NCBI GenBank assembly: GCA_943788135.1 | Contig: CALSPC010000009.1 | Span: 32,418 to 96,417, forward strand | DNA length: 64,000 nucleotides | Reading direction: 5' to 3' | Origin: an uncultured Paracoccaceae bacterium | GTDB lineage: Bacteria > Bacteroidota > Bacteroidia > Flavobacteriales > Flavobacteriaceae | Shown: positions 1 to 64,000 of the stretch, piece by piece | How positions within the stretch are numbered: position 1 is the first letter of the stretch | Layout: every line of letters starts with the position of its first letter | Notes under the pieces: model-generated | The model's database searches: none | What the model saw: the letters and a program-made list of their open reading frames with translations, nothing else | Told to the model about the DNA's origin: nothing | Translations under genes and position numbers: made by a program

Positions 1-547
1 GCCCAATATATAATAAGGTACCTTCATTAAAGGATTCAAATTCCATAGTTGCTTTATCCGTTTCGATTTCAGCTAAAATGTCGCCTTCTTCGACTGCATC
101 TCCTACTTTTTTTAACCAGCTCGCGACTGTTCCCTCTTCCATGGTATCGCTTAAGCGTGGCATGGTTACAACGACAACGCCTTCAGGAATATCAATTGAA
201 CTAGTTTCTGTTGCGGCTTCGGCTTCCACAGCCACTTCAGTTGTGTCCTCGACTGCAGTGGGTTCTTCGGCTGCAGTTGGATTGGCCAAAAGCTCAGAAA
301 TGTCTTCACCTTCATCTCCAATAATAGCAAGAAGTGCATCTACCATTGTAGTTTCACCTTCTTGAACGCCAATATGGAGTAAGGTTCCTTCATTAAAGGA
401 TTCAAATTCCATGGTTGCTTTGTCGGTTTCGATTTCGGCAAGGATATCACCTTCTTCAACTTTGTCTCCTACTTTTTTCAACCAGCTTGCCACAGTTCCT
501 TCTTCCATGGTGTCGCTTAGTCTGGGCATATTAACTATGATTGCCAT
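1..547 (-). CDS. pdhC: Pyruvate dehydrogenase E2 (dihydrolipoamide acetyltransferase), N-terminal part
   Basis: This is the E2 core subunit of pyruvate dehydrogenase, which carries acetyl groups on lipoyl-lysine to CoA. The gene runs off the left edge, so only the first 182 residues are seen. They hold two tandem lipoyl domains (about 1-75 and 127-182 onward), each with the motif ETDKATMEFES; the lipoylated lysines are Lys43 and Lys165. An Ala/Glu-rich linker (about 85-120) joins them. The catalytic domain lies outside the window. The ATG is 3 bp after the pdhA stop, so the two are co-transcribed. A 2-oxoglutarate dehydrogenase E2 is less likely because the gene follows pdhA. Confidence 0.93.
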   Translation of the reverse strand, partial: MAIIVNMPRLSDTMEEGTVASWLKKVGDKVEEGDILAEIETDKATMEFESFNEGTLLHIGVQEGETTMVDALLAIIGDEGEDISELLANPTAAEEPTAVEDTTEVAVEAEAATETSSIDIPEGVVVVTMPRLSDTMEEGTVASWLKKVGDAVEEGDILAEIETDKATMEFESFNEGTLLYIG

Positions 548-550
548 AAC

Positions 551-1549
551 TTATAATTTATGTTGTAAAAATGGATAATCTTCTTGTTCGTATACGACAT
601 CGTACATGACACTTTTTTCTGGATATGGCGATTCATCAGCGAATTTCTCACATTCAGCAACAAGGTCTTTCACACGCTTGTCGATGACTTTAATATCATC
701 TTCTGTAGCATATTCTTCTCGAAGAATAACATCCAAAACTTGAGTAATTGGATCAATTTTCTTGTATTCTTTGACTTCGTCTTTGGTTCTGTAGTGTTGT
801 GCATCACTCATAGAATGACCTCTGTATCGATAGGTTTTCATTTCTAAAAATGTTGGACCATCTCCGCGTCGAGCACGTTGGATGGCTTCGTCAAACGCTT
901 CAGCAACTTTGATCGGATTCATTCCATCTACAGGACCACAAGGCATTTCATAGCCTAACCCTAATTTCCAAATATCAGAGTGGTTTGCGGTTCTGTCTAC
1001 AGATGTTCCCATAGCGTAACCGTTGTTTTCACAAACAAAGACTACAGGTAGTTTCCAGTTCATCGCCATGTTAAAGGTTTCGTGTAACGATCCTTGACGG
1101 GCAGCACCATCACCAAAATAACAGAGTGTTACGGCACCAGTTTCATTGTATTTGTCTCCAAACGCCATTCCAGCACCTAAAGGAATTTGACCCCCAACGA
1201 TTCCATGACCACCATAAAAGCCTTTTTCTTTAGAAAAAATATGCATTGATCCTCCCAATCCTTGAGATGTTCCTGTAGCTTTTCCAAAAAGTTCTGCCAT
1301 TACTCTGCGTGGATCAACGCCCATCCCAATGGGTTGTACGTGATTTCTATAAGCTGTAATCATTTTGTCTTTGGATAAATCCATGGCATGTAAAGCGCCT
1401 GCAAGGACGGCTTCTTGACCATTGTATAAGTGGAGAAATCCTCTTACTTTTTGTTGGATATAAACGGCTGCAAGCTTGTCTTCAAACTTTCGCCAGAGCA
1501 TCATATTTTCGTACCAATCGAGGTAGACTTCTTTAGTTATCTTCTGCAT
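551..1549 (-). CDS. pdhA: Pyruvate dehydrogenase E1 component, alpha subunit
   Basis: The E1 alpha subunit binds thiamine diphosphate and decarboxylates pyruvate. At 332 residues it has the usual length. The ThDP motif is visible as GDG at residues 146-148 followed by the NN at 175-176, and the phosphorylation-loop-like motif YRYRGHSMSD lies near residue 240. It is the first gene of a pdhA-pdhC transcript. A -7 element lies 32 bp upstream of the start. No separate E1 beta gene is seen between the two, so the beta function is probably encoded elsewhere. Confidence 0.95.
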   Translation of the reverse strand: MQKITKEVYLDWYENMMLWRKFEDKLAAVYIQQKVRGFLHLYNGQEAVLAGALHAMDLSKDKMITAYRNHVQPIGMGVDPRRVMAELFGKATGTSQGLGGSMHIFSKEKGFYGGHGIVGGQIPLGAGMAFGDKYNETGAVTLCYFGDGAARQGSLHETFNMAMNWKLPVVFVCENNGYAMGTSVDRTANHSDIWKLGLGYEMPCGPVDGMNPIKVAEAFDEAIQRARRGDGPTFLEMKTYRYRGHSMSDAQHYRTKDEVKEYKKIDPITQVLDVILREEYATEDDIKVIDKRVKDLVAECEKFADESPYPEKSVMYDVVYEQEDYPFLQHKL

Positions 1550-1580
1550 GCGTTTACAGTAATTGTTTTTAATGTAAACA

Positions 1581-1588
1581 CAAAAGTA
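1581..1588 (-). promoter_or_regulatory. Bacteroidota -7 promoter element for pdhA
   Basis: On the minus strand this reads TACTTTTG, a match to the Bacteroidota sigma-ABfr -7 consensus TAnnTTTG, 32 bp upstream of the pdhA ATG. Confidence 0.55.
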
Positions 1589-1639
1589 ATACTTTGAATG
1601 ATAACCTAAAAAGAGTAAGAGTTAATTTTTTAAAAAATA

Positions 1640-2122
1640 TTATAGTACTGTTTTGTCAAAGATCCATGGAAGGATATTTTCAACTGAATTTGAGTACGCA
1701 ATTTGACCACTAGTCCCCATGAAATACAATTCCATTGGCATGTTTTGTTTGACTTCATACTCTGATAATGCCTGCCTACAAGCACCACATGGAGGAATGG
1801 GTTTAGGGGTTGGGTTTGTAGTTGATCCAGCAACGATGGCCATGCGAATTATTTTCTGATTAGGAAATTCTGCTCCAGCGTAATATATAGCAGTACGCTC
1901 GGCACATAATCCAGAGGGGTAGGAGGCGTTTTCTTGGTTATTTCCAGCTATAAGTTGTCCGTTTTCAAGTTCCAAGGCTGCGCCAACCAAAAATTTAGAA
2001 TATGGAGCGTAGGCTTTTTTTCGTGCTTCTGTCGCTTTTAGAATCAAATTTTGAATGGGAGTTGCTAATTCTTTAATACTGTCATACACCTCAAAACTAG
2101 TTTCAATTTTTATTCTTTTCAT
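1640..2122 (-). CDS. cdd: Cytidine deaminase
   Basis: This enzyme deaminates cytidine and deoxycytidine to uridine forms in pyrimidine salvage. The zinc site is complete: CAE at residues 73-75 and PCGAC at 111-115. The substrate-binding segment YAPYSKFLVGAAL is at 38-50. At 160 residues it belongs to the homotetrameric class. It lies between porV and pdhA on the same strand. A terminator-like hairpin separates it from porV, so it probably has its own transcript. Position next to porV and porU is a known flavobacterial arrangement. Confidence 0.95.
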   Translation of the reverse strand: MKRIKIETSFEVYDSIKELATPIQNLILKATEARKKAYAPYSKFLVGAALELENGQLIAGNNQENASYPSGLCAERTAIYYAGAEFPNQKIIRMAIVAGSTTNPTPKPIPPCGACRQALSEYEVKQNMPMELYFMGTSGQIAYSNSVENILPWIFDKTVL

Positions 2123-2154
2123 AGGTTCGTTATTATTGGTTAATATGTATAGAC

Positions 2155-2187
2155 AAAAAAACTATTGCTGTATGCAATAGTTTTTTT
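2155..2187 (-). terminator. Hairpin terminator after porV
   Basis: An 8-bp stem ACTATTGC/GCAATAGT (2161-2168 with 2174-2181) has A and T runs on both sides, extending the stem and giving a U-tract in either direction. It lies just downstream of porV. Confidence 0.75.
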
Positions 2188-2207
2188 TAAAAAATTAAAG
2201 CAATTAC

Positions 2208-3470
2208 TTAGTATTCAGTGTATTCACCGTCACCCAAATTGAAAGATAAGGAGAATCGTAAAGTATTTTCTAAAGGACTTTGTACTTTAGATGCTGAAAA
2301 CAAGTAGGACAAATCTATGTTGACCGTACTGTATTTAAAGCCAGCACCCATAGCGAAAAATTTCCGAGCCCCTTTGAATTCATTTTCATTAAAATATCCG
2401 AGTCTTAACGCAAAGGAGTCTTGGTATAAGTATTCTGCGCCTAAGGCCCAAGTAAACTCATCAAGTTCTTCGCTAAACCCGCCTGGCGCATCGCCAAAGG
2501 ATTGAAAAACTCCAGGTAAAAACTCTACATTTGGGTCTTGGCCTTCTATGATTACATTGCTTGTTACTAGGGCACCCAAAGTGTCACCTTCGTCATAAAC
2601 GCCGTTGTCATTTTCATCCGTATAATTAAATTCATCTCCAAGAATTGGAGGTGTAGGCACTAATAATTTAGTAACTTCGGCAGTTACACTTACTTTGTTG
2701 TACTGGTCAAAAATAAAATCAAATCCACCTCCTAATCTTAGGTTTGTAGGTAAGAAATTTTCGTTTCCACCGTCATCATATTTAATTTTTGGACCTAAAT
2801 TTTGAATGGCAAACCCTCCTCTCCAACGGCCATTGAAGTCGTTGTAAGCTTCCTCTTCACTTTGATAATACCCGGCTATGTCCACGCCAAAAGAACCAGC
2901 TGCTTTGGCATTAACATCTAATGCTTGAATTCTTAAATCAGAACGTAAGTAGCGCATTGCCACTGCCATTGAAAACTGATCCGAAAGTCGTAAGGAATAT
3001 GAGGCATCTAGAGTGAGTTCGTTAGGCTTTTCAATAAGGGCTTGCGAAAATTCATCTGCTCTTAATTCAATTTCACCCAAAGAGAAATATTTAAGGCTCA
3101 CAGCAAATGCACTTCGGTCGTTGAGTCTATTGAAATAAGTTACATTGCCTAAAAAAATATCATTCACCAATTTACTTAAATAGGGCGTATAGCTAATTCC
3201 GAAGCCTGACTTTGCTTCAGAAAAGGCATACTTAGATGGGTTCCATTGTTGCGAATAGGTGTCCACTGAAGTAGCTACGCCCATATCGCCTAATGCAGCT
3301 GCACGTGCATCAGAAGCGATCAAAATAAAAGGAACTCCAGTGGTAATCACTCTTGAGTCTTGTTTTGGTATGATTGTAGTGGTTTGAGCGTTGACTGTAG
3401 TTAAAAATAGAGTTGCAATACATACAACGCCCAAAGAAAATTGGCAGTTAATTTTTTTAAATGAATTCAT
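2208..3470 (-). CDS. porV: Type IX secretion system outer membrane protein PorV (LptO)
   Basis: PorV is the outer-membrane shuttle that collects type IX cargo from the SprA translocon and delivers it to the PorU attachment complex. The 420-residue protein has a signal peptide (cleavage near residue 28, after NAQ). Its mature N-terminus has the family segment SDARAAALGDMGVA, followed by alternating hydrophobic beta strands and a typical barrel ending. A -7 element lies 25 bp upstream of the ATG. porU is directly upstream on the same strand with a 40-bp gap. This pairing of PorV with its partner sortase confirms the call. Confidence 0.95.
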   Translation of the reverse strand: MNSFKKINCQFSLGVVCIATLFLTTVNAQTTTIIPKQDSRVITTGVPFILIASDARAAALGDMGVATSVDTYSQQWNPSKYAFSEAKSGFGISYTPYLSKLVNDIFLGNVTYFNRLNDRSAFAVSLKYFSLGEIELRADEFSQALIEKPNELTLDASYSLRLSDQFSMAVAMRYLRSDLRIQALDVNAKAAGSFGVDIAGYYQSEEEAYNDFNGRWRGGFAIQNLGPKIKYDDGGNENFLPTNLRLGGGFDFIFDQYNKVSVTAEVTKLLVPTPPILGDEFNYTDENDNGVYDEGDTLGALVTSNVIIEGQDPNVEFLPGVFQSFGDAPGGFSEELDEFTWALGAEYLYQDSFALRLGYFNENEFKGARKFFAMGAGFKYSTVNIDLSYLFSASKVQSPLENTLRFSLSFNLGDGEYTEY

Positions 3471-3494
3471 TGTGGTTTAGGTGTTATGATTTAA

Positions 3495-3502
3495 CAAATA
3501 TA
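3495..3502 (-). promoter_or_regulatory. -7 promoter element for porV
   Basis: The minus strand reads TATATTTG, a full match to TAnnTTTG, 25 bp before the porV ATG. It implies that porV can be transcribed apart from porU. Confidence 0.55.
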
Positions 3503-3510
3503 AATTAATA

Positions 3511-6500
3511 TTATAGGATTACAAGTTTTTCAATTTTTTCTGCTTGCAGTCCTGTACTATTTGAGCGTACTTTTAGGGTGTAGACATAAACGCCTTTGCC
3601 AATTTTATTGCCAAAATCATCGGTACCATCCCAAGTTATGTCGCGAGAAACTGAACTTGTTGCATTAAAGCCAGTATTGGTTTGGCCATTAATTGTTTTT
3701 ATCAATTTTCCAGAAACAGTAAATATTTGAATTGAAACGTCCAATACTTCTGAACTATTGTGGCTGAACCAAAACTCAGTGTAATTAATAAAGGGATTCG
3801 GATAGTTAAGCACATTTGAAAGCTCTAAACTTTCATCTTTATCAAAGACAATAAACTGAATGTCTTGTGTTGAAGAGTTGTTGTAAACGTCCCATGCTTT
3901 TACCGTCATTGTGTGCAGTCCTGGACTAAGGTCTCTAAATGGATAGCTTAATGTTCCACGTTGGTAATCGTCCACAGCTGCGGTGTAGTAATCGTTTAAT
4001 CTAAAAACACTGGTTTCATCGCCGTCTAATATGGCAGTGATGTCGTGGCCAATCCCGCTAGCAGTGTTAATTCCATTTTCGTCGTATAAGTTTGCCAAAA
4101 GTGTTGGGTTTTCATTTGTTATCCCTCCAGAAATAAAATTTTCATCATTCATAAATAAATTTATGGTAGGGCCAGTGTTGTCTTCTGGGGCATCGAGATT
4201 TACACCTCCAATTTTAATGTCATAACTATATCCTCTGTTGTCTTCAGACGTGGTATTTGCCTTAGCGTAGAGGCTTATTTTCCCATTTCCTTCAGCAACT
4301 GTGATGTCTCTTGGAACAATAAATTCAAATGCAAATTCGCCATTGGTAACACTAGCTTGTCCTCTGTAGATTACTTCTCCAAGCACCTCAAAATCCATTA
4401 AAATTAAGTCGTTGTTTGAATCTCGAGTGCCATCATTTCCAAGAGTAGTTCGTTGAATATTTTTGTCATAAATAGTAGCCGTTAAGATGCCATTGTAAGT
4501 ATTTAAAATCGACCCTTGACCATCTGTGACATGACCTTCAATTTTAGCAGGGCTTAAAGCTTTAAGAACAGGTGAGGATATCGCAACAGCTTCGTTGTTA
4601 ATTTTTGTAACTTGAATGTCGGGATCGGCTATAGGAAGTTTTAGGGCCGGATCGCCAATGCTGAATACTAATCGGCGCTGCGACTGATTGGCAATCATGG
4701 GATCGTTTTTAGTGCGTCTTAGTGCCTCTGCGATACTTATAGTTTGATCGCTTCCGTAGGATAATAAATATTGACTTAAGGTTTTATTAAAATTTATACC
4801 AACATTGACATAAATTCTTCGGGTAGTCGTAATTAAATTAATAGCACCTCCATTTTTGTTCCAAAACAAAAACTCTCCAGCTGTTTCTCGCAGTGGGTTG
4901 TCAAATTTTGTATATTCACAAGTAACGGTCACAAAACAGTTCAGTTTTGTAGGGTTGTTGAGTTCTTGCACATTAATGATGTCAAAAATACGTTCCAATG
5001 CGATGCCGTTTTCACCTCCATGTCCAAAATAGTTTACCACGATAGCACCGACTTCAAGGGCATCAAAAATTGCTTTATTAACTAAACTGTAGCGGTCTCC
5101 TCCCGAAGTTGTTTCTTGAACATAGGAATCTGAGTGGATTTTTTGAACATTTAAAAAAGGCTTTTCTGCTTTTACGTCTTCAGCGATTGCTTCTGTTGTT
5201 TCCTGTATAATCCGGTCACTTAATTTATCTATATCATCCGAGACGAACATAAAATTATTTCGCCAATTTCCAAAAGCTTCAGGCAGGTAGTAAGACTCTA
5301 TTTTGTCTACCATTTCTTTGGCGCGTTGAGTGTTTTCAACCAAAATTCTGCCCACCGCAATATCAAGTTTGTCAGAATTAGCCATGGTGCCTTCATTGGC
5401 GTCCATCATGCCAAAAAAATCATCGGATACAAAAGAGCTTACTAAGCTAAAACTTTCTACGGAATACCACGGAGGAACAATATTAGTGTTATTGCGTACG
5501 CGGTTTTTATAGTCAAAAGAGGCATCCCCAAATAGGCATAAGTATTTTAATCTTTTTGAGGGTGTACTGGCATTGTCATATACGTATTTTACAAAATTCC
5601 GAATTCCCGAAATATCTTGCATGCCAGAGCTAAACTCTTGATAAAGCGCTTCTAAAGTGTAGACTTTTACATTTAAATTATTTTCTGTACGATTAATTTG
5701 CGCTAGACGTTCTGCTTGGTTTCGTAAAAAACTAGGCGTTATAATCAAATAATCGATGTCTTTAAAATTCCCTTGTGCATCCAAAAATACAGTGCCTTTG
5801 ATGTCTTGGTTTGGGATGTTTGTTGTGGCTGTTTTTCTAGGGGTATAAAAATCAGGACCCACAGCTTGGTAGGTTTTTATGCGTCCTAAGTTAGTTTTGA
5901 AACTAAATTGCGCCTCGGCATTTTCATTAGTGTAAAACTGAATTTGATAAGGATTGCTTACATCCCAAACTTGTGATATTGTGGTCGCATTAGAAATTAC
6001 AAATTCGCCTATACCAGATTGTGTAGCGGTTTCTCGGTGTTTGAATTCAAACTGAGTTCCGAGACTCGTTAAGGCACATTCAGCCTCAATAGAAATATAA
6101 TCCAAATATGCCATTGCGGATGGATTACCGTTATTGTTGTAAGCCAGCTCTACATTTACTGCCTCCGAAGAAACGGGGACAGACCCGTCAAAGGAACGGC
6201 TTCTTGCTAAAGTGTTGTCGCCAATTGGGGGAAACGAAATATCTCTAATAAGTGCACTATTTAATTTGAGTTGCATACTGGTGCTAGACTCGGATATTGC
6301 AGCAGTATAGACCTTTAAGGCTACAGGGCTGCTGCTAATTAAATTTGGAAAATTGAAACTAAACGTTCTTACGTTCTCGACATCAAAGCGATGCCCAAAC
6401 CAGCGGCGCCCCATTTTAACTAAATTGTAGGTGTCAGATTCTATAAATTTATAGTTGTGAAAACTATCAAATGTAAGAGTTGCAGCTCCAAGAGGTTCTA

Positions 6501-7353
6501 CAGCTGAAGACATTCTGGCGCCATTTCCAGAACTAATATTTACATAGTAATAGCTTTGATCACTGTAGGGGTTGATGTGAGAATTGTTTTCGGGATTAAA
6601 TTTTTTTGGACCGATGGCATACATCAAAATATAGTCATTGTCATTAAAAACACCATCGTCTTCGCCAACGACTTGAATAGTGTTTTCAATCAAGTCGTTA
6701 GAAACAGTGTTTGAGTTCAGTAACGGAAGTGAGGCGCCTCCATGTCCATAAATCTTAATAGTCCTCGGATTCAAGTTGTTGGTATTAATACCCAAGCTAT
6801 TTAGGAAACTTTTGTTCAGAATGTGAACCCCTGTGGTGTCAACAGCAAATCGGTACCAGTCGCCTGATTTTAATTTAGAACTAGAAAGGGCAGTAGAACT
6901 CGTGTTTCTTCTATTTTGTGCGTTTGATCGAAATGATAGTGTAAATCGGGTGATTTTTTTAAGCACTCCATCATCGTAAAAGACAGGGCTAATTTCAACA
7001 TAGCCTTTAGAGTCATTTCTATATACTGCATTTGCAATTTTTAAACGTGGTGTATTTGGAATTGTAGATAACGGAAGCTGTTTTAGGTCGGCTTTTGATA
7101 CTTCAATACTTTCAATGGATTTTAATTCTGCAGAACTTTCGTCAAGTTGTCCAGATGTATTCCATTCTGCTGAAAAAGTAAGCCCATTAGTGTCTGAATA
7201 CTTGTAGTTTTCGGGGTTAAAAGCGGGCAGTTCAATAGTGCCGCTTGCAGTGCTTAAACGAACTGATGCCTCCCAATTGATGTCAAAACTTTGGGTTTGG
7301 GACTCAACAACATAAAAACTAATCAAAAATAGATAAGGTATCCAACTTTTCAT
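3511..7353 (-). CDS. porU: Type IX secretion system sortase PorU
   Basis: PorU is the gingipain-like (peptidase C25) sortase at the cell surface that removes C-terminal sorting signals from type IX cargo and links cargo to A-LPS. The catalytic His is in YFGHGGENG (about residue 785) and the Cys in TVTCEY (about 820). The C-terminus has an FlgD-like fold and ends with a YPNPF...GKGVYVYTLKV segment, as usual for PorU. An ATG at 7380 is also in frame; I prefer the one at 7353 because it begins a standard signal peptide (MKSWIPYLFLISF), although the earlier start only adds nine residues. It is divergent from gldJ and upstream of porV. Confidence 0.94.
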   Translation of the reverse strand: MKSWIPYLFLISFYVVESQTQSFDINWEASVRLSTASGTIELPAFNPENYKYSDTNGLTFSAEWNTSGQLDESSAELKSIESIEVSKADLKQLPLSTIPNTPRLKIANAVYRNDSKGYVEISPVFYDDGVLKKITRFTLSFRSNAQNRRNTSSTALSSSKLKSGDWYRFAVDTTGVHILNKSFLNSLGINTNNLNPRTIKIYGHGGASLPLLNSNTVSNDLIENTIQVVGEDDGVFNDNDYILMYAIGPKKFNPENNSHINPYSDQSYYYVNISSGNGARMSSAVEPLGAATLTFDSFHNYKFIESDTYNLVKMGRRWFGHRFDVENVRTFSFNFPNLISSSPVALKVYTAAISESSTSMQLKLNSALIRDISFPPIGDNTLARSRSFDGSVPVSSEAVNVELAYNNNGNPSAMAYLDYISIEAECALTSLGTQFEFKHRETATQSGIGEFVISNATTISQVWDVSNPYQIQFYTNENAEAQFSFKTNLGRIKTYQAVGPDFYTPRKTATTNIPNQDIKGTVFLDAQGNFKDIDYLIITPSFLRNQAERLAQINRTENNLNVKVYTLEALYQEFSSGMQDISGIRNFVKYVYDNASTPSKRLKYLCLFGDASFDYKNRVRNNTNIVPPWYSVESFSLVSSFVSDDFFGMMDANEGTMANSDKLDIAVGRILVENTQRAKEMVDKIESYYLPEAFGNWRNNFMFVSDDIDKLSDRIIQETTEAIAEDVKAEKPFLNVQKIHSDSYVQETTSGGDRYSLVNKAIFDALEVGAIVVNYFGHGGENGIALERIFDIINVQELNNPTKLNCFVTVTCEYTKFDNPLRETAGEFLFWNKNGGAINLITTTRRIYVNVGINFNKTLSQYLLSYGSDQTISIAEALRRTKNDPMIANQSQRRLVFSIGDPALKLPIADPDIQVTKINNEAVAISSPVLKALSPAKIEGHVTDGQGSILNTYNGILTATIYDKNIQRTTLGNDGTRDSNNDLILMDFEVLGEVIYRGQASVTNGEFAFEFIVPRDITVAEGNGKISLYAKANTTSEDNRGYSYDIKIGGVNLDAPEDNTGPTINLFMNDENFISGGITNENPTLLANLYDENGINTASGIGHDITAILDGDETSVFRLNDYYTAAVDDYQRGTLSYPFRDLSPGLHTMTVKAWDVYNNSSTQDIQFIVFDKDESLELSNVLNYPNPFINYTEFWFSHNSSEVLDVSIQIFTVSGKLIKTINGQTNTGFNATSSVSRDITWDGTDDFGNKIGKGVYVYTLKVRSNSTGLQAEKIEKLVIL

Positions 7354-7380
7354 ACTAGGGAAACGCAATGACTCGATCAT

Positions 7381-7734
7381 TATTATGAACGTATTAAACT
7401 TTTTTAATCAGATAAAAATTACCATTTTTCATCCATTTTTTATGTTTTCAAATTTTCGCAATACTGCTGCGCAGCCAGAAAACCTCATTATTGAATGAAA
7501 AACGATTAATTTACACGTTGTTTTAAAAAAACTAAACGAGTTCCATTAAAAACTAAACTTAAATTCAAAATTACAATAATAAAATATAATTTTTAACGTT
7601 TTTAAACAAAGTAATCAAATAAAAATAGATCAAAAAAATAAGCTAAATCGCATTGTTTTTTCATTGCATTACAGTCTATAATTACTATATTGCGAGACTA
7701 AATTCAATTGCATTTTACCAATTATATGTTGAAT
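7381..7734. other. Divergent intergenic region porU/gldJ
   Basis: This 354-bp AT-rich stretch holds the start regions of porU and gldJ. No RNA gene or repeat is visible. A partial -7 match, TATATTGC, lies at about 7687 upstream of gldJ. No clean TAnnTTTG was found for porU. Confidence 0.5.
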
Positions 7735-9384
7735 ATGAAAAATATCATAACACTAAGGTCACTATTCGTAGTGGTATTGCTTACATCCTTACTGGGGTGT
7801 AATAAGTCATCAAATTCCGGAAACACTTCAAGAGCAACAGGTTGGCAAATTAACGACAAAAATGGAGGTTTCCAATACAATACAAGTTTTAAAGAACAAG
7901 AAACAGCTCCGGGTTTAGTGTTTGTTGAAGGCGGGACTTTTACTAGGGGTAAAGTTCAAGACGATGTCATGCATGATTGGAATAACTCTCCAAATCAACA
8001 ACACGTTCAATCCTTTTACATGGATGAAACAGAAGTTACTAACCTGATGTATTTGGAATATTTAGATTATATCAAGCGCGTTTATCCACCAGATAATCCT
8101 GCTTTTAAAGCGATATATAACGGTGCAGTTCCTGATACTCTGGTATGGAGAAACCGTTTAGGGTACAGTGAAATGATGGTCGAAAACTATCTTCGTCATC
8201 CTGCTTACAGAAATTATCCTGTCGTAGGCGTTAGTTGGGTTCAAGCTGTTGAGTTTGCAAACTGGAGGTCTAACAGAGTTGCGGAAATTGGCTTACAAGA
8301 AGCAGGGTACCTTGAAAAAAACTCTCACATTCCAGGAGAATTAGTCACATCAACTAGTAATTTCAATATTGATACCTATATAAATGCACCTAAAGAAACC
8401 TACAAAGATAGTTTAGGACTTCATCTTGGTGGAAAGGGAAAAAGACGTAACGATTCTATTGTTAGTTATGCCACCCGCGAAACAGGTGCTATTGTATTGA
8501 AATATCGTCTTCCGACAGAAGCAGAATGGGAATATGCGGCATTGGGACTCACAGAACTAAGAAGTTATAATGTGTATAGAGGTCGAAAAAAATACCCTTG
8601 GGACGGACAATATACGCGATCTGGAAATCGTAAAGTTAAAGGCGATCAACTCGCTAACTTTAAACAAGGTAAAGGCGATTATGGCGGCATTTCAGGATGG
8701 TCTGATGATGGCGCCGATATCACAAATGAAGTGATGTCTTATGAACCTAATAATTTTGGCATCTATGATATGGCTGGTAATGTTGCTGAATGGGTGGCTG
8801 ATGTTTACAGACCTATTGTAGATGATGAGTTTAATGACTTTGGATACTACAGAGGAAACGTTTATACCAAAAATTCTATAGGCGAAGATGGAACGTTTAA
8901 AGTCATCGGTACTGATGATATCGAATTTGAGACCTTGTCAAATGGTAAGGTTGTGGCGCGTGGGCTTCCAGGTCAAATTAGTCAAGTGCCCGTAGATGAG
9001 AATGAGACCTATTTACGTACAAACTTTAGTAGAAGTAACAATATAAACTTCCGTGATGGTGATGAAAGATCTTCACGATTTTTTCAAGATTTTGAAGAAG
9101 GTGATTCTGAGAAAAAAGATACAACACGTAAGATGTATAATTCTCCACTTCATAAAGCTTCATCAGATTCTAAAAGCTATGACAGATCAAATACCAAAAC
9201 CTCATTAATTAATGACGAAGTAAGAGTCTATAAAGGAGGATCTTGGAAAGATAGAGAATATTGGCTTGATCCAGCACAAAGACGGTATTACCCTCAAGAC
9301 ATGGCAACAAACTATATCGGTTTTAGATGTGCGATGTCTAGAGTAGGGTCTAAATCGCTTTCAACTAAGAAACGGAAAAATTAA
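7735..9384 (+). CDS. gldJ: Gliding motility lipoprotein GldJ
   Basis: GldJ is an outer-membrane lipoprotein needed for gliding and for stability of the type IX motor component GldK. The start at 7735 gives a lipoprotein signal with lipobox LLGC (Cys22); a TTG at 7708 and an ATG at 7726 are also in frame but add residues before the signal. The body is a formylglycine-generating-enzyme-like fold: EGGTFTRG, RLPTEAEWEYAA, YDMAGNVAEWVADVY and YIGFRCA are all visible. The length of about 549 residues fits GldJ. A strong terminator follows, so it is probably monocistronic with partial readthrough to murF. Confidence 0.95.
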   Translation: MKNIITLRSLFVVVLLTSLLGCNKSSNSGNTSRATGWQINDKNGGFQYNTSFKEQETAPGLVFVEGGTFTRGKVQDDVMHDWNNSPNQQHVQSFYMDETEVTNLMYLEYLDYIKRVYPPDNPAFKAIYNGAVPDTLVWRNRLGYSEMMVENYLRHPAYRNYPVVGVSWVQAVEFANWRSNRVAEIGLQEAGYLEKNSHIPGELVTSTSNFNIDTYINAPKETYKDSLGLHLGGKGKRRNDSIVSYATRETGAIVLKYRLPTEAEWEYAALGLTELRSYNVYRGRKKYPWDGQYTRSGNRKVKGDQLANFKQGKGDYGGISGWSDDGADITNEVMSYEPNNFGIYDMAGNVAEWVADVYRPIVDDEFNDFGYYRGNVYTKNSIGEDGTFKVIGTDDIEFETLSNGKVVARGLPGQISQVPVDENETYLRTNFSRSNNINFRDGDERSSRFFQDFEEGDSEKKDTTRKMYNSPLHKASSDSKSYDRSNTKTSLINDEVRVYKGGSWKDREYWLDPAQRRYYPQDMATNYIGFRCAMSRVGSKSLSTKKRKN

Positions 9385-9408
9385 ATTATTTTCACTTCAT
9401 ATACTATT

Positions 9409-9443
9409 AAGTCCTAACAGTTTTAATTGTTAGGACTTTTTTG
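9409..9443 (+). terminator. Terminator after gldJ
   Basis: The stem AAGTCCTAACA/TGTTAGGACTT (9409-9419 with 9428-9438) is followed by a T run. Confidence 0.85.
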
Positions 9444-9456
9444 TTATTTTTAGAAT

Positions 9457-10740
9457 ATGAAATTAAACCAAATTCATCAGCTATTTTTGAAGTGCTCAAG
9501 CGTCTCTACCGACACGCGAAAGATCACCAAAGGCAGCATGTTTTTTGCGCTCAAAGGCGCAAATTTTAATGGAAATACATTTGCACATAAAGCGCTCGAA
9601 AATGGCGCAAACTATGCCGTGATTGATGAGGTTCAAAATCCTAGCGATGCTCGCTTTATTGTGGTGGATAACGTTTTAGAAACCTTGCAAGCACTCGCAA
9701 ATTTTCATAGAACGTATCTTGGGCTTCCAATAATTGCTTTGACAGGCAGTAATGGAAAAACCACAACTAAAGAGCTGATTTATGCCGTCCTAAAACCATA
9801 TTTCAATACTGCAGCCACTGTTGGCAATTTGAATAATCATATTGGCGTACCATTAACGCTTCTCAGTATGACAACAGCTACCCAAATTGGTATTGTAGAA
9901 ATGGGAGCCAACCATGCCAAAGAAATAGCCCTGCTTTGTGAAATAGCCCAGCCAAATATCGGGTATATTACCAATTTTGGGAAAGCCCATTTAGAAGGAT
10001 TTGGTTCGGAGGAAGGCGTAGTAAAGGCCAAAAGCGAACTCTATGACTACCTAAAAGCAAATTCTGGTTTGATTATTTTAAATTCTGAAGACCCCAAACA
10101 AATCGCACAAGTGGGGGCCTATACTCATACATATACATTTTCTGAAACTCTAGAGACAGCTGTAAATGTGAAGCTAAAAGCAACCCAACCTTTTTTAAGT
10201 TTAGCGCTTAAAAATACAACACTAAATACCAACCTTGTTGGGATCTATAACGTTCATAATTGTGCAGCAGCTTTGGCTATTGGAACTTATTATAAGTTAA
10301 CACCATTGCAGCTCAAAAAAGGAATAGAAGCCTATGTGCCAGTAAATAATCGCTCCCAAATCATTACGCAAAACTCTAACGAAATTTTATTAGATGCCTA
10401 TAACGCCAATCCGAGCAGTATGGAAGTGGCGTTGGAAAATTTTAAAGGCATTCAAAAGTCTCAAAAACTCGCTATTTTAGGGGATATGTTTGAGTTAGGT
10501 TCGACTAGCGCTAAAGAACATTTAGCAGTTGTAAATCGAGCAATTGCGACTAAAGATTGTGTATTTTACTTTGTCGGCTCTCATTTTTTTGAACACAAAA
10601 CAGACCATCCAAAGCTTCAGTTTTTTAAAACTTTTGATGAACTTCAACTGCACTTAGAACAATCAAAAATTTCAAATACGAGTATTTTGATAAAAGGCTC
10701 ACGAGGGATGGCTTTGGAACGCGTTTTAGAGCTAATTTAA
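9457..10740 (+). CDS. murF: UDP-N-acetylmuramoyl-tripeptide--D-alanyl-D-alanine ligase
   Basis: MurF adds D-Ala-D-Ala to the UDP-MurNAc-tripeptide, the last cytoplasmic step of the stem peptide. The Mur ligase P-loop GSNGKTT is at 97-103, followed by VGNLNNHIGVPLTLL and IVEMGANHAKEI. The C-terminal domain contains LLDAYNANPSSM and LGDMFELG. At 427 residues it is of normal length. It lies outside the dcw cluster, next to gldJ, an arrangement known in flavobacteria. It follows the gldJ terminator by 14 bp. Confidence 0.95.
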   Translation: MKLNQIHQLFLKCSSVSTDTRKITKGSMFFALKGANFNGNTFAHKALENGANYAVIDEVQNPSDARFIVVDNVLETLQALANFHRTYLGLPIIALTGSNGKTTTKELIYAVLKPYFNTAATVGNLNNHIGVPLTLLSMTTATQIGIVEMGANHAKEIALLCEIAQPNIGYITNFGKAHLEGFGSEEGVVKAKSELYDYLKANSGLIILNSEDPKQIAQVGAYTHTYTFSETLETAVNVKLKATQPFLSLALKNTTLNTNLVGIYNVHNCAAALAIGTYYKLTPLQLKKGIEAYVPVNNRSQIITQNSNEILLDAYNANPSSMEVALENFKGIQKSQKLAILGDMFELGSTSAKEHLAVVNRAIATKDCVFYFVGSHFFEHKTDHPKLQFFKTFDELQLHLEQSKISNTSILIKGSRGMALERVLELI

Positions 10741-10746
10741 ACAAGT

Positions 10747-10766
10747 AACCACTCCAAAGAGTGGTT
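10747..10766 (+). terminator. Hairpin after murF
   Basis: The stem AACCACTC/GAGTGGTT with loop CAAA sits just past the murF stop and in front of the 3' end of the tRNA-Val on the opposite strand. The tail is only GTTT, so termination may be weak; it could serve both directions. Confidence 0.6.
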
Positions 10767-10773
10767 GTTTATG

Positions 10774-10848
10774 TGGGTCATACTGGATTCGAACCAGTGA
10801 CTTCTACCCTGTCAAGGTAACACTCTGAACCAACTGAGTTAATGACCC
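10774..10848 (-). tRNA. tRNA-Val (anticodon GAC)
   Basis: On the minus strand a full cloverleaf folds. The acceptor is GGGTCAT/ATGACCC and the D arm is ACTC/GAGT with a normal GG in the loop. The anticodon stem is TTACC/GGTAG around TTGACAA (anticodon GAC). The T arm is ACTGG/CCAGT with loop TTCGAAT, and the discriminator is A. CCA is not encoded. Confidence 0.93.
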
Positions 10849-10981
10849 CTTCTGTAAAGAACAGTAAAAATACTAATATCTTTTAATTATGTATCTTTAT
10901 TTTTTAATTTATAATTAACCAATTTTTATAACCTTGATACTTTTTACTAATCAAACATTTCCCAACTATGTAATCAAATTC

Positions 10982-11659
10982 ATGTCCGATGAATGGATCA
11001 TTAATAATTGTGCTGTTTTAATTGTTATTATTTTTGTTTTAGGATTAGGTCGTTTTTTATCTAAACAACAGAACGTGAAAGTGACATATTTTATGGGGGT
11101 AATTTTATTTTTCACTTCTGTGGTCACGCCTTTGCGTACGGTTCTGAACGGGAACTGGAATATGGTTACAGATTTACCTCTTCATTTGTGTGGAATCTCA
11201 GGACTGATTTGTTCTTTTTTGCCTTTTTTAAAACGCAAACAAGCCCTGTTTGATTTTGTATTTTACACTGGAGTTATTGGAGGTATCATGTCCGTACTCA
11301 CTCCACAAATGAACGGTTTTGATGGCAGTAATTTTGCCTACTTAGAATACTATGTTAGACATGTGCTCATTTTTTTATTGCCCTTATATATGCTTCAAAA
11401 TTTAAACATAAGACCTTCCAAATATTCAGTTCTTAGGTCTTTTGGTATTCTGAATATATTGTTAGTCATCATCATGCCATTGAATTTTTATTTAGGTTCA
11501 AATTATATGTATTTAGCGGAGCCACCACAAGCCAATAATCCGTTAATCATCGGCGTTTGGCCGTATTATTTGTTATGGTTTGAATTATTTATAATTATTT
11601 TAATGTCTCTTTTTTATGGGCTTTCTACTTTAAAATTTAACACAAAAAGAAGCTACTAA
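10982..11659 (+). CDS. TIGR02206 family (YwaF-like) integral membrane protein
   Basis: This is a membrane protein with about six hydrophobic helices. The motif DLPLHLCGISG and the segment NYMYLAEPPQANNP are hallmarks of the YwaF/TIGR02206 family, whose function is unknown. A TTG at 10934 extends the frame by 16 residues; the ATG at 10982 (MSDEW) was chosen because the added part is not hydrophobic and the shorter form matches the family length. No operon partner is obvious: it sits alone between the tRNA-Val and an M28 peptidase. Confidence 0.8.
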   Translation: MSDEWIINNCAVLIVIIFVLGLGRFLSKQQNVKVTYFMGVILFFTSVVTPLRTVLNGNWNMVTDLPLHLCGISGLICSFLPFLKRKQALFDFVFYTGVIGGIMSVLTPQMNGFDGSNFAYLEYYVRHVLIFLLPLYMLQNLNIRPSKYSVLRSFGILNILLVIIMPLNFYLGSNYMYLAEPPQANNPLIIGVWPYYLLWFELFIIILMSLFYGLSTLKFNTKRSY

Positions 11660-11717
11660 TCAGTGTTGTGAACGCACTTTACTATCTTAGCTATTAAATT
11701 AATATAAACCTCATTCT

Positions 11718-12656
11718 ATGAAATTCAAAATCCTACTTTTAGCAAGTCTTTTTATTCAAACAGCTTGCGCGCAATACTTTGAAAAAGTACAACCTCAAGA
11801 CATCCGCTCTAGTGTAGATTTCCTAAGTTCCGATATTCTTAAAGGTCGCGAAACTACCACTGAAGGAGAATTGGTAGCTGCACAATTTATCAAATCAAAA
11901 TTTATAAAAGCTGGCATACAACCCTACTTTGAAACCTATTTTGACTCCTTCGAATCTAAAGGGTTTAAAGGCATTAATGTCGTTGGATTTATTGAGGGAA
12001 CTGACCCTGAATTAAAAAATGAAGTCGTGTTGTTAGGTGCACATTACGACCATATAGGAATGGGGGATAAAGTTCAAAATGATTCCATAGCCAATGGCGC
12101 CAATGATAACGCTTCTGGTACTGCTAGCGTATTAGCTATTGCCGAGTGTTTAGCACGATTAGGCACCAATAAACGCTCTATTGTTGTAGCCTTGTTTTCT
12201 GGAGAAGAAAAAGGCTTGTTAGGCTCAAAAGCGTTATCCAAAAAACTAAAATCACAAAACATTGATCTATATACCATGCTCAATTTTGAAATGATTGGTG
12301 TTCCTTTTACAAATCGTGATTATGAGATTTTTATAACAGGATATGAATTATCTAATTTAGGAGATAAATTAAATTCCTATACTAACTCTTCCATGGTTGG
12401 TATTTCAGATGTTGCCAAAAAGTACAACCTTTTTAAGCGTTCTGATAATTATTCGTTTTATAAAGAATTTAAAGTGCCCAGTCATACCATTTCTTCTTGC
12501 GATTTAACTAATTTTGATTTTTATCATCATGTGGATGATGAAATTGACCAATTAGATTTCGTTTTTATGGCGTCCACAATTAATAAATTAATACCTGGAA
12601 TTGTGCAAATATGCAATACCGATTCCAAAGAAATACAAATGTATGCAACCAACTAA
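11718..12656 (+). CDS. M28 family zinc aminopeptidase, exported
   Basis: This is a predicted di-zinc peptidase acting outside the cytoplasm. An N-terminal signal ends in QTACAQ, which may be a signal peptidase II site (Cys17). Zinc ligands of family M28 can be seen: His109 in GAHYDH, Asp130 in GANDNASG, Glu163/164 in SGEEKGLLGS, and a late His in YHHVDDEIDQ. At 312 residues it has the catalytic domain only, with no PA or C-terminal extension. The stop overlaps the start of the following SDR gene by 14 bp, so they are translated from one mRNA. Confidence 0.88.
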   Translation: MKFKILLLASLFIQTACAQYFEKVQPQDIRSSVDFLSSDILKGRETTTEGELVAAQFIKSKFIKAGIQPYFETYFDSFESKGFKGINVVGFIEGTDPELKNEVVLLGAHYDHIGMGDKVQNDSIANGANDNASGTASVLAIAECLARLGTNKRSIVVALFSGEEKGLLGSKALSKKLKSQNIDLYTMLNFEMIGVPFTNRDYEIFITGYELSNLGDKLNSYTNSSMVGISDVAKKYNLFKRSDNYSFYKEFKVPSHTISSCDLTNFDFYHHVDDEIDQLDFVFMASTINKLIPGIVQICNTDSKEIQMYATN

Positions 12657-13332
12657 AACCGTTATAATTACCGGGACAAGCCGTGGTATTGGATTTGAAC
12701 TCGTTCATCTTTTTGCCAATGCGGGCTATCATGTTTTGGCACTCTCCAGAAATGCGAACCCTGTTTCAAACTTAAATTTTGATAACATTACCGCGCTTTC
12801 TTTTGACTTGAGTAAATCTGAAGATTACGATCGCGTAGAAGCCTTTGTGAAAAAAGAATGGACCCATGTTGACATTTTGATTAATAATGCCGGAACCCTT
12901 TTAAATAAACCCTTTACTGACACTACTTTTGAAGATTTTCAACAAGTTTATAGCACTAATGTTTTTGGAGTGGCCGAACTCACTAGACGTATCATTCCGT
13001 TCATGCCTGCAAAAGGCCATGTTGTGACCATAAGCTCAATGGGTGGAGTACAAGGATCGGTAAAATTCCCTGGATTGTCGGCCTACAGTTCCAGTAAAGG
13101 GGCGGTGATTACACTGACTGAACTGCTTGCAGAAGAATATAAAGAAACAGGACCATCCTTTAATGTTTTGGCTTTAGGTGCAGTACAAACCGAAATGCTA
13201 GCTGAGGCCTTTCCAGGTTATGAAGCACCAACAACCGCGACACAAATGGCTGCTTATATTTTTGAATTTGCCAAAAACAGTCAGCAATTCTATAATGGAA
13301 AGTTGTTACAAATCTCTAGCTCTACGCCCTAA
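12643..13332 (+). CDS. SDR family oxidoreductase
   Basis: This is a classical short-chain dehydrogenase of 229 residues. It has the cofactor motif TGTSRGIG (10-17), NNAG (81-84), catalytic Ser131/132, and the YSSSK motif with Tyr148 and Lys152. Substrate is unknown. The frame is open to a TTG at 12601, but the ATG at 12643 places the Rossmann motif at the usual distance from the N-terminus. It overlaps the M28 peptidase gene by 14 bp. Confidence 0.88.
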   Translation: MQPTKTVIITGTSRGIGFELVHLFANAGYHVLALSRNANPVSNLNFDNITALSFDLSKSEDYDRVEAFVKKEWTHVDILINNAGTLLNKPFTDTTFEDFQQVYSTNVFGVAELTRRIIPFMPAKGHVVTISSMGGVQGSVKFPGLSAYSSSKGAVITLTELLAEEYKETGPSFNVLALGAVQTEMLAEAFPGYEAPTTATQMAAYIFEFAKNSQQFYNGKLLQISSSTP

Positions 13333-13406
13333 TTCGAAAGAAACGGTTTTTTAAATAATTGATGGGTTTAACAGCTTATTAACGGTTTTAAACTAAAATA
13401 TTTCTT

Positions 13407-13414
13407 TACTTTTG
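13407..13414 (+). promoter_or_regulatory. -7 promoter element for ffh
   Basis: TACTTTTG matches TAnnTTTG, 23 bp before the ffh ATG. Confidence 0.5.
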
Positions 13415-13437
13415 TACCTCGATAAAAATCGTATTTT

Positions 13438-14769
13438 ATGTTCAATTCTTTAAGTGAAAAATTAGATAAAGCCCTCCATGTCCTCAAAGGTCATGGGCGT
13501 ATTTCAGAAATCAACGTTGCCGAAACACTCAAAGAAGTGCGACGTGCCTTGTTGGATGCCGATGTCAACTATAAAATTGCAAAAGAGTTTACCAATCGTG
13601 TTAAGGAAAAAGCACTAGGTCAAAACGTACTGACCACACTTCAGCCAGGTCAATTGATGGTCAAAATTGTAAAAGATGAATTGACGGCCTTAATGGGAGG
13701 TGATGTTGAGGGAATTAATGTGGCTGCAACGCCAAGTGTGATTTTAATGTCTGGCTTACAAGGTTCTGGTAAAACGACTTTTTCTGGAAAACTCGCCAAT
13801 TACTTAAAAACAAAAAAATCCAAAAAACCATTATTAGTTGCTTGTGATGTGTACCGTCCTGCAGCTATCGATCAGTTGCATATTGTTGGAGAGCAAATTG
13901 GTGCTGAGGTTTATAGTGATCGCGAAAATAATGACCCTGTAGCGATTGCTAAAGCAGGTATTGCCGAAGCCAAATCCAAAGGCTGTAATATAGTTATTAT
14001 TGATACTGCTGGTCGTTTGGCAGTTGATGACGCTATGATGACCGAAATTGCCAATATTCATAAAGCAGTACAGCCACAAGAAACGCTGTTTGTCGTGGAT
14101 GCAATGACGGGTCAAGATGCTGTAAATACCGCAAAAGCCTTCAATGATATTCTTAATTTTGATGGAGTTATTCTTACCAAATTAGACGGAGATACACGTG
14201 GTGGAGCTGCAATTTCCATAAAATCAGTCGTTAATAAGCCAATTAAATTTATTGGTACAGGCGAAAAAATGGAAGCTATTGATGTGTTCTATCCAGCACG
14301 TATGGCCGAACGAATTTTGGGTATGGGAGATGTCGTTTCCTTAGTTGAACGCGCTCAAGAGCAGTTTGATGAACAAGAAGCTCGAAAAATTCAAAAGAAA
14401 ATTGCCAAAAACCAATTTGGATTTGATGACTTTTTATCCCAGATTCAACAGGTTAAAAAAATGGGTAATATGAAAGACCTTATGGGAATGATCCCTGGGG
14501 TTGGAAAAATGATGAAAGATGTTGATGTTGACGATGACGCCTTTAAGCATATCGAAGCTATAATTCATTCGATGACGCCCGAAGAACGCTCCAAGCCAGC
14601 ACTCTTAAACGCCAGTCGTAAAAAACGAATAGGCGCAGGATCGGGAACCTCTATTCAGCAAGTGAATCAATTGATGAAGCAGTTTAATCAAATGAGTAAA
14701 ATGATGAAAATGATGCAAGGTGGTGGCGGCAAAAAAATGATGCAGATGATGAAAAATATGCCACGATAG
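13438..14769 (+). CDS. ffh: Signal recognition particle protein Ffh
   Basis: Ffh is the SRP GTPase that binds signal sequences of membrane proteins at the ribosome together with 4.5S RNA. The N domain is residues 1-95. The G domain begins with GLQGSGKTT (106-114) and contains DTAGRL. The Met-rich M domain ends with KKMMQMMKNMP. At 443 residues it is complete. folD follows after 23 bp on the same strand. Confidence 0.97.
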   Translation: MFNSLSEKLDKALHVLKGHGRISEINVAETLKEVRRALLDADVNYKIAKEFTNRVKEKALGQNVLTTLQPGQLMVKIVKDELTALMGGDVEGINVAATPSVILMSGLQGSGKTTFSGKLANYLKTKKSKKPLLVACDVYRPAAIDQLHIVGEQIGAEVYSDRENNDPVAIAKAGIAEAKSKGCNIVIIDTAGRLAVDDAMMTEIANIHKAVQPQETLFVVDAMTGQDAVNTAKAFNDILNFDGVILTKLDGDTRGGAAISIKSVVNKPIKFIGTGEKMEAIDVFYPARMAERILGMGDVVSLVERAQEQFDEQEARKIQKKIAKNQFGFDDFLSQIQQVKKMGNMKDLMGMIPGVGKMMKDVDVDDDAFKHIEAIIHSMTPEERSKPALLNASRKKRIGAGSGTSIQQVNQLMKQFNQMSKMMKMMQGGGGKKMMQMMKNMPR

Positions 14770-14792
14770 CTAAACTTAATGACCAGTTAACA

Positions 14793-15680
14793 ATGATACT
14801 ACTAGACGGAAAACAAACCAGTGCAGCTATTAAAGTTGAGATCGCTGCAGCAGTTACTAAACTAAAAGCTCAAGGAAAGCGTACGCCACATTTGGCAGCC
14901 GTTCTTGTGGGTACCAATGGGGCAAGTATGACCTATGTCGGAGCAAAAGTCAAAGCCTGTGAACTTGTAGGATTTAACTCTACGTTGATCGATTTGCCTG
15001 TCGAAACAACAGAAGATCAATTGTTAGCAGAGATTCATGCTTTAAATACCAACCCTGAAATCGATGGCTTTATTGTACAACTGCCATTGCCTAAGCATAT
15101 TGATGAACAACATATTTTAATGGCTGTGCATCCTGATAAAGATGTAGATGGTTTTCATCCCATGAATGTAGGGCGTATGACTTTGGATTTACCAACGTTT
15201 TTACCCGCAACGCCTTATGGAATTATGGAGCTTCTAGAGCGTTATAAAGTTCCAACTTCTGGAAAACACGTTGTAGTAATTGGAAGAAGTCATATTGTTG
15301 GTCGTCCGATGAGTATTTTAATGAGTCAGAAACGACCTGCTGGAGATGCAACAGTAACTATCGCTCATAGCCGTACGACTAATTTGGCAGAACTGACTTT
15401 AGACGCTGATATTGTTGTTGCAGCCTTAGGAATTCCAGAATTTCTTACCGCTGAAATGGTGAAGCCAGGCGCTGTTATTATTGATGTGGGCATCACAAGA
15501 GTTCCTGACGAAACTAAGAAAAGGGGCTATCGTATTGCTGGAGATGTCCATTTTGAAAGTGTTGCCGAAAAAGCTAGTTATATCACACCTGTGCCTGGTG
15601 GAGTAGGGCCAATGACCATCGCGATGTTACTCAAAAATACGCTTCTTGCTCGCGAACGTCACGAAGCAAATTCTATTTAG
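14793..15680 (+). CDS. folD: Bifunctional methylenetetrahydrofolate dehydrogenase/cyclohydrolase
   Basis: FolD interconverts 5,10-methylene-THF and 10-formyl-THF, supplying one-carbon units. Visible motifs are [10 protein letters not shown] with the active Tyr and Lys, [10 protein letters not shown], the NADP segment [11 protein letters not shown], and the C-terminal [12 protein letters not shown]. At 295 residues it is complete. Its last 8 bp overlap the end of the converging VOC gene. Confidence 0.96.
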
Positions 15681-16098
15681 CAAAAATTTGAGCCGTATCT
15701 CTAAAGGCTTTAAACTCTAAAGCATTTCCTGCAGGATCATAAAAAAATAGGGTCGCTTGTTCGCCAACCTGACCTTTAAATCGTACGTAAGGTTCAATGA
15801 TGAAATCTATGTTTTTTGATTTTAAATGTTCTGAAAAAACCTCAAACTCTTCCCATGGAAGAATGACGCCAAAATGAGGAACAGGAACCTGTTTCCCGTC
15901 CACTGGATTGGCATGAATACTAGTGTTTTCTTCTTTTGGTTTGTAATGAATCACCAACTGATGGCCGAAAAAATTAAAATCGACCCAATGGTCACTATGA
16001 CGGCCTTCTTCACAACCCAAAATATCTCTATAAAAAATACGACAACGGTCTAGATTCCATACAGGAATAGCCAAATGAAAAGGAGATTGTGTAGCCAT
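15673..16098 (-). CDS. VOC family protein (glyoxalase-like)
   Basis: This is a small metal-binding-fold protein of 141 residues. The N-terminal [19 protein letters not shown] and the C-terminal [15 protein letters not shown] are the two halves of the vicinal-oxygen-chelate fold, with metal-ligand-like His8 and a late Glu. The reaction is unknown. The start overlaps the rluF stop by one base (TAATG), indicating translational coupling. It is the last gene of an operon that begins with the lipoprotein at 18604. Confidence 0.85.
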
Positions 16099-16829
16099 TA
16101 GAGTGCTTTTTTAGAGTCTTTCAAGGTTTCGTTAAGCGTGTTGAGTTCAGTTTCCGTTAAATCACGATATGTGCCGACTTTACATTCCAAATGAATATTC
16201 ATGATCCGTGTGCGTTTCAACGCTTGAACTTCATAATTAAGATATTCACACATGCGCCGAATTTGACGGTTCAATCCTTGTGTGAGGATAATTTTAAATT
16301 CGTAGGTGCTTAGTTTTTCTACATGACAAGACTTGGTGGTTTTACCGAGTTCTTCTAATGGAATGCCTGCAGACATGCGCTGGATGAATGTTTGAGAAAT
16401 CGGTTTGTCAACACTCACGATGTATTCTTTTTCGTGGTTGTTGCTCGCCCGAAGAATTTTGTTCACGATATCGCCGTCGTCAGTCAATAAAATTAAACCT
16501 TCACTGTCTTTGTCTAACCGACCTATTGGAAAAATACGACTTGGATAATTGATGAAATCAATAATATTATCTTTTTCAACAGTTGTATCGGTCGTACAAA
16601 CAATTCCTACAGGTTTATTGAATGCGATATAGGTTCTTTTTTTAGCATTATTGTGAATGGTTTTTCCATCCACTTTAACCTCATCACCGGCCAAAACTTT
16701 TGTCCCCATTTCTGGCACAACGCCGTTTAGAGTTACGCGACCTTCGTCAATGAGTTTGTCGGCAGCCCGACGCGAGCAATACCCGGCTTCACTTAAATAT
16801 TTATTCAGTCTTGTTGAGGTTGGTTCCAT
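16098..16829 (-). CDS. rluF: 23S rRNA pseudouridine synthase RluF
   Basis: This enzyme isomerises uridine in 23S rRNA. An S4 RNA-binding domain covers residues 5-55. The RsuA/RluB/E/F catalytic motif [10 protein letters not shown] carries Asp106. The segment [20 protein letters not shown] supports RluF rather than RluB or RsuA. At 243 residues it lacks the C-terminal extension seen in E. coli RluF. Confidence 0.85.
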
Positions 16830-16848
16830 GTGACAAATTTACAAAAGT

Positions 16849-17676
16849 TTAGTGGCTCAAAAATTTAATTATTTCACCTGAAACAAACTCTCCTTTGAGA
16901 GAATGGCCAAGGCCTTCCGTCGAAATAAGTTCTGCGTTTTTGAATTGTACATCAATATCGAGAGCATCTTGGTAGGGGATGATAGGGTCTTTTTTATCGT
17001 GTATAATCAAGCCTTCGGAATCAATAGTGCTTACAAAATTCGCCGTAGAAAAGTAACTACAAGGCTGTCCAAATTTCTGTTGAACATGTCTATCGATGCC
17101 GCGGTCTATGGTTTTACTATATCCCATCAAGCTACTGTAACGTTCCATAATACCTGTGAAAGCCGAGGGTGCGCCCAAGAGTACAATTTTTTTAGCATTT
17201 CTGTAGGTCTGTTTTTGAAGAAAAATGACAACTGCCATTGCCCCAACCGAATGGCCTAGAAATAATGTAGGTTTGAATTTTTGACTCACCACATTAATGA
17301 ATTCTGAATAGAGGATTGCATTAAACGTATCGCTTCCAGAGCCGCCGTGTGCAGGCCCGTCTAAAGCAATTATGGTGTAGCCTTCCGATTGAAGTTTTTC
17401 AATTTCAAACCGCCATCGGCTGCTGTTACTTTCCCAGCCATGAGCTAATAACACAGTCTCTTTTGAGCCGTTCCATTGGTAGGTTTGAATTGGCAAGTCC
17501 TTATAATATAAGGTCCTTTTTGTCGCTGTGTCTAAAAATAATTTTCCGTTTGGTGTGAGTTGCCCTGCCCGTGGTTTCGAAAACAGTTGTAAAGCAAGTT
17601 TTGCAGCATAGGCTGAGCTAAAAATCCCAATTAAATTGATGATAGCGCCTATAAGTTTTGGGATCAGTGATTTCAT
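16849..17676 (-). CDS. Alpha/beta hydrolase
   Basis: This is a serine hydrolase of unknown substrate. The oxyanion region is LLAHGWESNS (77-85). The nucleophile elbow is GHSVGA (Ser143), the acid lies in DKKDPIIP near residue 226, and the His in LGHSLKG near 257. An N-terminal hydrophobic helix (about 5-30) suggests membrane anchoring. It lies in an operon with a cupin and a lipoprotein upstream and rluF downstream. Confidence 0.85.
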   Translation of the reverse strand: MKSLIPKLIGAIINLIGIFSSAYAAKLALQLFSKPRAGQLTPNGKLFLDTATKRTLYYKDLPIQTYQWNGSKETVLLAHGWESNSSRWRFEIEKLQSEGYTIIALDGPAHGGSGSDTFNAILYSEFINVVSQKFKPTLFLGHSVGAMAVVIFLQKQTYRNAKKIVLLGAPSAFTGIMERYSSLMGYSKTIDRGIDRHVQQKFGQPCSYFSTANFVSTIDSEGLIIHDKKDPIIPYQDALDIDVQFKNAELISTEGLGHSLKGEFVSGEIIKFLSH

Positions 17677-17686
17677 GTATTAGTGT

Positions 17687-18049
17687 CTATTCTTCTCTGT
17701 TTACGTTTTCCATTGAAAATGCAGGGGTGCAAATCGCAAGGTACTCACACGGCGCATCAAAAGGGTTTGAATATTGTACTCGAGTATTGTTTTCAATTTT
17801 TATGGACTGCCCTTGTTCTAGGATTACGATATCTCCCTCAATATTAAACTGTTTTTTACCTTTTATGATATAGGTAAATTCATCAAATTCTGGTGTTTGA
17901 AATGGTTCGCTCCAGCCTGGAGGAGCTACCATGTGGGCAATACTTATAGCGGCATTGCCATCAGTTGCTTTTCCAAAATGCTCTTCGATACGTTTGCCGT
18001 CCGTTGTTGGAACTACAAACGGTGTTTTTTGAATCTTATACCCTCCCAT
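17687..18049 (-). CDS. Cupin domain-containing protein
   Basis: This is a single small beta-barrel of 120 residues. The segment FDEFTYIIKGKKQFNIEGD and the later YSNPFDAPCEYLAICTPAF fit the two cupin motifs. The first motif is atypical because the usual HxH pair is replaced, so metal binding is uncertain. The gene starts 3 bp after the upstream lipoprotein gene ends. Confidence 0.75.
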   Translation of the reverse strand: MGGYKIQKTPFVVPTTDGKRIEEHFGKATDGNAAISIAHMVAPPGWSEPFQTPEFDEFTYIIKGKKQFNIEGDIVILEQGQSIKIENNTRVQYSNPFDAPCEYLAICTPAFSMENVNREE

Positions 18050-18052
18050 ATC

Positions 18053-18604
18053 TTAATACCATTGTAAGTAAAAGTCCTTTATTTTTGCAGTTTCAGGAAT
18101 TGAAATGGCCTCAATTTTTTGATTCATATTATAGCGCATTTCTTCGGGAAGCTCGGACTTATTAAGTGTAAAATACGCATTGATTTCATCGACCGAAATG
18201 ATTAAACTTCTCAGAGTGTTCTGAATGCCAGAAATGGTGTATTTGTTAAGGTCTCCAAAAGTGCTCAACTTGTTTAGGCCGTCTTTGTTTTTGAAACGTT
18301 CATCCATAATTCGAACGGTTCGAATGGTTGACAAGCTGTCTAAGGTGTAATTCGGATCCAATTCTAGAAGGAGTTTGCCTGTGCCTTTTTCATAAATACT
18401 AATGGTGTTGGTGCTGCCTGTAAATTCATCACCACCAATATATTTGCTGATAGAGTCGTTTACAAACACCACTTTTAAGGCATTCACTTTGGTGGAATCG
18501 GTTAAGAATCCTACACTATTTTTGGTAATAGCAAAAGGGTCTGTTTTTGTTTCACAGGCGACTAAAAGTCCAAAAAGTAAGCCAATAAATAAAGAGTTTC
18601 TCAT
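18053..18604 (-). CDS. Putative lipoprotein of unknown function
   Basis: I do not recognise this family. A lipoprotein signal is clear: hydrophobic residues 4-16 and Cys17 in LLVACETK. The 166-residue mature part is mixed polar and hydrophobic without a known motif. It is the first gene of the operon running to the VOC gene, divergent from queE. Confidence 0.75.
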   Translation of the reverse strand: MRNSLFIGLLFGLLVACETKTDPFAITKNSVGFLTDSTKVNALKVVFVNDSISKYIGGDEFTGSTNTISIYEKGTGKLLLELDPNYTLDSLSTIRTVRIMDERFKNKDGLNKLSTFGDLNKYTISGIQNTLRSLIISVDEINAYFTLNKSELPEEMRYNMNQKIEAISIPETAKIKDFYLQWY

Positions 18605-18690
18605 GGTTGATTTTGTGTTATGCAGTGCTAATAGTTTAATTTTGAGTAAAAATAAATGAAGTTTTATGACTTAAACCAAAAACTGTAAAC

Positions 18691-18698
18691 TATTTTTG
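18691..18698 (+). promoter_or_regulatory. -7 promoter element for queE
   Basis: TATTTTTG matches TAnnTTTG only 6 bp before the queE ATG at 18705. It rules out an upstream TTG start at 18696 and suggests a very short or absent 5' UTR. Confidence 0.5.
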
Positions 18699-18704
18699 CG
18701 CATT

Positions 18705-19338
18705 ATGTTAAAAACTGAAATCAAAGCACTCGTTAATTCGGGTAAAATGCTGCCGCTAATGGAAGCCTTCTATACCATTCAAGGGGAAGGTTACCATAAA
18801 GGAACCGCTGCCTATTTTGTAAGAATAGGAGGCTGTGATGTGGGCTGTCATTGGTGTGATGTTAAAGAAAGCTGGAATGCCGATTTGCACCCCCCAACAG
18901 CTATAGACACTATAGCGGACACTGCGGTGAAGGACAGTCAAACTATTGTGGTTACTGGTGGTGAACCGTTGATGTGGGACATGAATCCACTGACAAAGGC
19001 TTTAAAATCAAAAGGGATGCAAGACCCATATCGAAACGTCTGGGGCATACAAGCTAACTGGCGATTGGGATTGGATTTGTTTATCCCCTAAAAAATTAAA
19101 AGGACCTTTAGATGAAGTTTATCAAAAAGCAAACGAACTCAAAGTGATCGTTTATAACCTTGATGATTTGAAATATGCTGAGGAACAAGCCGCAAAAGTC
19201 AATTCTAACTGTATTTTGTACCTCCAACCCGAGTGGAGTAAACGCGAAAAAGTCACGCCTTTTATTGTGGATTATGTGATGAAGCACCCCAAATGGAAAG
19301 TTTCGCTTCAAACACACAAGTATTTGAATATTCCTTAG
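18705..19338 (+). pseudogene. queE: 7-carboxy-7-deazaguanine synthase QueE, frameshifted
   Basis: QueE is the radical-SAM enzyme that forms the 7-deazaguanine ring of queuosine. The cluster motif is CDVGCHWC, followed by VTGGEPLMWD. The frame breaks near 19023: one extra base after ATGCAA moves the reading into a stop at 19091. Removing that base restores THIETSGAYKLTGDWDW and an uninterrupted frame to the stop at 19338, giving the normal 210 residues. All conserved parts are intact apart from this base, so a base-calling error is more likely than real loss. Confidence 0.88.
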
Positions 19339-19515
19339 GGTTACAATCCAATAACTTAAAGTATCGCACTTTTTTAATCACTTGGTCCTTGTTTAGTTTC
19401 AATTAAACGTTATTATCTATAATTTAGTTTAAAACTATAACTATTACCGCGTTTCATATTTACAATATGTAACTATAGCTGCATATTTGCACTCTAATTA
19501 TTTATAGAATTTATT

Positions 19516-21183
19516 ATGTGTGGAATTGTATGTGCATTTGATTTAAAGCAAAAATCAGAAATTTTAAGGCCTCAAGTTCTTGAAATGTCCAAAAAAATAA
19601 GACACCGTGGTCCGGATTGGAGCGGAATTTATAGTGATGAAAAAACGGTGATGGCGCATGAGCGTTTAGCGATTGTAGATCCTGCATCGGGACAACAGCC
19701 GTTGTTTAGTGAAGATAAAAAACTAGTTTTGGCTGCTAACGGCGAAATCTATAACCACAGAGAATTACGTAAACAATTTAAGGGCACCTATAATTTTCAA
19801 ACGGCATCTGATTGTGAGATTATACTAGCTTTATATAAAGAAAAAGGGGTTGATTTTATCGATGACCTTAATGGAATCTTTGGTTTTGCATTGTATGATG
19901 TAGAAAAAGACAGCTATTTTATCGCCAGAGATCATATGGGGATTATTCCTTTATATATTGGTTGGGATCAAAATGGCACTTTTTATGTGGCTTCAGAACT
20001 AAAAGCGCTTGAGGGTGTTTGCACTAAAATTGAATTATTTCCTCCAGGACATTATATGTCAAGTACAGATGGCAAGTTTGTAAAATGGTACAACAGAGAG
20101 TGGACCGCATACGATGCTGTAAAAGAAAATGAAACCAGTATTGCCGAAGTAAAAAAAGCGTTAGAAGATGCGGTGCACAGACAATTGATGAGTGACGTGC
20201 CTTACGGCGTTTTACTTTCGGGAGGGTTAGATTCTTCAGTGACCTCTGCTATTGCTAAAAAATATGCACAGAAACGTGTAGAATCTGATGACACTTCTGA
20301 AGCTTGGTACCCACAATTACATTCGTTTTCAGTGGGATTAGAGGGTTCTCCAGATTTAGCTGCTGCCCAAAAGGTTGCGGATTATATTGGAACCATTCAC
20401 CATGAAATAAAATTTACAATTCAAGAAGGATTAGACGCTATAAAAGATGTGATTTACAATATTGAGACCTATGATATTACCACCATTCGCTCGTCCACAC
20501 CAATGTATTTAATGGCGCGTGTTATTAAATCTATGGGGATTAAAATGGTACTTTCAGGCGAGGGAGCCGATGAGATTTTTGGCGGGTATTTATACTTTCA
20601 CAAAGCGCCAAATGCCGAAGAGTTTCACGATGAAACAGTGCGTAAATTAGATAAATTACATATGTACGATTGTCTGAGAGCGAATAAAAGCTTGATGGCT
20701 TGGGGAATTGAAGGGCGAGTGCCATTTTTAGATAAAGAGTTTATAGATGTGGCGATGCGTTTAAATCCGAAAGATAAAATGATCAATGGTGAGCGTATGG
20801 AAAAATGGATTATTCGAAAAGCATTTGAAGATATGTTGCCAGAAAGTGTCGCGTGGCGTCAAAAAGAACAATTTTCTGATGGCGTTGGTTACAGTTGGAT
20901 TGATACGCTCAAAGACGTTGTTGAAAAAGAGGTTTCAGATGAACAATTGGCAAATGCTAAATTTAGATTCCCAATTCAAACCCCACAAAACAAAGAAGAA
21001 TTCTATTACCGTTCTATTTTTGAAGCCCATTTTCCAAGCGATGCTGCAGCCCTGAGTGTGCCTCAAGAGGCAAGTGTGGCATGTAGTACGCAAATTGCTT
21101 TAGATTGGGATGAAGCGTTCAAAAATATGAACGAACCTTCTGGAAGAGCGATTGCTAAAGTGCATGATAAGGCTTATGACTAA
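19516..21183 (+). CDS. asnB: Asparagine synthase B (glutamine-hydrolysing)
   Basis: AsnB makes asparagine from aspartate, ATP and glutamine. The class II amidotransferase Cys is residue 2 (MCGIVCAF), and the RHRGPDW motif follows. The synthetase ATP loop LLSGGLDSSV begins at about residue 233. At 555 residues it is a complete AsnB of the E. coli type. A strong terminator follows. Confidence 0.95.
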   Translation: MCGIVCAFDLKQKSEILRPQVLEMSKKIRHRGPDWSGIYSDEKTVMAHERLAIVDPASGQQPLFSEDKKLVLAANGEIYNHRELRKQFKGTYNFQTASDCEIILALYKEKGVDFIDDLNGIFGFALYDVEKDSYFIARDHMGIIPLYIGWDQNGTFYVASELKALEGVCTKIELFPPGHYMSSTDGKFVKWYNREWTAYDAVKENETSIAEVKKALEDAVHRQLMSDVPYGVLLSGGLDSSVTSAIAKKYAQKRVESDDTSEAWYPQLHSFSVGLEGSPDLAAAQKVADYIGTIHHEIKFTIQEGLDAIKDVIYNIETYDITTIRSSTPMYLMARVIKSMGIKMVLSGEGADEIFGGYLYFHKAPNAEEFHDETVRKLDKLHMYDCLRANKSLMAWGIEGRVPFLDKEFIDVAMRLNPKDKMINGERMEKWIIRKAFEDMLPESVAWRQKEQFSDGVGYSWIDTLKDVVEKEVSDEQLANAKFRFPIQTPQNKEEFYYRSIFEAHFPSDAAALSVPQEASVACSTQIALDWDEAFKNMNEPSGRAIAKVHDKAYD

Positions 21184-21253
21184 AGTTTCGAACACTTAAA
21201 TAAAGCCGTCTGAAGCACCTTGTAAAGATTTTTAATATTTCTAAATAGTGCAG

Positions 21254-21283
21254 CGCCCTTAAATTTGATTTAAGGGCGTTTTT
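21254..21283 (+). terminator. Terminator after asnB
   Basis: A perfect 11-bp stem CGCCCTTAAAT/ATTTAAGGGCG (21254-21264 with 21268-21278) with a TTG loop is followed by TTTTT. Confidence 0.9.
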
Positions 21284-21375
21284 AGTTGATTTAAGCCGCT
21301 TTTGAGAAAACAGTGAATTGTTAATAATTTCATGTAAATTCCTTTAAAACGCATTAAATTAAGTTAGAGATTAAT

Positions 21376-21383
21376 TATATTTG
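21376..21383 (+). promoter_or_regulatory. -7 promoter element for gyrB
   Basis: TATATTTG matches TAnnTTTG. Its position places the transcript start near 21390, which excludes the in-frame ATG at 21391 and supports the one at 21442. Confidence 0.6.
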
Positions 21384-21387
21384 TTAG

Positions 21388-23382
<1,995 letters not shown>

Positions 23383-23406
23383 CAACTAACCCAAATTTTT
23401 AATCTT

Positions 23407-24454
23407 ATGAAAAAAATAATCATTTTTAGTACACTCCTTTTCGGAGTAAATTTAACATCTGCTCAAGACCTTGAAAGTGTGTTGCTTGCAGGTGAAGACG
23501 CCAACCTATTGCTTCAAAATTACCTAAATCCAGTAGCAAAAGGGATAATGACTGGTATGAATAATGGCTGGTATTCGACAGCGAAATCTCATAAAAAATT
23601 AGGTTTCGACATTACATTTGGTGTAAATGCTGCTTTTACACCTGATAAAGACCAGATGTTTGATTTTATTTCTGATCAGTATAATTTTGTTTCAGTTCCT
23701 GGTGGTAGAACCCAACTCCCCACAGTTTTAAGTAAAGATGATACCGAGACAGCTCTTACAGCAAATATCCCTTATCAGGATGGTAAAACGAAAGCCGTTA
23801 CATTTAATTTTCCTGGCGGTGTAGCAAAAGACCTACCTGTTAATGCTGTTCCTTCCCCTTTTGTGCAGGTTGGATTAGGATTACCTTTCAAAACCACAGT
23901 TAAGTTAAGATACGTACCCAAAACAGAATTTGGTTCTGACGTAAACGCTAATTTAATTGGAGTTGGATTACAGCATGATTTAACCCAATACCTAGGACTC
24001 ATTGGAAAACTTCCTTTTTCAGTATCGCTTTTTGGAGCTTATACCTCGGCAAATGTTAATTATGACATTGAGAATTCAACAGCAACAAGTGCAGTGATGG
24101 TAACAAATGGACTTGCAGAATTCAAATTAAGAACGTGGACCTTACAAGCTTTGGGTTCTTTGGATTTTAAAATAATGACCTTTTATGGTGGACTCGGTTT
24201 TAATGGCGGAACAACTACTTTTGATATTAAAGGGGATTATGTGCTCGAATATCAGGTTGAGTCTTCTGGCGGTCAGGGTCAAGAAGACGGTTACAGAAAC
24301 CGTTACAGATCCTATAGGTTTAAAATTTAACTCCTCAGGTCCTAGAGCAACCATAGGTGCACGTTTAAATCTTGCATTTTTAAAGATCTTTGCGGATTAT
24401 ACCTTGCAAGAATACAATACGGCATCTGTTGGTGTCGCACTTAGTTTCAGATAA
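23407..24454 (+). pseudogene. DUF6588-type outer membrane protein, frameshifted
   Basis: The protein starts with a clear signal peptide (cleavage after TSAQ) and has the repeated amphipathic strands and glycine pattern of an outer-membrane beta barrel. The opening with DLESVLLAGEDANLLLQNY resembles DUF6588 proteins of Bacteroidota. The first frame ends at 24330; the remaining barrel strands (SGPRATIGARLNLAFLKIF, ending ALSFR) are read in another frame to 24454. A one-base indel between about 24240 and 24290 explains this. It lies between gyrB and mdh, 24 bp from each. Confidence 0.75.
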
Positions 24455-24478
24455 TAAATACAATATAAATAAATTAAA

Positions 24479-25405
24479 ATGAAAATAACAGTAGTTGGTG
24501 CTGGCGCAGTTGGAGCAAGTTGTGCAGAATATATTGCCATTAAAAACTTTGCTTCCGAAGTCGTTTTATTAGACATTAAAGAAGGCTATGCCGAAGGCAA
24601 AGCTATGGATTTGATGCAATGTGCATCTCTTAATGGTTTTGACACCAAAATAACAGGGTCTACAAATGATTACAGTAAAACCGCGAATAGCGATATCTGC
24701 GTCATTACTTCAGGAATTCCAAGAAAACCAGGGATGACACGTGAAGAGCTTATCGGAATCAATGCTGGAATTGTAAAAACGGTCTCTACAAGTTTGGTCG
24801 CTCATTCGCCAAATACAGTCCTTATTATTGTAAGTAATCCAATGGATACAATGACGTATTTAGCGCATAAAGCAACGGGGCTTCCAAAACATAGAATTAT
24901 TGGAATGGGAGGTGCTTTAGATTCAGCGCGTTTCAAATACAGATTAGCAGAAGCCTTAGGCGCGCCAATAAGTGACGTGGACGGTATGGTAATCGGTGGT
25001 CATAGTGATGTAGGAATGGTACCTTTAACCTCGCATGCAACCCGTAATAGTATTAAAGTTTCCGAATTTATTTCAAGCGAACGCTTAGAGCAAGTTAAAG
25101 AAGACACTAAAGTTGGTGGGGCAACACTAACCAAACTTTTAGGAACGTCTGCTTGGTATGCTCCAGGTGCTGCTGTAAGTGGATTGGTTCAAGCCATTGC
25201 GTGTGATCAGAAAAAAATATTTCCATGTTCAGTTTTGTTGAACGGCGAGTATGGTTTATCTGATTTGTGTATCGGAGTTCCAGTAATCTTAGGCGCTAAT
25301 GGTGTTGAAAAAATTGTTGAAATTAAACTCAGCGACAGCGAAAAAGCACATTTACATACCAGTGCCGAAGGCGTAAAAAAGACAAATTCATTATTAGACG
25401 TATAA
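24479..25405 (+). CDS. mdh: Malate dehydrogenase
   Basis: This enzyme catalyses NAD-dependent oxidation of malate to oxaloacetate in the TCA cycle. The N-terminus has the Rossmann motif VGAGAVGASCAEY. The substrate Arg lies in GIPRKPGMTREEL and the catalytic His in VIGGHSDVGMVPL. At 308 residues it is of the LDH-like MDH class. Confidence 0.95.
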   Translation: MKITVVGAGAVGASCAEYIAIKNFASEVVLLDIKEGYAEGKAMDLMQCASLNGFDTKITGSTNDYSKTANSDICVITSGIPRKPGMTREELIGINAGIVKTVSTSLVAHSPNTVLIIVSNPMDTMTYLAHKATGLPKHRIIGMGGALDSARFKYRLAEALGAPISDVDGMVIGGHSDVGMVPLTSHATRNSIKVSEFISSERLEQVKEDTKVGGATLTKLLGTSAWYAPGAAVSGLVQAIACDQKKIFPCSVLLNGEYGLSDLCIGVPVILGANGVEKIVEIKLSDSEKAHLHTSAEGVKKTNSLLDV

Positions 25406-25508
25406 TTATTTTGATGTGGTGATTTGTGGTTCTTACCATAAAAGTGCCTTTAATATGCTCTTTTTATTGAAAACAAAAGAATCTATTGTCAAATCACATC
25501 GTAAATCA

Positions 25509-25516
25509 TATATTTG
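25509..25516 (+). promoter_or_regulatory. -7 promoter element for secDF
   Basis: TATATTTG matches TAnnTTTG, 40 bp before the secDF ATG. Confidence 0.55.
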
Positions 25517-25556
25517 CTCGTTTATAAAAAATTAATGCAGATTAAATTCACTCATA

Positions 25557-28550
25557 ATGCAAAATAAAGGACTCGTAAAATTATTTGCGCTGCTATTTGG
25601 TTTGGTAAGTATTTACCAATTATCATTTAGCTTTAAAGCCAATCAAATAGAAGAAAATGCTAAGCAGTTTGCTATTGAAAAAATAGCAGATACAGAACCT
25701 GATTATGACGCTAAACGCGTGCTAGAACAAAGCACCTATTTAGACTCGTTGAAAAACGAAGATGTTTATAACATAGGCATAGCACAGTACAATTTTGATG
25801 AAGTTAAGGAGAAAGCCATGAATCTTGGTTTGGATCTTAAAGGCGGTATTAGCGTTATTCTTCAAATTTCTGTAAAAGATATTCTTGTTGGGTTAGCAAA
25901 TGAAAGCAAAGATCCTATATTTAGAAAAGCATTAAGTGATGCTGAAGAACTTCAAAAAGACAGTCAGAACACTTATTTGGAAGACTTTTTTGTAGCCTTT
26001 GATGCCATCAAAGGAGACACCAAATTGGCATCTCCAGATATATTTGCGAATCGTACTTTAAGCGAAGACATTACTTTTGATATGACCGATGATGAGGTAA
26101 AGCCAGTATTGTCTGTTAAAATTGATGAATCTATAGTTTCTGCTTTTGAAGTCCTTCGTAAACGTATCGATAAATTTGGAGTTACTCAACCAAATATTCA
26201 AAGAATTGGAAACTCTGGACGTATTCTTGTAGAATTACCAGGAGCTAAAGATATTGAACGTGTAAAAGGATTATTACAAAGTACAGCACAATTAGAATTT
26301 TGGGATGCTTTTAAGGGTGAAGAGTTTGGAACGTTTATTTTTCAAGCTAATGAAGTCTTAAAAGAGCTAGTTGAAACAACTTCAACAAATGCTGATACGG
26401 AATCTTCAGAACCATCGGCTGACGCTATTTCAGATATTATCGGAGATACAGACGCTGAAACAGGTGTTACTGCAGAAGTAAATCCACTAATAGATTTAAT
26501 TCGTGCGCCAGGATACAATGGCGGACCAGTGATCGCTTCTTTTGAACAAAAAGACAAACAGCAAGTTATAGCGTATCTAAACAATCCTCAAGTTCGTGCA
26601 CTCTTATCGCCAGAGCAGCGTTATGCAAAATTTGTATGGGGTATTCCTAAAGTTCAAACCACAACTGGCGAAAACGCTCAGAATCTAGAGTTGGTTGAAT
26701 TGTATGCTTTAAAAGGAAATAGAGATAATGAACCCCCACTTAGTGGAGCCGTGATTACAGATGCACGTCAAGCCTACCAGCAAAATGGAAACCCAAGTGT
26801 ATCCATGCAAATGAACCTTAAGGGTGCTAAGATATGGGAAGATATGACGGGCAATGCATTTAATACTGCCGGTCAAATTGCAATTGTTTTAGATGAAATT
26901 GTGTATTCAGCGCCAGGAGTAACTACAGGGCCAATTTCTGGAGGAAATTCTGAAATTTCTGGATCGTTCACATTGAACGAAGCCGTCGATTTAGCAAACG
27001 TACTTCGCGCCGGTAAACTTCCTGCTTCTGCAGATATCGTACAAGCCGAAGAAGTAGGGCCTTCATTAGGTCAAGAAGCAATCGATAGTGGAATGAAATC
27101 TTTCTTAATTGCATTAGCATTGGTATTGTTATGGATGTTGTTTTATTATGGCAATGCAGGGATTTACTCAAACATTGCTCTGTTGTTAAATATCCTTTTA
27201 ATCTTCGGAATCCTTTCCGGTTTAGGAGCCGTATTAACATTACCTGGAATTGCAGGTATTGTATTAACCATCGGTATTGCCGTAGATGCTAACGTACTGA
27301 TTTATGAGCGTATTCGTGAAGAGCTATATAAAGGTAAAGGTCAAAAAGAATCTGTTAAAGATGGATTTAGCAACGCCTTATCTTCAATTTTAGATGCCAA
27401 TATTACTACAGGATTAACAGCTTTAATACTATATGTATTTGGGTCGGGTCCAATTAAAGGATTTGCCACAACTCTTTTAATCGGTATTTTAACCTCTTTA
27501 TTCACAGCGATTTTTATCTCAAGATTATTGATCGACTGGCATTTAAACCGAGGTGGAAAATTAGGGTTCTCAACAGGAATGACCAAAGGTTTATTTCGTT
27601 CGATTAATATTGAATTCCTTAAAAAACGTAAAATTGCGTATTTAATTTCTGGAACAATTATTATTGCAGGACTTGGGTCGCTATTCACTACAGGGTTAGA
27701 TCAAGGAATTGATTTTGTTGGAGGCCGAACATATACCGTTCGTTTTGCTCAAGACATGAACACTGAAGACGTCAAAACAGCATTGAATGATGTGTTTAAC
27801 AGTGCTGAGGTGAAAACAATTGGTAGTGCGAACCAATTGAAAATTTCTACTAAATATAAAGTGAATGAAAATTCTGCGGAGGTAGATCAAGAAGTTCAGC
27901 AAAAATTATATGAAGCTTTAGTGCCCTTTTTACCGGATGCGACCACTTATAAGCAATTTGTTGATGCCGAAAATAATGTCGGTAAAATGTATGCTGGAAA
28001 AGTAAGTCCAACTATCGCAGATGATATTAAGAAATCTTCTGTGTGGGCAATTTTAGGCTCATTGATTGTCGTGTTTTTATACATCTTAATACGATTCAAA
28101 AAATGGCAATTTTCATTAGGAGCCGTAGCAGCAGTATTTCATGATGTTTTAATTGTCCTTGGAATTTTCTCTATTTCTTGGCAATTTCTACCTTTCAGTA
28201 TGGAAATTGATCAGGCCTTTATTGCAGCGATCTTAACGGTGATTGGATACTCATTAAATGATACCGTTGTTGTATTTGATAGAATTAGAGAGTATTTAAG
28301 TGAGCACTCAAGTTGGAAATTTGATAAAGTTATCAATAGCGCATTAAGTAGTACACTGAGTCGTACCTTAAACACTTCTTTAACTACTTTAGTCGTGTTA
28401 ATAGCAATGTTTACATTTGGAGCAGATTCTTTAAGAGGATTGTTGTTTGCACTTATAGTTGGGGTGCTTGTAGGAACGTACTCTTCATTATTTATAGCGA
28501 CACCAGTTATGCATGATACACTCAAACGTTTAGATGAAAAAGGAGCTTAA
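25557..28550 (+). CDS. secDF: Protein translocase subunit SecDF (fused)
   Basis: This is the proton-driven accessory part of the Sec translocon, pulling exported proteins across the inner membrane. SecD and SecF are fused in one 997-residue chain, as is usual in Bacteroidota. The SecD half has the first helix, the P1 domain with LGLDLKGGISVIL, and helices including GIAVDANVLIYERIREEL. The SecF half begins near residue 680 with GIDFVGGRTYTVRF and ends with GYSLNDTVVVFDRIREYL. An acidic insertion lies at about 270-310. A terminator follows. Confidence 0.96.
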   Translation: MQNKGLVKLFALLFGLVSIYQLSFSFKANQIEENAKQFAIEKIADTEPDYDAKRVLEQSTYLDSLKNEDVYNIGIAQYNFDEVKEKAMNLGLDLKGGISVILQISVKDILVGLANESKDPIFRKALSDAEELQKDSQNTYLEDFFVAFDAIKGDTKLASPDIFANRTLSEDITFDMTDDEVKPVLSVKIDESIVSAFEVLRKRIDKFGVTQPNIQRIGNSGRILVELPGAKDIERVKGLLQSTAQLEFWDAFKGEEFGTFIFQANEVLKELVETTSTNADTESSEPSADAISDIIGDTDAETGVTAEVNPLIDLIRAPGYNGGPVIASFEQKDKQQVIAYLNNPQVRALLSPEQRYAKFVWGIPKVQTTTGENAQNLELVELYALKGNRDNEPPLSGAVITDARQAYQQNGNPSVSMQMNLKGAKIWEDMTGNAFNTAGQIAIVLDEIVYSAPGVTTGPISGGNSEISGSFTLNEAVDLANVLRAGKLPASADIVQAEEVGPSLGQEAIDSGMKSFLIALALVLLWMLFYYGNAGIYSNIALLLNILLIFGILSGLGAVLTLPGIAGIVLTIGIAVDANVLIYERIREELYKGKGQKESVKDGFSNALSSILDANITTGLTALILYVFGSGPIKGFATTLLIGILTSLFTAIFISRLLIDWHLNRGGKLGFSTGMTKGLFRSINIEFLKKRKIAYLISGTIIIAGLGSLFTTGLDQGIDFVGGRTYTVRFAQDMNTEDVKTALNDVFNSAEVKTIGSANQLKISTKYKVNENSAEVDQEVQQKLYEALVPFLPDATTYKQFVDAENNVGKMYAGKVSPTIADDIKKSSVWAILGSLIVVFLYILIRFKKWQFSLGAVAAVFHDVLIVLGIFSISWQFLPFSMEIDQAFIAAILTVIGYSLNDTVVVFDRIREYLSEHSSWKFDKVINSALSSTLSRTLNTSLTTLVVLIAMFTFGADSLRGLLFALIVGVLVGTYSSLFIATPVMHDTLKRLDEKGA

Positions 28551-28573
28551 TAACTTCTCCTTTATGATATAAT

Positions 28574-28600
28574 AAAAGCCGCTCATTGAGCGGCTTTTTT
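28574..28600 (+). terminator. Terminator between secDF and lgt
   Basis: The stem AAAAGCCGCTC/GAGCGGCTTTT (28574-28584 with 28588-28598) with an ATT loop is followed by T residues. A and T runs on both sides suit termination of both converging genes. Confidence 0.9.
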
Positions 28601-28713
28601 AGTGTTCTATTTATGAATTTAGTTATCCTGTAATTTGAAAAAAAGTATGGACGTTTATTGAGGTTAAATTTCAAGCCCTATAGCGTTAAAATAACACAGC
28701 AAAATATATTCGT

Positions 28714-29547
28714 TTATGCCTCTTTAGGCTTATATATAAACATGAAATAAAGACCACACAACACAAAAGGAATGCTCAAAACTTGTCCCGTGTTTAAGCC
28801 TAAAATCCAATCCTCACGACTGTCAATTTGAGCAATTTTGAATTGCTCGACAACGACTCTTACCGACATTAGGAGCACTAAAAACAAGCCGAAAAGATAT
28901 CCTGTTTGGGTACTTTTTTTGGTTTTCCAATACAAAAAGAATAAAGTCAAAAACACAAAGATATACCCAAAGGCTTCATATAATTGCCCTGGATGCCTAG
29001 GAATAGTGTCTAATTGTTTAAATATAATAGCAAATGGAAAATCTGCTTCCGCAGCTTTTCCGATCATTTCAGAATTAAAGAAATTACCAATTCGAATAAA
29101 AACAGCGCCTAAGGCAGAGGCAACCACAACGCGATCCAGAATCCAGAGTACTGATTTTTTTAATACTTTTTTATTGTATAACCACATGGATAAGATCATT
29201 CCAATTGCAGCACCATGACTAGCTAGTCCTCGAAATCCGGTGAATTCAAATCCACCACTAAATCGGAAGGGGAGGAAGATGCTGAAAAAGTCGTCTTTGA
29301 ATAATTCAGGTTGATAGAAAATAACATGCCCCAACCTTGCTCCAATCATAATTCCTAAAACAGAATACATAAAAAGCCCATCTAATTTCTCTTCAGATTG
29401 GCCTTCGTTTTTGTAAATCTTTTTCATAAGATACCAGCCGGTAATGAATGCGGCCATCCACATAAGGCTATAATAGTGAATTTTAAAATTCCCAAAAAGG
29501 GTAATGCCATCAGAAGCAGGATCCCATACGATTTGTAGCAAATACAT
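28714..29547 (-). CDS. lgt: Prolipoprotein diacylglyceryl transferase
   Basis: Lgt transfers diacylglycerol to the lipobox Cys of prolipoproteins in the inner membrane. The 277-residue protein has seven hydrophobic helices. The family signature lies in FIRIGNFFNSEMIG, and an essential His is in GLASHGAAIG. It is the last gene of folE-cysS-yidD-lgt; the 75-bp gap after yidD is the largest in the group. Confidence 0.95.
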   Translation of the reverse strand: MYLLQIVWDPASDGITLFGNFKIHYYSLMWMAAFITGWYLMKKIYKNEGQSEEKLDGLFMYSVLGIMIGARLGHVIFYQPELFKDDFFSIFLPFRFSGGFEFTGFRGLASHGAAIGMILSMWLYNKKVLKKSVLWILDRVVVASALGAVFIRIGNFFNSEMIGKAAEADFPFAIIFKQLDTIPRHPGQLYEAFGYIFVFLTLFFLYWKTKKSTQTGYLFGLFLVLLMSVRVVVEQFKIAQIDSREDWILGLNTGQVLSIPFVLCGLYFMFIYKPKEA

Positions 29548-29622
29548 AGTTATTTGTTTAGTTTGTAAATATATAAAATTGACATCAAATTAAAGGAGTC
29601 GATTTTTTAATAAATAATAGCA

Positions 29623-29850
29623 TTAATGCTTTGGAACAGGGTCATGTCCAGAACCGCCCCAAGGATGACAGCGTAAAATACGCTTAATACTGAGGTAGCC
29701 CCCTTTGAATATACCATGTGTTAGCAAAGCTTCTTTTGTGTAGTGGGAACATGTTGGTTGGAATCGGCAACTTGAGGGTGTTAAGGGAGAGATGAAATTT
29801 TGATACAGCTTGATTAAAAACAAAAAAGGTGCAATCAAAATAGTCTTCAT
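29623..29850 (-). CDS. yidD: Membrane protein insertion efficiency factor YidD
   Basis: YidD is a small membrane-associated protein that assists YidC-dependent insertion. The 75 residues contain the conserved [20 protein letters not shown] and the ending [13 protein letters not shown]. It begins 5 bp after cysS ends. Confidence 0.95.
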
Positions 29851-29855
29851 ACAGC

Positions 29856-31337
29856 TTAATCTATTGCGAATGTAGTACCATCTTTGCCGTCTTTCAATTG
29901 AATTCCGATCGCCAGTAGTTCATCTCTTATTTTGTCAGAAAGCGCAAAATCTTTTTCTAACCGCGCTTCATTTCGCATGCGAATTAGTAATTCAACCGTG
30001 TCTCCTAGTTTTTGATCCTGGTTGTTTGCATTGTCATTTTTCAATCCTAAAATATCAAAAACAAAGGCGTGCATAACTTCAGATAAAACGTTGAAGTCAG
30101 CAGCATTAATTTGCGCTTTTCCGTCCTTAATTTGATTGATGTATTTTACTGCGCTAAATAATTCTGCAATTAGAATGGGGGTGTTAAAGTCGTCATTCAT
30201 TGCGGTATAGCAATTGGATTTCCAAGCTGAAACATCAAAGCCGTTAGACTCTGAAGTCGTATCAATTTTGTCCAGTGTAGTCACCGCTTCCATCAGTTTC
30301 AAGAACCCTTTTTCGGAGGCTAATAAGGCCTCGTTACTAAAGTCTAGGATACTTCGGTAATGGGCTTGCATCATAAAAAACCGTACAACTGAAGCAGAAA
30401 AACCTTTGGTCAATAGTGGAGTATTGCCACTTAAAATTTCTGCCGGTAAAATATTATTCCCTGTAGATTTTGCCATTTTTTGCCCGTTAAGCGTCAGCAT
30501 ATTAGCATGCATCCAATAATTGACAGGAGTGTGACTGTGCCAGGCTTTAGCTTGAGCAATTTCACATTCATGGTGTGGAAATTTCAAATCCATACCACCG
30601 CCATGGATATCAAAATGCTCTCCTAAATATTTGGTACTCATTGCAGTACATTCTAGGTGCCAGCCAGGAAAACCATCGCTCCATGGCGAAGGCCATCGCA
30701 TGATGTGCTCCGGTTCAGCTTTTTTCCAAAGCGCAAAATCTTGTGGATTTTTTTTATCGGTTTGACCGTCTAAAACTCTAGTATTATGGATGAGATCTTC
30801 TAGTTTTCGCCCACTCAAGATCCCATAATTATGAGATTCATTATATTTTAAAACATCAAAATAAATAGAGCCGTTTGCTTCATATGCTAGGCCGTTGTCT
30901 AAAATTGATTTGATGATTTCTATTTGTTCTACAATGTGACCTGTTGCTGTAGGCTCAATGCTTGGCGGTAAAAAATTAAATGTATTCAGGATTGTATGAA
31001 AATCTACGGTGTAGCGTTGCACCACTTCCATAGGTTCAATTTGTTCTATCCGTGCTTTTTTGGCAATGCGATCTTCTCCTTGGTCGGCGTCATTTTCTAG
31101 ATGACCAGCATCTGTAATATTTCGAACATAACGTACTTTATACTCTAAATGCTTAAAGTATCTAAAAATCATATCAAATGACATGAATGTTCGGACATTT
31201 CCTAGGTGGACATTACTATATACAGTTGGGCCGCAAACATACATCCCAATAGCGCCTTCGTTTATAGGCTTGAAAACTTCTTTTTTTCCAGAAAGAGAAT
31301 TATAGATATATAGTGTGTTTGTAGTGTGTTTGCCCAT
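29856..31337 (-). CDS. cysS: Cysteine--tRNA ligase
   Basis: This class I synthetase charges tRNA-Cys. The HIGH motif appears as VHLGNVRT and the KMSKS motif as KMAKS, both common in this enzyme. The zinc site includes Cys in MYVCGPTVY and in WHLECTAMS. At 493 residues it is complete. It follows folE by 10 bp. Confidence 0.96.
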
Positions 31338-31347
31338 GCTTAGAGGA

Positions 31348-32025
31348 TTAAAATTTGGTCTCTAGTTGAATGTAGTCCAAAAATTCTCTTTTAGTTTCTT
31401 TGTCTTTAAATTTTCCGCCAAATTCACTTGTAACGGTGCTGCTTTCGATGTCTCTTATACCTCGAGAATTAACGCATAAGTGTTTGGCATCAATGACACA
31501 AGCCACATCTTTTGTGTTTAAAACGTCTTGAAGTTCTTTAACGATTTGAATAGTAAGTCGTTCTTGAACTTGTGGTCGTTTAGAAAAATAATCAACAATA
31601 CGATTCATCTTTGAAAGTCCTACGACTGTTCCGTTTGAAATGTATGCCACATGTGCTCTTCCTACAATTGGAAGGAAGTGGTGTTCACAAGTAGAATAAA
31701 CCGTGATGTTTTTTTCAACAAGCATTTCTCCGTATTGATACTTGTTTTCAAAAGTAGATGCTTTTGGTTTTTTTGTAGGATCTAAGCCCCCAAAAATTTC
31801 ATTAACAAACATTTTAGCAACTCGATTTGGTGTCCCTCTTAAACTGTCGTCATCCAAGTCTAACCCTAAAGTTTCCATGATATGTCTAACGTCGTCTTTG
31901 ATGACCTCTATTTTTTCATCGGCACTTAATTTAAAGGCATCCAATCGCATTGGAGTGTCAGAAGAGGTTCCTATATGATTATCTCCAATAGTGTCATATT
32001 TTTCAGTATTATTTTTCAGTCCCAT
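31348..32025 (-). CDS. folE: GTP cyclohydrolase I
   Basis: FolE converts GTP to dihydroneopterin triphosphate at the start of folate synthesis. The zinc site is in [11 protein letters not shown] and in [12 protein letters not shown]. At 225 residues it is complete, with a variable N-terminus of about 40 residues. It is the first gene of its operon and has a -7 element 40 bp upstream. Confidence 0.95.
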
Positions 32026-32064
32026 GCTAATATTCGAAATATAGTTTTCAATGTTTTATGAGTA

Positions 32065-32072
32065 CAAAGATA
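32065..32072 (-). promoter_or_regulatory. -7 promoter element for the folE operon
   Basis: The minus strand reads TATCTTTG, a match to TAnnTTTG. Confidence 0.55.
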
Positions 32073-32140
32073 CTTAAATTCACTGTTTGATACTTTTATT
32101 TTTTGGTTAATAATTTTTTTTAGGAAAAGTGTATTCACAA

Positions 32141-32173
32141 AAAAGCCTGTAACTCTAGTACAGGCTTTTTTTT
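32141..32173 (-). terminator. Terminator after the OmpP1-like gene
   Basis: An 11-bp stem AAAAGCCTGTA/TACAGGCTTTT (32141-32151 with 32159-32169) with a 7-nt loop has A and T runs on both sides. Confidence 0.88.
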
Positions 32174-32187
32174 CTTCTTTAGGTTTA

Positions 32188-33699
32188 CTATAATCTTAGA
32201 TTTAAGGTCAATGAGATATTAGAAATTGTAGTGTTTAATTTTGCAGCGTTTAGATTTTGTGCATTATATAATCCATGACTAGAATCACGTTTAGAATTTT
32301 CATAGGCCAAATCTAATCGAGCGTTTCCTAGGTTGTAGCCCAGTCCAAGAGAAAATCCTTTGAGATCTCCGTAAACAGATGAATCTTTATAGGGGCTTTG
32401 CTCTATTTTATATCCGCCACGATAACTAAAATTCTTATGTCTCAATTCACCACCGATTCGTAGTGAATTCGCCGCTTTTAATGTATTGCTGATAAGCGAA
32501 TTTTGTATTGAAAAATCAACGTTTTCACTGGACTTTAATTTGGTACTGCTATAGTCCTTTCTAGAAAAATCAACACTTAGAAGTCCTTTTTTTCCAAGAA
32601 TAAAGGCAGCACTTCCCATAACCTTTGCAGGGGTCTGAAGCTTGTATTGAGGAAACACATTGATGACTCTCGGATCAACCTTTGCTTCAAGGCCAGTGGC
32701 ATCTTCAAGCGTGGCGATGTACTGTGTGGTTTCTTCTCTTAAAGTCAACCAAGTTGGGCTGTCATAGGAAATGCCGAGTCGTATTTTATCATTCACTTTA
32801 ATAATACTTCCTAGCTGTAAAGAAAACCCTTCTCCCATTGTTAGTAAAGTGTTTTCAAAATCCACTTGATTTATCGTAGACCCCACATTGGTGTTTTCTT
32901 CATAGAGGTAGGTGCTACGTTCATAATTAACAAAATGAGAATTTAGGTTAATTCCAAATGAGATATTTTGATTGTATTGTAGGCCAAGATTCACCGAAAA
33001 TTTACCATTATATCCTGTAGAAGCATAACTGTATTCTTGATAAAAATCGCCTGCAGCTATATTGGAGGTGTAAGCGGTGTTGTCATCAATATCATCTGCA
33101 GGTTGTAAAATGTAACTTTCATAACCTAAATACGCTTGTTGAAAATCGTAGCCATAAGAAGCTCCTATTGCGTTATAAGCTTGGGAAACACTTTCTCCAG
33201 GAAGAGCCGAAATTTCATCCAGTCTTAAGCCGTTTGCGATTCCTGTAAAATAATCTCCGATAGTCTTTTGAGTGCTGCCTGCGGCAAAAATTTGATTATT
33301 ATAATTGTCAAGCTGCTCATAAAAAACACTAATCACAAATTTATTCCAAGAGGCTTCTGGAGCTCTGTTTTTAAAAACAAAGGCCGCCCCAATTTGGTTC
33401 ATATCAAAAGCGTTGATTTTTGAGTTCTGAGTAGTGGATCCATAGGCTGCAGCATTTGAAGTGCTAAGATTCGAAATGCTCAAAGCCCCATGGCTTGAAT
33501 TAAAAATAGCTGATCCTGCAGGGTTAATACTCACAGCCGACAGGTCTCCTCCAAGTGCGCCAAAGGCACCACTCATAGATTTAAAACGTGCAGTGCCTTG
33601 TGTTTCGCCTGTTGAATAGCGTAAAGCATCTGTTAGATTTTGGCTGTAAGAATTTGCCATAGAGACAACCCCTACTAGAATTAAAATTAATTTTTTCAT
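32188..33699 (-). CDS. Outer membrane protein of the OmpP1/FadL/TodX family
   Basis: This is a predicted outer-membrane channel for hydrophobic compounds. A signal peptide ends near residue 20 (SYSQ). The N-terminal TGTARFKSMSGAFGALGGD and AVSINPAGSAIF are typical of the family, in which the N-terminus plugs the barrel. The 503-residue barrel ends with SLTLNLRL. A lipoprotein gene lies 103 bp upstream and is probably co-transcribed. Confidence 0.88.
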   Translation of the reverse strand: MKKLILILVGVVSMANSYSQNLTDALRYSTGETQGTARFKSMSGAFGALGGDLSAVSINPAGSAIFNSSHGALSISNLSTSNAAAYGSTTQNSKINAFDMNQIGAAFVFKNRAPEASWNKFVISVFYEQLDNYNNQIFAAGSTQKTIGDYFTGIANGLRLDEISALPGESVSQAYNAIGASYGYDFQQAYLGYESYILQPADDIDDNTAYTSNIAAGDFYQEYSYASTGYNGKFSVNLGLQYNQNISFGINLNSHFVNYERSTYLYEENTNVGSTINQVDFENTLLTMGEGFSLQLGSIIKVNDKIRLGISYDSPTWLTLREETTQYIATLEDATGLEAKVDPRVINVFPQYKLQTPAKVMGSAAFILGKKGLLSVDFSRKDYSSTKLKSSENVDFSIQNSLISNTLKAANSLRIGGELRHKNFSYRGGYKIEQSPYKDSSVYGDLKGFSLGLGYNLGNARLDLAYENSKRDSSHGLYNAQNLNAAKLNTTISNISLTLNLRL

Positions 33700-33802
33700 G
33701 GACTTGTGTTTATTGGTTTCTCGCGATCAGGTTCATCATCTTATGCTCATGTCTCTGCCCGACACTGTTTTTAATAGGTTTGTTTTATCCGAAATAAAAG
33801 CT

Positions 33803-34801
33803 CTAATCTCTTCTTCTAGAACTACTACTGCGGCTACTGCTTCTGGAGCTGCTTGTAGTTGATCTAGATCGTGTTCGTGTAGGTGAACTAGAACGAGTCG
33901 ATGTCCGTGTTGTTCGAGTCGTCGTGTTTGGTCGGGGCACTCTAGTGGAAGACCGTGTTGTTGTTGGTCGTGGTGTAGAACTGCTTCTAGTTGTTGATCT
34001 TGTTTTAGGATTTGAAACCGTCGATCTGCTTCTAGTTGTTGTCCTGGTAGTTGAACGCGATTCGTTAGTGTTTCTTGTTGCAGAGCGAGTCCGCGCACGA
34101 GATACGGACGTGTTTCGATTAGTAGTGCTTAGAACACTTCGGCTGCTAAGACTTGAATTTCTAGAGGTTATACCTCGTCGTCCGTTGACATAAGCAACGG
34201 AACGTCCTCGGTAATTATTATACCTGTAGTTATTGTAGCCATAAATATAGCTGTAAGGATAGGGATTGTAACCAAAGTTGTTGTATCCGTAATTGCAAAA
34301 CGGACTGTACCATGGATCATACAGATAGGGTTGCCATAAGTTATACCCCCAATTATTCCAGCCTAAATTCCATCCCCAATTATTGCGATATCCCAAGCCC
34401 CATACATTTCCGTAATAAGGATTGTTATCGTAAATATTTATAACGACATCATTACTGTTATTTTCGCCCCAACCTGCATAATTAGTTCCGTTTTCAGGAT
34501 CATCCTCATAAGCCCCTTGATAGGAGTCAATATCTGTAAAAACAGTATTATCATCAGCAAGCTGAAGTGATTTTTCTTTAAAATAAGTGGAATAATAATT
34601 TGATCCAGCTGACGTATTATCTGAGTTGGCAGCAGTTTTTTTGGATTGTTCAACGGGCAGATTTACAGGGCTAGAATCACTATAAATACCATCCTCATAG
34701 ATTCCAGAATATTGGAATGAGCCACATGAAGTAAAACTTAATATAATTCCAACGACAAAAACTTGCCCCAATTGTGTCTTTAAGAAAGTAATAAATTTCA
34801 T
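33803..34801 (-). CDS. Lipoprotein with an Arg/Ser/Thr-rich tail
   Basis: I cannot assign a function. A lipoprotein signal ends in SFTSCGS (Cys26). Residues about 115-200 are very rich in Asn, Tyr, Trp and Gly. From about 205 to the end the chain is almost only Arg, Ser and Thr, with many RTTR and RSST units, giving a strongly basic disordered tail. Similar proteins occur next to OmpP1-type genes in flavobacteria. Several overlapping antisense frames here arise from the low-complexity DNA and are not genes. Confidence 0.75.
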   Translation of the reverse strand: MKFITFLKTQLGQVFVVGIILSFTSCGSFQYSGIYEDGIYSDSSPVNLPVEQSKKTAANSDNTSAGSNYYSTYFKEKSLQLADDNTVFTDIDSYQGAYEDDPENGTNYAGWGENNSNDVVINIYDNNPYYGNVWGLGYRNNWGWNLGWNNWGYNLWQPYLYDPWYSPFCNYGYNNFGYNPYPYSYIYGYNNYRYNNYRGRSVAYVNGRRGITSRNSSLSSRSVLSTTNRNTSVSRARTRSATRNTNESRSTTRTTTRSRSTVSNPKTRSTTRSSSTPRPTTTRSSTRVPRPNTTTRTTRTSTRSSSPTRTRSRSTTSSSRSSSRSSSSRRRD

Positions 34802-34830
34802 AAGTGTTTAAATTAAATTGTTGAACGTCT

Positions 34831-34838
34831 CAAAAATA
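34831..34838 (-). promoter_or_regulatory. -7 promoter element for the lipoprotein gene
   Basis: The minus strand reads TATTTTTG, 30 bp before the lipoprotein ATG. It lies only 2 bp from the opposing proS element. Confidence 0.45.
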
Positions 34839-34840
34839 CT

Positions 34841-34848
34841 TAGTTTTG
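34841..34848 (+). promoter_or_regulatory. -7 promoter element for proS
   Basis: TAGTTTTG matches TAnnTTTG, with a TTG at 34821-34823 as possible -33 element. Confidence 0.5.
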
Positions 34849-34903
34849 TCAAACTAATCATCTATAAGCATTACTAACAATAGTTGTGCCAAATTACGAA
34901 AAT

Positions 34904-36382
34904 ATGAGTAAAAACCTTACGTCAAGATCTGAAGATTATTCAAAATGGTACAATGAACTTGTAGTTAAAGCTGATTTAGCTGAAAATTCGGCGGTTAGAG
35001 GTTGTATGGTTATCAAGCCATACGGCTATGCAATTTGGGAAAAAATGCAGGCAGAATTAGATCGCATGTTTAAAGAAACAGGTCATCAGAATGCGTATTT
35101 CCCATTGTTTGTTCCTAAAAGTCTTTTTGAAGCCGAAGAAAAAAATGCGGAAGGTTTTGCCAAAGAATGTGCAGTAGTAACCCATTACCGTTTGCAAAAT
35201 GACCCTGATAATCTAGGGAAATTACGTGTCGATCCTAAAGCCAAACTCGAAGAAGAATTAGTCGTTAGACCAACGAGTGAAGCTATTATTTGGAATACCT
35301 TTAAAGGGTGGGTGCAGTCTTACAGAGATTTACCGCTTTTAATAAACCAATGGGCAAATGTAGTACGTTGGGAAATGCGTACCCGTTTGTTTTTAAGAAC
35401 TGCTGAGTTTTTATGGCAAGAAGGTCACACAGCTCATGCAACAAAAGCAGAGGCAGTAACAGAAGCTAAACTCATGAATAGTATATACGCCAATTTTGCA
35501 GAAAAATTTATGGCTATCCCTGTTATTCAGGGTGTCAAAACAGAAAGTGAACGCTTTGCAGGAGCTGAAGAAACCTATTGTATAGAAGCTCTAATGCAGG
35601 ATGGGAAAGCCTTACAAGCCGGAACATCTCACTTTTTGGGTCAAAATTTTGCTAAAGCTTTTGATGTTAAATTTGCGAATAGCGACGGTAAACAAGATTA
35701 TGTTTGGGCTACATCTTGGGGTGTTTCTACGCGTTTGATGGGGGCATTAATTATGACACATAGCGACGATAAAGGTTTGGTGTTACCTCCAAACTTAGCG
35801 CCATACCAGGTGGTAATTGTTCCAATATACAGGAATGATGAGCAGCTTGCTGAAATTACAGCACAAGCGGAGACGCTTATGAAATCTCTTAGAGCTGAAA
35901 ATATTTCTGTAAAATATGACCATAGAACAACACAACGCCCTGGAGCAAAATTTGCACAACACGAATTGCAAGGCGTGCCTTTGAGAATAGCGATTGGGCC
36001 AAAAGATTTGGAAAGTGGAACTGTAGAATTGGCACGTCGTGATACACTAACAAAGCAAGTGGTGGCTTTAGAAGGTTTGACAACTACTGTTAAGGCTTTA
36101 ATTTCAGAAATTCAAAATGGTCTTTTTCAGAATGCATTAGATTTTAGAGCAGATCATATTACAAAAGTGGAAACATTTGATGAATTTAAAGCCGTCTTAG
36201 AAGAAAAAACAGGCTTTATTTCGGCACATTGGGACGGAAGCATTGAAACAGAAGATAAAATTAAAGACCTCACAAAAGCAACAATTCGCTGTATTCCAAT
36301 TGATTCTGAGATGGAAGATGGTGTTTGTGTGTTTTCTGGAAAGCCTTCCAAGCAACGGGTATTATTTGCAAAAGCCTATTAA
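34904..36382 (+). CDS. proS: Proline--tRNA ligase
   Basis: This class II synthetase charges tRNA-Pro. At 492 residues it is the short archaeal/eukaryotic-like type without the inserted editing domain. Motif 2 lies in [20 protein letters not shown]. The C-terminal zinc-domain-like part ends in [10 protein letters not shown]. The GTG at 34886 is in frame but the ATG at 34904 gives the standard N-terminus MSKNLT. Confidence 0.95.
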
Positions 36383-36437
36383 ATTTAACTTTTTTCAAAA
36401 AAAGTTAATGAGAAGTTGTAACATTTAAAAATAGTTG

Positions 36438-36445
36438 TATTTTTG
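36438..36445 (+). promoter_or_regulatory. Promoter of tRNA-Glu and rpsT
   Basis: TATTTTTG matches TAnnTTTG. A TTG at 36416-36418 lies 19 bp upstream as -33 element. Confidence 0.6.
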
Positions 36446-36524
36446 CAACCGCATTAGAAATAATGCATGCTATTTGAAATAAAAACAGATTCATTAAGAT
36501 TTTGTTTTTTGGTTAAAAAAAAAT

Positions 36525-36596
36525 GGCCCGTTCGTCTATCGGCTAGGACGCCAGGTTTTCATCCTGGTAAGAGGGGTTCGATTCCCCTACGGGCTA
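36525..36596 (+). tRNA. tRNA-Glu (anticodon TTC)
   Basis: A full cloverleaf folds: acceptor GGCCCGT/ACGGGCT, anticodon stem CCAGG/CCTGG around TTTTCAT (anticodon TTC), T arm AGGGG/CCCCT with loop TTCGATT, discriminator A. CCA is not encoded. rpsT follows 31 bp downstream. Confidence 0.95.
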
Positions 36597-36627
36597 CAAT
36601 TATTTAATAATAATAAAATTAAGAATT

Positions 36628-36879
36628 ATGGCAAATCATAAGTCAGCTTTAAAAAGAATTAGAAGTAACGAGTCTAAGCGTGTACTTAACAAGTATCAGC
36701 ACAAGACCACTCGTAATGCGATAAAGAAATTACGTGAAACTACTGATAAGAAAGAAGCGCAGAAATCGTTTTCTACAGTGTCTTCAATGATTGATAAGTT
36801 AGCTAAAAACAATATCATTCATAACAACAAAGCGGCTAACCTTAAGTCTGGTCTGTCTAAATTTGTTGCAGCACTATAA
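36628..36879 (+). CDS. rpsT: 30S ribosomal protein S20
   Basis: S20 binds 16S rRNA early in 30S assembly. The 83-residue basic helical protein starts MANHKSALKRIRSNESK, as usual, and ends KSGLSKFVAAL. It appears to share a transcript with tRNA-Glu. Confidence 0.97.
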   Translation: MANHKSALKRIRSNESKRVLNKYQHKTTRNAIKKLRETTDKKEAQKSFSTVSSMIDKLAKNNIIHNNKAANLKSGLSKFVAAL

Positions 36880-36932
36880 CACACATACTTTGGCATCCTA
36901 TATAGGTTGGCATTAGTAATAGTATAAAATTT

Positions 36933-36967
36933 AAAAACCTGTAAAGTTTGCTTTACAGGTTTTTTTG
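36933..36967 (+). terminator. Terminator after rpsT
   Basis: The stem AAAAACCTGTAAAG/CTTTACAGGTTTTT (36933-36946 with 36951-36964) is followed by T residues. Confidence 0.9.
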
Positions 36968-36980
36968 TAAGATAATTCAT

Positions 36981-37018
36981 AAAAAAAAGCCTCTCGATAA
37001 CGACAGGCTTTTTTTTAT
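36981..37018 (-). terminator. Terminator after rho
   Basis: The stem AAAAAAAAGCCTCTCG pairs with CGACAGGCTTTTTTTT (one mismatch) around an ATAA loop (36997-37000), just downstream of rho on the minus strand. Confidence 0.82.
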
Positions 37019-37039
37019 GAATTTAAAATAAAGTGTTAA

Positions 37040-38734
37040 TTATCCATTCATCGAGATTAAAAATTCCTCGTTATTACGCGTTTGTTTAAAACGATCGTTG
37101 ATAAATTCCATCGCCTCCACAGGGTTCATATCTGCAAGATATTTTCGCATCACCCACATGCGTTGGATGGTTTTTTCGTCTAATAATAAATCATCTCTAC
37201 GGGTACTTGAAGAAGTAAGATCAATAGCAGGGAAGATACGACGGTTCGATATTTTGCGATCCAATTGAAGTTCCATGTTTCCAGTACCTTTAAATTCTTC
37301 AAAGATAACTTCGTCCATTTTAGAGCCTGTTTCAGTTAATGCCGTTGCAATAATTGTTAGTGAGCCTCCATTTTCTATATTTCGAGCGGCTCCGAAAAAA
37401 CGTTTTGGTTTGTGAAGCGCATTGGCATCTACACCACCACTCAAAATCTTTCCAGATGCTGGCTGAACAGTATTGTAGGCACGAGCCAAACGGGTGATCG
37501 AATCTAAAAGAATCACTACATCATAGCCACACTCTACAAGACGTTTTGCTTTTTCTAAAACAATATTCGCAATTTTTACATGCTCATGGGCTTCTTTATC
37601 AAACGTAGAAGCAATCACCTCACCACGTACATTACGTTGCATATCAGTAACTTCTTCAGGACGTTCATCAATCAATAAAATCATTTGATATACTTCTGGG
37701 TGGTTGGCTGCAATTCCGTTAGCAACATCCTTAAGAAGCATTGTTTTACCTGTTTTTGGTTGGGAAACAATCATACCACGTTGGCCTTTTCCAATAGGGG
37801 AAAACAAGTCCATAATTCGAGTAGAAATTGTACTTTGTTTTTCAGCGATATTAAATTTTTCTTTCGGAAAAAGAGGCGTTAAATGTTCAAACGCTACACG
37901 ATCTCTAACCGCTTTAGGGTCCAAACCGTTGATTTTACTCACTCTAATAAGAGGAAAATATTTTTCACCTTCTTTTGGAGGGCGTACATGTCCTAAAACG
38001 GTATCTCCATTTTTCAATCCAAATAAACGAATTTGAGATTGAGACACATAAATATCATCTGGAGATGAAAGGTAATTGTAATCCGAAGATCTAAGGAAGC
38101 CATAGCCATCTTGCATCACGTCCAATACACCTTCACTTTCAATAATGGCATCAAATTCAAAATCAGGTTCTTTATAGCGGTTTCGTGTGTCTTTGTTACC
38201 GTTATTGCCTTGTTTTTGATTTGGATGTTTATAATTTGGATTTTGATTCGGATTTTGATTCGGATTCTGCTTCGAATTTGGGTTTTGATTTGGGTTATGA
38301 TTTTTCTGTTTTTGAGGCTTTTGTTTATTCTTAGCCGCTGGTTTCGATTCTGCGTTAGTCTCCGACTTCGTTTCGGTTTTGATTTCAGCACTAGTTGTTG
38401 TTGAGTTGTTCTCCGAACCCGTTTCTTTTTTTGAATCTACTTTTGATGCGGGTTTAGCTTCCGTACTTGCTGGACTGTCAGCATTTTGAGCCAAGGGTTT
38501 AGGATTTGCTTCTTTAGGTTTAGAAATCCGTTCTCTTCTTGGTCTTGGTGGTTTAGCCGCTGCTACGGGAGTTGCTTTTGGTGTAACAATCGTTGGGTTG
38601 GCAGCTTGTAGATCTAGTATTTGATATACAAGATCAATTTTTTTTAAACTTTTGAATTTTGGAACCTTGAGTTTTTCGGCAATTTCTTGTAATTCAACAA
38701 GTTTCTTTTCTTTTAATTGTGAAATTTCAAACAT
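37040..38734 (-). CDS. rho: Transcription termination factor Rho
   Basis: Rho is the hexameric RNA helicase that ends transcription. The N-terminal Rho domain is residues 1-45. The RNA-binding cold-shock-like domain begins with [20 protein letters not shown] at about 204. The Walker A motif is [10 protein letters not shown]. Between them lies an insertion of about 140 residues (47-190) of low complexity: Lys/Glu/Ser/Thr-rich first, then Asn/Pro/Gln repeats (145-180). Such insertions are known in Bacteroidota Rho. A small hairpin lies in the leader. Confidence 0.96.
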
Positions 38735-38760
38735 TATCTATGATAGTTATTTTTTCAAAT

Positions 38761-38778
38761 CCCTTAAAAAATTAAGGG
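38761..38778 (-). promoter_or_regulatory. Small hairpin in the rho leader
   Basis: An inverted repeat CCCTTAA/TTAAGGG (38761-38767 with 38772-38778) lies 26 bp upstream of the rho start. Rho genes are often autoregulated through the leader, but this role is only inferred. Confidence 0.3.
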
Positions 38779-38920
38779 TCTAAGTGTTGGAATAATTTTA
38801 TGAAGAAGTAATTTTTAGTACAAATTGGATAGAGCGATTTAAGTATGTTATCGCTATTAGATATGCAATTATACAACTTTATTTTTAAACTTTTTATAGA
38901 TGTAATAAAAAAGAAACTAT

Positions 38921-38928
38921 TATTTTTG
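38921..38928 (+). promoter_or_regulatory. -7 promoter element for the DUF4293 gene
   Basis: TATTTTTG matches TAnnTTTG. The transcript start would be near 38935, which excludes the in-frame ATGs at 38845 and 38863 and supports the one at 38947. Confidence 0.55.
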
Positions 38929-38946
38929 CTCCTTAAGATAACAAGA

Positions 38947-39351
38947 ATGCTTCAAAGAATTCAAACAGTTTATTTATTAATTACTTCGGTTTGCGCAGGT
39001 GTTTTACCGCACTATTTATCCTTGTGGGGAGGCAGTACCGATGAGTTTGCGTTTGAGTCTATAGAATATTATGTCTTGTTTTTGGCATCAGCGTTGTTAG
39101 CGTTGATTTCTATTTTTTTATTTAAATCACGTCAGACTCAATTTGTGTTGGGGCGTTTTAATATCATACTAAACTTAATTTTACTAGGATTATTTGTATA
39201 TCGATTGCTAACTGTATCTGGAGAAACTGCGAATTCTGAGAAAGGTATTGGGTTGCTGCTTCCTATTTTGTCTATCGTATTATTGGTGTTAGCCAATAAG
39301 GCCATTAAAAAGGATGAAGCGCTTGTAAAATCAGTAGATCGGTTGAGATAA
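38947..39351 (+). CDS. DUF4293 family membrane protein
   Basis: This is a 134-residue membrane protein with four hydrophobic helices. It begins MLQRIQTVYLLI and has FKSRQTQFVLGRFNIILNL between helices 2 and 3, as in DUF4293 proteins of Bacteroidota. The function is unknown. The frame is open to 38845, but the promoter lies inside that extension. Its place beside rho is common in this phylum. Confidence 0.82.
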   Translation: MLQRIQTVYLLITSVCAGVLPHYLSLWGGSTDEFAFESIEYYVLFLASALLALISIFLFKSRQTQFVLGRFNIILNLILLGLFVYRLLTVSGETANSEKGIGLLLPILSIVLLVLANKAIKKDEALVKSVDRLR

Positions 39352-39379
39352 ACATAGAGTTTTAGTACTATTAGTGCGC

Positions 39380-39410
39380 AAAAACCCTGAGATTTCTCAG
39401 GGTTTTTTTT
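39380..39410 (+). terminator. Terminator between DUF4293 gene and phosphoesterase
   Basis: A 13-bp stem AAAAACCCTGAGA/TCTCAGGGTTTTT (39380-39392 with 39395-39407) has A and T tails on both sides and serves two converging genes. Confidence 0.9.
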
Positions 39411-39906
39411 ATGCTTTTTTTTTAAATTCTATGACTTCAAGGTTTTGAATTTTTTCACCCGAAATTTCAAATCGCAACAAGGTTCTTACCTTTTGGATGC
39501 CATATGTTCCTGCCGCACCAGGGTTCATGTGGAGCAAGTTGAGTTTTTTGTCATTCATCACCTTTAATATATGGGAATGCCCACAAATAAATAAATCTGG
39601 TGTGTGTATTTTTATCATGTCTCTTACGGCTGGCGCATACCGTCCTGGATAGCCCCCAATATGTGTAATCCAAACCTTCACGCCTTCACATCTAAACTTC
39701 AAATGCTCAGGAAATTCTAACCGTGCCTCCGCATTGTCGATATTCCCATATACTGCACGCAGCGGTTTTAGCTTTTTAATGGCATCCGTAACTTTTAGAT
39801 CTCCAATATCCCCTGCATGCCAAACTTCGTCGGCTTGTTTGACGTGTTTTAGAATTTCTTCTCCCATATAGCTATGTGTATCCGAGAGTAATAAAATTTT
39901 TGTCAT
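39409..39906 (-). CDS. YfcE-type metallophosphoesterase
   Basis: This is a calcineurin-like phosphodiesterase of 165 residues. The metal site is complete: LSDTHS, HAGDIGD, YGNIDN, GHSH and a late HMNPGA. Substrate is unknown. It is divergent from truA. Confidence 0.9.
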   Translation of the reverse strand: MTKILLLSDTHSYMGEEILKHVKQADEVWHAGDIGDLKVTDAIKKLKPLRAVYGNIDNAEARLEFPEHLKFRCEGVKVWITHIGGYPGRYAPAVRDMIKIHTPDLFICGHSHILKVMNDKKLNLLHMNPGAAGTYGIQKVRTLLRFEISGEKIQNLEVIEFKKKA

Positions 39907-39948
39907 TAGAAAATGTTAATGTGAAAGCTATTAATGCTAAAGTCTATT

Positions 39949-39956
39949 TATCTTTG
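39949..39956 (+). promoter_or_regulatory. -7 promoter element for truA
   Basis: TATCTTTG matches TAnnTTTG, 30 bp before the truA TTG start. Confidence 0.5.
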
Positions 39957-39968
39957 TGGTTCTAACTA

Positions 39969-39976
39969 CAAAAGTA
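39969..39976 (-). promoter_or_regulatory. -7 promoter element for the phosphoesterase
   Basis: The minus strand reads TACTTTTG, 62 bp before the phosphoesterase ATG. Confidence 0.4.
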
Positions 39977-39986
39977 TCAAATTAGC

Positions 39987-40740
39987 TTGAGATATTTTAT
40001 TGATTTATCTTATAATGGTCGTGCCTATCATGGCTGGCAAATTCAACCCGATGTAACTACGGTACAAGCGGAGCTTAATCATGCGCTTAGTACAGTGTTG
40101 AGAACGCCCTTGGATTGTATGGGCGCAGGACGTACCGATACAGGAGTTCATGCCAAACAAATGGTGGCTCATTTTGATCTCGATACAAAATTAGACGTAA
40201 ATGATATTGTTTATAAGCTCAACGTATTGCTTCCAAAAGACATCCACATCAACTCCATAAAGGAAGTACTCCCTGAAATTCATGCCCGTTTTGATGCTTT
40301 GAGTCGAACGTATATTTACAAATATCCAGAACTAAGGATGCATTTAATTTTCTAAACGCACATACTTATACGCTTCCGTTGGATGTTGATTTGATGAATC
40401 AAGCCGCTAAGATGTTGTTTGAGTATACCGATTTTCAATGTTTTTCTAAAGTGAAAACCGATGTCAAAACCTATAACTGCACCATAATGGAGGCACATTG
40501 GAAATTAGATGCGAACTCGCTAAATTTTAAAATTAAAGCTGATCGTTTTTTAAGAAATATGGTGCGAGCCATTGTAGGAACCATGATTGAAGTAGGTGCT
40601 AAAAAAAGAACACTTGAAGAATTTCGCAAATTATTACTTCAAAAAGCAGATCTAATGCAGGGACATCGGCCCCAGCTCATGGTCTGTATCTAATTAATAT
40701 AGAATATCCAAAATCAATATATGTCCAAAAAGAAGCCTAA
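39987..40740 (+). pseudogene. truA: tRNA pseudouridine synthase TruA, two frameshifts
   Basis: TruA modifies uridines 38-40 of tRNAs. It starts at a TTG (MRYFIDLSYNGRAYHGWQIQ); an in-frame stop at 39963 rules out a longer form. The catalytic Asp51 is in GRTDTGVHA. The frame breaks twice. Near 40332 a missing base moves it off the expected KDAFNFLNAHTYTLPLD. Near 40652 another moves it off NAGTSAPAHGLYLINIEYP. With both repaired the gene reads to a stop at 40740 and overlaps the next gene by 20 bp. Intact motifs suggest base-calling indels. Confidence 0.88.
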
Positions 40741-42490
40741 AAGTAAAGTTTTTGACGGGCAGCTTTTCAAAAGGTTGCTTAAATATATCAAACCGTACAG
40801 TGGGTTTTTTGTATTGGCGTTAACCACCGTTTTAGGACTGGCAATTTTTGGTGCACTCCGTCCTAGAGTTTTACAATTAGCTATAGATCAAAATATCGAA
40901 CAAAAGTTTGAACCTGGGTTTTTAAACTATATCCTTGCGATGCTGGTGCTTTTAATTTTAGAAGTCACCTGTAACTTATTGTTTATATATTATGCCAGCT
41001 GGTTAGGGCAGTCTGTGGTCAGAGACATACGAATAAAGCTTTTTAATCATATCCTTGCGTTCAAAATGAAATACTTTGACAACTCTTCTGTAGGGGTCTT
41101 AATCACTCGTTCCGTGACAGATATGGAGCGTATCGCCGATATTTTTGGAGAAGGTCTTTTTATGATTTTTAGTGATATTTTAAAAATGAGTGTTGTGGGA
41201 GGTGTGATGTTTTATATGAACTGGCGCTTGAGTCTGATCGTGTTTTTTACACTTCCAATTGTTTTGATTGCGACTAAAATATTTCAGAAGTACATGAAAA
41301 AAGCATTTGAAGATGTACGTACCGAAGTCTCTAATCTGAATTCTTTTGTGCAGGAGCGGATTACGGGTATGAAAATTGTTCAAATCTTTGCTAGAGAGTC
41401 CATCGAATCCGAAAATTTTAGAGCAATAAATGAGCGTCACAAAAAGGGGTGGATTAAAACCGTATGGTATAACTCTGTGTTTTTTCCTATCGCAGATTTA
41501 TTGTCATCAGTTACTCTAGGTGCTGTCATCTGGTTGGGAGGGTTGAATACAATCCTAGAGCAAACGGCATCAATTGGTGATTTAACCGCCTTTATAATGA
41601 TGGTACCCATGATGTTTAGACCGTTGAATCAAATCGCTAATAAATTCAATACACTCCAAATGGGGATGGTTGCTGCAGATCGTGTATTTAAAGTACTCGA
41701 TACAACGTCTAATATTGAAGATCATGGCGATGGCATTCTTGAAAATATCAAAGGCAACATTGAGTTTAAAAACGTTAAATTCTCTTACGTAGATAACGAA
41801 CCCGTTTTAAAAGGTGTGTCTTTTAAGGTCAATGCTGGCGAAACCATTGCAATTGTAGGGTCTACAGGGGCAGGGAAATCTACAATTATAAATTTATTGA
41901 ACCGTCTATATGATATCAATTTTGGAAACATAACAATTGATTCTAAAGACATAAAATCAATTACGGTTAAAAATTTAAGACAAAACATAGCCGTTGTACT
42001 TCAAGACGTATTTTTATTTGCAGATACAATCCTTAATAATATTACTCTCAAAAATCCAGCAATAACACAGGATCAAGTTGAAGCCGCAGCTAAAGATATC
42101 GGCATTCATGATTTTATAATGAGTTTGCCAAACGGCTACAATTATAATGTCAAAGAAAGAGGAGTCATGTTATCGTCAGGGCAACGTCAATTAATTTCGT
42201 TTTTAAGAGCTTATGTTGTCAATCCAAAAATTCTAATTTTGGATGAGGCCACGGCATCAATAGATTCTTATGCTGAACAACTCATTCAAAAGGCGACTCA
42301 AAAAATCACTCAAGGAAGAACGTCAATTGTTATTGCACACCGATTAGCAACTATCCAAAACGCAGATATGATTATTGTGTTAGAAGCTGGAGAAATTGTA
42401 GAAAAAGGCACGCATAAAGACTTATTGAAAACTAAAAATGGACCGTACAGGAATTTGTATGATGCTCAGTTTATGACTAAAAACAGCTAA
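40721..42490 (+). CDS. MsbA-like ABC exporter
   Basis: This is a half-transporter with a membrane domain (about 1-330, six helices) and an ATPase domain. Walker A is GSTGAGKST at about 377, the signature is LSSGQRQ at about 484, and Walker B is ILILDEATASID at about 505. At 589 residues it works as a dimer. The substrate may be lipid or drug; sequence alone does not decide. It overlaps the end of truA. Confidence 0.9.
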   Translation: MSKKKPKSKVFDGQLFKRLLKYIKPYSGFFVLALTTVLGLAIFGALRPRVLQLAIDQNIEQKFEPGFLNYILAMLVLLILEVTCNLLFIYYASWLGQSVVRDIRIKLFNHILAFKMKYFDNSSVGVLITRSVTDMERIADIFGEGLFMIFSDILKMSVVGGVMFYMNWRLSLIVFFTLPIVLIATKIFQKYMKKAFEDVRTEVSNLNSFVQERITGMKIVQIFARESIESENFRAINERHKKGWIKTVWYNSVFFPIADLLSSVTLGAVIWLGGLNTILEQTASIGDLTAFIMMVPMMFRPLNQIANKFNTLQMGMVAADRVFKVLDTTSNIEDHGDGILENIKGNIEFKNVKFSYVDNEPVLKGVSFKVNAGETIAIVGSTGAGKSTIINLLNRLYDINFGNITIDSKDIKSITVKNLRQNIAVVLQDVFLFADTILNNITLKNPAITQDQVEAAAKDIGIHDFIMSLPNGYNYNVKERGVMLSSGQRQLISFLRAYVVNPKILILDEATASIDSYAEQLIQKATQKITQGRTSIVIAHRLATIQNADMIIVLEAGEIVEKGTHKDLLKTKNGPYRNLYDAQFMTKNS

Positions 42491-42492
42491 TA

Positions 42493-43278
42493 TCAATTGA
42501 GGTCTGATTTGATTTTCTCAATCAAATCCTGCGTATCAGAATACATTACAAACGTTCCACTATTGACATAAGAAACCTGTCCGGTTTCTTCACTAACAAC
42601 AAGGGCCACGGCATCTGTTTTTTCTGTAATTCCAACGGCAGCGCGGTGTCTTAATCCAAAGCGTGAGGGGATATTTTTTTCATTGTTGACTGGAAGGATC
42701 ACTCGTGTTGCTTTAATCACATTGTTCGAAATTATAATAGCACCATCATGCAGTGGACTATTCTTAAAAAAAATACTTTCTAATATAGGTTGAGTTACCG
42801 CGATTTTCATGTTATCCCCAGTTTCCACTAGGAAATCTAAATTATTATTACGTTCAATCACAATAAGTGCGCCTGTTTTACTGCTGCCCATTTTAGTGCA
42901 GGCTTTGACTATAATCTCGGCATCTGTAGTATTTGTACCCTGTGATTTAACAAAGTTTAAACGCTTCATAAAAGACCCGCTTTTACTCAAGTTTGTGGAG
43001 CCTATCATCAATAGAAATTTTCGAATTTCAGGTTGAAACACGACAATTAATGCGATAATCCCTACACTCATAAAGCCGCCTAAAATATTGCTCAACATGC
43101 GCATTTGCAAGACATCAACCAATAAATAAAATAAGTAGAAAATAACAATACCAAAGAAAATATTAATAGCGACGGTACCTTTGATCAATTTATAAACATA
43201 GTACAATAAAAAAGCGACCAAAATAATATCTATGATATCGAGTACGTTGAAGTTTAATAAGTCTTTAAATATGTCCAC
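42493..43278 (-). CDS. cdaA: Diadenylate cyclase CdaA
   Basis: This enzyme makes cyclic di-AMP from two ATP. Three N-terminal helices (about 13-85) anchor it. The DAC domain shows the catalytic DGA (178-180, in PLHDGAIII) and RHR (210-212). It follows folP on the same strand after 43 bp, a common order in Bacteroidota. Confidence 0.94.
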   Translation of the reverse strand: MDIFKDLLNFNVLDIIDIILVAFLLYYVYKLIKGTVAINIFFGIVIFYLFYLLVDVLQMRMLSNILGGFMSVGIIALIVVFQPEIRKFLLMIGSTNLSKSGSFMKRLNFVKSQGTNTTDAEIIVKACTKMGSSKTGALIVIERNNNLDFLVETGDNMKIAVTQPILESIFFKNSPLHDGAIIISNNVIKATRVILPVNNEKNIPSRFGLRHRAAVGITEKTDAVALVVSEETGQVSYVNSGTFVMYSDTQDLIEKIKSDLN

Positions 43279-43321
43279 TTGCTTTAATTTTTTAATAAAT
43301 ATAATAAATATATAACGAATG

Positions 43322-44146
43322 CTATTTTTGAAGTGCCTCGTTAAGTTTAATACATTCCATCGCTTCTTTCACATCGTGAACTCTAAGGATTTTTGCGCCC
43401 TTTTGGAGTGCCACCATATGCAATGCTGTTGTGCCATTAAGCGCCTTATTGGCGGTGGTGTTTAAGGTTTTATAAATCATAGATTTTCTTGAAACGCCTG
43501 CTAAAATTGGAAGGTGTAAATGAGTAAAATAGTCTAACAGTGCTAAAAGCTCAAAATTTTGGTCTTTAGTTTTAGAGAATCCAAACCCTAAATCTAAGAT
43601 GATGTCTTTTATATGGTGTTTTTTTGCCAGTTGAATCCGCTCTGAGAAATAAGTGAATACGGCTTTAGATACATCAGCATAGTCCGTCATTTGCTGCATG
43701 TTTTGTGGTGTACCTCGCATATGCATCATAACGTAAGGCACTTGGAGTGCTCCAACAGTTTCAAACATTAAAGGGTCCAATTGTCCACCAGAAATATCAT
43801 TAACCAGCGCTGCGCCTGCCTCAATAGCTGTTCTAATAACATTACTCCTGAAACTATCAATTGAAATAAGACACTCGGGAAAGCTGTTGCGAACTAAAGT
43901 TACAACAGGGATGAGTCGTTTCAGTTCTTCATCTTCACTAACAAAATCAGCTCCGGGACGAGAACTGTAGGCACCAATATCAATAAATGAGGCGCCTTCT
44001 TTTAATAATTTTTCAACCTGTGTCAGTATGCTTTTTTCGTCTTTAAATCGTCCACCGTCATAAAAAGAGTCGGGGGTTATATTTAAAATCCCCATTACTT
44101 TTGGGGTATCAAGGGCAATGAGTTGGCCGTTACAATTAAGAGTCAT
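43322..44146 (-). CDS. folP: Dihydropteroate synthase
   Basis: FolP joins p-aminobenzoate to the pterin in folate synthesis and is the sulfonamide target. Motifs GILNITPDSFYDGG and DIGAYSSRPGA are present, and the C-terminus has LRVHDV. At 274 residues it is complete. Confidence 0.95.
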   Translation of the reverse strand: MTLNCNGQLIALDTPKVMGILNITPDSFYDGGRFKDEKSILTQVEKLLKEGASFIDIGAYSSRPGADFVSEDEELKRLIPVVTLVRNSFPECLISIDSFRSNVIRTAIEAGAALVNDISGGQLDPLMFETVGALQVPYVMMHMRGTPQNMQQMTDYADVSKAVFTYFSERIQLAKKHHIKDIILDLGFGFSKTKDQNFELLALLDYFTHLHLPILAGVSRKSMIYKTLNTTANKALNGTTALHMVALQKGAKILRVHDVKEAMECIKLNEALQK

Positions 44147-44251
44147 AAAACGTTAGCGTTGCTGGTTTTCATCAAGATTTAAAACTTTAAACCATAAATT
44201 TTGATGTTTTGAATATTTTAAGCGAAATTTACGGAAAATTCGATTTATTTC

Positions 44252-44791
44252 ATGCAAAATACTTCAAAAGAATACGATGCCGTTGTGCAAGTCTGTCAAG
44301 ACTTGTTCAGTAAAAAAATGAAAGACTATGGATGCGCCTGGCGGATTCTTAGGTTACCCTCTTTAACAGATCAAATTTTCATCAAAGCTCAGCGGATTAG
44401 AGGACTTCAACAAAATGCGGTTCAAAAAGTAGATGAAGGTGCTGCCACTGAGTTTGTAGGGATTATTAATTATTGTGTGATGGCACTCATTCAAATAGAA
44501 AAAGGCGTAGTAGAACAACCCGATTTGTCTTTTGAAGATGCTGTAGCGTTATATTCAGATAAAATTGCTGTGACCAAGCAGTTAATGATGGATAAAAATC
44601 ATGATTATGGGGAAGCTTGGCGCGATATGCGAGTGAGCTCGTTAACGGATTTGATTTTACAAAAATTATTGCGCGTGAAACAAATCGAAGACAATGCGGG
44701 GCATACGCTTGTAAGTGAAGGTATTGACGCCAATTATCAAGATATGATTAACTATGCCATCTTTGCTTTAATTCACTTAAACGCTTCTTAA
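44252..44791 (+). CDS. DUF1599 domain-containing protein
   Basis: The 179-residue protein consists of two similar halves. The first has KMKDYGCAWRILRLPSLTDQ and the second KNHDYGEAWRDMRVSSLTDL, each followed by a K-x-x-R-(I/V)-x-x-(L/I) helix. This is the DUF1599 duplication. A relation to nucleotide-modifying or NTP pyrophosphohydrolase-like folds is possible, but function is unknown. It is the first gene of a seven-gene operon; the next starts 2 bp after its stop region. Confidence 0.85.
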   Translation: MQNTSKEYDAVVQVCQDLFSKKMKDYGCAWRILRLPSLTDQIFIKAQRIRGLQQNAVQKVDEGAATEFVGIINYCVMALIQIEKGVVEQPDLSFEDAVALYSDKIAVTKQLMMDKNHDYGEAWRDMRVSSLTDLILQKLLRVKQIEDNAGHTLVSEGIDANYQDMINYAIFALIHLNAS

Positions 44792-44792
44792 A

Positions 44793-45887
44793 ATGAAAAT
44801 TATTGTTCCTATTTCTCGAATTTTTGTAGGCATCCTATTTATAATATCTGGTTTTATAAAATTGAATGACCCTTTAGGGTTTTCTTATAAACTTCAAGAA
44901 TATTTTAGTGCTGATGTTTTAAATCTTCCTTTTTTAGAACCTTATGCCTTAGTGCTATCTGTTTTTGTAGTTGTTTTTGAAGTCGTTCTTGGCGTGTTTT
45001 TATTGATTGGATATAAGCCTAAATTTACGATATGGAGCTTGTTGCTCATGATTGTGTTTTTTACATTCTTAACCTTTTATTCTGCTTATTTTGATAAAGT
45101 GAAAGACTGCGGATGTTTTGGAGACGCACTCAAATTAACTCCTTGGGAAAGCTTTACTAAAGATGTTGTTTTATTGGTCTTTGTATTGATTTTGTTTTAT
45201 GGAAAATCCTTTGTAACCCCCATATTTAAACCCTTGCCAACAACACTGCTTGCGCTGCTTAGTTTTATCGCCAGTCTAGGGTTTGGATATCATGTGTTGA
45301 TGCATTTACCGTATATTGATTTTAGAGCTTACAAAATAGGAGATAACCTTATAGAAAACATGAGCACTCCTGTTGATGCACCCAAAGCTATTCAAGAGTT
45401 TACTTGGGTTTTTAATGTCGATGGTGAAGAGAAAAAAATTATAACCAATGGCTCATATCCAACTGTTCAAGGGGACTATGTAAGTGTAGAAACCAAAGTT
45501 ATTGACGAAGGATTTACCCCTTCTATTTTGGATTTTTCGATAGAATCAGCAGATGAAGATCTAACCGATTTTTTTCTTAACGAAGAAAAACTCCTCATGA
45601 TTGTTTCTTATAATTTGGATACAGCAGAAATGTCAGGTTTACAGAAACTTAAAACACTTTCAGTTCAAGCACAAACTGAAGGCTATACCGTTATTGGATT
45701 GAGCGCTTCAGGGGAAGATACAATTGCCGAAATTAATGCCACCTATGGGCTAGATTTTGAGTTTTACCTTTGTGATGAAAAAGCCCTCAAAACAGTGGTG
45801 CGTTCTAATCCCGGTGTTTTGCAATTAAATCGGGGCACGGTTCAACAAAAAGTCCATTGGAATGATATCGAAAAACTAGATCTTTAA
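44793..45887 (+). CDS. BT_3928-type membrane protein (DoxX-like plus thioredoxin-like domain)
   Basis: The N-terminal half (about 1-160) has four DoxX-like helices beginning SRIFVGILFIISGFIKLNDP, with a CGCF motif between helices 3 and 4. The C-terminal half is a soluble domain shaped like thioredoxin without a CxxC. Family members are common in Bacteroidota with unknown function. The neighbouring thioredoxin-like lipoprotein suggests a link to envelope redox chemistry. Confidence 0.85.
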   Translation: MKIIVPISRIFVGILFIISGFIKLNDPLGFSYKLQEYFSADVLNLPFLEPYALVLSVFVVVFEVVLGVFLLIGYKPKFTIWSLLLMIVFFTFLTFYSAYFDKVKDCGCFGDALKLTPWESFTKDVVLLVFVLILFYGKSFVTPIFKPLPTTLLALLSFIASLGFGYHVLMHLPYIDFRAYKIGDNLIENMSTPVDAPKAIQEFTWVFNVDGEEKKIITNGSYPTVQGDYVSVETKVIDEGFTPSILDFSIESADEDLTDFFLNEEKLLMIVSYNLDTAEMSGLQKLKTLSVQAQTEGYTVIGLSASGEDTIAEINATYGLDFEFYLCDEKALKTVVRSNPGVLQLNRGTVQQKVHWNDIEKLDL

Positions 45888-45893
45888 ACGCTT

Positions 45894-46973
45894 TTGGGAA
45901 GATATATACTACAAAAAATACAGCAGTCGTTTTGGACGCTTTTGGGTGTCATGACTACTATATTTTTTTTATTTAATGTTTTGCCTGGAGATCCTGCACA
46001 AATGATGCTTGGCCAAAATGAAGATCAGGCCCAACTCGCCATAGTCAAGCAAAAATATGGATTCGATCAACCCGTATGGACACAGTATTTATACTATTTA
46101 AATGATCTTTCGCCAGTCTCGTTGCATTCAAACCACAGCGAAGATTACACCTTTTTAGAATCCCATCAGTATAACTATCAACCGCTTTTTAAAACTCTAA
46201 ATACAACAGTAGTTTTAAAGTATCCTTATCTTAGAACCTCCTTCACGAAACAAGGTAAAAAAGTCAGTGAAATTCTAAAAGAAACGCTGCCAAATACCAT
46301 TATTTTAGCCGTAGCATCCATTTGTGTTGCCTTAGCGCTAGGCTTATTCTTGGGAGTAATTTCAGCATTATATAAAGACCACTGGGTCGATAAATCTATT
46401 TTAGTTATCAGTACCTTTGGCATGAGTTTACCTTCTTTTTTTAGTGCTATTCTCGCTGCTTGGATCTTTGGATTTGTATTGCACCACTACACTGGATTAG
46501 AAATGACAGGGAGTCTATATGAGCTAGATGATTTTGGAGACGTCTATCAATTACAACTAAAAAATCTAATATTACCCGCTTTAGTTCTTGGGATTCGCCC
46601 GTTGGCTGTAGTCACCCAACTGATGCGAAACTCATTATTGGAAGTATTTAATCAGGACTATATTCGAACCGCAAGAGCCAAAGGTTTAAGTGAATTTCAG
46701 GTTATATCAAAGCATGCAATGAAAAATGCGTTGAATCCTGTGGTCACTGCAATATCGGGGTGGTTTGCTTCCTTATTAGCAGGTGCAGTTTTTGTAGAAT
46801 ATATTTTTGCATGGAATGGATTAGGTAAAGAAATCGTAAATGCATTAAACACTTTAGATTTACCCGTAATTATGGGGGCTGTTTTAATAATTGCCCTTAC
46901 TTTTGTGCTGATTAATATAATTGTAGATATCATATACACTTATTTAGATCCAAAAATTATGCTTAACACTTAA
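45894..46973 (+). CDS. ABC transporter permease (DppB/OppB-like)
   Basis: This is a binding-protein-dependent permease of 359 residues. The EAA-loop region is TARAKGLSEFQVISKHAMKN. An extracytoplasmic insertion of about 70 residues follows the first helix. The start is TTG; the only upstream codons before a stop are ACG and CTT. No ATPase or binding protein is encoded beside it, so its partners are elsewhere. Confidence 0.88.
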   Translation: MGRYILQKIQQSFWTLLGVMTTIFFLFNVLPGDPAQMMLGQNEDQAQLAIVKQKYGFDQPVWTQYLYYLNDLSPVSLHSNHSEDYTFLESHQYNYQPLFKTLNTTVVLKYPYLRTSFTKQGKKVSEILKETLPNTIILAVASICVALALGLFLGVISALYKDHWVDKSILVISTFGMSLPSFFSAILAAWIFGFVLHHYTGLEMTGSLYELDDFGDVYQLQLKNLILPALVLGIRPLAVVTQLMRNSLLEVFNQDYIRTARAKGLSEFQVISKHAMKNALNPVVTAISGWFASLLAGAVFVEYIFAWNGLGKEIVNALNTLDLPVIMGAVLIIALTFVLINIIVDIIYTYLDPKIMLNT

Positions 46974-46986
46974 CTTTAGTACCAAA

Positions 46987-47475
46987 ATGAAAAAACTTCT
47001 TTTAGTAGCACTCTTCATTACCACGGTTTTAAGTTGTCAAAATCGGGTAGAAACACAGTTTTCTGAAGCCGCCTTAAACGATCAATTTGTGGCATTAAGC
47101 GGGGAGTCAGTTGAGTTTAAAACGATCTTAGAAAACCATAAAGGCAAGACTCTATTTATAGATGTCTGGGCCTCTTGGTGTAAGGATTGTCTTGAGGGTT
47201 TACCAAGTGTCAAGGTACTTCAAGCGAAATACCCCGAAGTTGACTTTGTGTTTTTGTCTTTAGACAAATCACAGAACGCTTGGAAAAAAGGGATTGATAG
47301 ATTACAAATTAAAGGTGATCATTATTTTATGCAATCGGGTTGGAAAGGCGCCATGGGTACATTTTTAGATTTGGATTGGATTCCGCGGTATATGATTATA
47401 GATCAACAGGGACAGATTAAAGTTTTTAAAGCTATTAAAACATCAGATAAAACACTATTAAATAATTTAAAATGA
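46987..47475 (+). CDS. TlpA-like thioredoxin lipoprotein
   Basis: This is an exported thiol-disulfide protein of 162 residues. The lipobox is VLSC (Cys17). The active site is WASWCKDC (Cys65, Cys68), and the cis-proline segment is IPRYMIID. Its stop overlaps the tpiA start by 4 bp (ATGA). Confidence 0.9.
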   Translation: MKKLLLVALFITTVLSCQNRVETQFSEAALNDQFVALSGESVEFKTILENHKGKTLFIDVWASWCKDCLEGLPSVKVLQAKYPEVDFVFLSLDKSQNAWKKGIDRLQIKGDHYFMQSGWKGAMGTFLDLDWIPRYMIIDQQGQIKVFKAIKTSDKTLLNNLK

Positions 47476-48221
47476 GAAAACAAATTGTAGCAGGAAATTG
47501 GAAAATGAATAACGACTATGTGGATTCAGAATTATTCGTTTCTAAATTGCTAAAAGAATTGAAACATACCCCAACGCAAGTTATTATTGCGCCACCTTTC
47601 ACCAGCCTTTTGGCCTCTTCAAATTCAGTCAAAGGAAGTCAAGTTATTGTAGCGGCTCAAAATATGCATTTTGCAGAAAATGGCGCTTATACAGGTGAGA
47701 TTAGTGCTGGAATGCTTAAAAGTGTTGGCGTAAAAACGGTTATTTTAGGACACAGTGAGCGTCGTGCCTATTTTAATGAAACCGATGCATTATTGGCCAA
47801 AAAAGTGGATACTGCATTAGCACATGATATGTGTGCAATCTTTTGTTTTGGAGAAGAATTGGAAGATCGCAAATCTGGAAATGAAGAAGCTATTGTAGAA
47901 GCACAAATTAAAAACGCTTTATTTCATTTGCCAGCTTCTGCATGGAAACATATTGTACTAGCTTACGAGCCGGTGTGGGCTATTGGAACAGGAGAAACCG
48001 CATCGCCACAACAAGCACAAGATATGCATGCCTTTATACGCAAAACTATTGCAAATCAATACTCAGCCGATTTAGCTGATGAGGTTTCTATTTTGTATGG
48101 AGGGAGTGTAAAACCAGCAAACGCCAAAGAGATTTTCTCAAAAGCAGACGTTGATGGTGGCCTAATTGGCGGCGCAGCATTGGATGTTGAGCAATTTACA
48201 GCTATTATAAATGCATTTTAA
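47472..48221 (+). CDS. tpiA: Triose-phosphate isomerase
   Basis: This glycolytic enzyme interconverts DHAP and GAP. Active-site parts are GNWKMN, GHSERR and AYEPVWAIGTG, followed by the phosphate loops LYGGSVKPAN and GGLIGGAAL. At 249 residues it is complete. Confidence 0.97.
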   Translation: MRKQIVAGNWKMNNDYVDSELFVSKLLKELKHTPTQVIIAPPFTSLLASSNSVKGSQVIVAAQNMHFAENGAYTGEISAGMLKSVGVKTVILGHSERRAYFNETDALLAKKVDTALAHDMCAIFCFGEELEDRKSGNEEAIVEAQIKNALFHLPASAWKHIVLAYEPVWAIGTGETASPQQAQDMHAFIRKTIANQYSADLADEVSILYGGSVKPANAKEIFSKADVDGGLIGGAALDVEQFTAIINAF

Positions 48222-48223
48222 AT

Positions 48224-49066
48224 TTGGCAGATTCTATTTATATAGGCTATACATTTAAAGTTGAACCCGTTCAGCCAGGTACCGAAATTCTAATTGCGGA
48301 ACTTGGCTTTTCTGGTTTCGAAAGCTTTGTGGAAACTTCTGACGGGGTTATTGCCTATATTCAAGAAACGGATCATTTTGATGCAATTTTAGACTCAATT
48401 CAGATTTTAAAATCTGAGGAGTTTACAATTACACATGAGTTTGAAGCCATAGCGCAGACCAATTGGAATGCAGAATGGGAGAAAAACTTCAACCCTATTG
48501 TGGTTGATGAGTACTGTGCTATTCGTGCCCCTTTTCATGAGCCTTTCAATGTTAAATATGATATTGTTATAGAGCCAAAAATGAGTTTTGGAACGGGACA
48601 TCATGAGACCACGCATATGATGATTCAGCATATTTTAGCGACAGATTTTACCAATAAATCTGTTTTAGATATGGGCTGTGGAACTGGAGTGCTGGCTATT
48701 TTGGCCGAAAAAAAAGGTGCAACATCTTTAGACGCTATCGATATTGATAATTGGTGTTATTTGAATAGTATTGAAAACGTTTCTAGAAACGAGTGTCGCC
48801 ATATCAATGTTTTAGAAGGAGACGCGTCTTTGCTTGTCGATAAACAGTATGATATTATCATAGCAAATATTAATCGTAATATATTACTCCATGATTTAAG
48901 TACATATAGTACTTGTTTAAATAAAGAAGGTTTCCTATTTTTAAGTGGTTTTTATGATAGTGATTGCGAGTTGATTGTATCTACTTGCGAAACACTAAAC
49001 CTTAAACTCAAAACTAAATTAAAACGAAACAATTGGGTTGCCCTAAAATTCGTTAAGTCATTATGA
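48224..49066 (+). CDS. prmA: Ribosomal protein L11 methyltransferase
   Basis: PrmA trimethylates ribosomal protein L11. The SAM motif is DMGCGTGVLAI, and a family segment FGTGHHETTHMM precedes it. The start is TTG at 48224, 2 bp after the tpiA stop. The gene overlaps clpS by 4 bp. Confidence 0.93.
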   Translation: MADSIYIGYTFKVEPVQPGTEILIAELGFSGFESFVETSDGVIAYIQETDHFDAILDSIQILKSEEFTITHEFEAIAQTNWNAEWEKNFNPIVVDEYCAIRAPFHEPFNVKYDIVIEPKMSFGTGHHETTHMMIQHILATDFTNKSVLDMGCGTGVLAILAEKKGATSLDAIDIDNWCYLNSIENVSRNECRHINVLEGDASLLVDKQYDIIIANINRNILLHDLSTYSTCLNKEGFLFLSGFYDSDCELIVSTCETLNLKLKTKLKRNNWVALKFVKSL

Positions 49067-49338
49067 GCACAAAAGAGAAAATTAAAGAACAGTTTGAGAC
49101 CTCAATAGAGGAAGGTCACTTAAACGAAATTGTACTCTTCAATGATGATGTTAACACTTTCGATCACGTTATTGAAACTTTAGTTCATGTTTGTCATCAC
49201 TCTTATGAGCAAGCCGAACAATGTTCGTTATTAGTCCATTATAAAGGAAAGTGCACCGTAAAAACAGGAGTTTACGAAGAATTAGAACCCCAATGTAGTC
49301 AACTTCTAAAAGCAGGTTTAAGCGCTGAAATCGTTTAG
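49063..49338 (+). CDS. clpS: ATP-dependent Clp protease adaptor ClpS
   Basis: ClpS delivers N-degron substrates to ClpA or ClpC. The binding-pocket segment LFNDDVNTFDHVIETL is present and HVCHHSYEQAEQC follows. At 91 residues it is complete. It ends the operon and overlaps the converging HMA gene by 4 bp. Confidence 0.94.
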   Translation: MSTKEKIKEQFETSIEEGHLNEIVLFNDDVNTFDHVIETLVHVCHHSYEQAEQCSLLVHYKGKCTVKTGVYEELEPQCSQLLKAGLSAEIV

Positions 49339-49607
49339 GATTTTGCCAAACGTCCTACTGCGCAACTCGCAAATGATTTTGCTTTTTTGCCAATTGAATT
49401 GGAATTTCCATCTACTGGATATCCAAGTTTAGACAGGAGTTCAACTGCTGTTTCCAAATCGTTAGCCTGGCTATATTCAAATGACACAGTATTACTTTCA
49501 GTGTTTACACTCACATTGTGAATGTGATCTAAAGCATTGAGTTTAGTTATAATTGTATGGGCACAGCCGCCACATTTTAGATTTTGAATTTCAAGTGTTG
49601 TTATCAT
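49335..49607 (-). CDS. Heavy-metal-associated (HMA) domain protein
   Basis: The first 68 residues form an HMA fold with the metal-binding CGGC (Cys12, Cys15). The C-terminal tail has IGKKAKSFASCAVGRLAK, with one more Cys. Copper or another soft metal is likely. It starts 11 bp after the MBL-rhodanese gene ends. Confidence 0.87.
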   Translation of the reverse strand: MITTLEIQNLKCGGCAHTIITKLNALDHIHNVSVNTESNTVSFEYSQANDLETAVELLSKLGYPVDGNSNSIGKKAKSFASCAVGRLAKS

Positions 49608-49618
49608 GGTTTAAGAGT

Positions 49619-51031
49619 TTAAAGTGTGGATGGACATACAAATTCAGATAGTGGTAAATCAGTTTTTTTAAGGGCTGCAAACCCACCAGCAATATCAATA
49701 ATTTTATGAAAGCCTCTTGCTTTTAAAATTGATGCTGCAATGACAGAACGGTAGCCGCCGGCACAATGGATATGATAGGTTTTGTGGGAGTCAATTTGAT
49801 TCATTTGTTGATTAATATAGTCCAATGCAAAATGTTGTAAACCGTCTATTTTTAAGTGCATCGAGTTGTGTTCGCCATCTTTTCGAACATCCAAAATATG
49901 GAGTTTATCGGCTTTTGTTTTTTGAGAAAATTCTTCTGCAGAAATAGATGTTAGATGATCGATTTCTTTTTTTGAAGTAATCCAAGCGTCCATTCCGCCT
50001 TCTAAATAGCCAAGGGTATTATCATAGCCAACTCGTGCTAAACGCGTTACTGCTTCTTCTGATTTTCCCTTTGGAGTAACTAAAAGTAGGGGTTGATTGA
50101 TGTCGGTGATTAGGGCGCCAACCCATGGTGCAAAACCGCCATTTAGTCCAATAAAAATAGCCCCGGGTATATGGCTTTTCACAAAATCTTGTTGTGTACG
50201 CACATCTAAAATTAGCGCTCCTTCGGATTTCGCGAGCTGTTCAAATGTCTCCACGGATAGAGGAGTGTCCCCTTTTGATAAAACCTGATCTAAAGCAGAG
50301 TATCCTCTTTGATTTAATTTTGCATTTTTTTCAAAATACTGAGGTGGTGGACTGATACCATCCAAAACTTCAATTACAAACTCCTCTTTGGTCATGGTTT
50401 CACGCAAAGCATAATTGGATTTTTTTTGATCTCCAATAGTGCCAACGGTTTCTTTACTTAAATTTTTTCCACAAGCCGAGCCAGCGCCGTGTGCAGGATA
50501 TACAATCACGTCATCTCCTAAAGTCATGATTTTTGTTCGTAACGATTCATATAATAGACCTGCTAAATCCTTTTCAGTAAGATCCGATTTTATTGCTAAA
50601 TCTGGACGTCCAACATCTCCTAGAAACAGTGTGTCTCCAGTAAATACTGCATGGTGTTGTCCATTTTCGTCAATCAGTAAATAGGTTACAGATTCTAGCG
50701 TATGCCCAGGTGTATGAAGTACTTTTATGGTGATATCTCCAATTTTGAATTCTTCGTTATCGGAAGCATTGTAGCTATCAAAAGTGGTTTTTGCATTGGG
50801 TCCAAAAACAATTGTTGCCCCTGTTTTTTTTGCCAAGTCCACATGCCCCGAGACAAAATCAGCATGAATATGCGTCTCAAAAATGTACTTTATATTTGCA
50901 TTGTTAGCAGTGGCTTTATCGACATACTGTTGTGTTTCTCTCAGTGGATCGATAATAGCAACCTCGCCTTTGGACTCGATATAGTAAGCGCCTTGCGCCA
51001 AACAACTTGTATAAATCTGTTCAATTTTCAT
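49619..51031 (-). CDS. Persulfide dioxygenase-like MBL fold protein with two rhodanese domains
   Basis: The N-terminal half is a metallo-beta-lactamase fold with THIHADFVSGH (His54, His56, Asp58). Two rhodanese domains follow. The first (about 255-350) has LVTPKGKSEE where the catalytic Cys would be, so it is probably inactive. The second (about 365-460) has HCAGGYRS with an active Cys. The family oxidises persulfides or hydrolyses related thioesters. A -7 element lies 26 bp upstream. Confidence 0.9.
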   Translation of the reverse strand: MKIEQIYTSCLAQGAYYIESKGEVAIIDPLRETQQYVDKATANNANIKYIFETHIHADFVSGHVDLAKKTGATIVFGPNAKTTFDSYNASDNEEFKIGDITIKVLHTPGHTLESVTYLLIDENGQHHAVFTGDTLFLGDVGRPDLAIKSDLTEKDLAGLLYESLRTKIMTLGDDVIVYPAHGAGSACGKNLSKETVGTIGDQKKSNYALRETMTKEEFVIEVLDGISPPPQYFEKNAKLNQRGYSALDQVLSKGDTPLSVETFEQLAKSEGALILDVRTQQDFVKSHIPGAIFIGLNGGFAPWVGALITDINQPLLLVTPKGKSEEAVTRLARVGYDNTLGYLEGGMDAWITSKKEIDHLTSISAEEFSQKTKADKLHILDVRKDGEHNSMHLKIDGLQHFALDYINQQMNQIDSHKTYHIHCAGGYRSVIAASILKARGFHKIIDIAGGFAALKKTDLPLSEFVCPSTL

Positions 51032-51056
51032 CTTTTGCTTTATTAGTGTGTGTTTA

Positions 51057-51064
51057 CAAATGTA
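51057..51064 (-). promoter_or_regulatory. -7 promoter element for the MBL-rhodanese gene
   Basis: The minus strand reads TACATTTG, a match to TAnnTTTG. Confidence 0.5.
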
Positions 51065-51091
51065 AGTTTTTTGAAATAGCTGTAATATTCT

Positions 51092-51121
51092 TTTGATAAA
51101 AAGATTATTACCTTATATTTG
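51092..51121 (+). promoter_or_regulatory. Promoter of tRNA-Arg
   Basis: TTTG (51092-51095) and TATATTTG (51114-51121) with an 18-bp spacer form a full -33/-7 pair, 13 bp before the tRNA. Confidence 0.7.
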
Positions 51122-51133
51122 CACCCTCAAAAT

Positions 51134-51207
51134 GGCCTCGTAGCATAACTGAATAGTGCACTTGATTACGGCTCAAGAGGTTGCAGGTTTGAATCCTGCC
51201 GAGGTCA
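51134..51207 (+). tRNA. tRNA-Arg (anticodon ACG), unusual A19-U56
   Basis: A cloverleaf folds: acceptor GGCCTCG/CGAGGTC with one G-T pair, D stem GCAT/GTGC, anticodon stem CTTGA/TCAAG around TTACGGC (anticodon ACG), T arm GCAGG/CCTGC. The D loop has GA instead of GG at 18-19 and the T loop is TTTGAAT instead of TTCGAAT, so the tertiary G19-C56 pair would be A19-U56. The 3' half overlaps the end of the recombinase frame on the other strand. Confidence 0.9.
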
Positions 51208-51210
51208 CTA
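51173..51210. other. Probable element attachment junction at tRNA-Arg
   Basis: The core genome ends and the accessory region begins here, and the recombinase frame runs antisense into the tRNA 3' half, stopping at 51173-51175. This is what an integration site inside the tRNA 3' end looks like. The second copy of the core sequence was not found in the window, so the exact crossover is unknown. Confidence 0.45.
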
Positions 51211-51214
51211 AATC

Positions 51215-51251
51215 GGAGAATTGATTCACAGGAATCGGTTCTCCATTTTTT
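51215..51251 (+). terminator. Terminator after tRNA-Arg
   Basis: A 13-bp stem (51215-51227 with 51232-51244, including G-T pairs) with loop ACAG is followed by ATTTTTT. It lies inside the recombinase C-terminal frame of the other strand. Confidence 0.88.
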
Positions 51252-52769
51252 ATGTTTGATATTTCCTTCGTTAAAATGGGAATTGAGCCAAAAATCGCAT
51301 TCACTTTTGGGGTTCGAACTCGGTCGTTTGACTTGTCGTAACCCAATCCGGATGGAAACACTAAATTTTGCAGTTTTTGTCGTTGTTTTAAATTCCCTTC
51401 AGTCCAAATCTTCTCAAGAGAAGCCGATAAACTAAGCGCTTTATCAATAGCCAATTCAAGGTTCGAACTATTTAATGATTGGATTTTCAATTTTTGACTG
51501 TAATTCTTCTTTTTGAGTTTCATATTTGTCTTTAAACTTTTTGTAGATAGCGTTATCTAATTCCCCAAGTGCGTATCGCTCTTCAATGGATTCTATTTTA
51601 GTATTTAGCTCTGTAATATTTTTTTTAATGAACTTCTTTTGGGTCCTTAAATCTTTGGTGATATTATCATAGGTATATGTCATCACCTCTTTTATGATGT
51701 CTTTATATTTTGGTTCAACTTGATACGTTCTCAAATCCTCTGTAAAAGTACTATGAAGTGTTTTAGCGGATTTGTTGCACGAGCACCCTTTAGTTCTACA
51801 CTTGTAATAGTAAAGCCCTTTTTTCTTGACAAGATATCCTGTTAGCGGTAGTTTACAGCTTTCACAGTAGATAAACTGCTTTAGGGGTAGGTTATCATTT
51901 TCTGCTTTGTGGTGTGTTGGATGATGGGTATTGATAGAGTTAATCTTTAAAAAGTCTTCTTTAGATACAAGTGGCTTATGCTTTCCTTCAATTATTTCAC
52001 CTGGAATCATCTTGCTCACAAGTATACCACAATAAAAAGGATTTTTAAACAACTCACTTATTCTACGCTCATCTATTTTCATTCCTAAGTTTTGAAGCTT
52101 ATCGATTATATCAATATTAGAATAGATTCCTTTTAATTTCCATGCAAATGCTTTCTTAATTAGCTTTCCATCTTCGGAGGGGATAATATCCCAATCTACC
52201 GCTTTGTGGTATTTCTTTTTATTGATGTATCCAACAGGTGGGTTCCATAACCAATAGCCTTTTCTAAGAAGGTCGGTCATCGCCGTAATTGTTTTGTCTT
52301 TTCGAAGCTCATTGTCAAACTGACTAAACATATAAAAAAGGTTCTGTTGAAACTTACCAGCTACTGAGGTGGTATCCACTTCTTGGGTTACTGCTTTGAC
52401 CTGAATCCCTTGGTCGTTTAACTCTTGAGAAATCTGTGCTGCACTACTTCCTGTCCTAGAGAATCTATCATAGGAGTATACAATGATATATCCCACTGTG
52501 CCACTTTGCCTGACGTATTTGAGCATCCGCTTAAATTCCTTGCGCTCATCACTTTTTGCAGACTCATAAGTCCCACCAAAGTAACCAGCTACTTTGTAGC
52601 CGTTAGATTTGGCATAATTCTCACAATATTTTTTTTGTGTTTCTAGAGATGTGTTTGTATCGGCTTGCTCTTTAGTGGATACGCGGGTGTAGATGATAGC
52701 ATTATTACTTTGTCTGAGCTGATTTTTCTTAGGAGCAAACTCTTTAAGCTTTTCAAGCGTATTCATTTC

Positions 52770-52937
52770 TTATTTAAGTGTGTTTAATATAATAATGCAG
52801 TAAGCTTCTAATGAAATCAAAAGCTCATCAATATTTTCATCCTTAGTGTAAATAAGGGATAGTTTTTCTTTTACAACTTTTCTTTTTTGTTCTGTTAATT
52901 TATCATCCTCTAAAATAGTTTGACTCATTTGGTCCAT
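52770..52937 (-). CDS. Small ORF (55 residues) just upstream of the recombinase
   Basis: I do not recognise this protein. It starts MDQMSQTILEDDKLTEQ and is charged and helical in its first half. The hydrophobic second half contains LLISLEAYCIIILN. It ends 3 bp before the recombinase start, so it is likely in the same transcript. A second ATG three codons later could be the real start. Small proteins beside serine recombinases may be directionality or regulatory factors, but that is only inference. Confidence 0.5.
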   Translation of the reverse strand: MDQMSQTILEDDKLTEQKRKVVKEKLSLIYTKDENIDELLISLEAYCIIILNTLK

Positions 52938-53001
52938 ATCGAGTTAAGATTAACTCAGGCTGGATTTTCAGGGACCGAATTTGTGCTACTTCTTTTCTCA
53001 T
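52903..53001 (-). CDS. Very small ORF (32 residues) overlapping the HTH gene stop
   Basis: The frame begins MRKEVAQIRSLKIQPELIL. Its ATG overlaps the stop of the HTH gene (TAATG), as in translational coupling. It overlaps the start of the 55-residue ORF in another frame. It may be a real leader peptide or chance; no family is recognised. Confidence 0.3.
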   Translation of the reverse strand: MRKEVAQIRSLKIQPELILTRYGPNESNYFRG

Positions 53002-53912
53002 TAGTTTTTTATTAACGTTAATTTATAGTTGCCTTGTGCTCTAATCTCAATAAGAAGTTTTGCACCCTTTGCTATTTTATGCTCTAAAATATATCTAGCC
53101 AATTGCTCTCTAGTTTTATGTTGTTCTGTTACTACAATAGGTTTTATGTTTTCATTTTCAAAAGCAATCTCAACTATTTTTGGTTTTTTAAAAACGACAA
53201 TATCTCTAATTTGTTTTTCAATTTCTGAGAGGTAAGAAAGTTCCTTTTTCTTATTTCCAAAATCTACCGCTAATACTTTAGCAATTATGGGTATCATTGG
53301 AATAGATACCATAGGATGTTGCATATAAACACTACTAAGTTTTAGGCTTAGGTTTGCATCTCCATAGAGAAATTCAAAATCATTAGTGTCTGGAATATAT
53401 ATTAACGTATGTGGCATAGACTCTCTTAAAATAGCCGATTTTAACATGTCTGTAAATGGATTGATAAGAGTTCTAAAGTTATGTTCCATTATGCGTTCAT
53501 CCTTAAGATAATCGTTTAAAGATTGAATAACATCCTGTGATAGTTGCAGTTTATTCTCTTTAATATGCTCTTTAAATACTTTATCAGCATATTTATCAAC
53601 TCTTGGTTTATCCCATATTGACTTTCCTAGAATGGCTATTTTGTCTGCTGATACTCCAAAAGAGGATAACGTATCGATAATACAAACCCATACAGCCTGT
53701 GATAAATTAAGTCGTATCCATTTGGTTTTTGTGGCTGCCTCTTTAGAAATTGTTTCTGTATTCTTAACATTTTGATGTTTTTCTACAAAAGGCACTAAAT
53801 TGTGGTCTAACCAATAATTTATTTTCCTAGAGGTAATACCTAACTGAGTTGGACTAATATCTTGTTGGTTATATACAATATCTCCTAAGCTTATAATTTC
53901 TATATCTGTCAT
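53001..53912 (-). CDS. MerR-like helix-turn-helix protein of the island
   Basis: The N-terminus has a winged-helix pattern: LGITSRKINYWLDHNLVP, then WIRLNLSQAVWVCIIDTLSSFG, which matches the MerR-type layout of helix-turn-helix, wing and second helix. The remaining 200 residues have no recognised domain. It is the first gene of the transcript leading to the recombinase and may control the element. Its -7 element lies 27 bp upstream. Confidence 0.65.
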   Translation of the reverse strand: MTDIEIISLGDIVYNQQDISPTQLGITSRKINYWLDHNLVPFVEKHQNVKNTETISKEAATKTKWIRLNLSQAVWVCIIDTLSSFGVSADKIAILGKSIWDKPRVDKYADKVFKEHIKENKLQLSQDVIQSLNDYLKDERIMEHNFRTLINPFTDMLKSAILRESMPHTLIYIPDTNDFEFLYGDANLSLKLSSVYMQHPMVSIPMIPIIAKVLAVDFGNKKKELSYLSEIEKQIRDIVVFKKPKIVEIAFENENIKPIVVTEQHKTREQLARYILEHKIAKGAKLLIEIRAQGNYKLTLIKN

Positions 53913-53938
53913 CTTGATTTTTAAGAAACAAATATACT

Positions 53939-53946
53939 TAAAATTT
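53939..53946 (-). promoter_or_regulatory. -7 promoter element for the HTH-recombinase operon
   Basis: The minus strand reads TATATTTG, a full match to TAnnTTTG. Confidence 0.55.
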
Positions 53947-54410
53947 AATTAAAAAACAAAAAGAGTTATATGTAAAATAATTATGCCACGCTAATGCATA
54001 TTTAAATTAAAGTAACCAGTAACACATTTTAAAGTTACAAGACGCTAAGTAAACTTTCTTATTCCAAAAAAGAGTTTAGAATATCCGCACGCATTTTCTG
54101 CTGAATCCAAATCCTTGATTTTACCCTTCAGATCACAAAAGGTTCAGCGGATAGAACTGAAATCTTTTTTTTGTTATTTTCTAAAATAATTTTAGTAATA
54201 GTAAGCATGTATTTGATTATACCGAAAAATAGTGCTGTTGGTTATTTTATAAAATAATTTTTATTTTTTTAAATAAAGCGATGTTGAAAGCACTTAGGGT
54301 GGGTTTTGATTTTTTGCTCTAAAAAAACCAATAGAGACCTAGGTTTTTAAAACACCTTAAAAAACAACTTATTATAACGGATACATTGCAAAGTAAATGC
54401 ACAATGCTTT

Positions 54411-54541
54411 TTCATTGTTTTTTGGCTTATTTAAAAACTGCTCCTCAATGGATTTCATTGGGTTTTTCCTTTGGTGGTATGTTCTTGTTATTTTTAATGA
54501 TTTTTTATAAAATTAAAGTATTAATACCATTGGTAGTTCAA
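54411..54541 (+). repeat. Direct repeat, copy 1 of 2
   Basis: This 130-bp block is repeated at 54816-54937. Shared segments are TCATTGTTTTTT, GATTTCATTGG, TTTGGTGGTATGTTCTTGT and AAAATTAAAGTATTAATACC. Indels between the copies break the reading frame, so conservation is at the DNA level. Confidence 0.8.
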
Positions 54542-54815
54542 TTAAAAACAATGAAAAATATTATCAAAAAAAGAATTGAATTTTTAAAAATTATTCTTGG
54601 AGATAATTTTTAAGTTTTTAATACATTTTCACCCCCTTTTTTCATTAAAAATAACCATTTCTAATTATTGTGAATATTAGAATTATTAAAGTCTATTAAA
54701 CTAATGAAATTTTATCATTAGTTACATTGAAAATTTAGCACATTATCAACAAGTGGCTTATTAGTTTTGTTGAGCAAACGGTGGATTGTGATTTTTAATA
54801 TTAATAGCTTGACTT

Positions 54816-54937
54816 TTCATTGTTTTTTTTTGCACATTTTAAACGCCCCTTCAATCGATTTCATTGGAGTTTTTCTTTGGTGGTATGTTCTTGTCCTTTT
54901 TAATAAAATTAAAGTATTAATACCATTGGAAGTTCAA
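54816..54937 (+). repeat. Direct repeat, copy 2 of 2
   Basis: This is the second copy of the block at 54411-54541, with a longer T run near its start and about 10 bases missing in the middle. Confidence 0.8.
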
Positions 54938-55085
54938 CCTACAAATCATTTATATCATTAGCTTCTTGAAAAATTAAATTAGTTTAAAACTTGATGCTTA
55001 ATTTTAGCAGGTGCGACAGAACCGAATCAATGATGTGCTGAGGTATATCTTACATATAGACAAGGAATTAGATGAAAATAAAAAG

Positions 55086-55156
55086 GGACAAATCTCAAAA
55101 AATATGAGTTTGTCCTGTTTAGTGGAGCCAAAGGGAGTAAAGTCGAACTATTTTAG
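55086..55156 (+). repeat. Hairpin plus GTGGAGCC repeat, copy a
   Basis: A hairpin (GGACAAA, bulge, CTCA at 55086-55097 with TGAGTTTGTCC at 55105-55115) is followed by AGTGGAGCCAAAGGGAG and TCGAACTATTTT (55121-55156). The second part is shared with copies b and c; the hairpin arms differ in sequence but keep the same position. Confidence 0.7.
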
Positions 55157-55183
55157 TGATGATTTAGTTATTTTCACAAAAAA

Positions 55184-55267
55184 TTATTCCCAAGAATAAA
55201 AAATTATTTTTGGGAATAAAAAGTGGAGCCAAAAGGCCTAAAATCGAACTATTTTGGGGAGGATTTG
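55184..55267 (+). repeat. Hairpin plus GTGGAGCC repeat, copy b
   Basis: Two 16-bp arms (TTATTCCCAAGAATAA at 55184-55199 and its near complement at 55204-55219) are followed by AGTGGAGCC, TCGAACTATTTTGGGG and AGGATTT. Copy c at 58981-59062 matches over the whole length. The two copies enclose the single gene 55309-58977. Confidence 0.85.
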
Positions 55268-55296
55268 CGGCTCTTTTTTAGTTCTAAAAAATTCCC

Positions 55297-55304
55297 TAAA
55301 TTTG
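55297..55304 (+). promoter_or_regulatory. -7 promoter element for the secreted protein gene
   Basis: TAAATTTG matches TAnnTTTG and ends only 4 bp before the ATG, suggesting a leaderless mRNA. Confidence 0.4.
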
Positions 55305-55308
55305 TATT

Positions 55309-58300
55309 ATGAAAAAAATTATTACTTCATTGTACCTTATTTGTTTTGTTTTTCCTTTAGCTAATGCACAAAACGATTTTACCGTCACCGTTAACAACAT
55401 TAAGGAAGGTGATTCTGTCAGGGTTATTGCACAAAAATCTTCTGAATCACTTTTCAAAAAATGGATTCATGGCAGTACCACTCCAACAGAAGCTGTTTTC
55501 TCCCTAAGCGATGGTGAATGGGCAATTAAATTGGATGCTACTGGATACACATACCCATCACCACAAATAGTAAGTATTCCTAATGATGTTTCAATTACAT
55601 TTGGTTTAACAGAGTTGGTAGGTGGAGATTTTTCATACACTTGGGAGGATGACGGAAGTGCTGCTGGGCATGCGACACAACGTTATGTAAATGAACCGCC
55701 CAATATTGTGATTTTGAATGACACTTTGACTGTTCCTGATGACTACTCAGCGATAAAGCTAAGGACAGAATATGGGGTTATTTTGTCTAATGATAAAGAA
55801 ACTTGGTCAAGCGAGGATAGTTATCGTATGTATCAAATGTTTGAGTCTCTTCCTTACCGTGCATACGGAGAGCATGATGACAATAATTACTCTGAAGGGG
55901 AAGGTGTAAGAGGGGTTTTTTACTTAACAGATCTTGAGCAAGATGATGATCTTTCTATTGAACTGGTGGATGGTGTTAAGCATGCTACATTTAGTCAAAA
56001 TGCTTTTGTTTATTCGGAGCCAATGATTGGAAAATTAGACGGAATCAAGGGGAAGTTCTTTTCAAAAAGATTATATCATGCCATTGTCAAGTTTGTGACG
56101 GATTTTGCTCAGGACGATAATGCCCTGGCTTGGATTGCAAGGGAAAAATTTGGAATAGAATTTCTGTCAAGCACTCAGCAAACAGAAGAATTAATGGGTG
56201 AGGACTCATCTAACTTCCAAGCTTTCTTTAACACTGAAAAGTTGGAGATTTTGTCTATGTTAGAAGAGCTTCCGGATGGTTTTCACAAACAAGATGGGCT
56301 TAAATTTATGGTCAGACGGATTAATGGACAAGATAATCCACAATACCCATCTGCTGCTGCGATTGCATGGACGGGTTTAAATGTTATCGAGTTTATGTCA
56401 AAGGCATTTATTTCTTCTGATATTCATGACACAAGAAGGTTGATTTTACATGAAAAGGCGCATTTTTTATGGGCTTATACATTTGATGATAACCTAAAAA
56501 ATGATTGGATTGAAATTGGAGGATGGTATGAGGATCCAACGTCTGCATCTGGATGGTCAACAACAAACACTACAGAGTCAGTTTCAGCATACGCTCATTT
56601 GAAAAGCCCTAATGAAGATATGGCAGAATCCATTGCTTTTTACTTAACAAATCCAGATGCATTAATGTCTGTTTCAATGCAAAAATTTGAATTTATTAGG
56701 GATAGAGTTATGCATGGTACGCGTTATATTGCACAAATCCGTGAGGATTTGACGTTTACAGTTTATAATCTTTATCCAGATTATACATATCCTGGGAAAG
56801 TGACTAAAGTTGAGGTTGATGTAGTTGGTGGTTCTGAGGAAGATAAATTAGTAACTATTAGGGCAACATTGAACTCAAGTGATCCTGAGTTAGATGGTGC
56901 GTCTGGAGCATATATTCGTTTCACTTCGGGATCTGGCACTCTACACGATATTGGATTGTCTCCAGAAAATGGGCAACAATCAGACTCGGTACTTGTGGGC
57001 ACAACCACATTTAATAAATTTGAGAAAAGTGGATATTGGAACCTATCGTTTTTTAAAGTAACCGATCCTGTTGGAAATATGCGTTATGAAAATAGATCAA
57101 CTGTTGGCATGAAACTTTATATTGAAAATCCGCTTGAGGACATAACCCCACCAAAATACAATGATGATTATAATATGGAGTTGGTCACTGAAAAGTTCAG
57201 TGTAGGTTCATTTGGAAGTAATTTAGATGAAAATGGTGTTGAAATGCGTGCTATCAAGCTGAACTTTTCCCATTACGATAAAATTCCTATTTCAAGATCA
57301 TATGCAAGAATGAATGTACCTAATAATAATCATTCAGAAGTTTATAATAGAGACATTCAAATGAATGGTGCTGTCGTTGATTCCGAAAGGGGATATGATA
57401 ATGATTTTGATTCTGACAAACATTTTGAGCTATATCTGCCGATTCATGAGTATTACCAGTCAGGATGGTACTCAACTACTTATTCATTTGCCACTGATAT
57501 TGCTGGAAATAAAGGCACTGTATATCACGTAGTAGATACCACAGATTTTCATATTTCAGAAAATGACAAGCATAAAATTTTTAAGCATACAAGGGATAGT
57601 ATTTTTGTAGAAACACTTTATCCCGATTATAAGAAACCAGAAATTGATATCAATAACATCTCAATTACAGCCGAGCCTACAAACCCTACGGCACCAGATG
57701 GAGAAACTCGTGTTGAGATAGATATTTTAGCTAGAGATTTTTCTGACTTTGGAGGTCATGAATCAGGGGTTTATAAAGTCTCTTTTACTTTAAGAGATCC
57801 TTTAGGAGGTATTCATGGTTATCAAACAGGGAACTCTACTATGAATAATCCAGACCTAAATCACCATGATGCTAACCCTCAAAATGATAACGAATGGCGA
57901 TTATATAATTTTGATTTATTACTGCCCAAGGGCTCACCTCCAGGCCAATGGGGGATGGCTTCTGCTACTGTTGAAGACAGAGCCGGCAATAGAGAACAAT
58001 ATTCCTTTGTAGAATACGTTCGATTTGATATTATACCATCAGACATAGAATTAACATCTCCTCTTGAGGCAGAAATCACCGATAAAGTAGTGAATTTGGA
58101 TAATCTTTCAAGCATATCTGCTACTATGAGCTGTTCCCCATGCGAGGGGCTTAATTATGTCTACACAATATACAGTCTAATGGGGGGGAATGTTGTTCGT
58201 GGAGAAGGTGTTTTTGCTGCAGATAGTATTCAAGTTGATAACATCGATACCAGTGGTGTGTTGGATGGTGTTATAAAGCTTACCGTACAAGTTACTGACA

Positions 58301-58977
58301 GTGAAGATAAACTTGTTGCTACTAAAAGTGTTGAGTACACCAAAGACACAGTAAGGCCTAAGTCGTACTACTCACGGTCAAATTTGGAAAATGAAGGCAC
58401 CTCTAGCCTGGATGACTTTTTGATAGATGTAGTTGTTGAAAGTGCAGATGTAGGTGGTTCATATTCTGTTACTGTACAAAACGTAAGTGCTGATAATTCA
58501 AATACCTCTAATAGATCCGTTTTTAGACCATTAAATATGAATGGACCACTATACTACACAGGTGAGATTTCCACCACAGAGTTCAATATATCTCAATTGG
58601 ATTTATCAAGCCTGGGCGAAGGGTATGTTGAAATAAAGCTTGAAATCACAGATCCTAATGGAAACTTAGGGGAGGTGCCATATGTTGCATATTACACTAT
58701 TGAAGGAAATTCTATTAGTTATGTGGGTACTACACTTTCCACTGAAATTTTTAAAAATGATAAAAATATAACTCTATATCCGAATCCGACATCATCAAAT
58801 ATATTCATTGGGGGTGAGTTTAATAAAGTGAGACTCTATGATCTTTATGGACGTGAATTGCTAAAATCCACAAGCAACCAATTAGACCTTTCTAACTTAC
58901 CAAATAATGTATACATGATTAAATTGGAGGATAATCAAGGGAAGATTATTGCAATAGGTAAGGTTGTCAAAAACTAA
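55309..58977 (+). CDS. Type IX secreted, metalloprotease-like protein with C-terminal sorting domain
   Basis: This is a 1222-residue exported protein. A signal peptide ends near residue 20 (ANAQ). The segment LILHEKAHFLWAY (about 383-395) is an HExxH zinc site, and NEDMAESIAFYLTNP about 60 residues later could supply the third ligand. From about 500 to 1140 there are repeated Ig-like or bacterial-fold modules with DPxGN and DxAGN motifs. The C-terminus (about 1150-1222, YPNPTSSNIFIGG, LYDLYGRELL, ending GKVVKN) is a type A sorting domain for the PorU/PorV system. It is island cargo flanked by repeats b and c. Confidence 0.88.
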   Translation: MKKIITSLYLICFVFPLANAQNDFTVTVNNIKEGDSVRVIAQKSSESLFKKWIHGSTTPTEAVFSLSDGEWAIKLDATGYTYPSPQIVSIPNDVSITFGLTELVGGDFSYTWEDDGSAAGHATQRYVNEPPNIVILNDTLTVPDDYSAIKLRTEYGVILSNDKETWSSEDSYRMYQMFESLPYRAYGEHDDNNYSEGEGVRGVFYLTDLEQDDDLSIELVDGVKHATFSQNAFVYSEPMIGKLDGIKGKFFSKRLYHAIVKFVTDFAQDDNALAWIAREKFGIEFLSSTQQTEELMGEDSSNFQAFFNTEKLEILSMLEELPDGFHKQDGLKFMVRRINGQDNPQYPSAAAIAWTGLNVIEFMSKAFISSDIHDTRRLILHEKAHFLWAYTFDDNLKNDWIEIGGWYEDPTSASGWSTTNTTESVSAYAHLKSPNEDMAESIAFYLTNPDALMSVSMQKFEFIRDRVMHGTRYIAQIREDLTFTVYNLYPDYTYPGKVTKVEVDVVGGSEEDKLVTIRATLNSSDPELDGASGAYIRFTSGSGTLHDIGLSPENGQQSDSVLVGTTTFNKFEKSGYWNLSFFKVTDPVGNMRYENRSTVGMKLYIENPLEDITPPKYNDDYNMELVTEKFSVGSFGSNLDENGVEMRAIKLNFSHYDKIPISRSYARMNVPNNNHSEVYNRDIQMNGAVVDSERGYDNDFDSDKHFELYLPIHEYYQSGWYSTTYSFATDIAGNKGTVYHVVDTTDFHISENDKHKIFKHTRDSIFVETLYPDYKKPEIDINNISITAEPTNPTAPDGETRVEIDILARDFSDFGGHESGVYKVSFTLRDPLGGIHGYQTGNSTMNNPDLNHHDANPQNDNEWRLYNFDLLLPKGSPPGQWGMASATVEDRAGNREQYSFVEYVRFDIIPSDIELTSPLEAEITDKVVNLDNLSSISATMSCSPCEGLNYVYTIYSLMGGNVVRGEGVFAADSIQVDNIDTSGVLDGVIKLTVQVTDSEDKLVATKSVEYTKDTVRPKSYYSRSNLENEGTSSLDDFLIDVVVESADVGGSYSVTVQNVSADNSNTSNRSVFRPLNMNGPLYYTGEISTTEFNISQLDLSSLGEGYVEIKLEITDPNGNLGEVPYVAYYTIEGNSISYVGTTLSTEIFKNDKNITLYPNPTSSNIFIGGEFNKVRLYDLYGRELLKSTSNQLDLSNLPNNVYMIKLEDNQGKIIAIGKVVKN

Positions 58978-58980
58978 AAT

Positions 58981-59062
58981 TTATTCCCAAGAATAAATTA
59001 TTATTTCTGGAAATAATTTGTGGAGCCAAGAGGAGTGAAATCGAACTATTTTGGGGCGGGTT
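58981..59062 (+). repeat. Hairpin plus GTGGAGCC repeat, copy c
   Basis: The left arm is identical to copy b (58981-58996); the right arm (59001-59016) has three mismatches to a perfect complement. GTGGAGCC, then TCGAACTATTTTGGGG, follow. It starts 3 bp after the stop of the secreted-protein gene and reaches the end of the converging 414-residue gene. Confidence 0.85.
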
Positions 59063-60306
59063 TAATCGAAATATGTAAGTAAAAAATCTTCTGAGAAAAA
59101 TGAATAGTTAAGTTTCTTACTCAACGATTTATAACGAGTTCTTAAAGTTATCTTTTTAGTTTTTGTAGTAGTGCTATCATAATCGTATATGAGATATAAA
59201 AGGCTTATAAATTCTTCATAGCTATGCCGGCAATCATTTAGTTTAAAAGCTTTAAAAAATTTAGTTTCATTTTCTAAATCTCCGGCTAATCTGTAGTAAA
59301 ATAAACACATTAAATAAAAAGAATTTAATTGACTATTTTGATAGTGAAAATCAATTTTTGATTCAACTTTATCTATTAAAAAAGACATGATTTCAATGTT
59401 TTTTAATAGAATTGTAGTTGTAAATACCTCATAATAATGGCTAATTAAATCAACTTTTAATGGAAGAGATTTATGGTGAGTATTTATTATTTCTGTAGCT
59501 TTATCTGGATCTGCACTAAGAAGTTTTAAGCTCAATAATCGTCCAATTAAAATAGAATGCAATTGTTTTTTGTGGGGTTTGTCAATATCAAAATCTTTGA
59601 TTTTTGTATTATTAATAAAATTTCTAAATTCAAGTACCGCTTTTGAAAATAGAGTAATATCATATCTAACATTATTTTTTTTAATGATTTCTAAAGTATC
59701 CCCATAATATTTATTCAAACTCGAGTAGTCTACAAAAATTAGAAATACACAATCCAAAAAATTTATGTTATTGAGAAGTAGTGGGTGAAGTTTATCTTTT
59801 TTTCGAATTAATAAACCTATAGAATTACCAATTTTAAGCACTTCATCATAAGAAAACGAATTAAAATTAAGGGCCTTTAAATTGAATATTCTATCTATTA
59901 ATTTATAATTTCCGTTATGCCATAATTCACGTATTAAAATTATAATTAGACTTGTAAAGTCTTCAGAACTTTTTTTGGTTTTCTTTACAAGATTAACTAT
60001 GTCTTCAGGATTGTTCTTTGCAACAGATTTATAAATAATTTCAGTGATATTAATTTTTTCTTTGTACTTATAATTTTGTGTAAAATCGATGTAATTTTTA
60101 TAACCTATAAATTGAGCCAGAGTGTTAAATGTTTTTATACTTGTTTTTGTTGACGGCAAAAGATTGTAAAATCGTCTCAGGGTATTATAGCTTATTTCTA
60201 TATCTAAAATTTCAAAAATTGCATTTGACAAGAATACGCAGTCTCCTCTATTTTTTATTTCCCTTTTTATTTTCTTAGCGATTTCTTTCTTTAGGTTTTC
60301 AATCAA
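59062..60306 (-). CDS. Protein with Bacteroidota-type N-terminal HTH-like motif, unknown function
   Basis: The first 75 residues show a recurrent pattern of Bacteroidota proteins: ISYNTLRRFYNLLP, then FNTLAQFIGYKNYIDF, probably a DNA-binding helix bundle. The remaining 340 residues are alpha-helical and Leu/Ile/Lys-rich, like a repeat scaffold of the TPR type, but no clear repeat unit can be set. It is convergent with the secreted-protein gene. A duplicated promoter region lies upstream. Confidence 0.6.
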   Translation of the reverse strand: MIENLKKEIAKKIKREIKNRGDCVFLSNAIFEILDIEISYNTLRRFYNLLPSTKTSIKTFNTLAQFIGYKNYIDFTQNYKYKEKINITEIIYKSVAKNNPEDIVNLVKKTKKSSEDFTSLIIILIRELWHNGNYKLIDRIFNLKALNFNSFSYDEVLKIGNSIGLLIRKKDKLHPLLLNNINFLDCVFLIFVDYSSLNKYYGDTLEIIKKNNVRYDITLFSKAVLEFRNFINNTKIKDFDIDKPHKKQLHSILIGRLLSLKLLSADPDKATEIINTHHKSLPLKVDLISHYYEVFTTTILLKNIEIMSFLIDKVESKIDFHYQNSQLNSFYLMCLFYYRLAGDLENETKFFKAFKLNDCRHSYEEFISLLYLIYDYDSTTTKTKKITLRTRYKSLSKKLNYSFFSEDFLLTYFD

Positions 60307-60318
60307 AATAAATTATTT

Positions 60319-60346
60319 TATATGAGCCAAATATGAGCCAAATATA
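60319..60346 (-). promoter_or_regulatory. Promoter with tandem ATATGAGCCAA units
   Basis: The unit ATATGAGCCAA occurs twice in tandem. The distal copy ends in a complete -7 element (TATATTTG on the minus strand, 60339-60346), 33 bp before the start of the 414-residue gene. Confidence 0.5.
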
Positions 60347-60438
60347 TAATATTTATTACTTATTTTAGGTATTTAAAAAAGTATATTACCCCATTAATAC
60401 TTGTTCAATTTTTTTTTATAAATATTAATATTTTACAT

Positions 60439-60804
60439 ATGCTGGATTTAAATGTTGACTTACCTGATTTTATCTCTCCAGTAATGAAACAATGGTTAGT
60501 TCAATTTAAGTTAAATCAGATAAACGATTTAACACAATTGGGCTTATTTACATGGAGATTTAGGCCTAACAAACGTTTGCCAGAAAAGCCGAGAAGGATA
60601 CCCACACTAGATTTAGATAAAACGATAACGCTCAAAGATTCAAGTTTTAGTAGATCTGTGTACTTTTTACAAATAGATGCCAGCACATTACATGTTTTTG
60701 AATCCTCTGGATTTTCTATGGCCGGTATGAGTAAAGCTAAAGAATATTTTCTCGAATCTGATAAATTTACAGAAGGCAAGGTTCTTCACAGTATGATTAG
60801 TTAA
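60439..60804 (+). CDS. Hypothetical protein (121 residues)
   Basis: I do not recognise this protein. It starts MLDLNVDLPDFISPVMKQWL and has no signal peptide or membrane segment. A short basic Pro/Arg-rich part (FRPNKRLPEKPRRIP) lies in the middle. It precedes the degraded STAND gene on the same strand by 60 bp, so the two may be functionally linked. Confidence 0.55.
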   Translation: MLDLNVDLPDFISPVMKQWLVQFKLNQINDLTQLGLFTWRFRPNKRLPEKPRRIPTLDLDKTITLKDSSFSRSVYFLQIDASTLHVFESSGFSMAGMSKAKEYFLESDKFTEGKVLHSMIS

Positions 60805-60864
60805 TTACAAAAATTATTACAAACATTTTAGCACCACATTTTAATAGCGTACAATATTTAATTT

Positions 60865-61743
60865 ATGAAAAAAACACTTCCTCAATGCTTTAATTATTTT
60901 ATTGCAATACTATTTTTACTTTTTTCAAATTCTTTTGTGGGTCAAGAAAGCGCCCAAAACGATTCCCTAACTGCTAGTTTTGAGAAATATAAAAAGCATG
61001 TGCTAACTCTAGATTATATTGGAAGAAAAACAAACAGCAATCAATATTTTTTAAATCTAGCAAAAACCTATTGTGATTCAATCCTAACTACTGGTATTGA
61101 TGATGATTGGGCAATTGCATTTAAGGAAAAAATAGATTTAACAATAGCTACGTGTGAATTTAACATGAACTATAAGGTTCAATTGTTTCCATATTTTAAC
61201 GGCTTTCCTTCGTACATGGGTTTTGCAGATGATGCTATAGAATACGCATATGATGACGCCTTAAATGATTTATTTGCCACTAAATTTAAGAAAATTGGGA
61301 ATACACCATTGGCAAATGTTAATATATCGTCAATCATCACAAGAGGAGACTGTGACGATGAAATGTTTGAAATTGTAAAGCAAACAATAATGGCAGGTAC
61401 AGATCACATTGTACTTACCAAAGAAGATTTAGAGCGCATGCTTGGAGTTACTCGAGCCACAAATCTTACCAATGGAAACTTAGATAAAGCTGATTTAGAT
61501 TTAATATCTACAGAATTAAAATTAGACAACCTTGGAATATTTGATGTTAGTAATGTAGATGTTATTGATGAAAAAATATGGTTGGTTCAAAGTAAATTTA
61601 ACACATACTCAAAAAAAGAAGGCTTTACGTCGTCTGTTTTTACCAAGGGCTTTTGCTATGATAAAAAGGGATTTATTGGTTTTAATATTATTTTACTCAT
61701 CTTGGAATCTATTTTGTTGATTAGCGCTAATTGCGGTGATTGA
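60865..61743 (+). CDS. N-terminal piece of the STAND gene: exported CsgG-like domain
   Basis: This open part of the broken gene encodes 292 residues. A signal peptide ends near residue 28 (GQES). The segment DHIVLTKEDLERMLGV, followed by GNLDKADLDLISTELKLDNLGIF, follows the pattern of CsgG/TolB-like domains (a regulator-like Arg/Glu loop, then a helix and a strand). It ends in the first membrane helix, where the frame is lost near 61720. Confidence 0.6.
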   Translation: MKKTLPQCFNYFIAILFLLFSNSFVGQESAQNDSLTASFEKYKKHVLTLDYIGRKTNSNQYFLNLAKTYCDSILTTGIDDDWAIAFKEKIDLTIATCEFNMNYKVQLFPYFNGFPSYMGFADDAIEYAYDDALNDLFATKFKKIGNTPLANVNISSIITRGDCDDEMFEIVKQTIMAGTDHIVLTKEDLERMLGVTRATNLTNGNLDKADLDLISTELKLDNLGIFDVSNVDVIDEKIWLVQSKFNTYSKKEGFTSSVFTKGFCYDKKGFIGFNIILLILESILLISANCGD

Positions 61744-62267
61744 TGAGAAAATCATACCAAATACATTAGAACCAGAAAGCTATTTTCCTTCAAAGACTTG
61801 TTCTATCAACTCCTCAAGAAAAATTAAATTCGTTACCATCTGCTTTATCTCCCCTATATTTTTATCTGCATTGATGATATTCTCTGTTTCATATTTAGCT
61901 CCAGATGCCACAGATCATTATTTAGAATCTGCAGCGATGCTCTGGGTTGTCGCTCTTACTTTGGCTATGAGTATTAGTGCCTACGTTTATTAATCTATTT
62001 TTAGTTAACAGATTACAGATAGATGGTTTCCATAACCTCAGAGGCTATCGAACTTTTGCCAACGCATCTTTGTACGCTACTTATATTCCTCTTTTTGTTT
62101 TTTATATCATTCAATTTGAGTACTATCCTAGAGCTGCACATTTTATTTTGGTAATTCTAACTTTTGTTTTGGGTGACTTGATTGCAAGATCATACTTTCA
62201 GTTTACGAGTAAAACCAAACATTCAAATTTAAAAACTCAGGCGCTTATTTGGTGTCATTGCGGGTAG
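61727..62267 (+). pseudogene. Membrane-helix piece of the STAND gene
   Basis: Two frames joined near 61985 give at least four hydrophobic helices (for example FVTICFISPIFLSALMIFS and ASLYATYIPLFVFYIIQF). They connect the exported part with the cytoplasmic ATPase. Confidence 0.55.
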
Positions 62268-62758
62268 TAGTTGCTCTTGATTATTTTTAACTACTTATGC
62301 GCTCAAGGATATTTCTGTTGACACTTTTGTAGGCATTTTAATTTTTATTGCTCCTATTTCAATCTCATTCACTGGTTAATTGGTAAGTACATTGATAGTG
62401 CTTAATAGTAAAAAATTAAAATCTCCTGATGGAAATACACGTTGTTAGATAACCTTCTCTTTATTAAATGATGTTGTAGATCCAGTATCAGCTTTATATG
62501 ACCCAATACAAAGTGATTTGTCTGATGATAATTTAAACGTAATGTTAGTTGCTGCTCCTATGGGCATGGGGAAAACAAGAAGTTTAAATGAGGCTAAGGG
62601 AGTCATTTTTCGAAAATGACTGGAAATGGTACTACGGTGATTGTGATGAGATTCAGGATGAGAATTCGGTCTCCTTTGAGCCTTTTCTTGAGGCCTTTAA
62701 AGACCTTCTTAGAGGTTGAGGAGTTTGTAGATAGGTCTACTACAAATGGAGTCCATTA

Positions 62759-62989
62759 GTGGGGAGGCAGTTAAAGCCCTTAGCAGACATTGCAGGAGGC
62801 TCCTCAGATTTGATCAGTGATTTTAAAAGAGACGAAAGTCGCACAATGACAGAAATAGGCGTTGAGATTGCCGAAAAACTTGAATTAAGCAAAAACAAGA
62901 CAGTTTTTGTTATGGAGGATCTTCACTGGATTGATCCAGAGAGTTATGCCTTTTTAAAGCATTTCATCAAAACTGTTAAACAGAAGTGA
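62759..62989 (+). pseudogene. Walker B piece of the STAND gene
   Basis: The 76-residue frame has SKNKTVFVMEDLHWIDPES, the Walker B region of AAA_16/STAND ATPases. It stops at a TGA at 62987. Confidence 0.55.
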
Positions 62990-63308
62990 CTTTATTAGAA
63001 AGAATATGTGCATCGTTCTTAACTATTAGAAACGATGAGGTAAACAATTTAAGAGGGAGTTAGTCTACAAGCGCTCAAAGATGATTTAGAGGATGCCTTA
63101 AACAATAGTCTTGACCACTGAAGGCAGTAATTACGGATTTGCTTAGTTGAGGAAAGCTTTAACGTAAAAGATTTTATTAACCATGTCAGCAATCAAAACT
63201 CACAGTTTAAGATACAAGAGTGATTCGCTTGCTGATATCAACTACAAGTTAAATAGTTCCTTAAACTTGATACAGACTCTAACCTGAAAGATTACCCCGC
63301 TCTATGTT

Positions 63309-63833
63309 TTGAAAATTGTTGAGCAATGGATACAAAACAAAGTGCTAAAGTTTACTCCTGACGGTTATGTTCTTACAGACTCTATAGAATCTATTGAGCT
63401 GCCAAACACAAAAGAAATAGATTCTTATTATCACTCTATTCTTGGAGAGTTTGATGTGAAGTGGGCTAGAATGTTGGAGAGTGCTGCTATTATTGGCAGT
63501 AAATTTAATGCTGATATTTTATCTCAAGTTTGGGGCTATGAGTTGCTCGAAATACTTGGTTTTTTAGAAGAAGCTGAAGCTAAGGGCTTAATTATTGATT
63601 TATCTGAAGAAGATAATATTTATGAATTCAGTGATAAGCGGATTGTATCTGCAATAAAAAGTTATTTTCCTAGCTCTCAAAATAGTGGAGTTAAGCAAAT
63701 TATCATTGAGTACAACAAGAGATACATTGACCTTCAAAAAGATATTATTAATGCCCCATCCGAGTTTTCTATGAGAAGAAATTTTGTCTGTGGTAAGACG
63801 CCTCACCCTTATGTCTTCAAGTTCAGCGCATAG
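63309..63833 (+). pseudogene. C-terminal helical piece of the STAND gene
   Basis: The 174-residue frame has LESAAIIGSKFNADILSQVW and FLEEAEAKGLI, the winged-helix part that follows a STAND ATPase. Another frame continues from about 63860 to the window edge (VRMILNEEHEKINAFVSFL). Confidence 0.55.
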
Positions 63834-64000
63834 TATTGACCTACCAAGCGTCTCATTTTTGAAATTATTGTGAGGATGATTCTTAATGAGGAACATGAAA
63901 AAATTAATGCATTTGTAAGTTTTTTAAGAAATAGAAATCTTACAGACTTAGCTGATCTTATAGCTATAATCAATAAAATTGCAAATCCAAATACTTCTTT

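Follow-up and report, generated by a model that had tools for sequence, protein, structure and literature searches.

Integrons carry arrays of cassettes that have a conserved site at one end (attC, which folds into a conserved hairpin), show breaks on one side of that site and hold the newest cassette at the head. Staphylococcal cassette chromosome (SCC) elements insert at rlmH. Their cassettes sit in tandem behind the 3' end of a conserved gene, some of them without a recombinase, a layout resembling that of the arrays described below. According to the available portion of McMurdie et al. (2011; PMC3146451), the islands of Dehalococcoides lie in tandem downstream of ssrA with variable cargo, their CcrB-like serine recombinase of ~540 aa is encoded by a gene that overlaps the left junction and reads into ssrA, and 15 of 31 islands are without an integration module. 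The accessible text on Islander (PMC4383910) describes integration at tRNA and tmRNA genes as catalysed by tyrosine integrases, and that of a Riemerella paper (PMC6764341) reports a tyrosine integrase adjoining tRNA-Arg. Judged by title or shown abstract, no paper in the open-licence literature was found to describe a tmRNA-module cassette system.

The window, the whole 64,000-nucleotide stretch analysed here, belongs to contig C9 of genome G000 and contains three copies (a, b and c) of a repeat, all in direct orientation. Copies b (55176-55266) and c (58973-59063) have 84% identity over 91 nt; for copy a (55075-55165) the identity is 64%. The first-pass annotation had reported a 16-bp inverted repeat in copy b, a hairpin of different sequence in copy a, and a single gene between b and c; all three are present, the inverted repeat at 55184-55199/55204-55219 and the gene as one ORF of 1222 aa (55309-58977). 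GTGGAGCC and TCGAACTATTTT occur in each of the three copies, and beyond these three places the pattern GTGGAGCC-N8..16-TCGAACTATTTT does not occur in the assembly (1.91 Mb, 92% complete); controls gave 0 matches. The annotation had also joined the hairpin and the GTGGAGCC tag into one unit, which is wrong because conservation across 80 aligned sites ends right after CTCCAC; the boundary between neighbouring cassettes runs between the two. Each hairpin is assigned to the next cassette rather than to the preceding module, and the putative recombination units are best placed on the minus strand at the three module positions given here:

59020-59064, minus strand: putative attachment module of unit c, CTCCAC end at 59025-59020; core G000:C9:91437-91469 with 0 mismatches to the consensus pattern; aligned with unit b.
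55223-55267, minus strand: putative attachment module of unit b; core G000:C9:87640-87672, 0 mismatches.
55122-55166, minus strand: putative attachment module of unit a; core G000:C9:87539-87571, 0 mismatches.
58981-59019, minus strand: predicted start of the b-c cassette, a hairpin following CTCCAC of unit c, placed from sequence; fold -11.2 kcal/mol on the tmRNA strand.
55176-55222, minus strand: predicted start of the 101-bp cassette, a hairpin (inverted repeat) following CTCCAC of unit b; fold -14.4 kcal/mol.
55075-55121, minus strand: predicted first part of the cassette that lies beyond unit a; its hairpin is of the type found behind tmRNA in recombinase-bearing elements, also downstream of tmRNA in G001 and G006; fold -13.0.
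55223-59019, minus strand: complete cassette of 3,797 bp with one secreted-protein gene, from the site-to-site cassette list.
55122-55222, minus strand: minimal cassette of 101 bp, hairpin and module only.
59020-64000, minus strand: last part of the next cassette, cut off by the contig end; 94.7% identity to G064 over ~4,980 bp.
55024-55127, plus strand: remnant, 3' end of a tmRNA-type serine recombinase gene, abutting unit a; 93% over 103 bp to G065 and 92% over 104 bp to G001.
55309-58977, plus strand: cargo gene, 1222-aa protein with a type IX secretion sorting domain (Pfam Por_Secre_tail, 2.2e-8).

A homologue of the cargo gene (62% identity) lies in another genome, at locus L151, in the first cassette behind tmRNA; 43 bp separate its end from the 3' end of tmRNA.

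On the minus strand, each copy reads as a conserved module of ~45 nt, AAATC..CCAAAATAGTTCGAYTTYACTCCCYTTGGCTCCAC, followed after CTCCAC by the variable and often hairpin-forming start of the next cassette. We found 96 stretches with the module and took 80 as loci; the alignment took in the 80 sites whose matches had flanks of 70/110 nt. For bases that the search pattern fixes, conservation is built in there, which is not true of the upstream AAATC..CCAAAAT or of the loss of conservation after CTCCAC. The GTTCGA...CTCCAC portion mimics the 3' end of tmRNA, with which the module shares just these two motifs, spaced differently (27 nt from GTTCGA to the end of CTCCAC in the module, 22 nt in tmRNA). 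tRNA-Ala(GGC) likewise ends in CTCCAC. In likening the unit to a degenerate tRNA 3' end the earlier description was essentially correct, the resemblance being to the 3' end of tmRNA or tRNA-Ala. A search of 20 genomes gave 67 module sites and 0 control matches; 17 of the 20 matched, but 14 had been picked for holding the pattern. Alifold found no structure in the modules of the 80 sites (energy 0.0), and to the right of the presumed crossover the sequence varies from site to site, an unusual feature if a serine integrase is at work, since such enzymes have two-sided sites.

In other genomes the modules stack downstream of, and co-oriented with, tmRNA and less often tRNA-Ala(GGC). Forty-eight of the 67 sites shared their contig with an RNA gene whose 3' end is CTCCAC. 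Of these, 38 lay downstream and co-oriented within 120 kb, a limit chosen after the G004 array was seen to span 114 kb; the head was a tmRNA end for 33 of the 38 and a tRNA-Ala or Ala-like end for the other 5. All sites were downstream of ssrA in its orientation in G004 (7/7), G010 (4/4) and G066 (6/6). The 10 of 48 sites not downstream of a head comprised the 3 in the window, 2 in Polaribacter filamentus, 4 in G063:C1 near a tRNA-Met island, and 1 weak site in G060. Ten sites had a head within 120 kb in another arrangement, 3 of them with a fitting head as well, and at locus L136 the module is convergent with tmRNA. Complete cassettes ranged from 81 bp to 73 kb, and 12 of 64 were exactly 101 bp long, the b-to-a unit of the window among them; this list left out 31 of the 80 loci, whose genomes were already represented by other stretches. 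Cargo included a polysaccharide-utilisation cluster with SusC/D-like proteins, three GH92 and two sulfatases (among the proteins scanned), as well as McrBC, type I-like and type II-like restriction systems, with genes running in both directions within arrays.

The module bounds different genes in arrays in many genomes, and homology between genomes ends at the module. Both observations support the mobile cassette or recombination-site family, one of the two readings that the first-pass annotation had put forward; a fixed 3' flank with no gain or loss of the enclosed gene is not what we found. Among 70 sites, with each remaining locus counted as its own genome, 13 pairs shared one 400-bp flank at >=70% and none shared both; these pairs are between different genomes as judged by record names, and in a separate comparison of homology breaks at least one pair (L138/L178) came from one genome. 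The sites probably mark gene traffic between genera because a cassette stretch has ~95% identity to that of a bacterium with much more divergent ordinary genes: the cassette beyond unit c matches G064 at 94.7% over 4,982 bp, whereas the alignable housekeeping DNA of the two genomes matches at 66-72%. Misbinned contigs in metagenome bins could mimic transfer. Carriage by phages or plasmids was considered and rejected: viral contigs held 0 modules and no confirmed relative of the recombinase, and in plasmid and phage records (96 and 316) all recombinase matches were below 60% identity, the 24 listed being at 23-28%.

The window genome's own tmRNA is absent from the assembly. We infer that it lies beyond the contig end on the unit c side and that contig C9 joins contig C7, which starts inside a gene that neighbours tmRNA in G010 and others, in a fitting orientation. 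Attempted closure of the C9 gap by synteny, using the G004 stretch from galE (named by eye) and the G010 stretch behind tRNA-Arg as queries, gave 0 matches among the 19 contig ends searched, each 20 kb long. Starting from the side where tmRNA presumably lies, the order would be an open cassette, c, the secreted-protein cassette, b, the 101-bp empty cassette, a, and the recombinase-cassette remnant. The nearest RNA gene on the window contig is a tRNA-Arg in the opposite direction (in G010, tRNA-Arg lies 1.67 Mb from tmRNA); it was rejected as head of the array because its orientation does not agree with that of the units.

In several genomes tmRNA has a gene for a CcrB-like serine recombinase next to it. 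Two recombinase elements, of 10,046 bp in G063 and 14,327 bp in G065, are bounded by tmRNA and the module, and their recombinases are 97% identical; a recombinase with 89% identity sits at tRNA-Ala, the other target. Like the ~540-aa type of Dehalococcoides, these genes overlap the left junction at their 3' end, as one long frame in G063, G065 and G006 and as two frames in G001. The G063 protein has the Resolvase, Recombinase and Zn-ribbon domains (PF00239, PF07508, PF13408) of large serine recombinases. The best NCBIfam match of the recombinase is CcrB (E 1.3e-31, 109.9 bits against a cut-off of 900), with 44.6 bits for CcrC (cut-off also 900). The serine recombinase gene at 51468-52766 of the window is an unlikely source of the array's enzyme because its product shares 28-29% identity with the tmRNA type and the gene lies next to tRNA-Arg.

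Taken together, the units are best read as attachment junctions in a tandem array of integrated cassettes built by a serine recombinase, to which we assign a probability of roughly 0.8. An incoming circle would carry the 45-nt module ending in CTCCAC, then its own start, often with a terminator-like hairpin, and would recombine inside the terminal CTCCAC of the host's tmRNA gene (or of tRNA-Ala-GGC). The tRNA-like end would stay intact and gain the cassette start, and the module would come to lie at the far end of the cassette, joined to the former downstream flank of the RNA gene. Repeated insertion would yield RNA gene, cassette-module, cassette-module and so on, with the newest cassette next to the RNA gene. 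The enzyme would most likely be the ~530-aa CcrB-like serine recombinase of some cassettes, whose frame runs into the RNA gene, and cassettes without one would be moved in trans. What the sequences show directly is the sites, their arrangement in arrays of other genomes, cassettes in common that break at the site, and the recombinase beside tmRNA; the crossover within CTCCAC, the action in trans, the circular intermediate and the insertion order are all inferred.

Another recombinase might use the same site, for instance a tyrosine recombinase of the host or of a phage that acts in trans; the serine elements would then be just one user of the tmRNA site. Several arrays are without a serine recombinase (none was found in those of G010, G004 and G066), a decayed tyrosine recombinase fragment, below cut-off and with stops, adjoins the module at G066:C7:97454, and a tyrosine recombinase lies ~12 kb from the module in G064:C5. 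However, the G010 and G004 arrays contain no tyrosine recombinase either (no PF00589 match in G010:C1 280-360 kb or G004:C2 560-700 kb), the module forms the end of two serine recombinase elements, and the hairpin type of the recombinase elements recurs at unit a and behind tmRNA, so we regard this alternative as unlikely. We consider it very improbable that there is no common cassette system, only homologous recombination between repeats or unrelated islands that happened on tmRNA: across many genomes, cassettes whose contents are unrelated end in the same 45-nt module, the minimal cassettes are of constant length (101 bp), and 45 nt is short for homologous recombination between genera. In favour of that explanation, the arrays hold islands of up to 73 kb. 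Genomic islands also often use tRNA and tmRNA genes, as stated in the available text of PMC4383910.

The suggestion that the units are terminators survives in part. The hairpin after CTCCAC sits at the expected place of the tmRNA terminator and differs between genomes, and folds with z<-2 (against single-base shuffles) were found at 50 of 80 cassette starts versus 12 of 80 stretches upstream of the module. Yet a terminator scan of 54900-59200 gave one candidate, inside the gene, and flagged none of the three units. That the units are nothing more than portable terminators, or signals for RNA 3' processing that are retained behind genes, is the least credible explanation, since the conserved part is the module, which has no fold, and not the hairpin, while flanking genes vary by genome and homology breaks at the module; the exchange data largely refute it. 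An RNA family was likewise rejected, the Rfam scan of the window at gathering threshold giving 3 tRNAs and nothing else.

The repeated units look like landing sites at which foreign cassettes were inserted successively behind the essential tmRNA gene of marine Flavobacteria. A bolder reading, which we hold tentatively and at less than even odds, is a common cassette pool in marine Flavobacteriia. One CcrB-like recombinase, mostly in trans, would place any DNA ending in the 45-nt module behind tmRNA or tRNA-Ala and would need to recognise just one side of the crossover. The DNA inserted would range in size between the 101-bp empty unit and islands of 73 kb, with polysaccharide-utilisation and defence clusters among its contents; both RNA genes would then be integron-like platforms across genera. 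The module offers a sequence tag by which gene traffic among marine Flavobacteria can be searched for, and movement of polysaccharide-utilisation clusters between marine Bacteroidota could become directly testable.

Among known systems, integrons resemble these arrays in their conserved end site, one-sided breaks and, if the proposed order holds, newest-at-head order. We rejected an integron because no tyrosine integrase lies at the array head in G010 or G004 and the module has no attC-like fold; the mixed gene orientation and a cassette length that reaches 73 kb are further differences. SCC differs in its head, here tmRNA or tRNA-Ala, and in its recombinase, whose 109.9 bits fall far below the CcrB family cut-off of 900. 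A CcrB-like serine recombinase is nevertheless common to both, as far as the available text on SCC and its enterococcal counterpart ECC (PMC6222049) goes. Tandem tRNA/tmRNA islands, in the accessible part of PMC4383910, also use tRNA-like genes and regenerate the 3' end; the difference is that integration there is described as the work of tyrosine integrases. The Dehalococcoides islands, as far as described in the portion of PMC3146451 cited above, share the tandem position behind ssrA, a CcrB-like recombinase reading into ssrA, islands without an integration module, and varying cargo. They differ in phylum, in having a 20-bp direct repeat of the ssrA 3' end where we find a 45-nt module, and in a junction in the T-loop instead of at the CTCCAC of the 3' end. 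Further differences from that description are the second target tRNA-Ala(GGC), the 101-bp empty cassettes and the lack here of a second small serine recombinase beside the recombinase, with one PF00239 gene each at the G063:C7, G065:C7 and G006:C72 loci. Our best reading of the sequences is one of serine-recombinase cassette arrays that would work like the Dehalococcoides ssrA islands and SCC, suggesting that such arrays at ssrA extend far outside Dehalococcoides, with a different kind of site.

The three repeat units lie where the first-pass annotation had put them, before and after a single secreted-protein gene, and their pattern occurs at only these three places in the whole assembly of the window's genome. 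The window (G000:C9:32418-96417) extends as far as the end of its contig. Each contains a 45-nt module, a putative attachment site running from AAATC to CTCCAC, after which a cassette starts, often with a hairpin.

55122-55166, minus strand: module of unit a
between units a and b: cassette of 101 bp
55223-55267, minus strand: module of unit b
between units b and c: cassette of 3,797 bp
55309-58977, plus strand: cargo gene, a 1222-aa secreted-protein ORF
59020-59064, minus strand: module of unit c

Searching 60 genomes with the 91-nt unit (E<=0.01) gave often clustered matches in 24, 17 of them from the window's genus (own genome counted), several matches covering the hairpin part only. In two genomes, G010 (a single contig) and G004, the matches gather to one side of tmRNA. 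The tmRNA genes of this genus terminate in ...GAGTTCGATTCTCGGCGACTCCAC, and the sequence behind that end varies among genomes, with four start types in five genomes; on the strand corresponding to tmRNA the units read AAATC..CCAAAATAGTTCGAYTTYACTCCCYTTGGCTCCAC, followed by differing starts, as behind tmRNA.

Scanning GTDB genomes for AGTTCGAYTTYANKCCNYTNNNCTCCAC gave 96 stretches, against a chance expectation roughly estimated at 0.1, and 79 of the 80 stretches listed carry Bacteroidetes names (Polaribacter, Formosa, Lutibacter, Flavobacteriaceae, and others). The remaining one, in a Pantoea dispersa record (L137, NZ_SCKT01000006.1:47-74), has the module pattern 47 bp from the contig start and is possibly contamination. 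The pattern was not found in viral contigs. Allowing up to three mismatches gave 67 sites in 17 of 20 chosen genomes, 14 of which had been picked for already holding the pattern; control matches in the same 20 genomes numbered zero. A weight matrix trained on 80 sites scored full sites at 49-82 bits and four decayed sites at 20-32 bits, with nothing reaching 5 bits in 354 kb of reversed sequence. In the alignment of these 80 sites, AAATC through CTCCAC is conserved (the bases fixed by the pattern by construction), and conservation ends directly after CTCCAC. An unconserved right-hand side is unusual for a serine integrase, and it is the feature of greatest interest here.

Heads, the RNA genes with a CTCCAC 3' end behind which cassettes are stacked, were sought by ARAGORN and the 3'-end pattern GTTCGANTC-N7-CTCCAC. 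There are two kinds: tmRNA (for example in G010, G004, G066, G060, G063:C7, G065, G068, and G069) and tRNA-Ala(GGC) (G062, G072:C54, and locus L130). Such an RNA end shares a contig with 48 of the 67 sites, and 38 of the 48 are co-oriented with it and downstream within 120 kb, a limit chosen with the 114-kb array of G004 in view. These 38 comprise 33 behind tmRNA ends and five behind Ala or Ala-like ends, two of the five (G071:C2) identified from the 3'-end pattern alone. Of the ten that do not fit, three are in the window's genome and two belong to Polaribacter filamentus; four are on G063:C1, near a tRNA-Met island, and G060 contributes one weak site. For ten sites, seven of them among these non-fitting ten, a differently arranged head lies within 120 kb, and at locus L136 the module faces a tmRNA. 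A second tmRNA-type 3' end (GTTCGATTCCCTCCGACTCCAC) occurs at G071:C1:582314, some 6 kb downstream of the tmRNA gene.

The flanks of the modules point to exchange between genomes. With 150-bp flanks, 115 sites gave 122 cross-locus pairs alike on one side only (68 downstream, 54 upstream) and one alike on both, counts inflated by the small hairpin cassettes and by one or more pairs from within a single genome; with 400-bp flanks and small cassettes removed, 70 sites gave 13 one-sided pairs and no two-sided pair. Beyond unit c, the window's cassette (59020-64000) is 94.7% identical to genome G064 over 4,982 bp, as far as the module, past which the next cassettes of the two differ. Alignment of housekeeping DNA (44000-51000) to G064 yields only pieces, which are 66-72% identical except for one of 41 bp at 88%; alignment to genomes of the window's genus is at 79-83%, so G064 probably belongs to another genus. 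G064 is a metagenome bin; its contig measures 274 kb but could still be misbinned.

The gene immediately behind the tmRNA in G006, G063, and G065 is a convergent serine recombinase whose reading frame enters the tmRNA; in G001 the corresponding gene is split into two frames. The elements bounded by tmRNA and module measure 10,046 bp (G063) and 14,327 bp (G065). The G063 and G065 proteins are 97% identical to each other and 67-68% identical to that of G006. Identity to the tmRNA type is 89% for the G394 recombinase at tRNA-Ala, 62% for one at tRNA-Met, 60% for one with no tRNA in its stretch, 34-40% at other tRNAs, and 28-29% for the window's tRNA-Arg recombinase. The best NCBIfam match is CcrB, under its cut-off. 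At E<=1e-60, 20 of 397 genomes of the family have a match, and for 22 of the 25 recombinase loci listed (L338-L362) the sequence retrieved includes a gene for a tRNA or tmRNA. A wider Flavobacteriaceae family of serine recombinases lies near tRNA genes (Leu, Arg, Asn, Met, Lys, Ala) and tmRNA. No serine recombinase was found inside the arrays of G010, G004, and G066, the one 235-aa resolvase of G010 lying outside its array; cassettes lacking their own recombinase would therefore be moved in trans. At one P. filamentus locus (L386, G061:C13), the tmRNA is followed, by eye, by a recombinase-type hairpin and a stretch resembling a recombinase 3' end; a resolvase search there listed none.

At 55024-55127, 104 bp represent the 3' end of a tmRNA-type recombinase gene, so a recombinase element formerly lay beyond unit a; other cassettes stand between this remnant and the presumed tmRNA. 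The assembly of the window's genome lacks a tmRNA; its contig C7 starts within the gene that adjoins tmRNA elsewhere, in an orientation suiting a join after C9, the window's contig. The array has a tRNA-Arg island at its other end, and since tRNA-Arg and tmRNA are 1.67 Mb apart in G010, a rearrangement or a moved array would be needed. A further serine recombinase, at 51468-52766, is convergent with tRNA-Arg(acg) within 51134-53912 and probably represents a second, tRNA-associated type of island; its 303-aa partner gene (53001-53912) has no Pfam match.

Stretches bounded on both sides (n = 64) range from 81 bp to 72,947 bp, 18 falling within 81-102 bp and 12 being exactly 101 bp long. Two 146-bp cassettes (L138:5063-5209 and L178:5216-5362) also contain, by eye, a tRNA-Leu 3'-end-like sequence, as though a pair of attachment sites had been joined back to back. 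A 44-kb stretch between two sites in G010, outside the 64 because its far site has two mismatches, encodes SusC/SusD-like proteins, three GH92, and two sulfatases (ten proteins scanned, including some from further G010 cassettes). Other cargo comprises McrBC and a type I-like system (G065) and GmrSD-like and methylase genes (G069). The sole recognised feature of the window's cargo gene is a type IX secretion tail; a full-length homologue (62% identity) at locus L151 lies within the first cassette behind the tmRNA, its 3' end 43 bp from that of the tmRNA. The cargo protein also carries HEKAH (56449-56463), which resembles the HExxH motif usual in zinc proteases; the protein has no family match to back it.

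Arrays of the window's type work like SCC and like integron arrays, yet lack defining features of both. Compared with the Dehalococcoides ssrA islands (PMC3146451), the boundary sequence, the insertion point, the second target, and the module genes differ here, and the layout agrees, including a recombinase that reads into ssrA.
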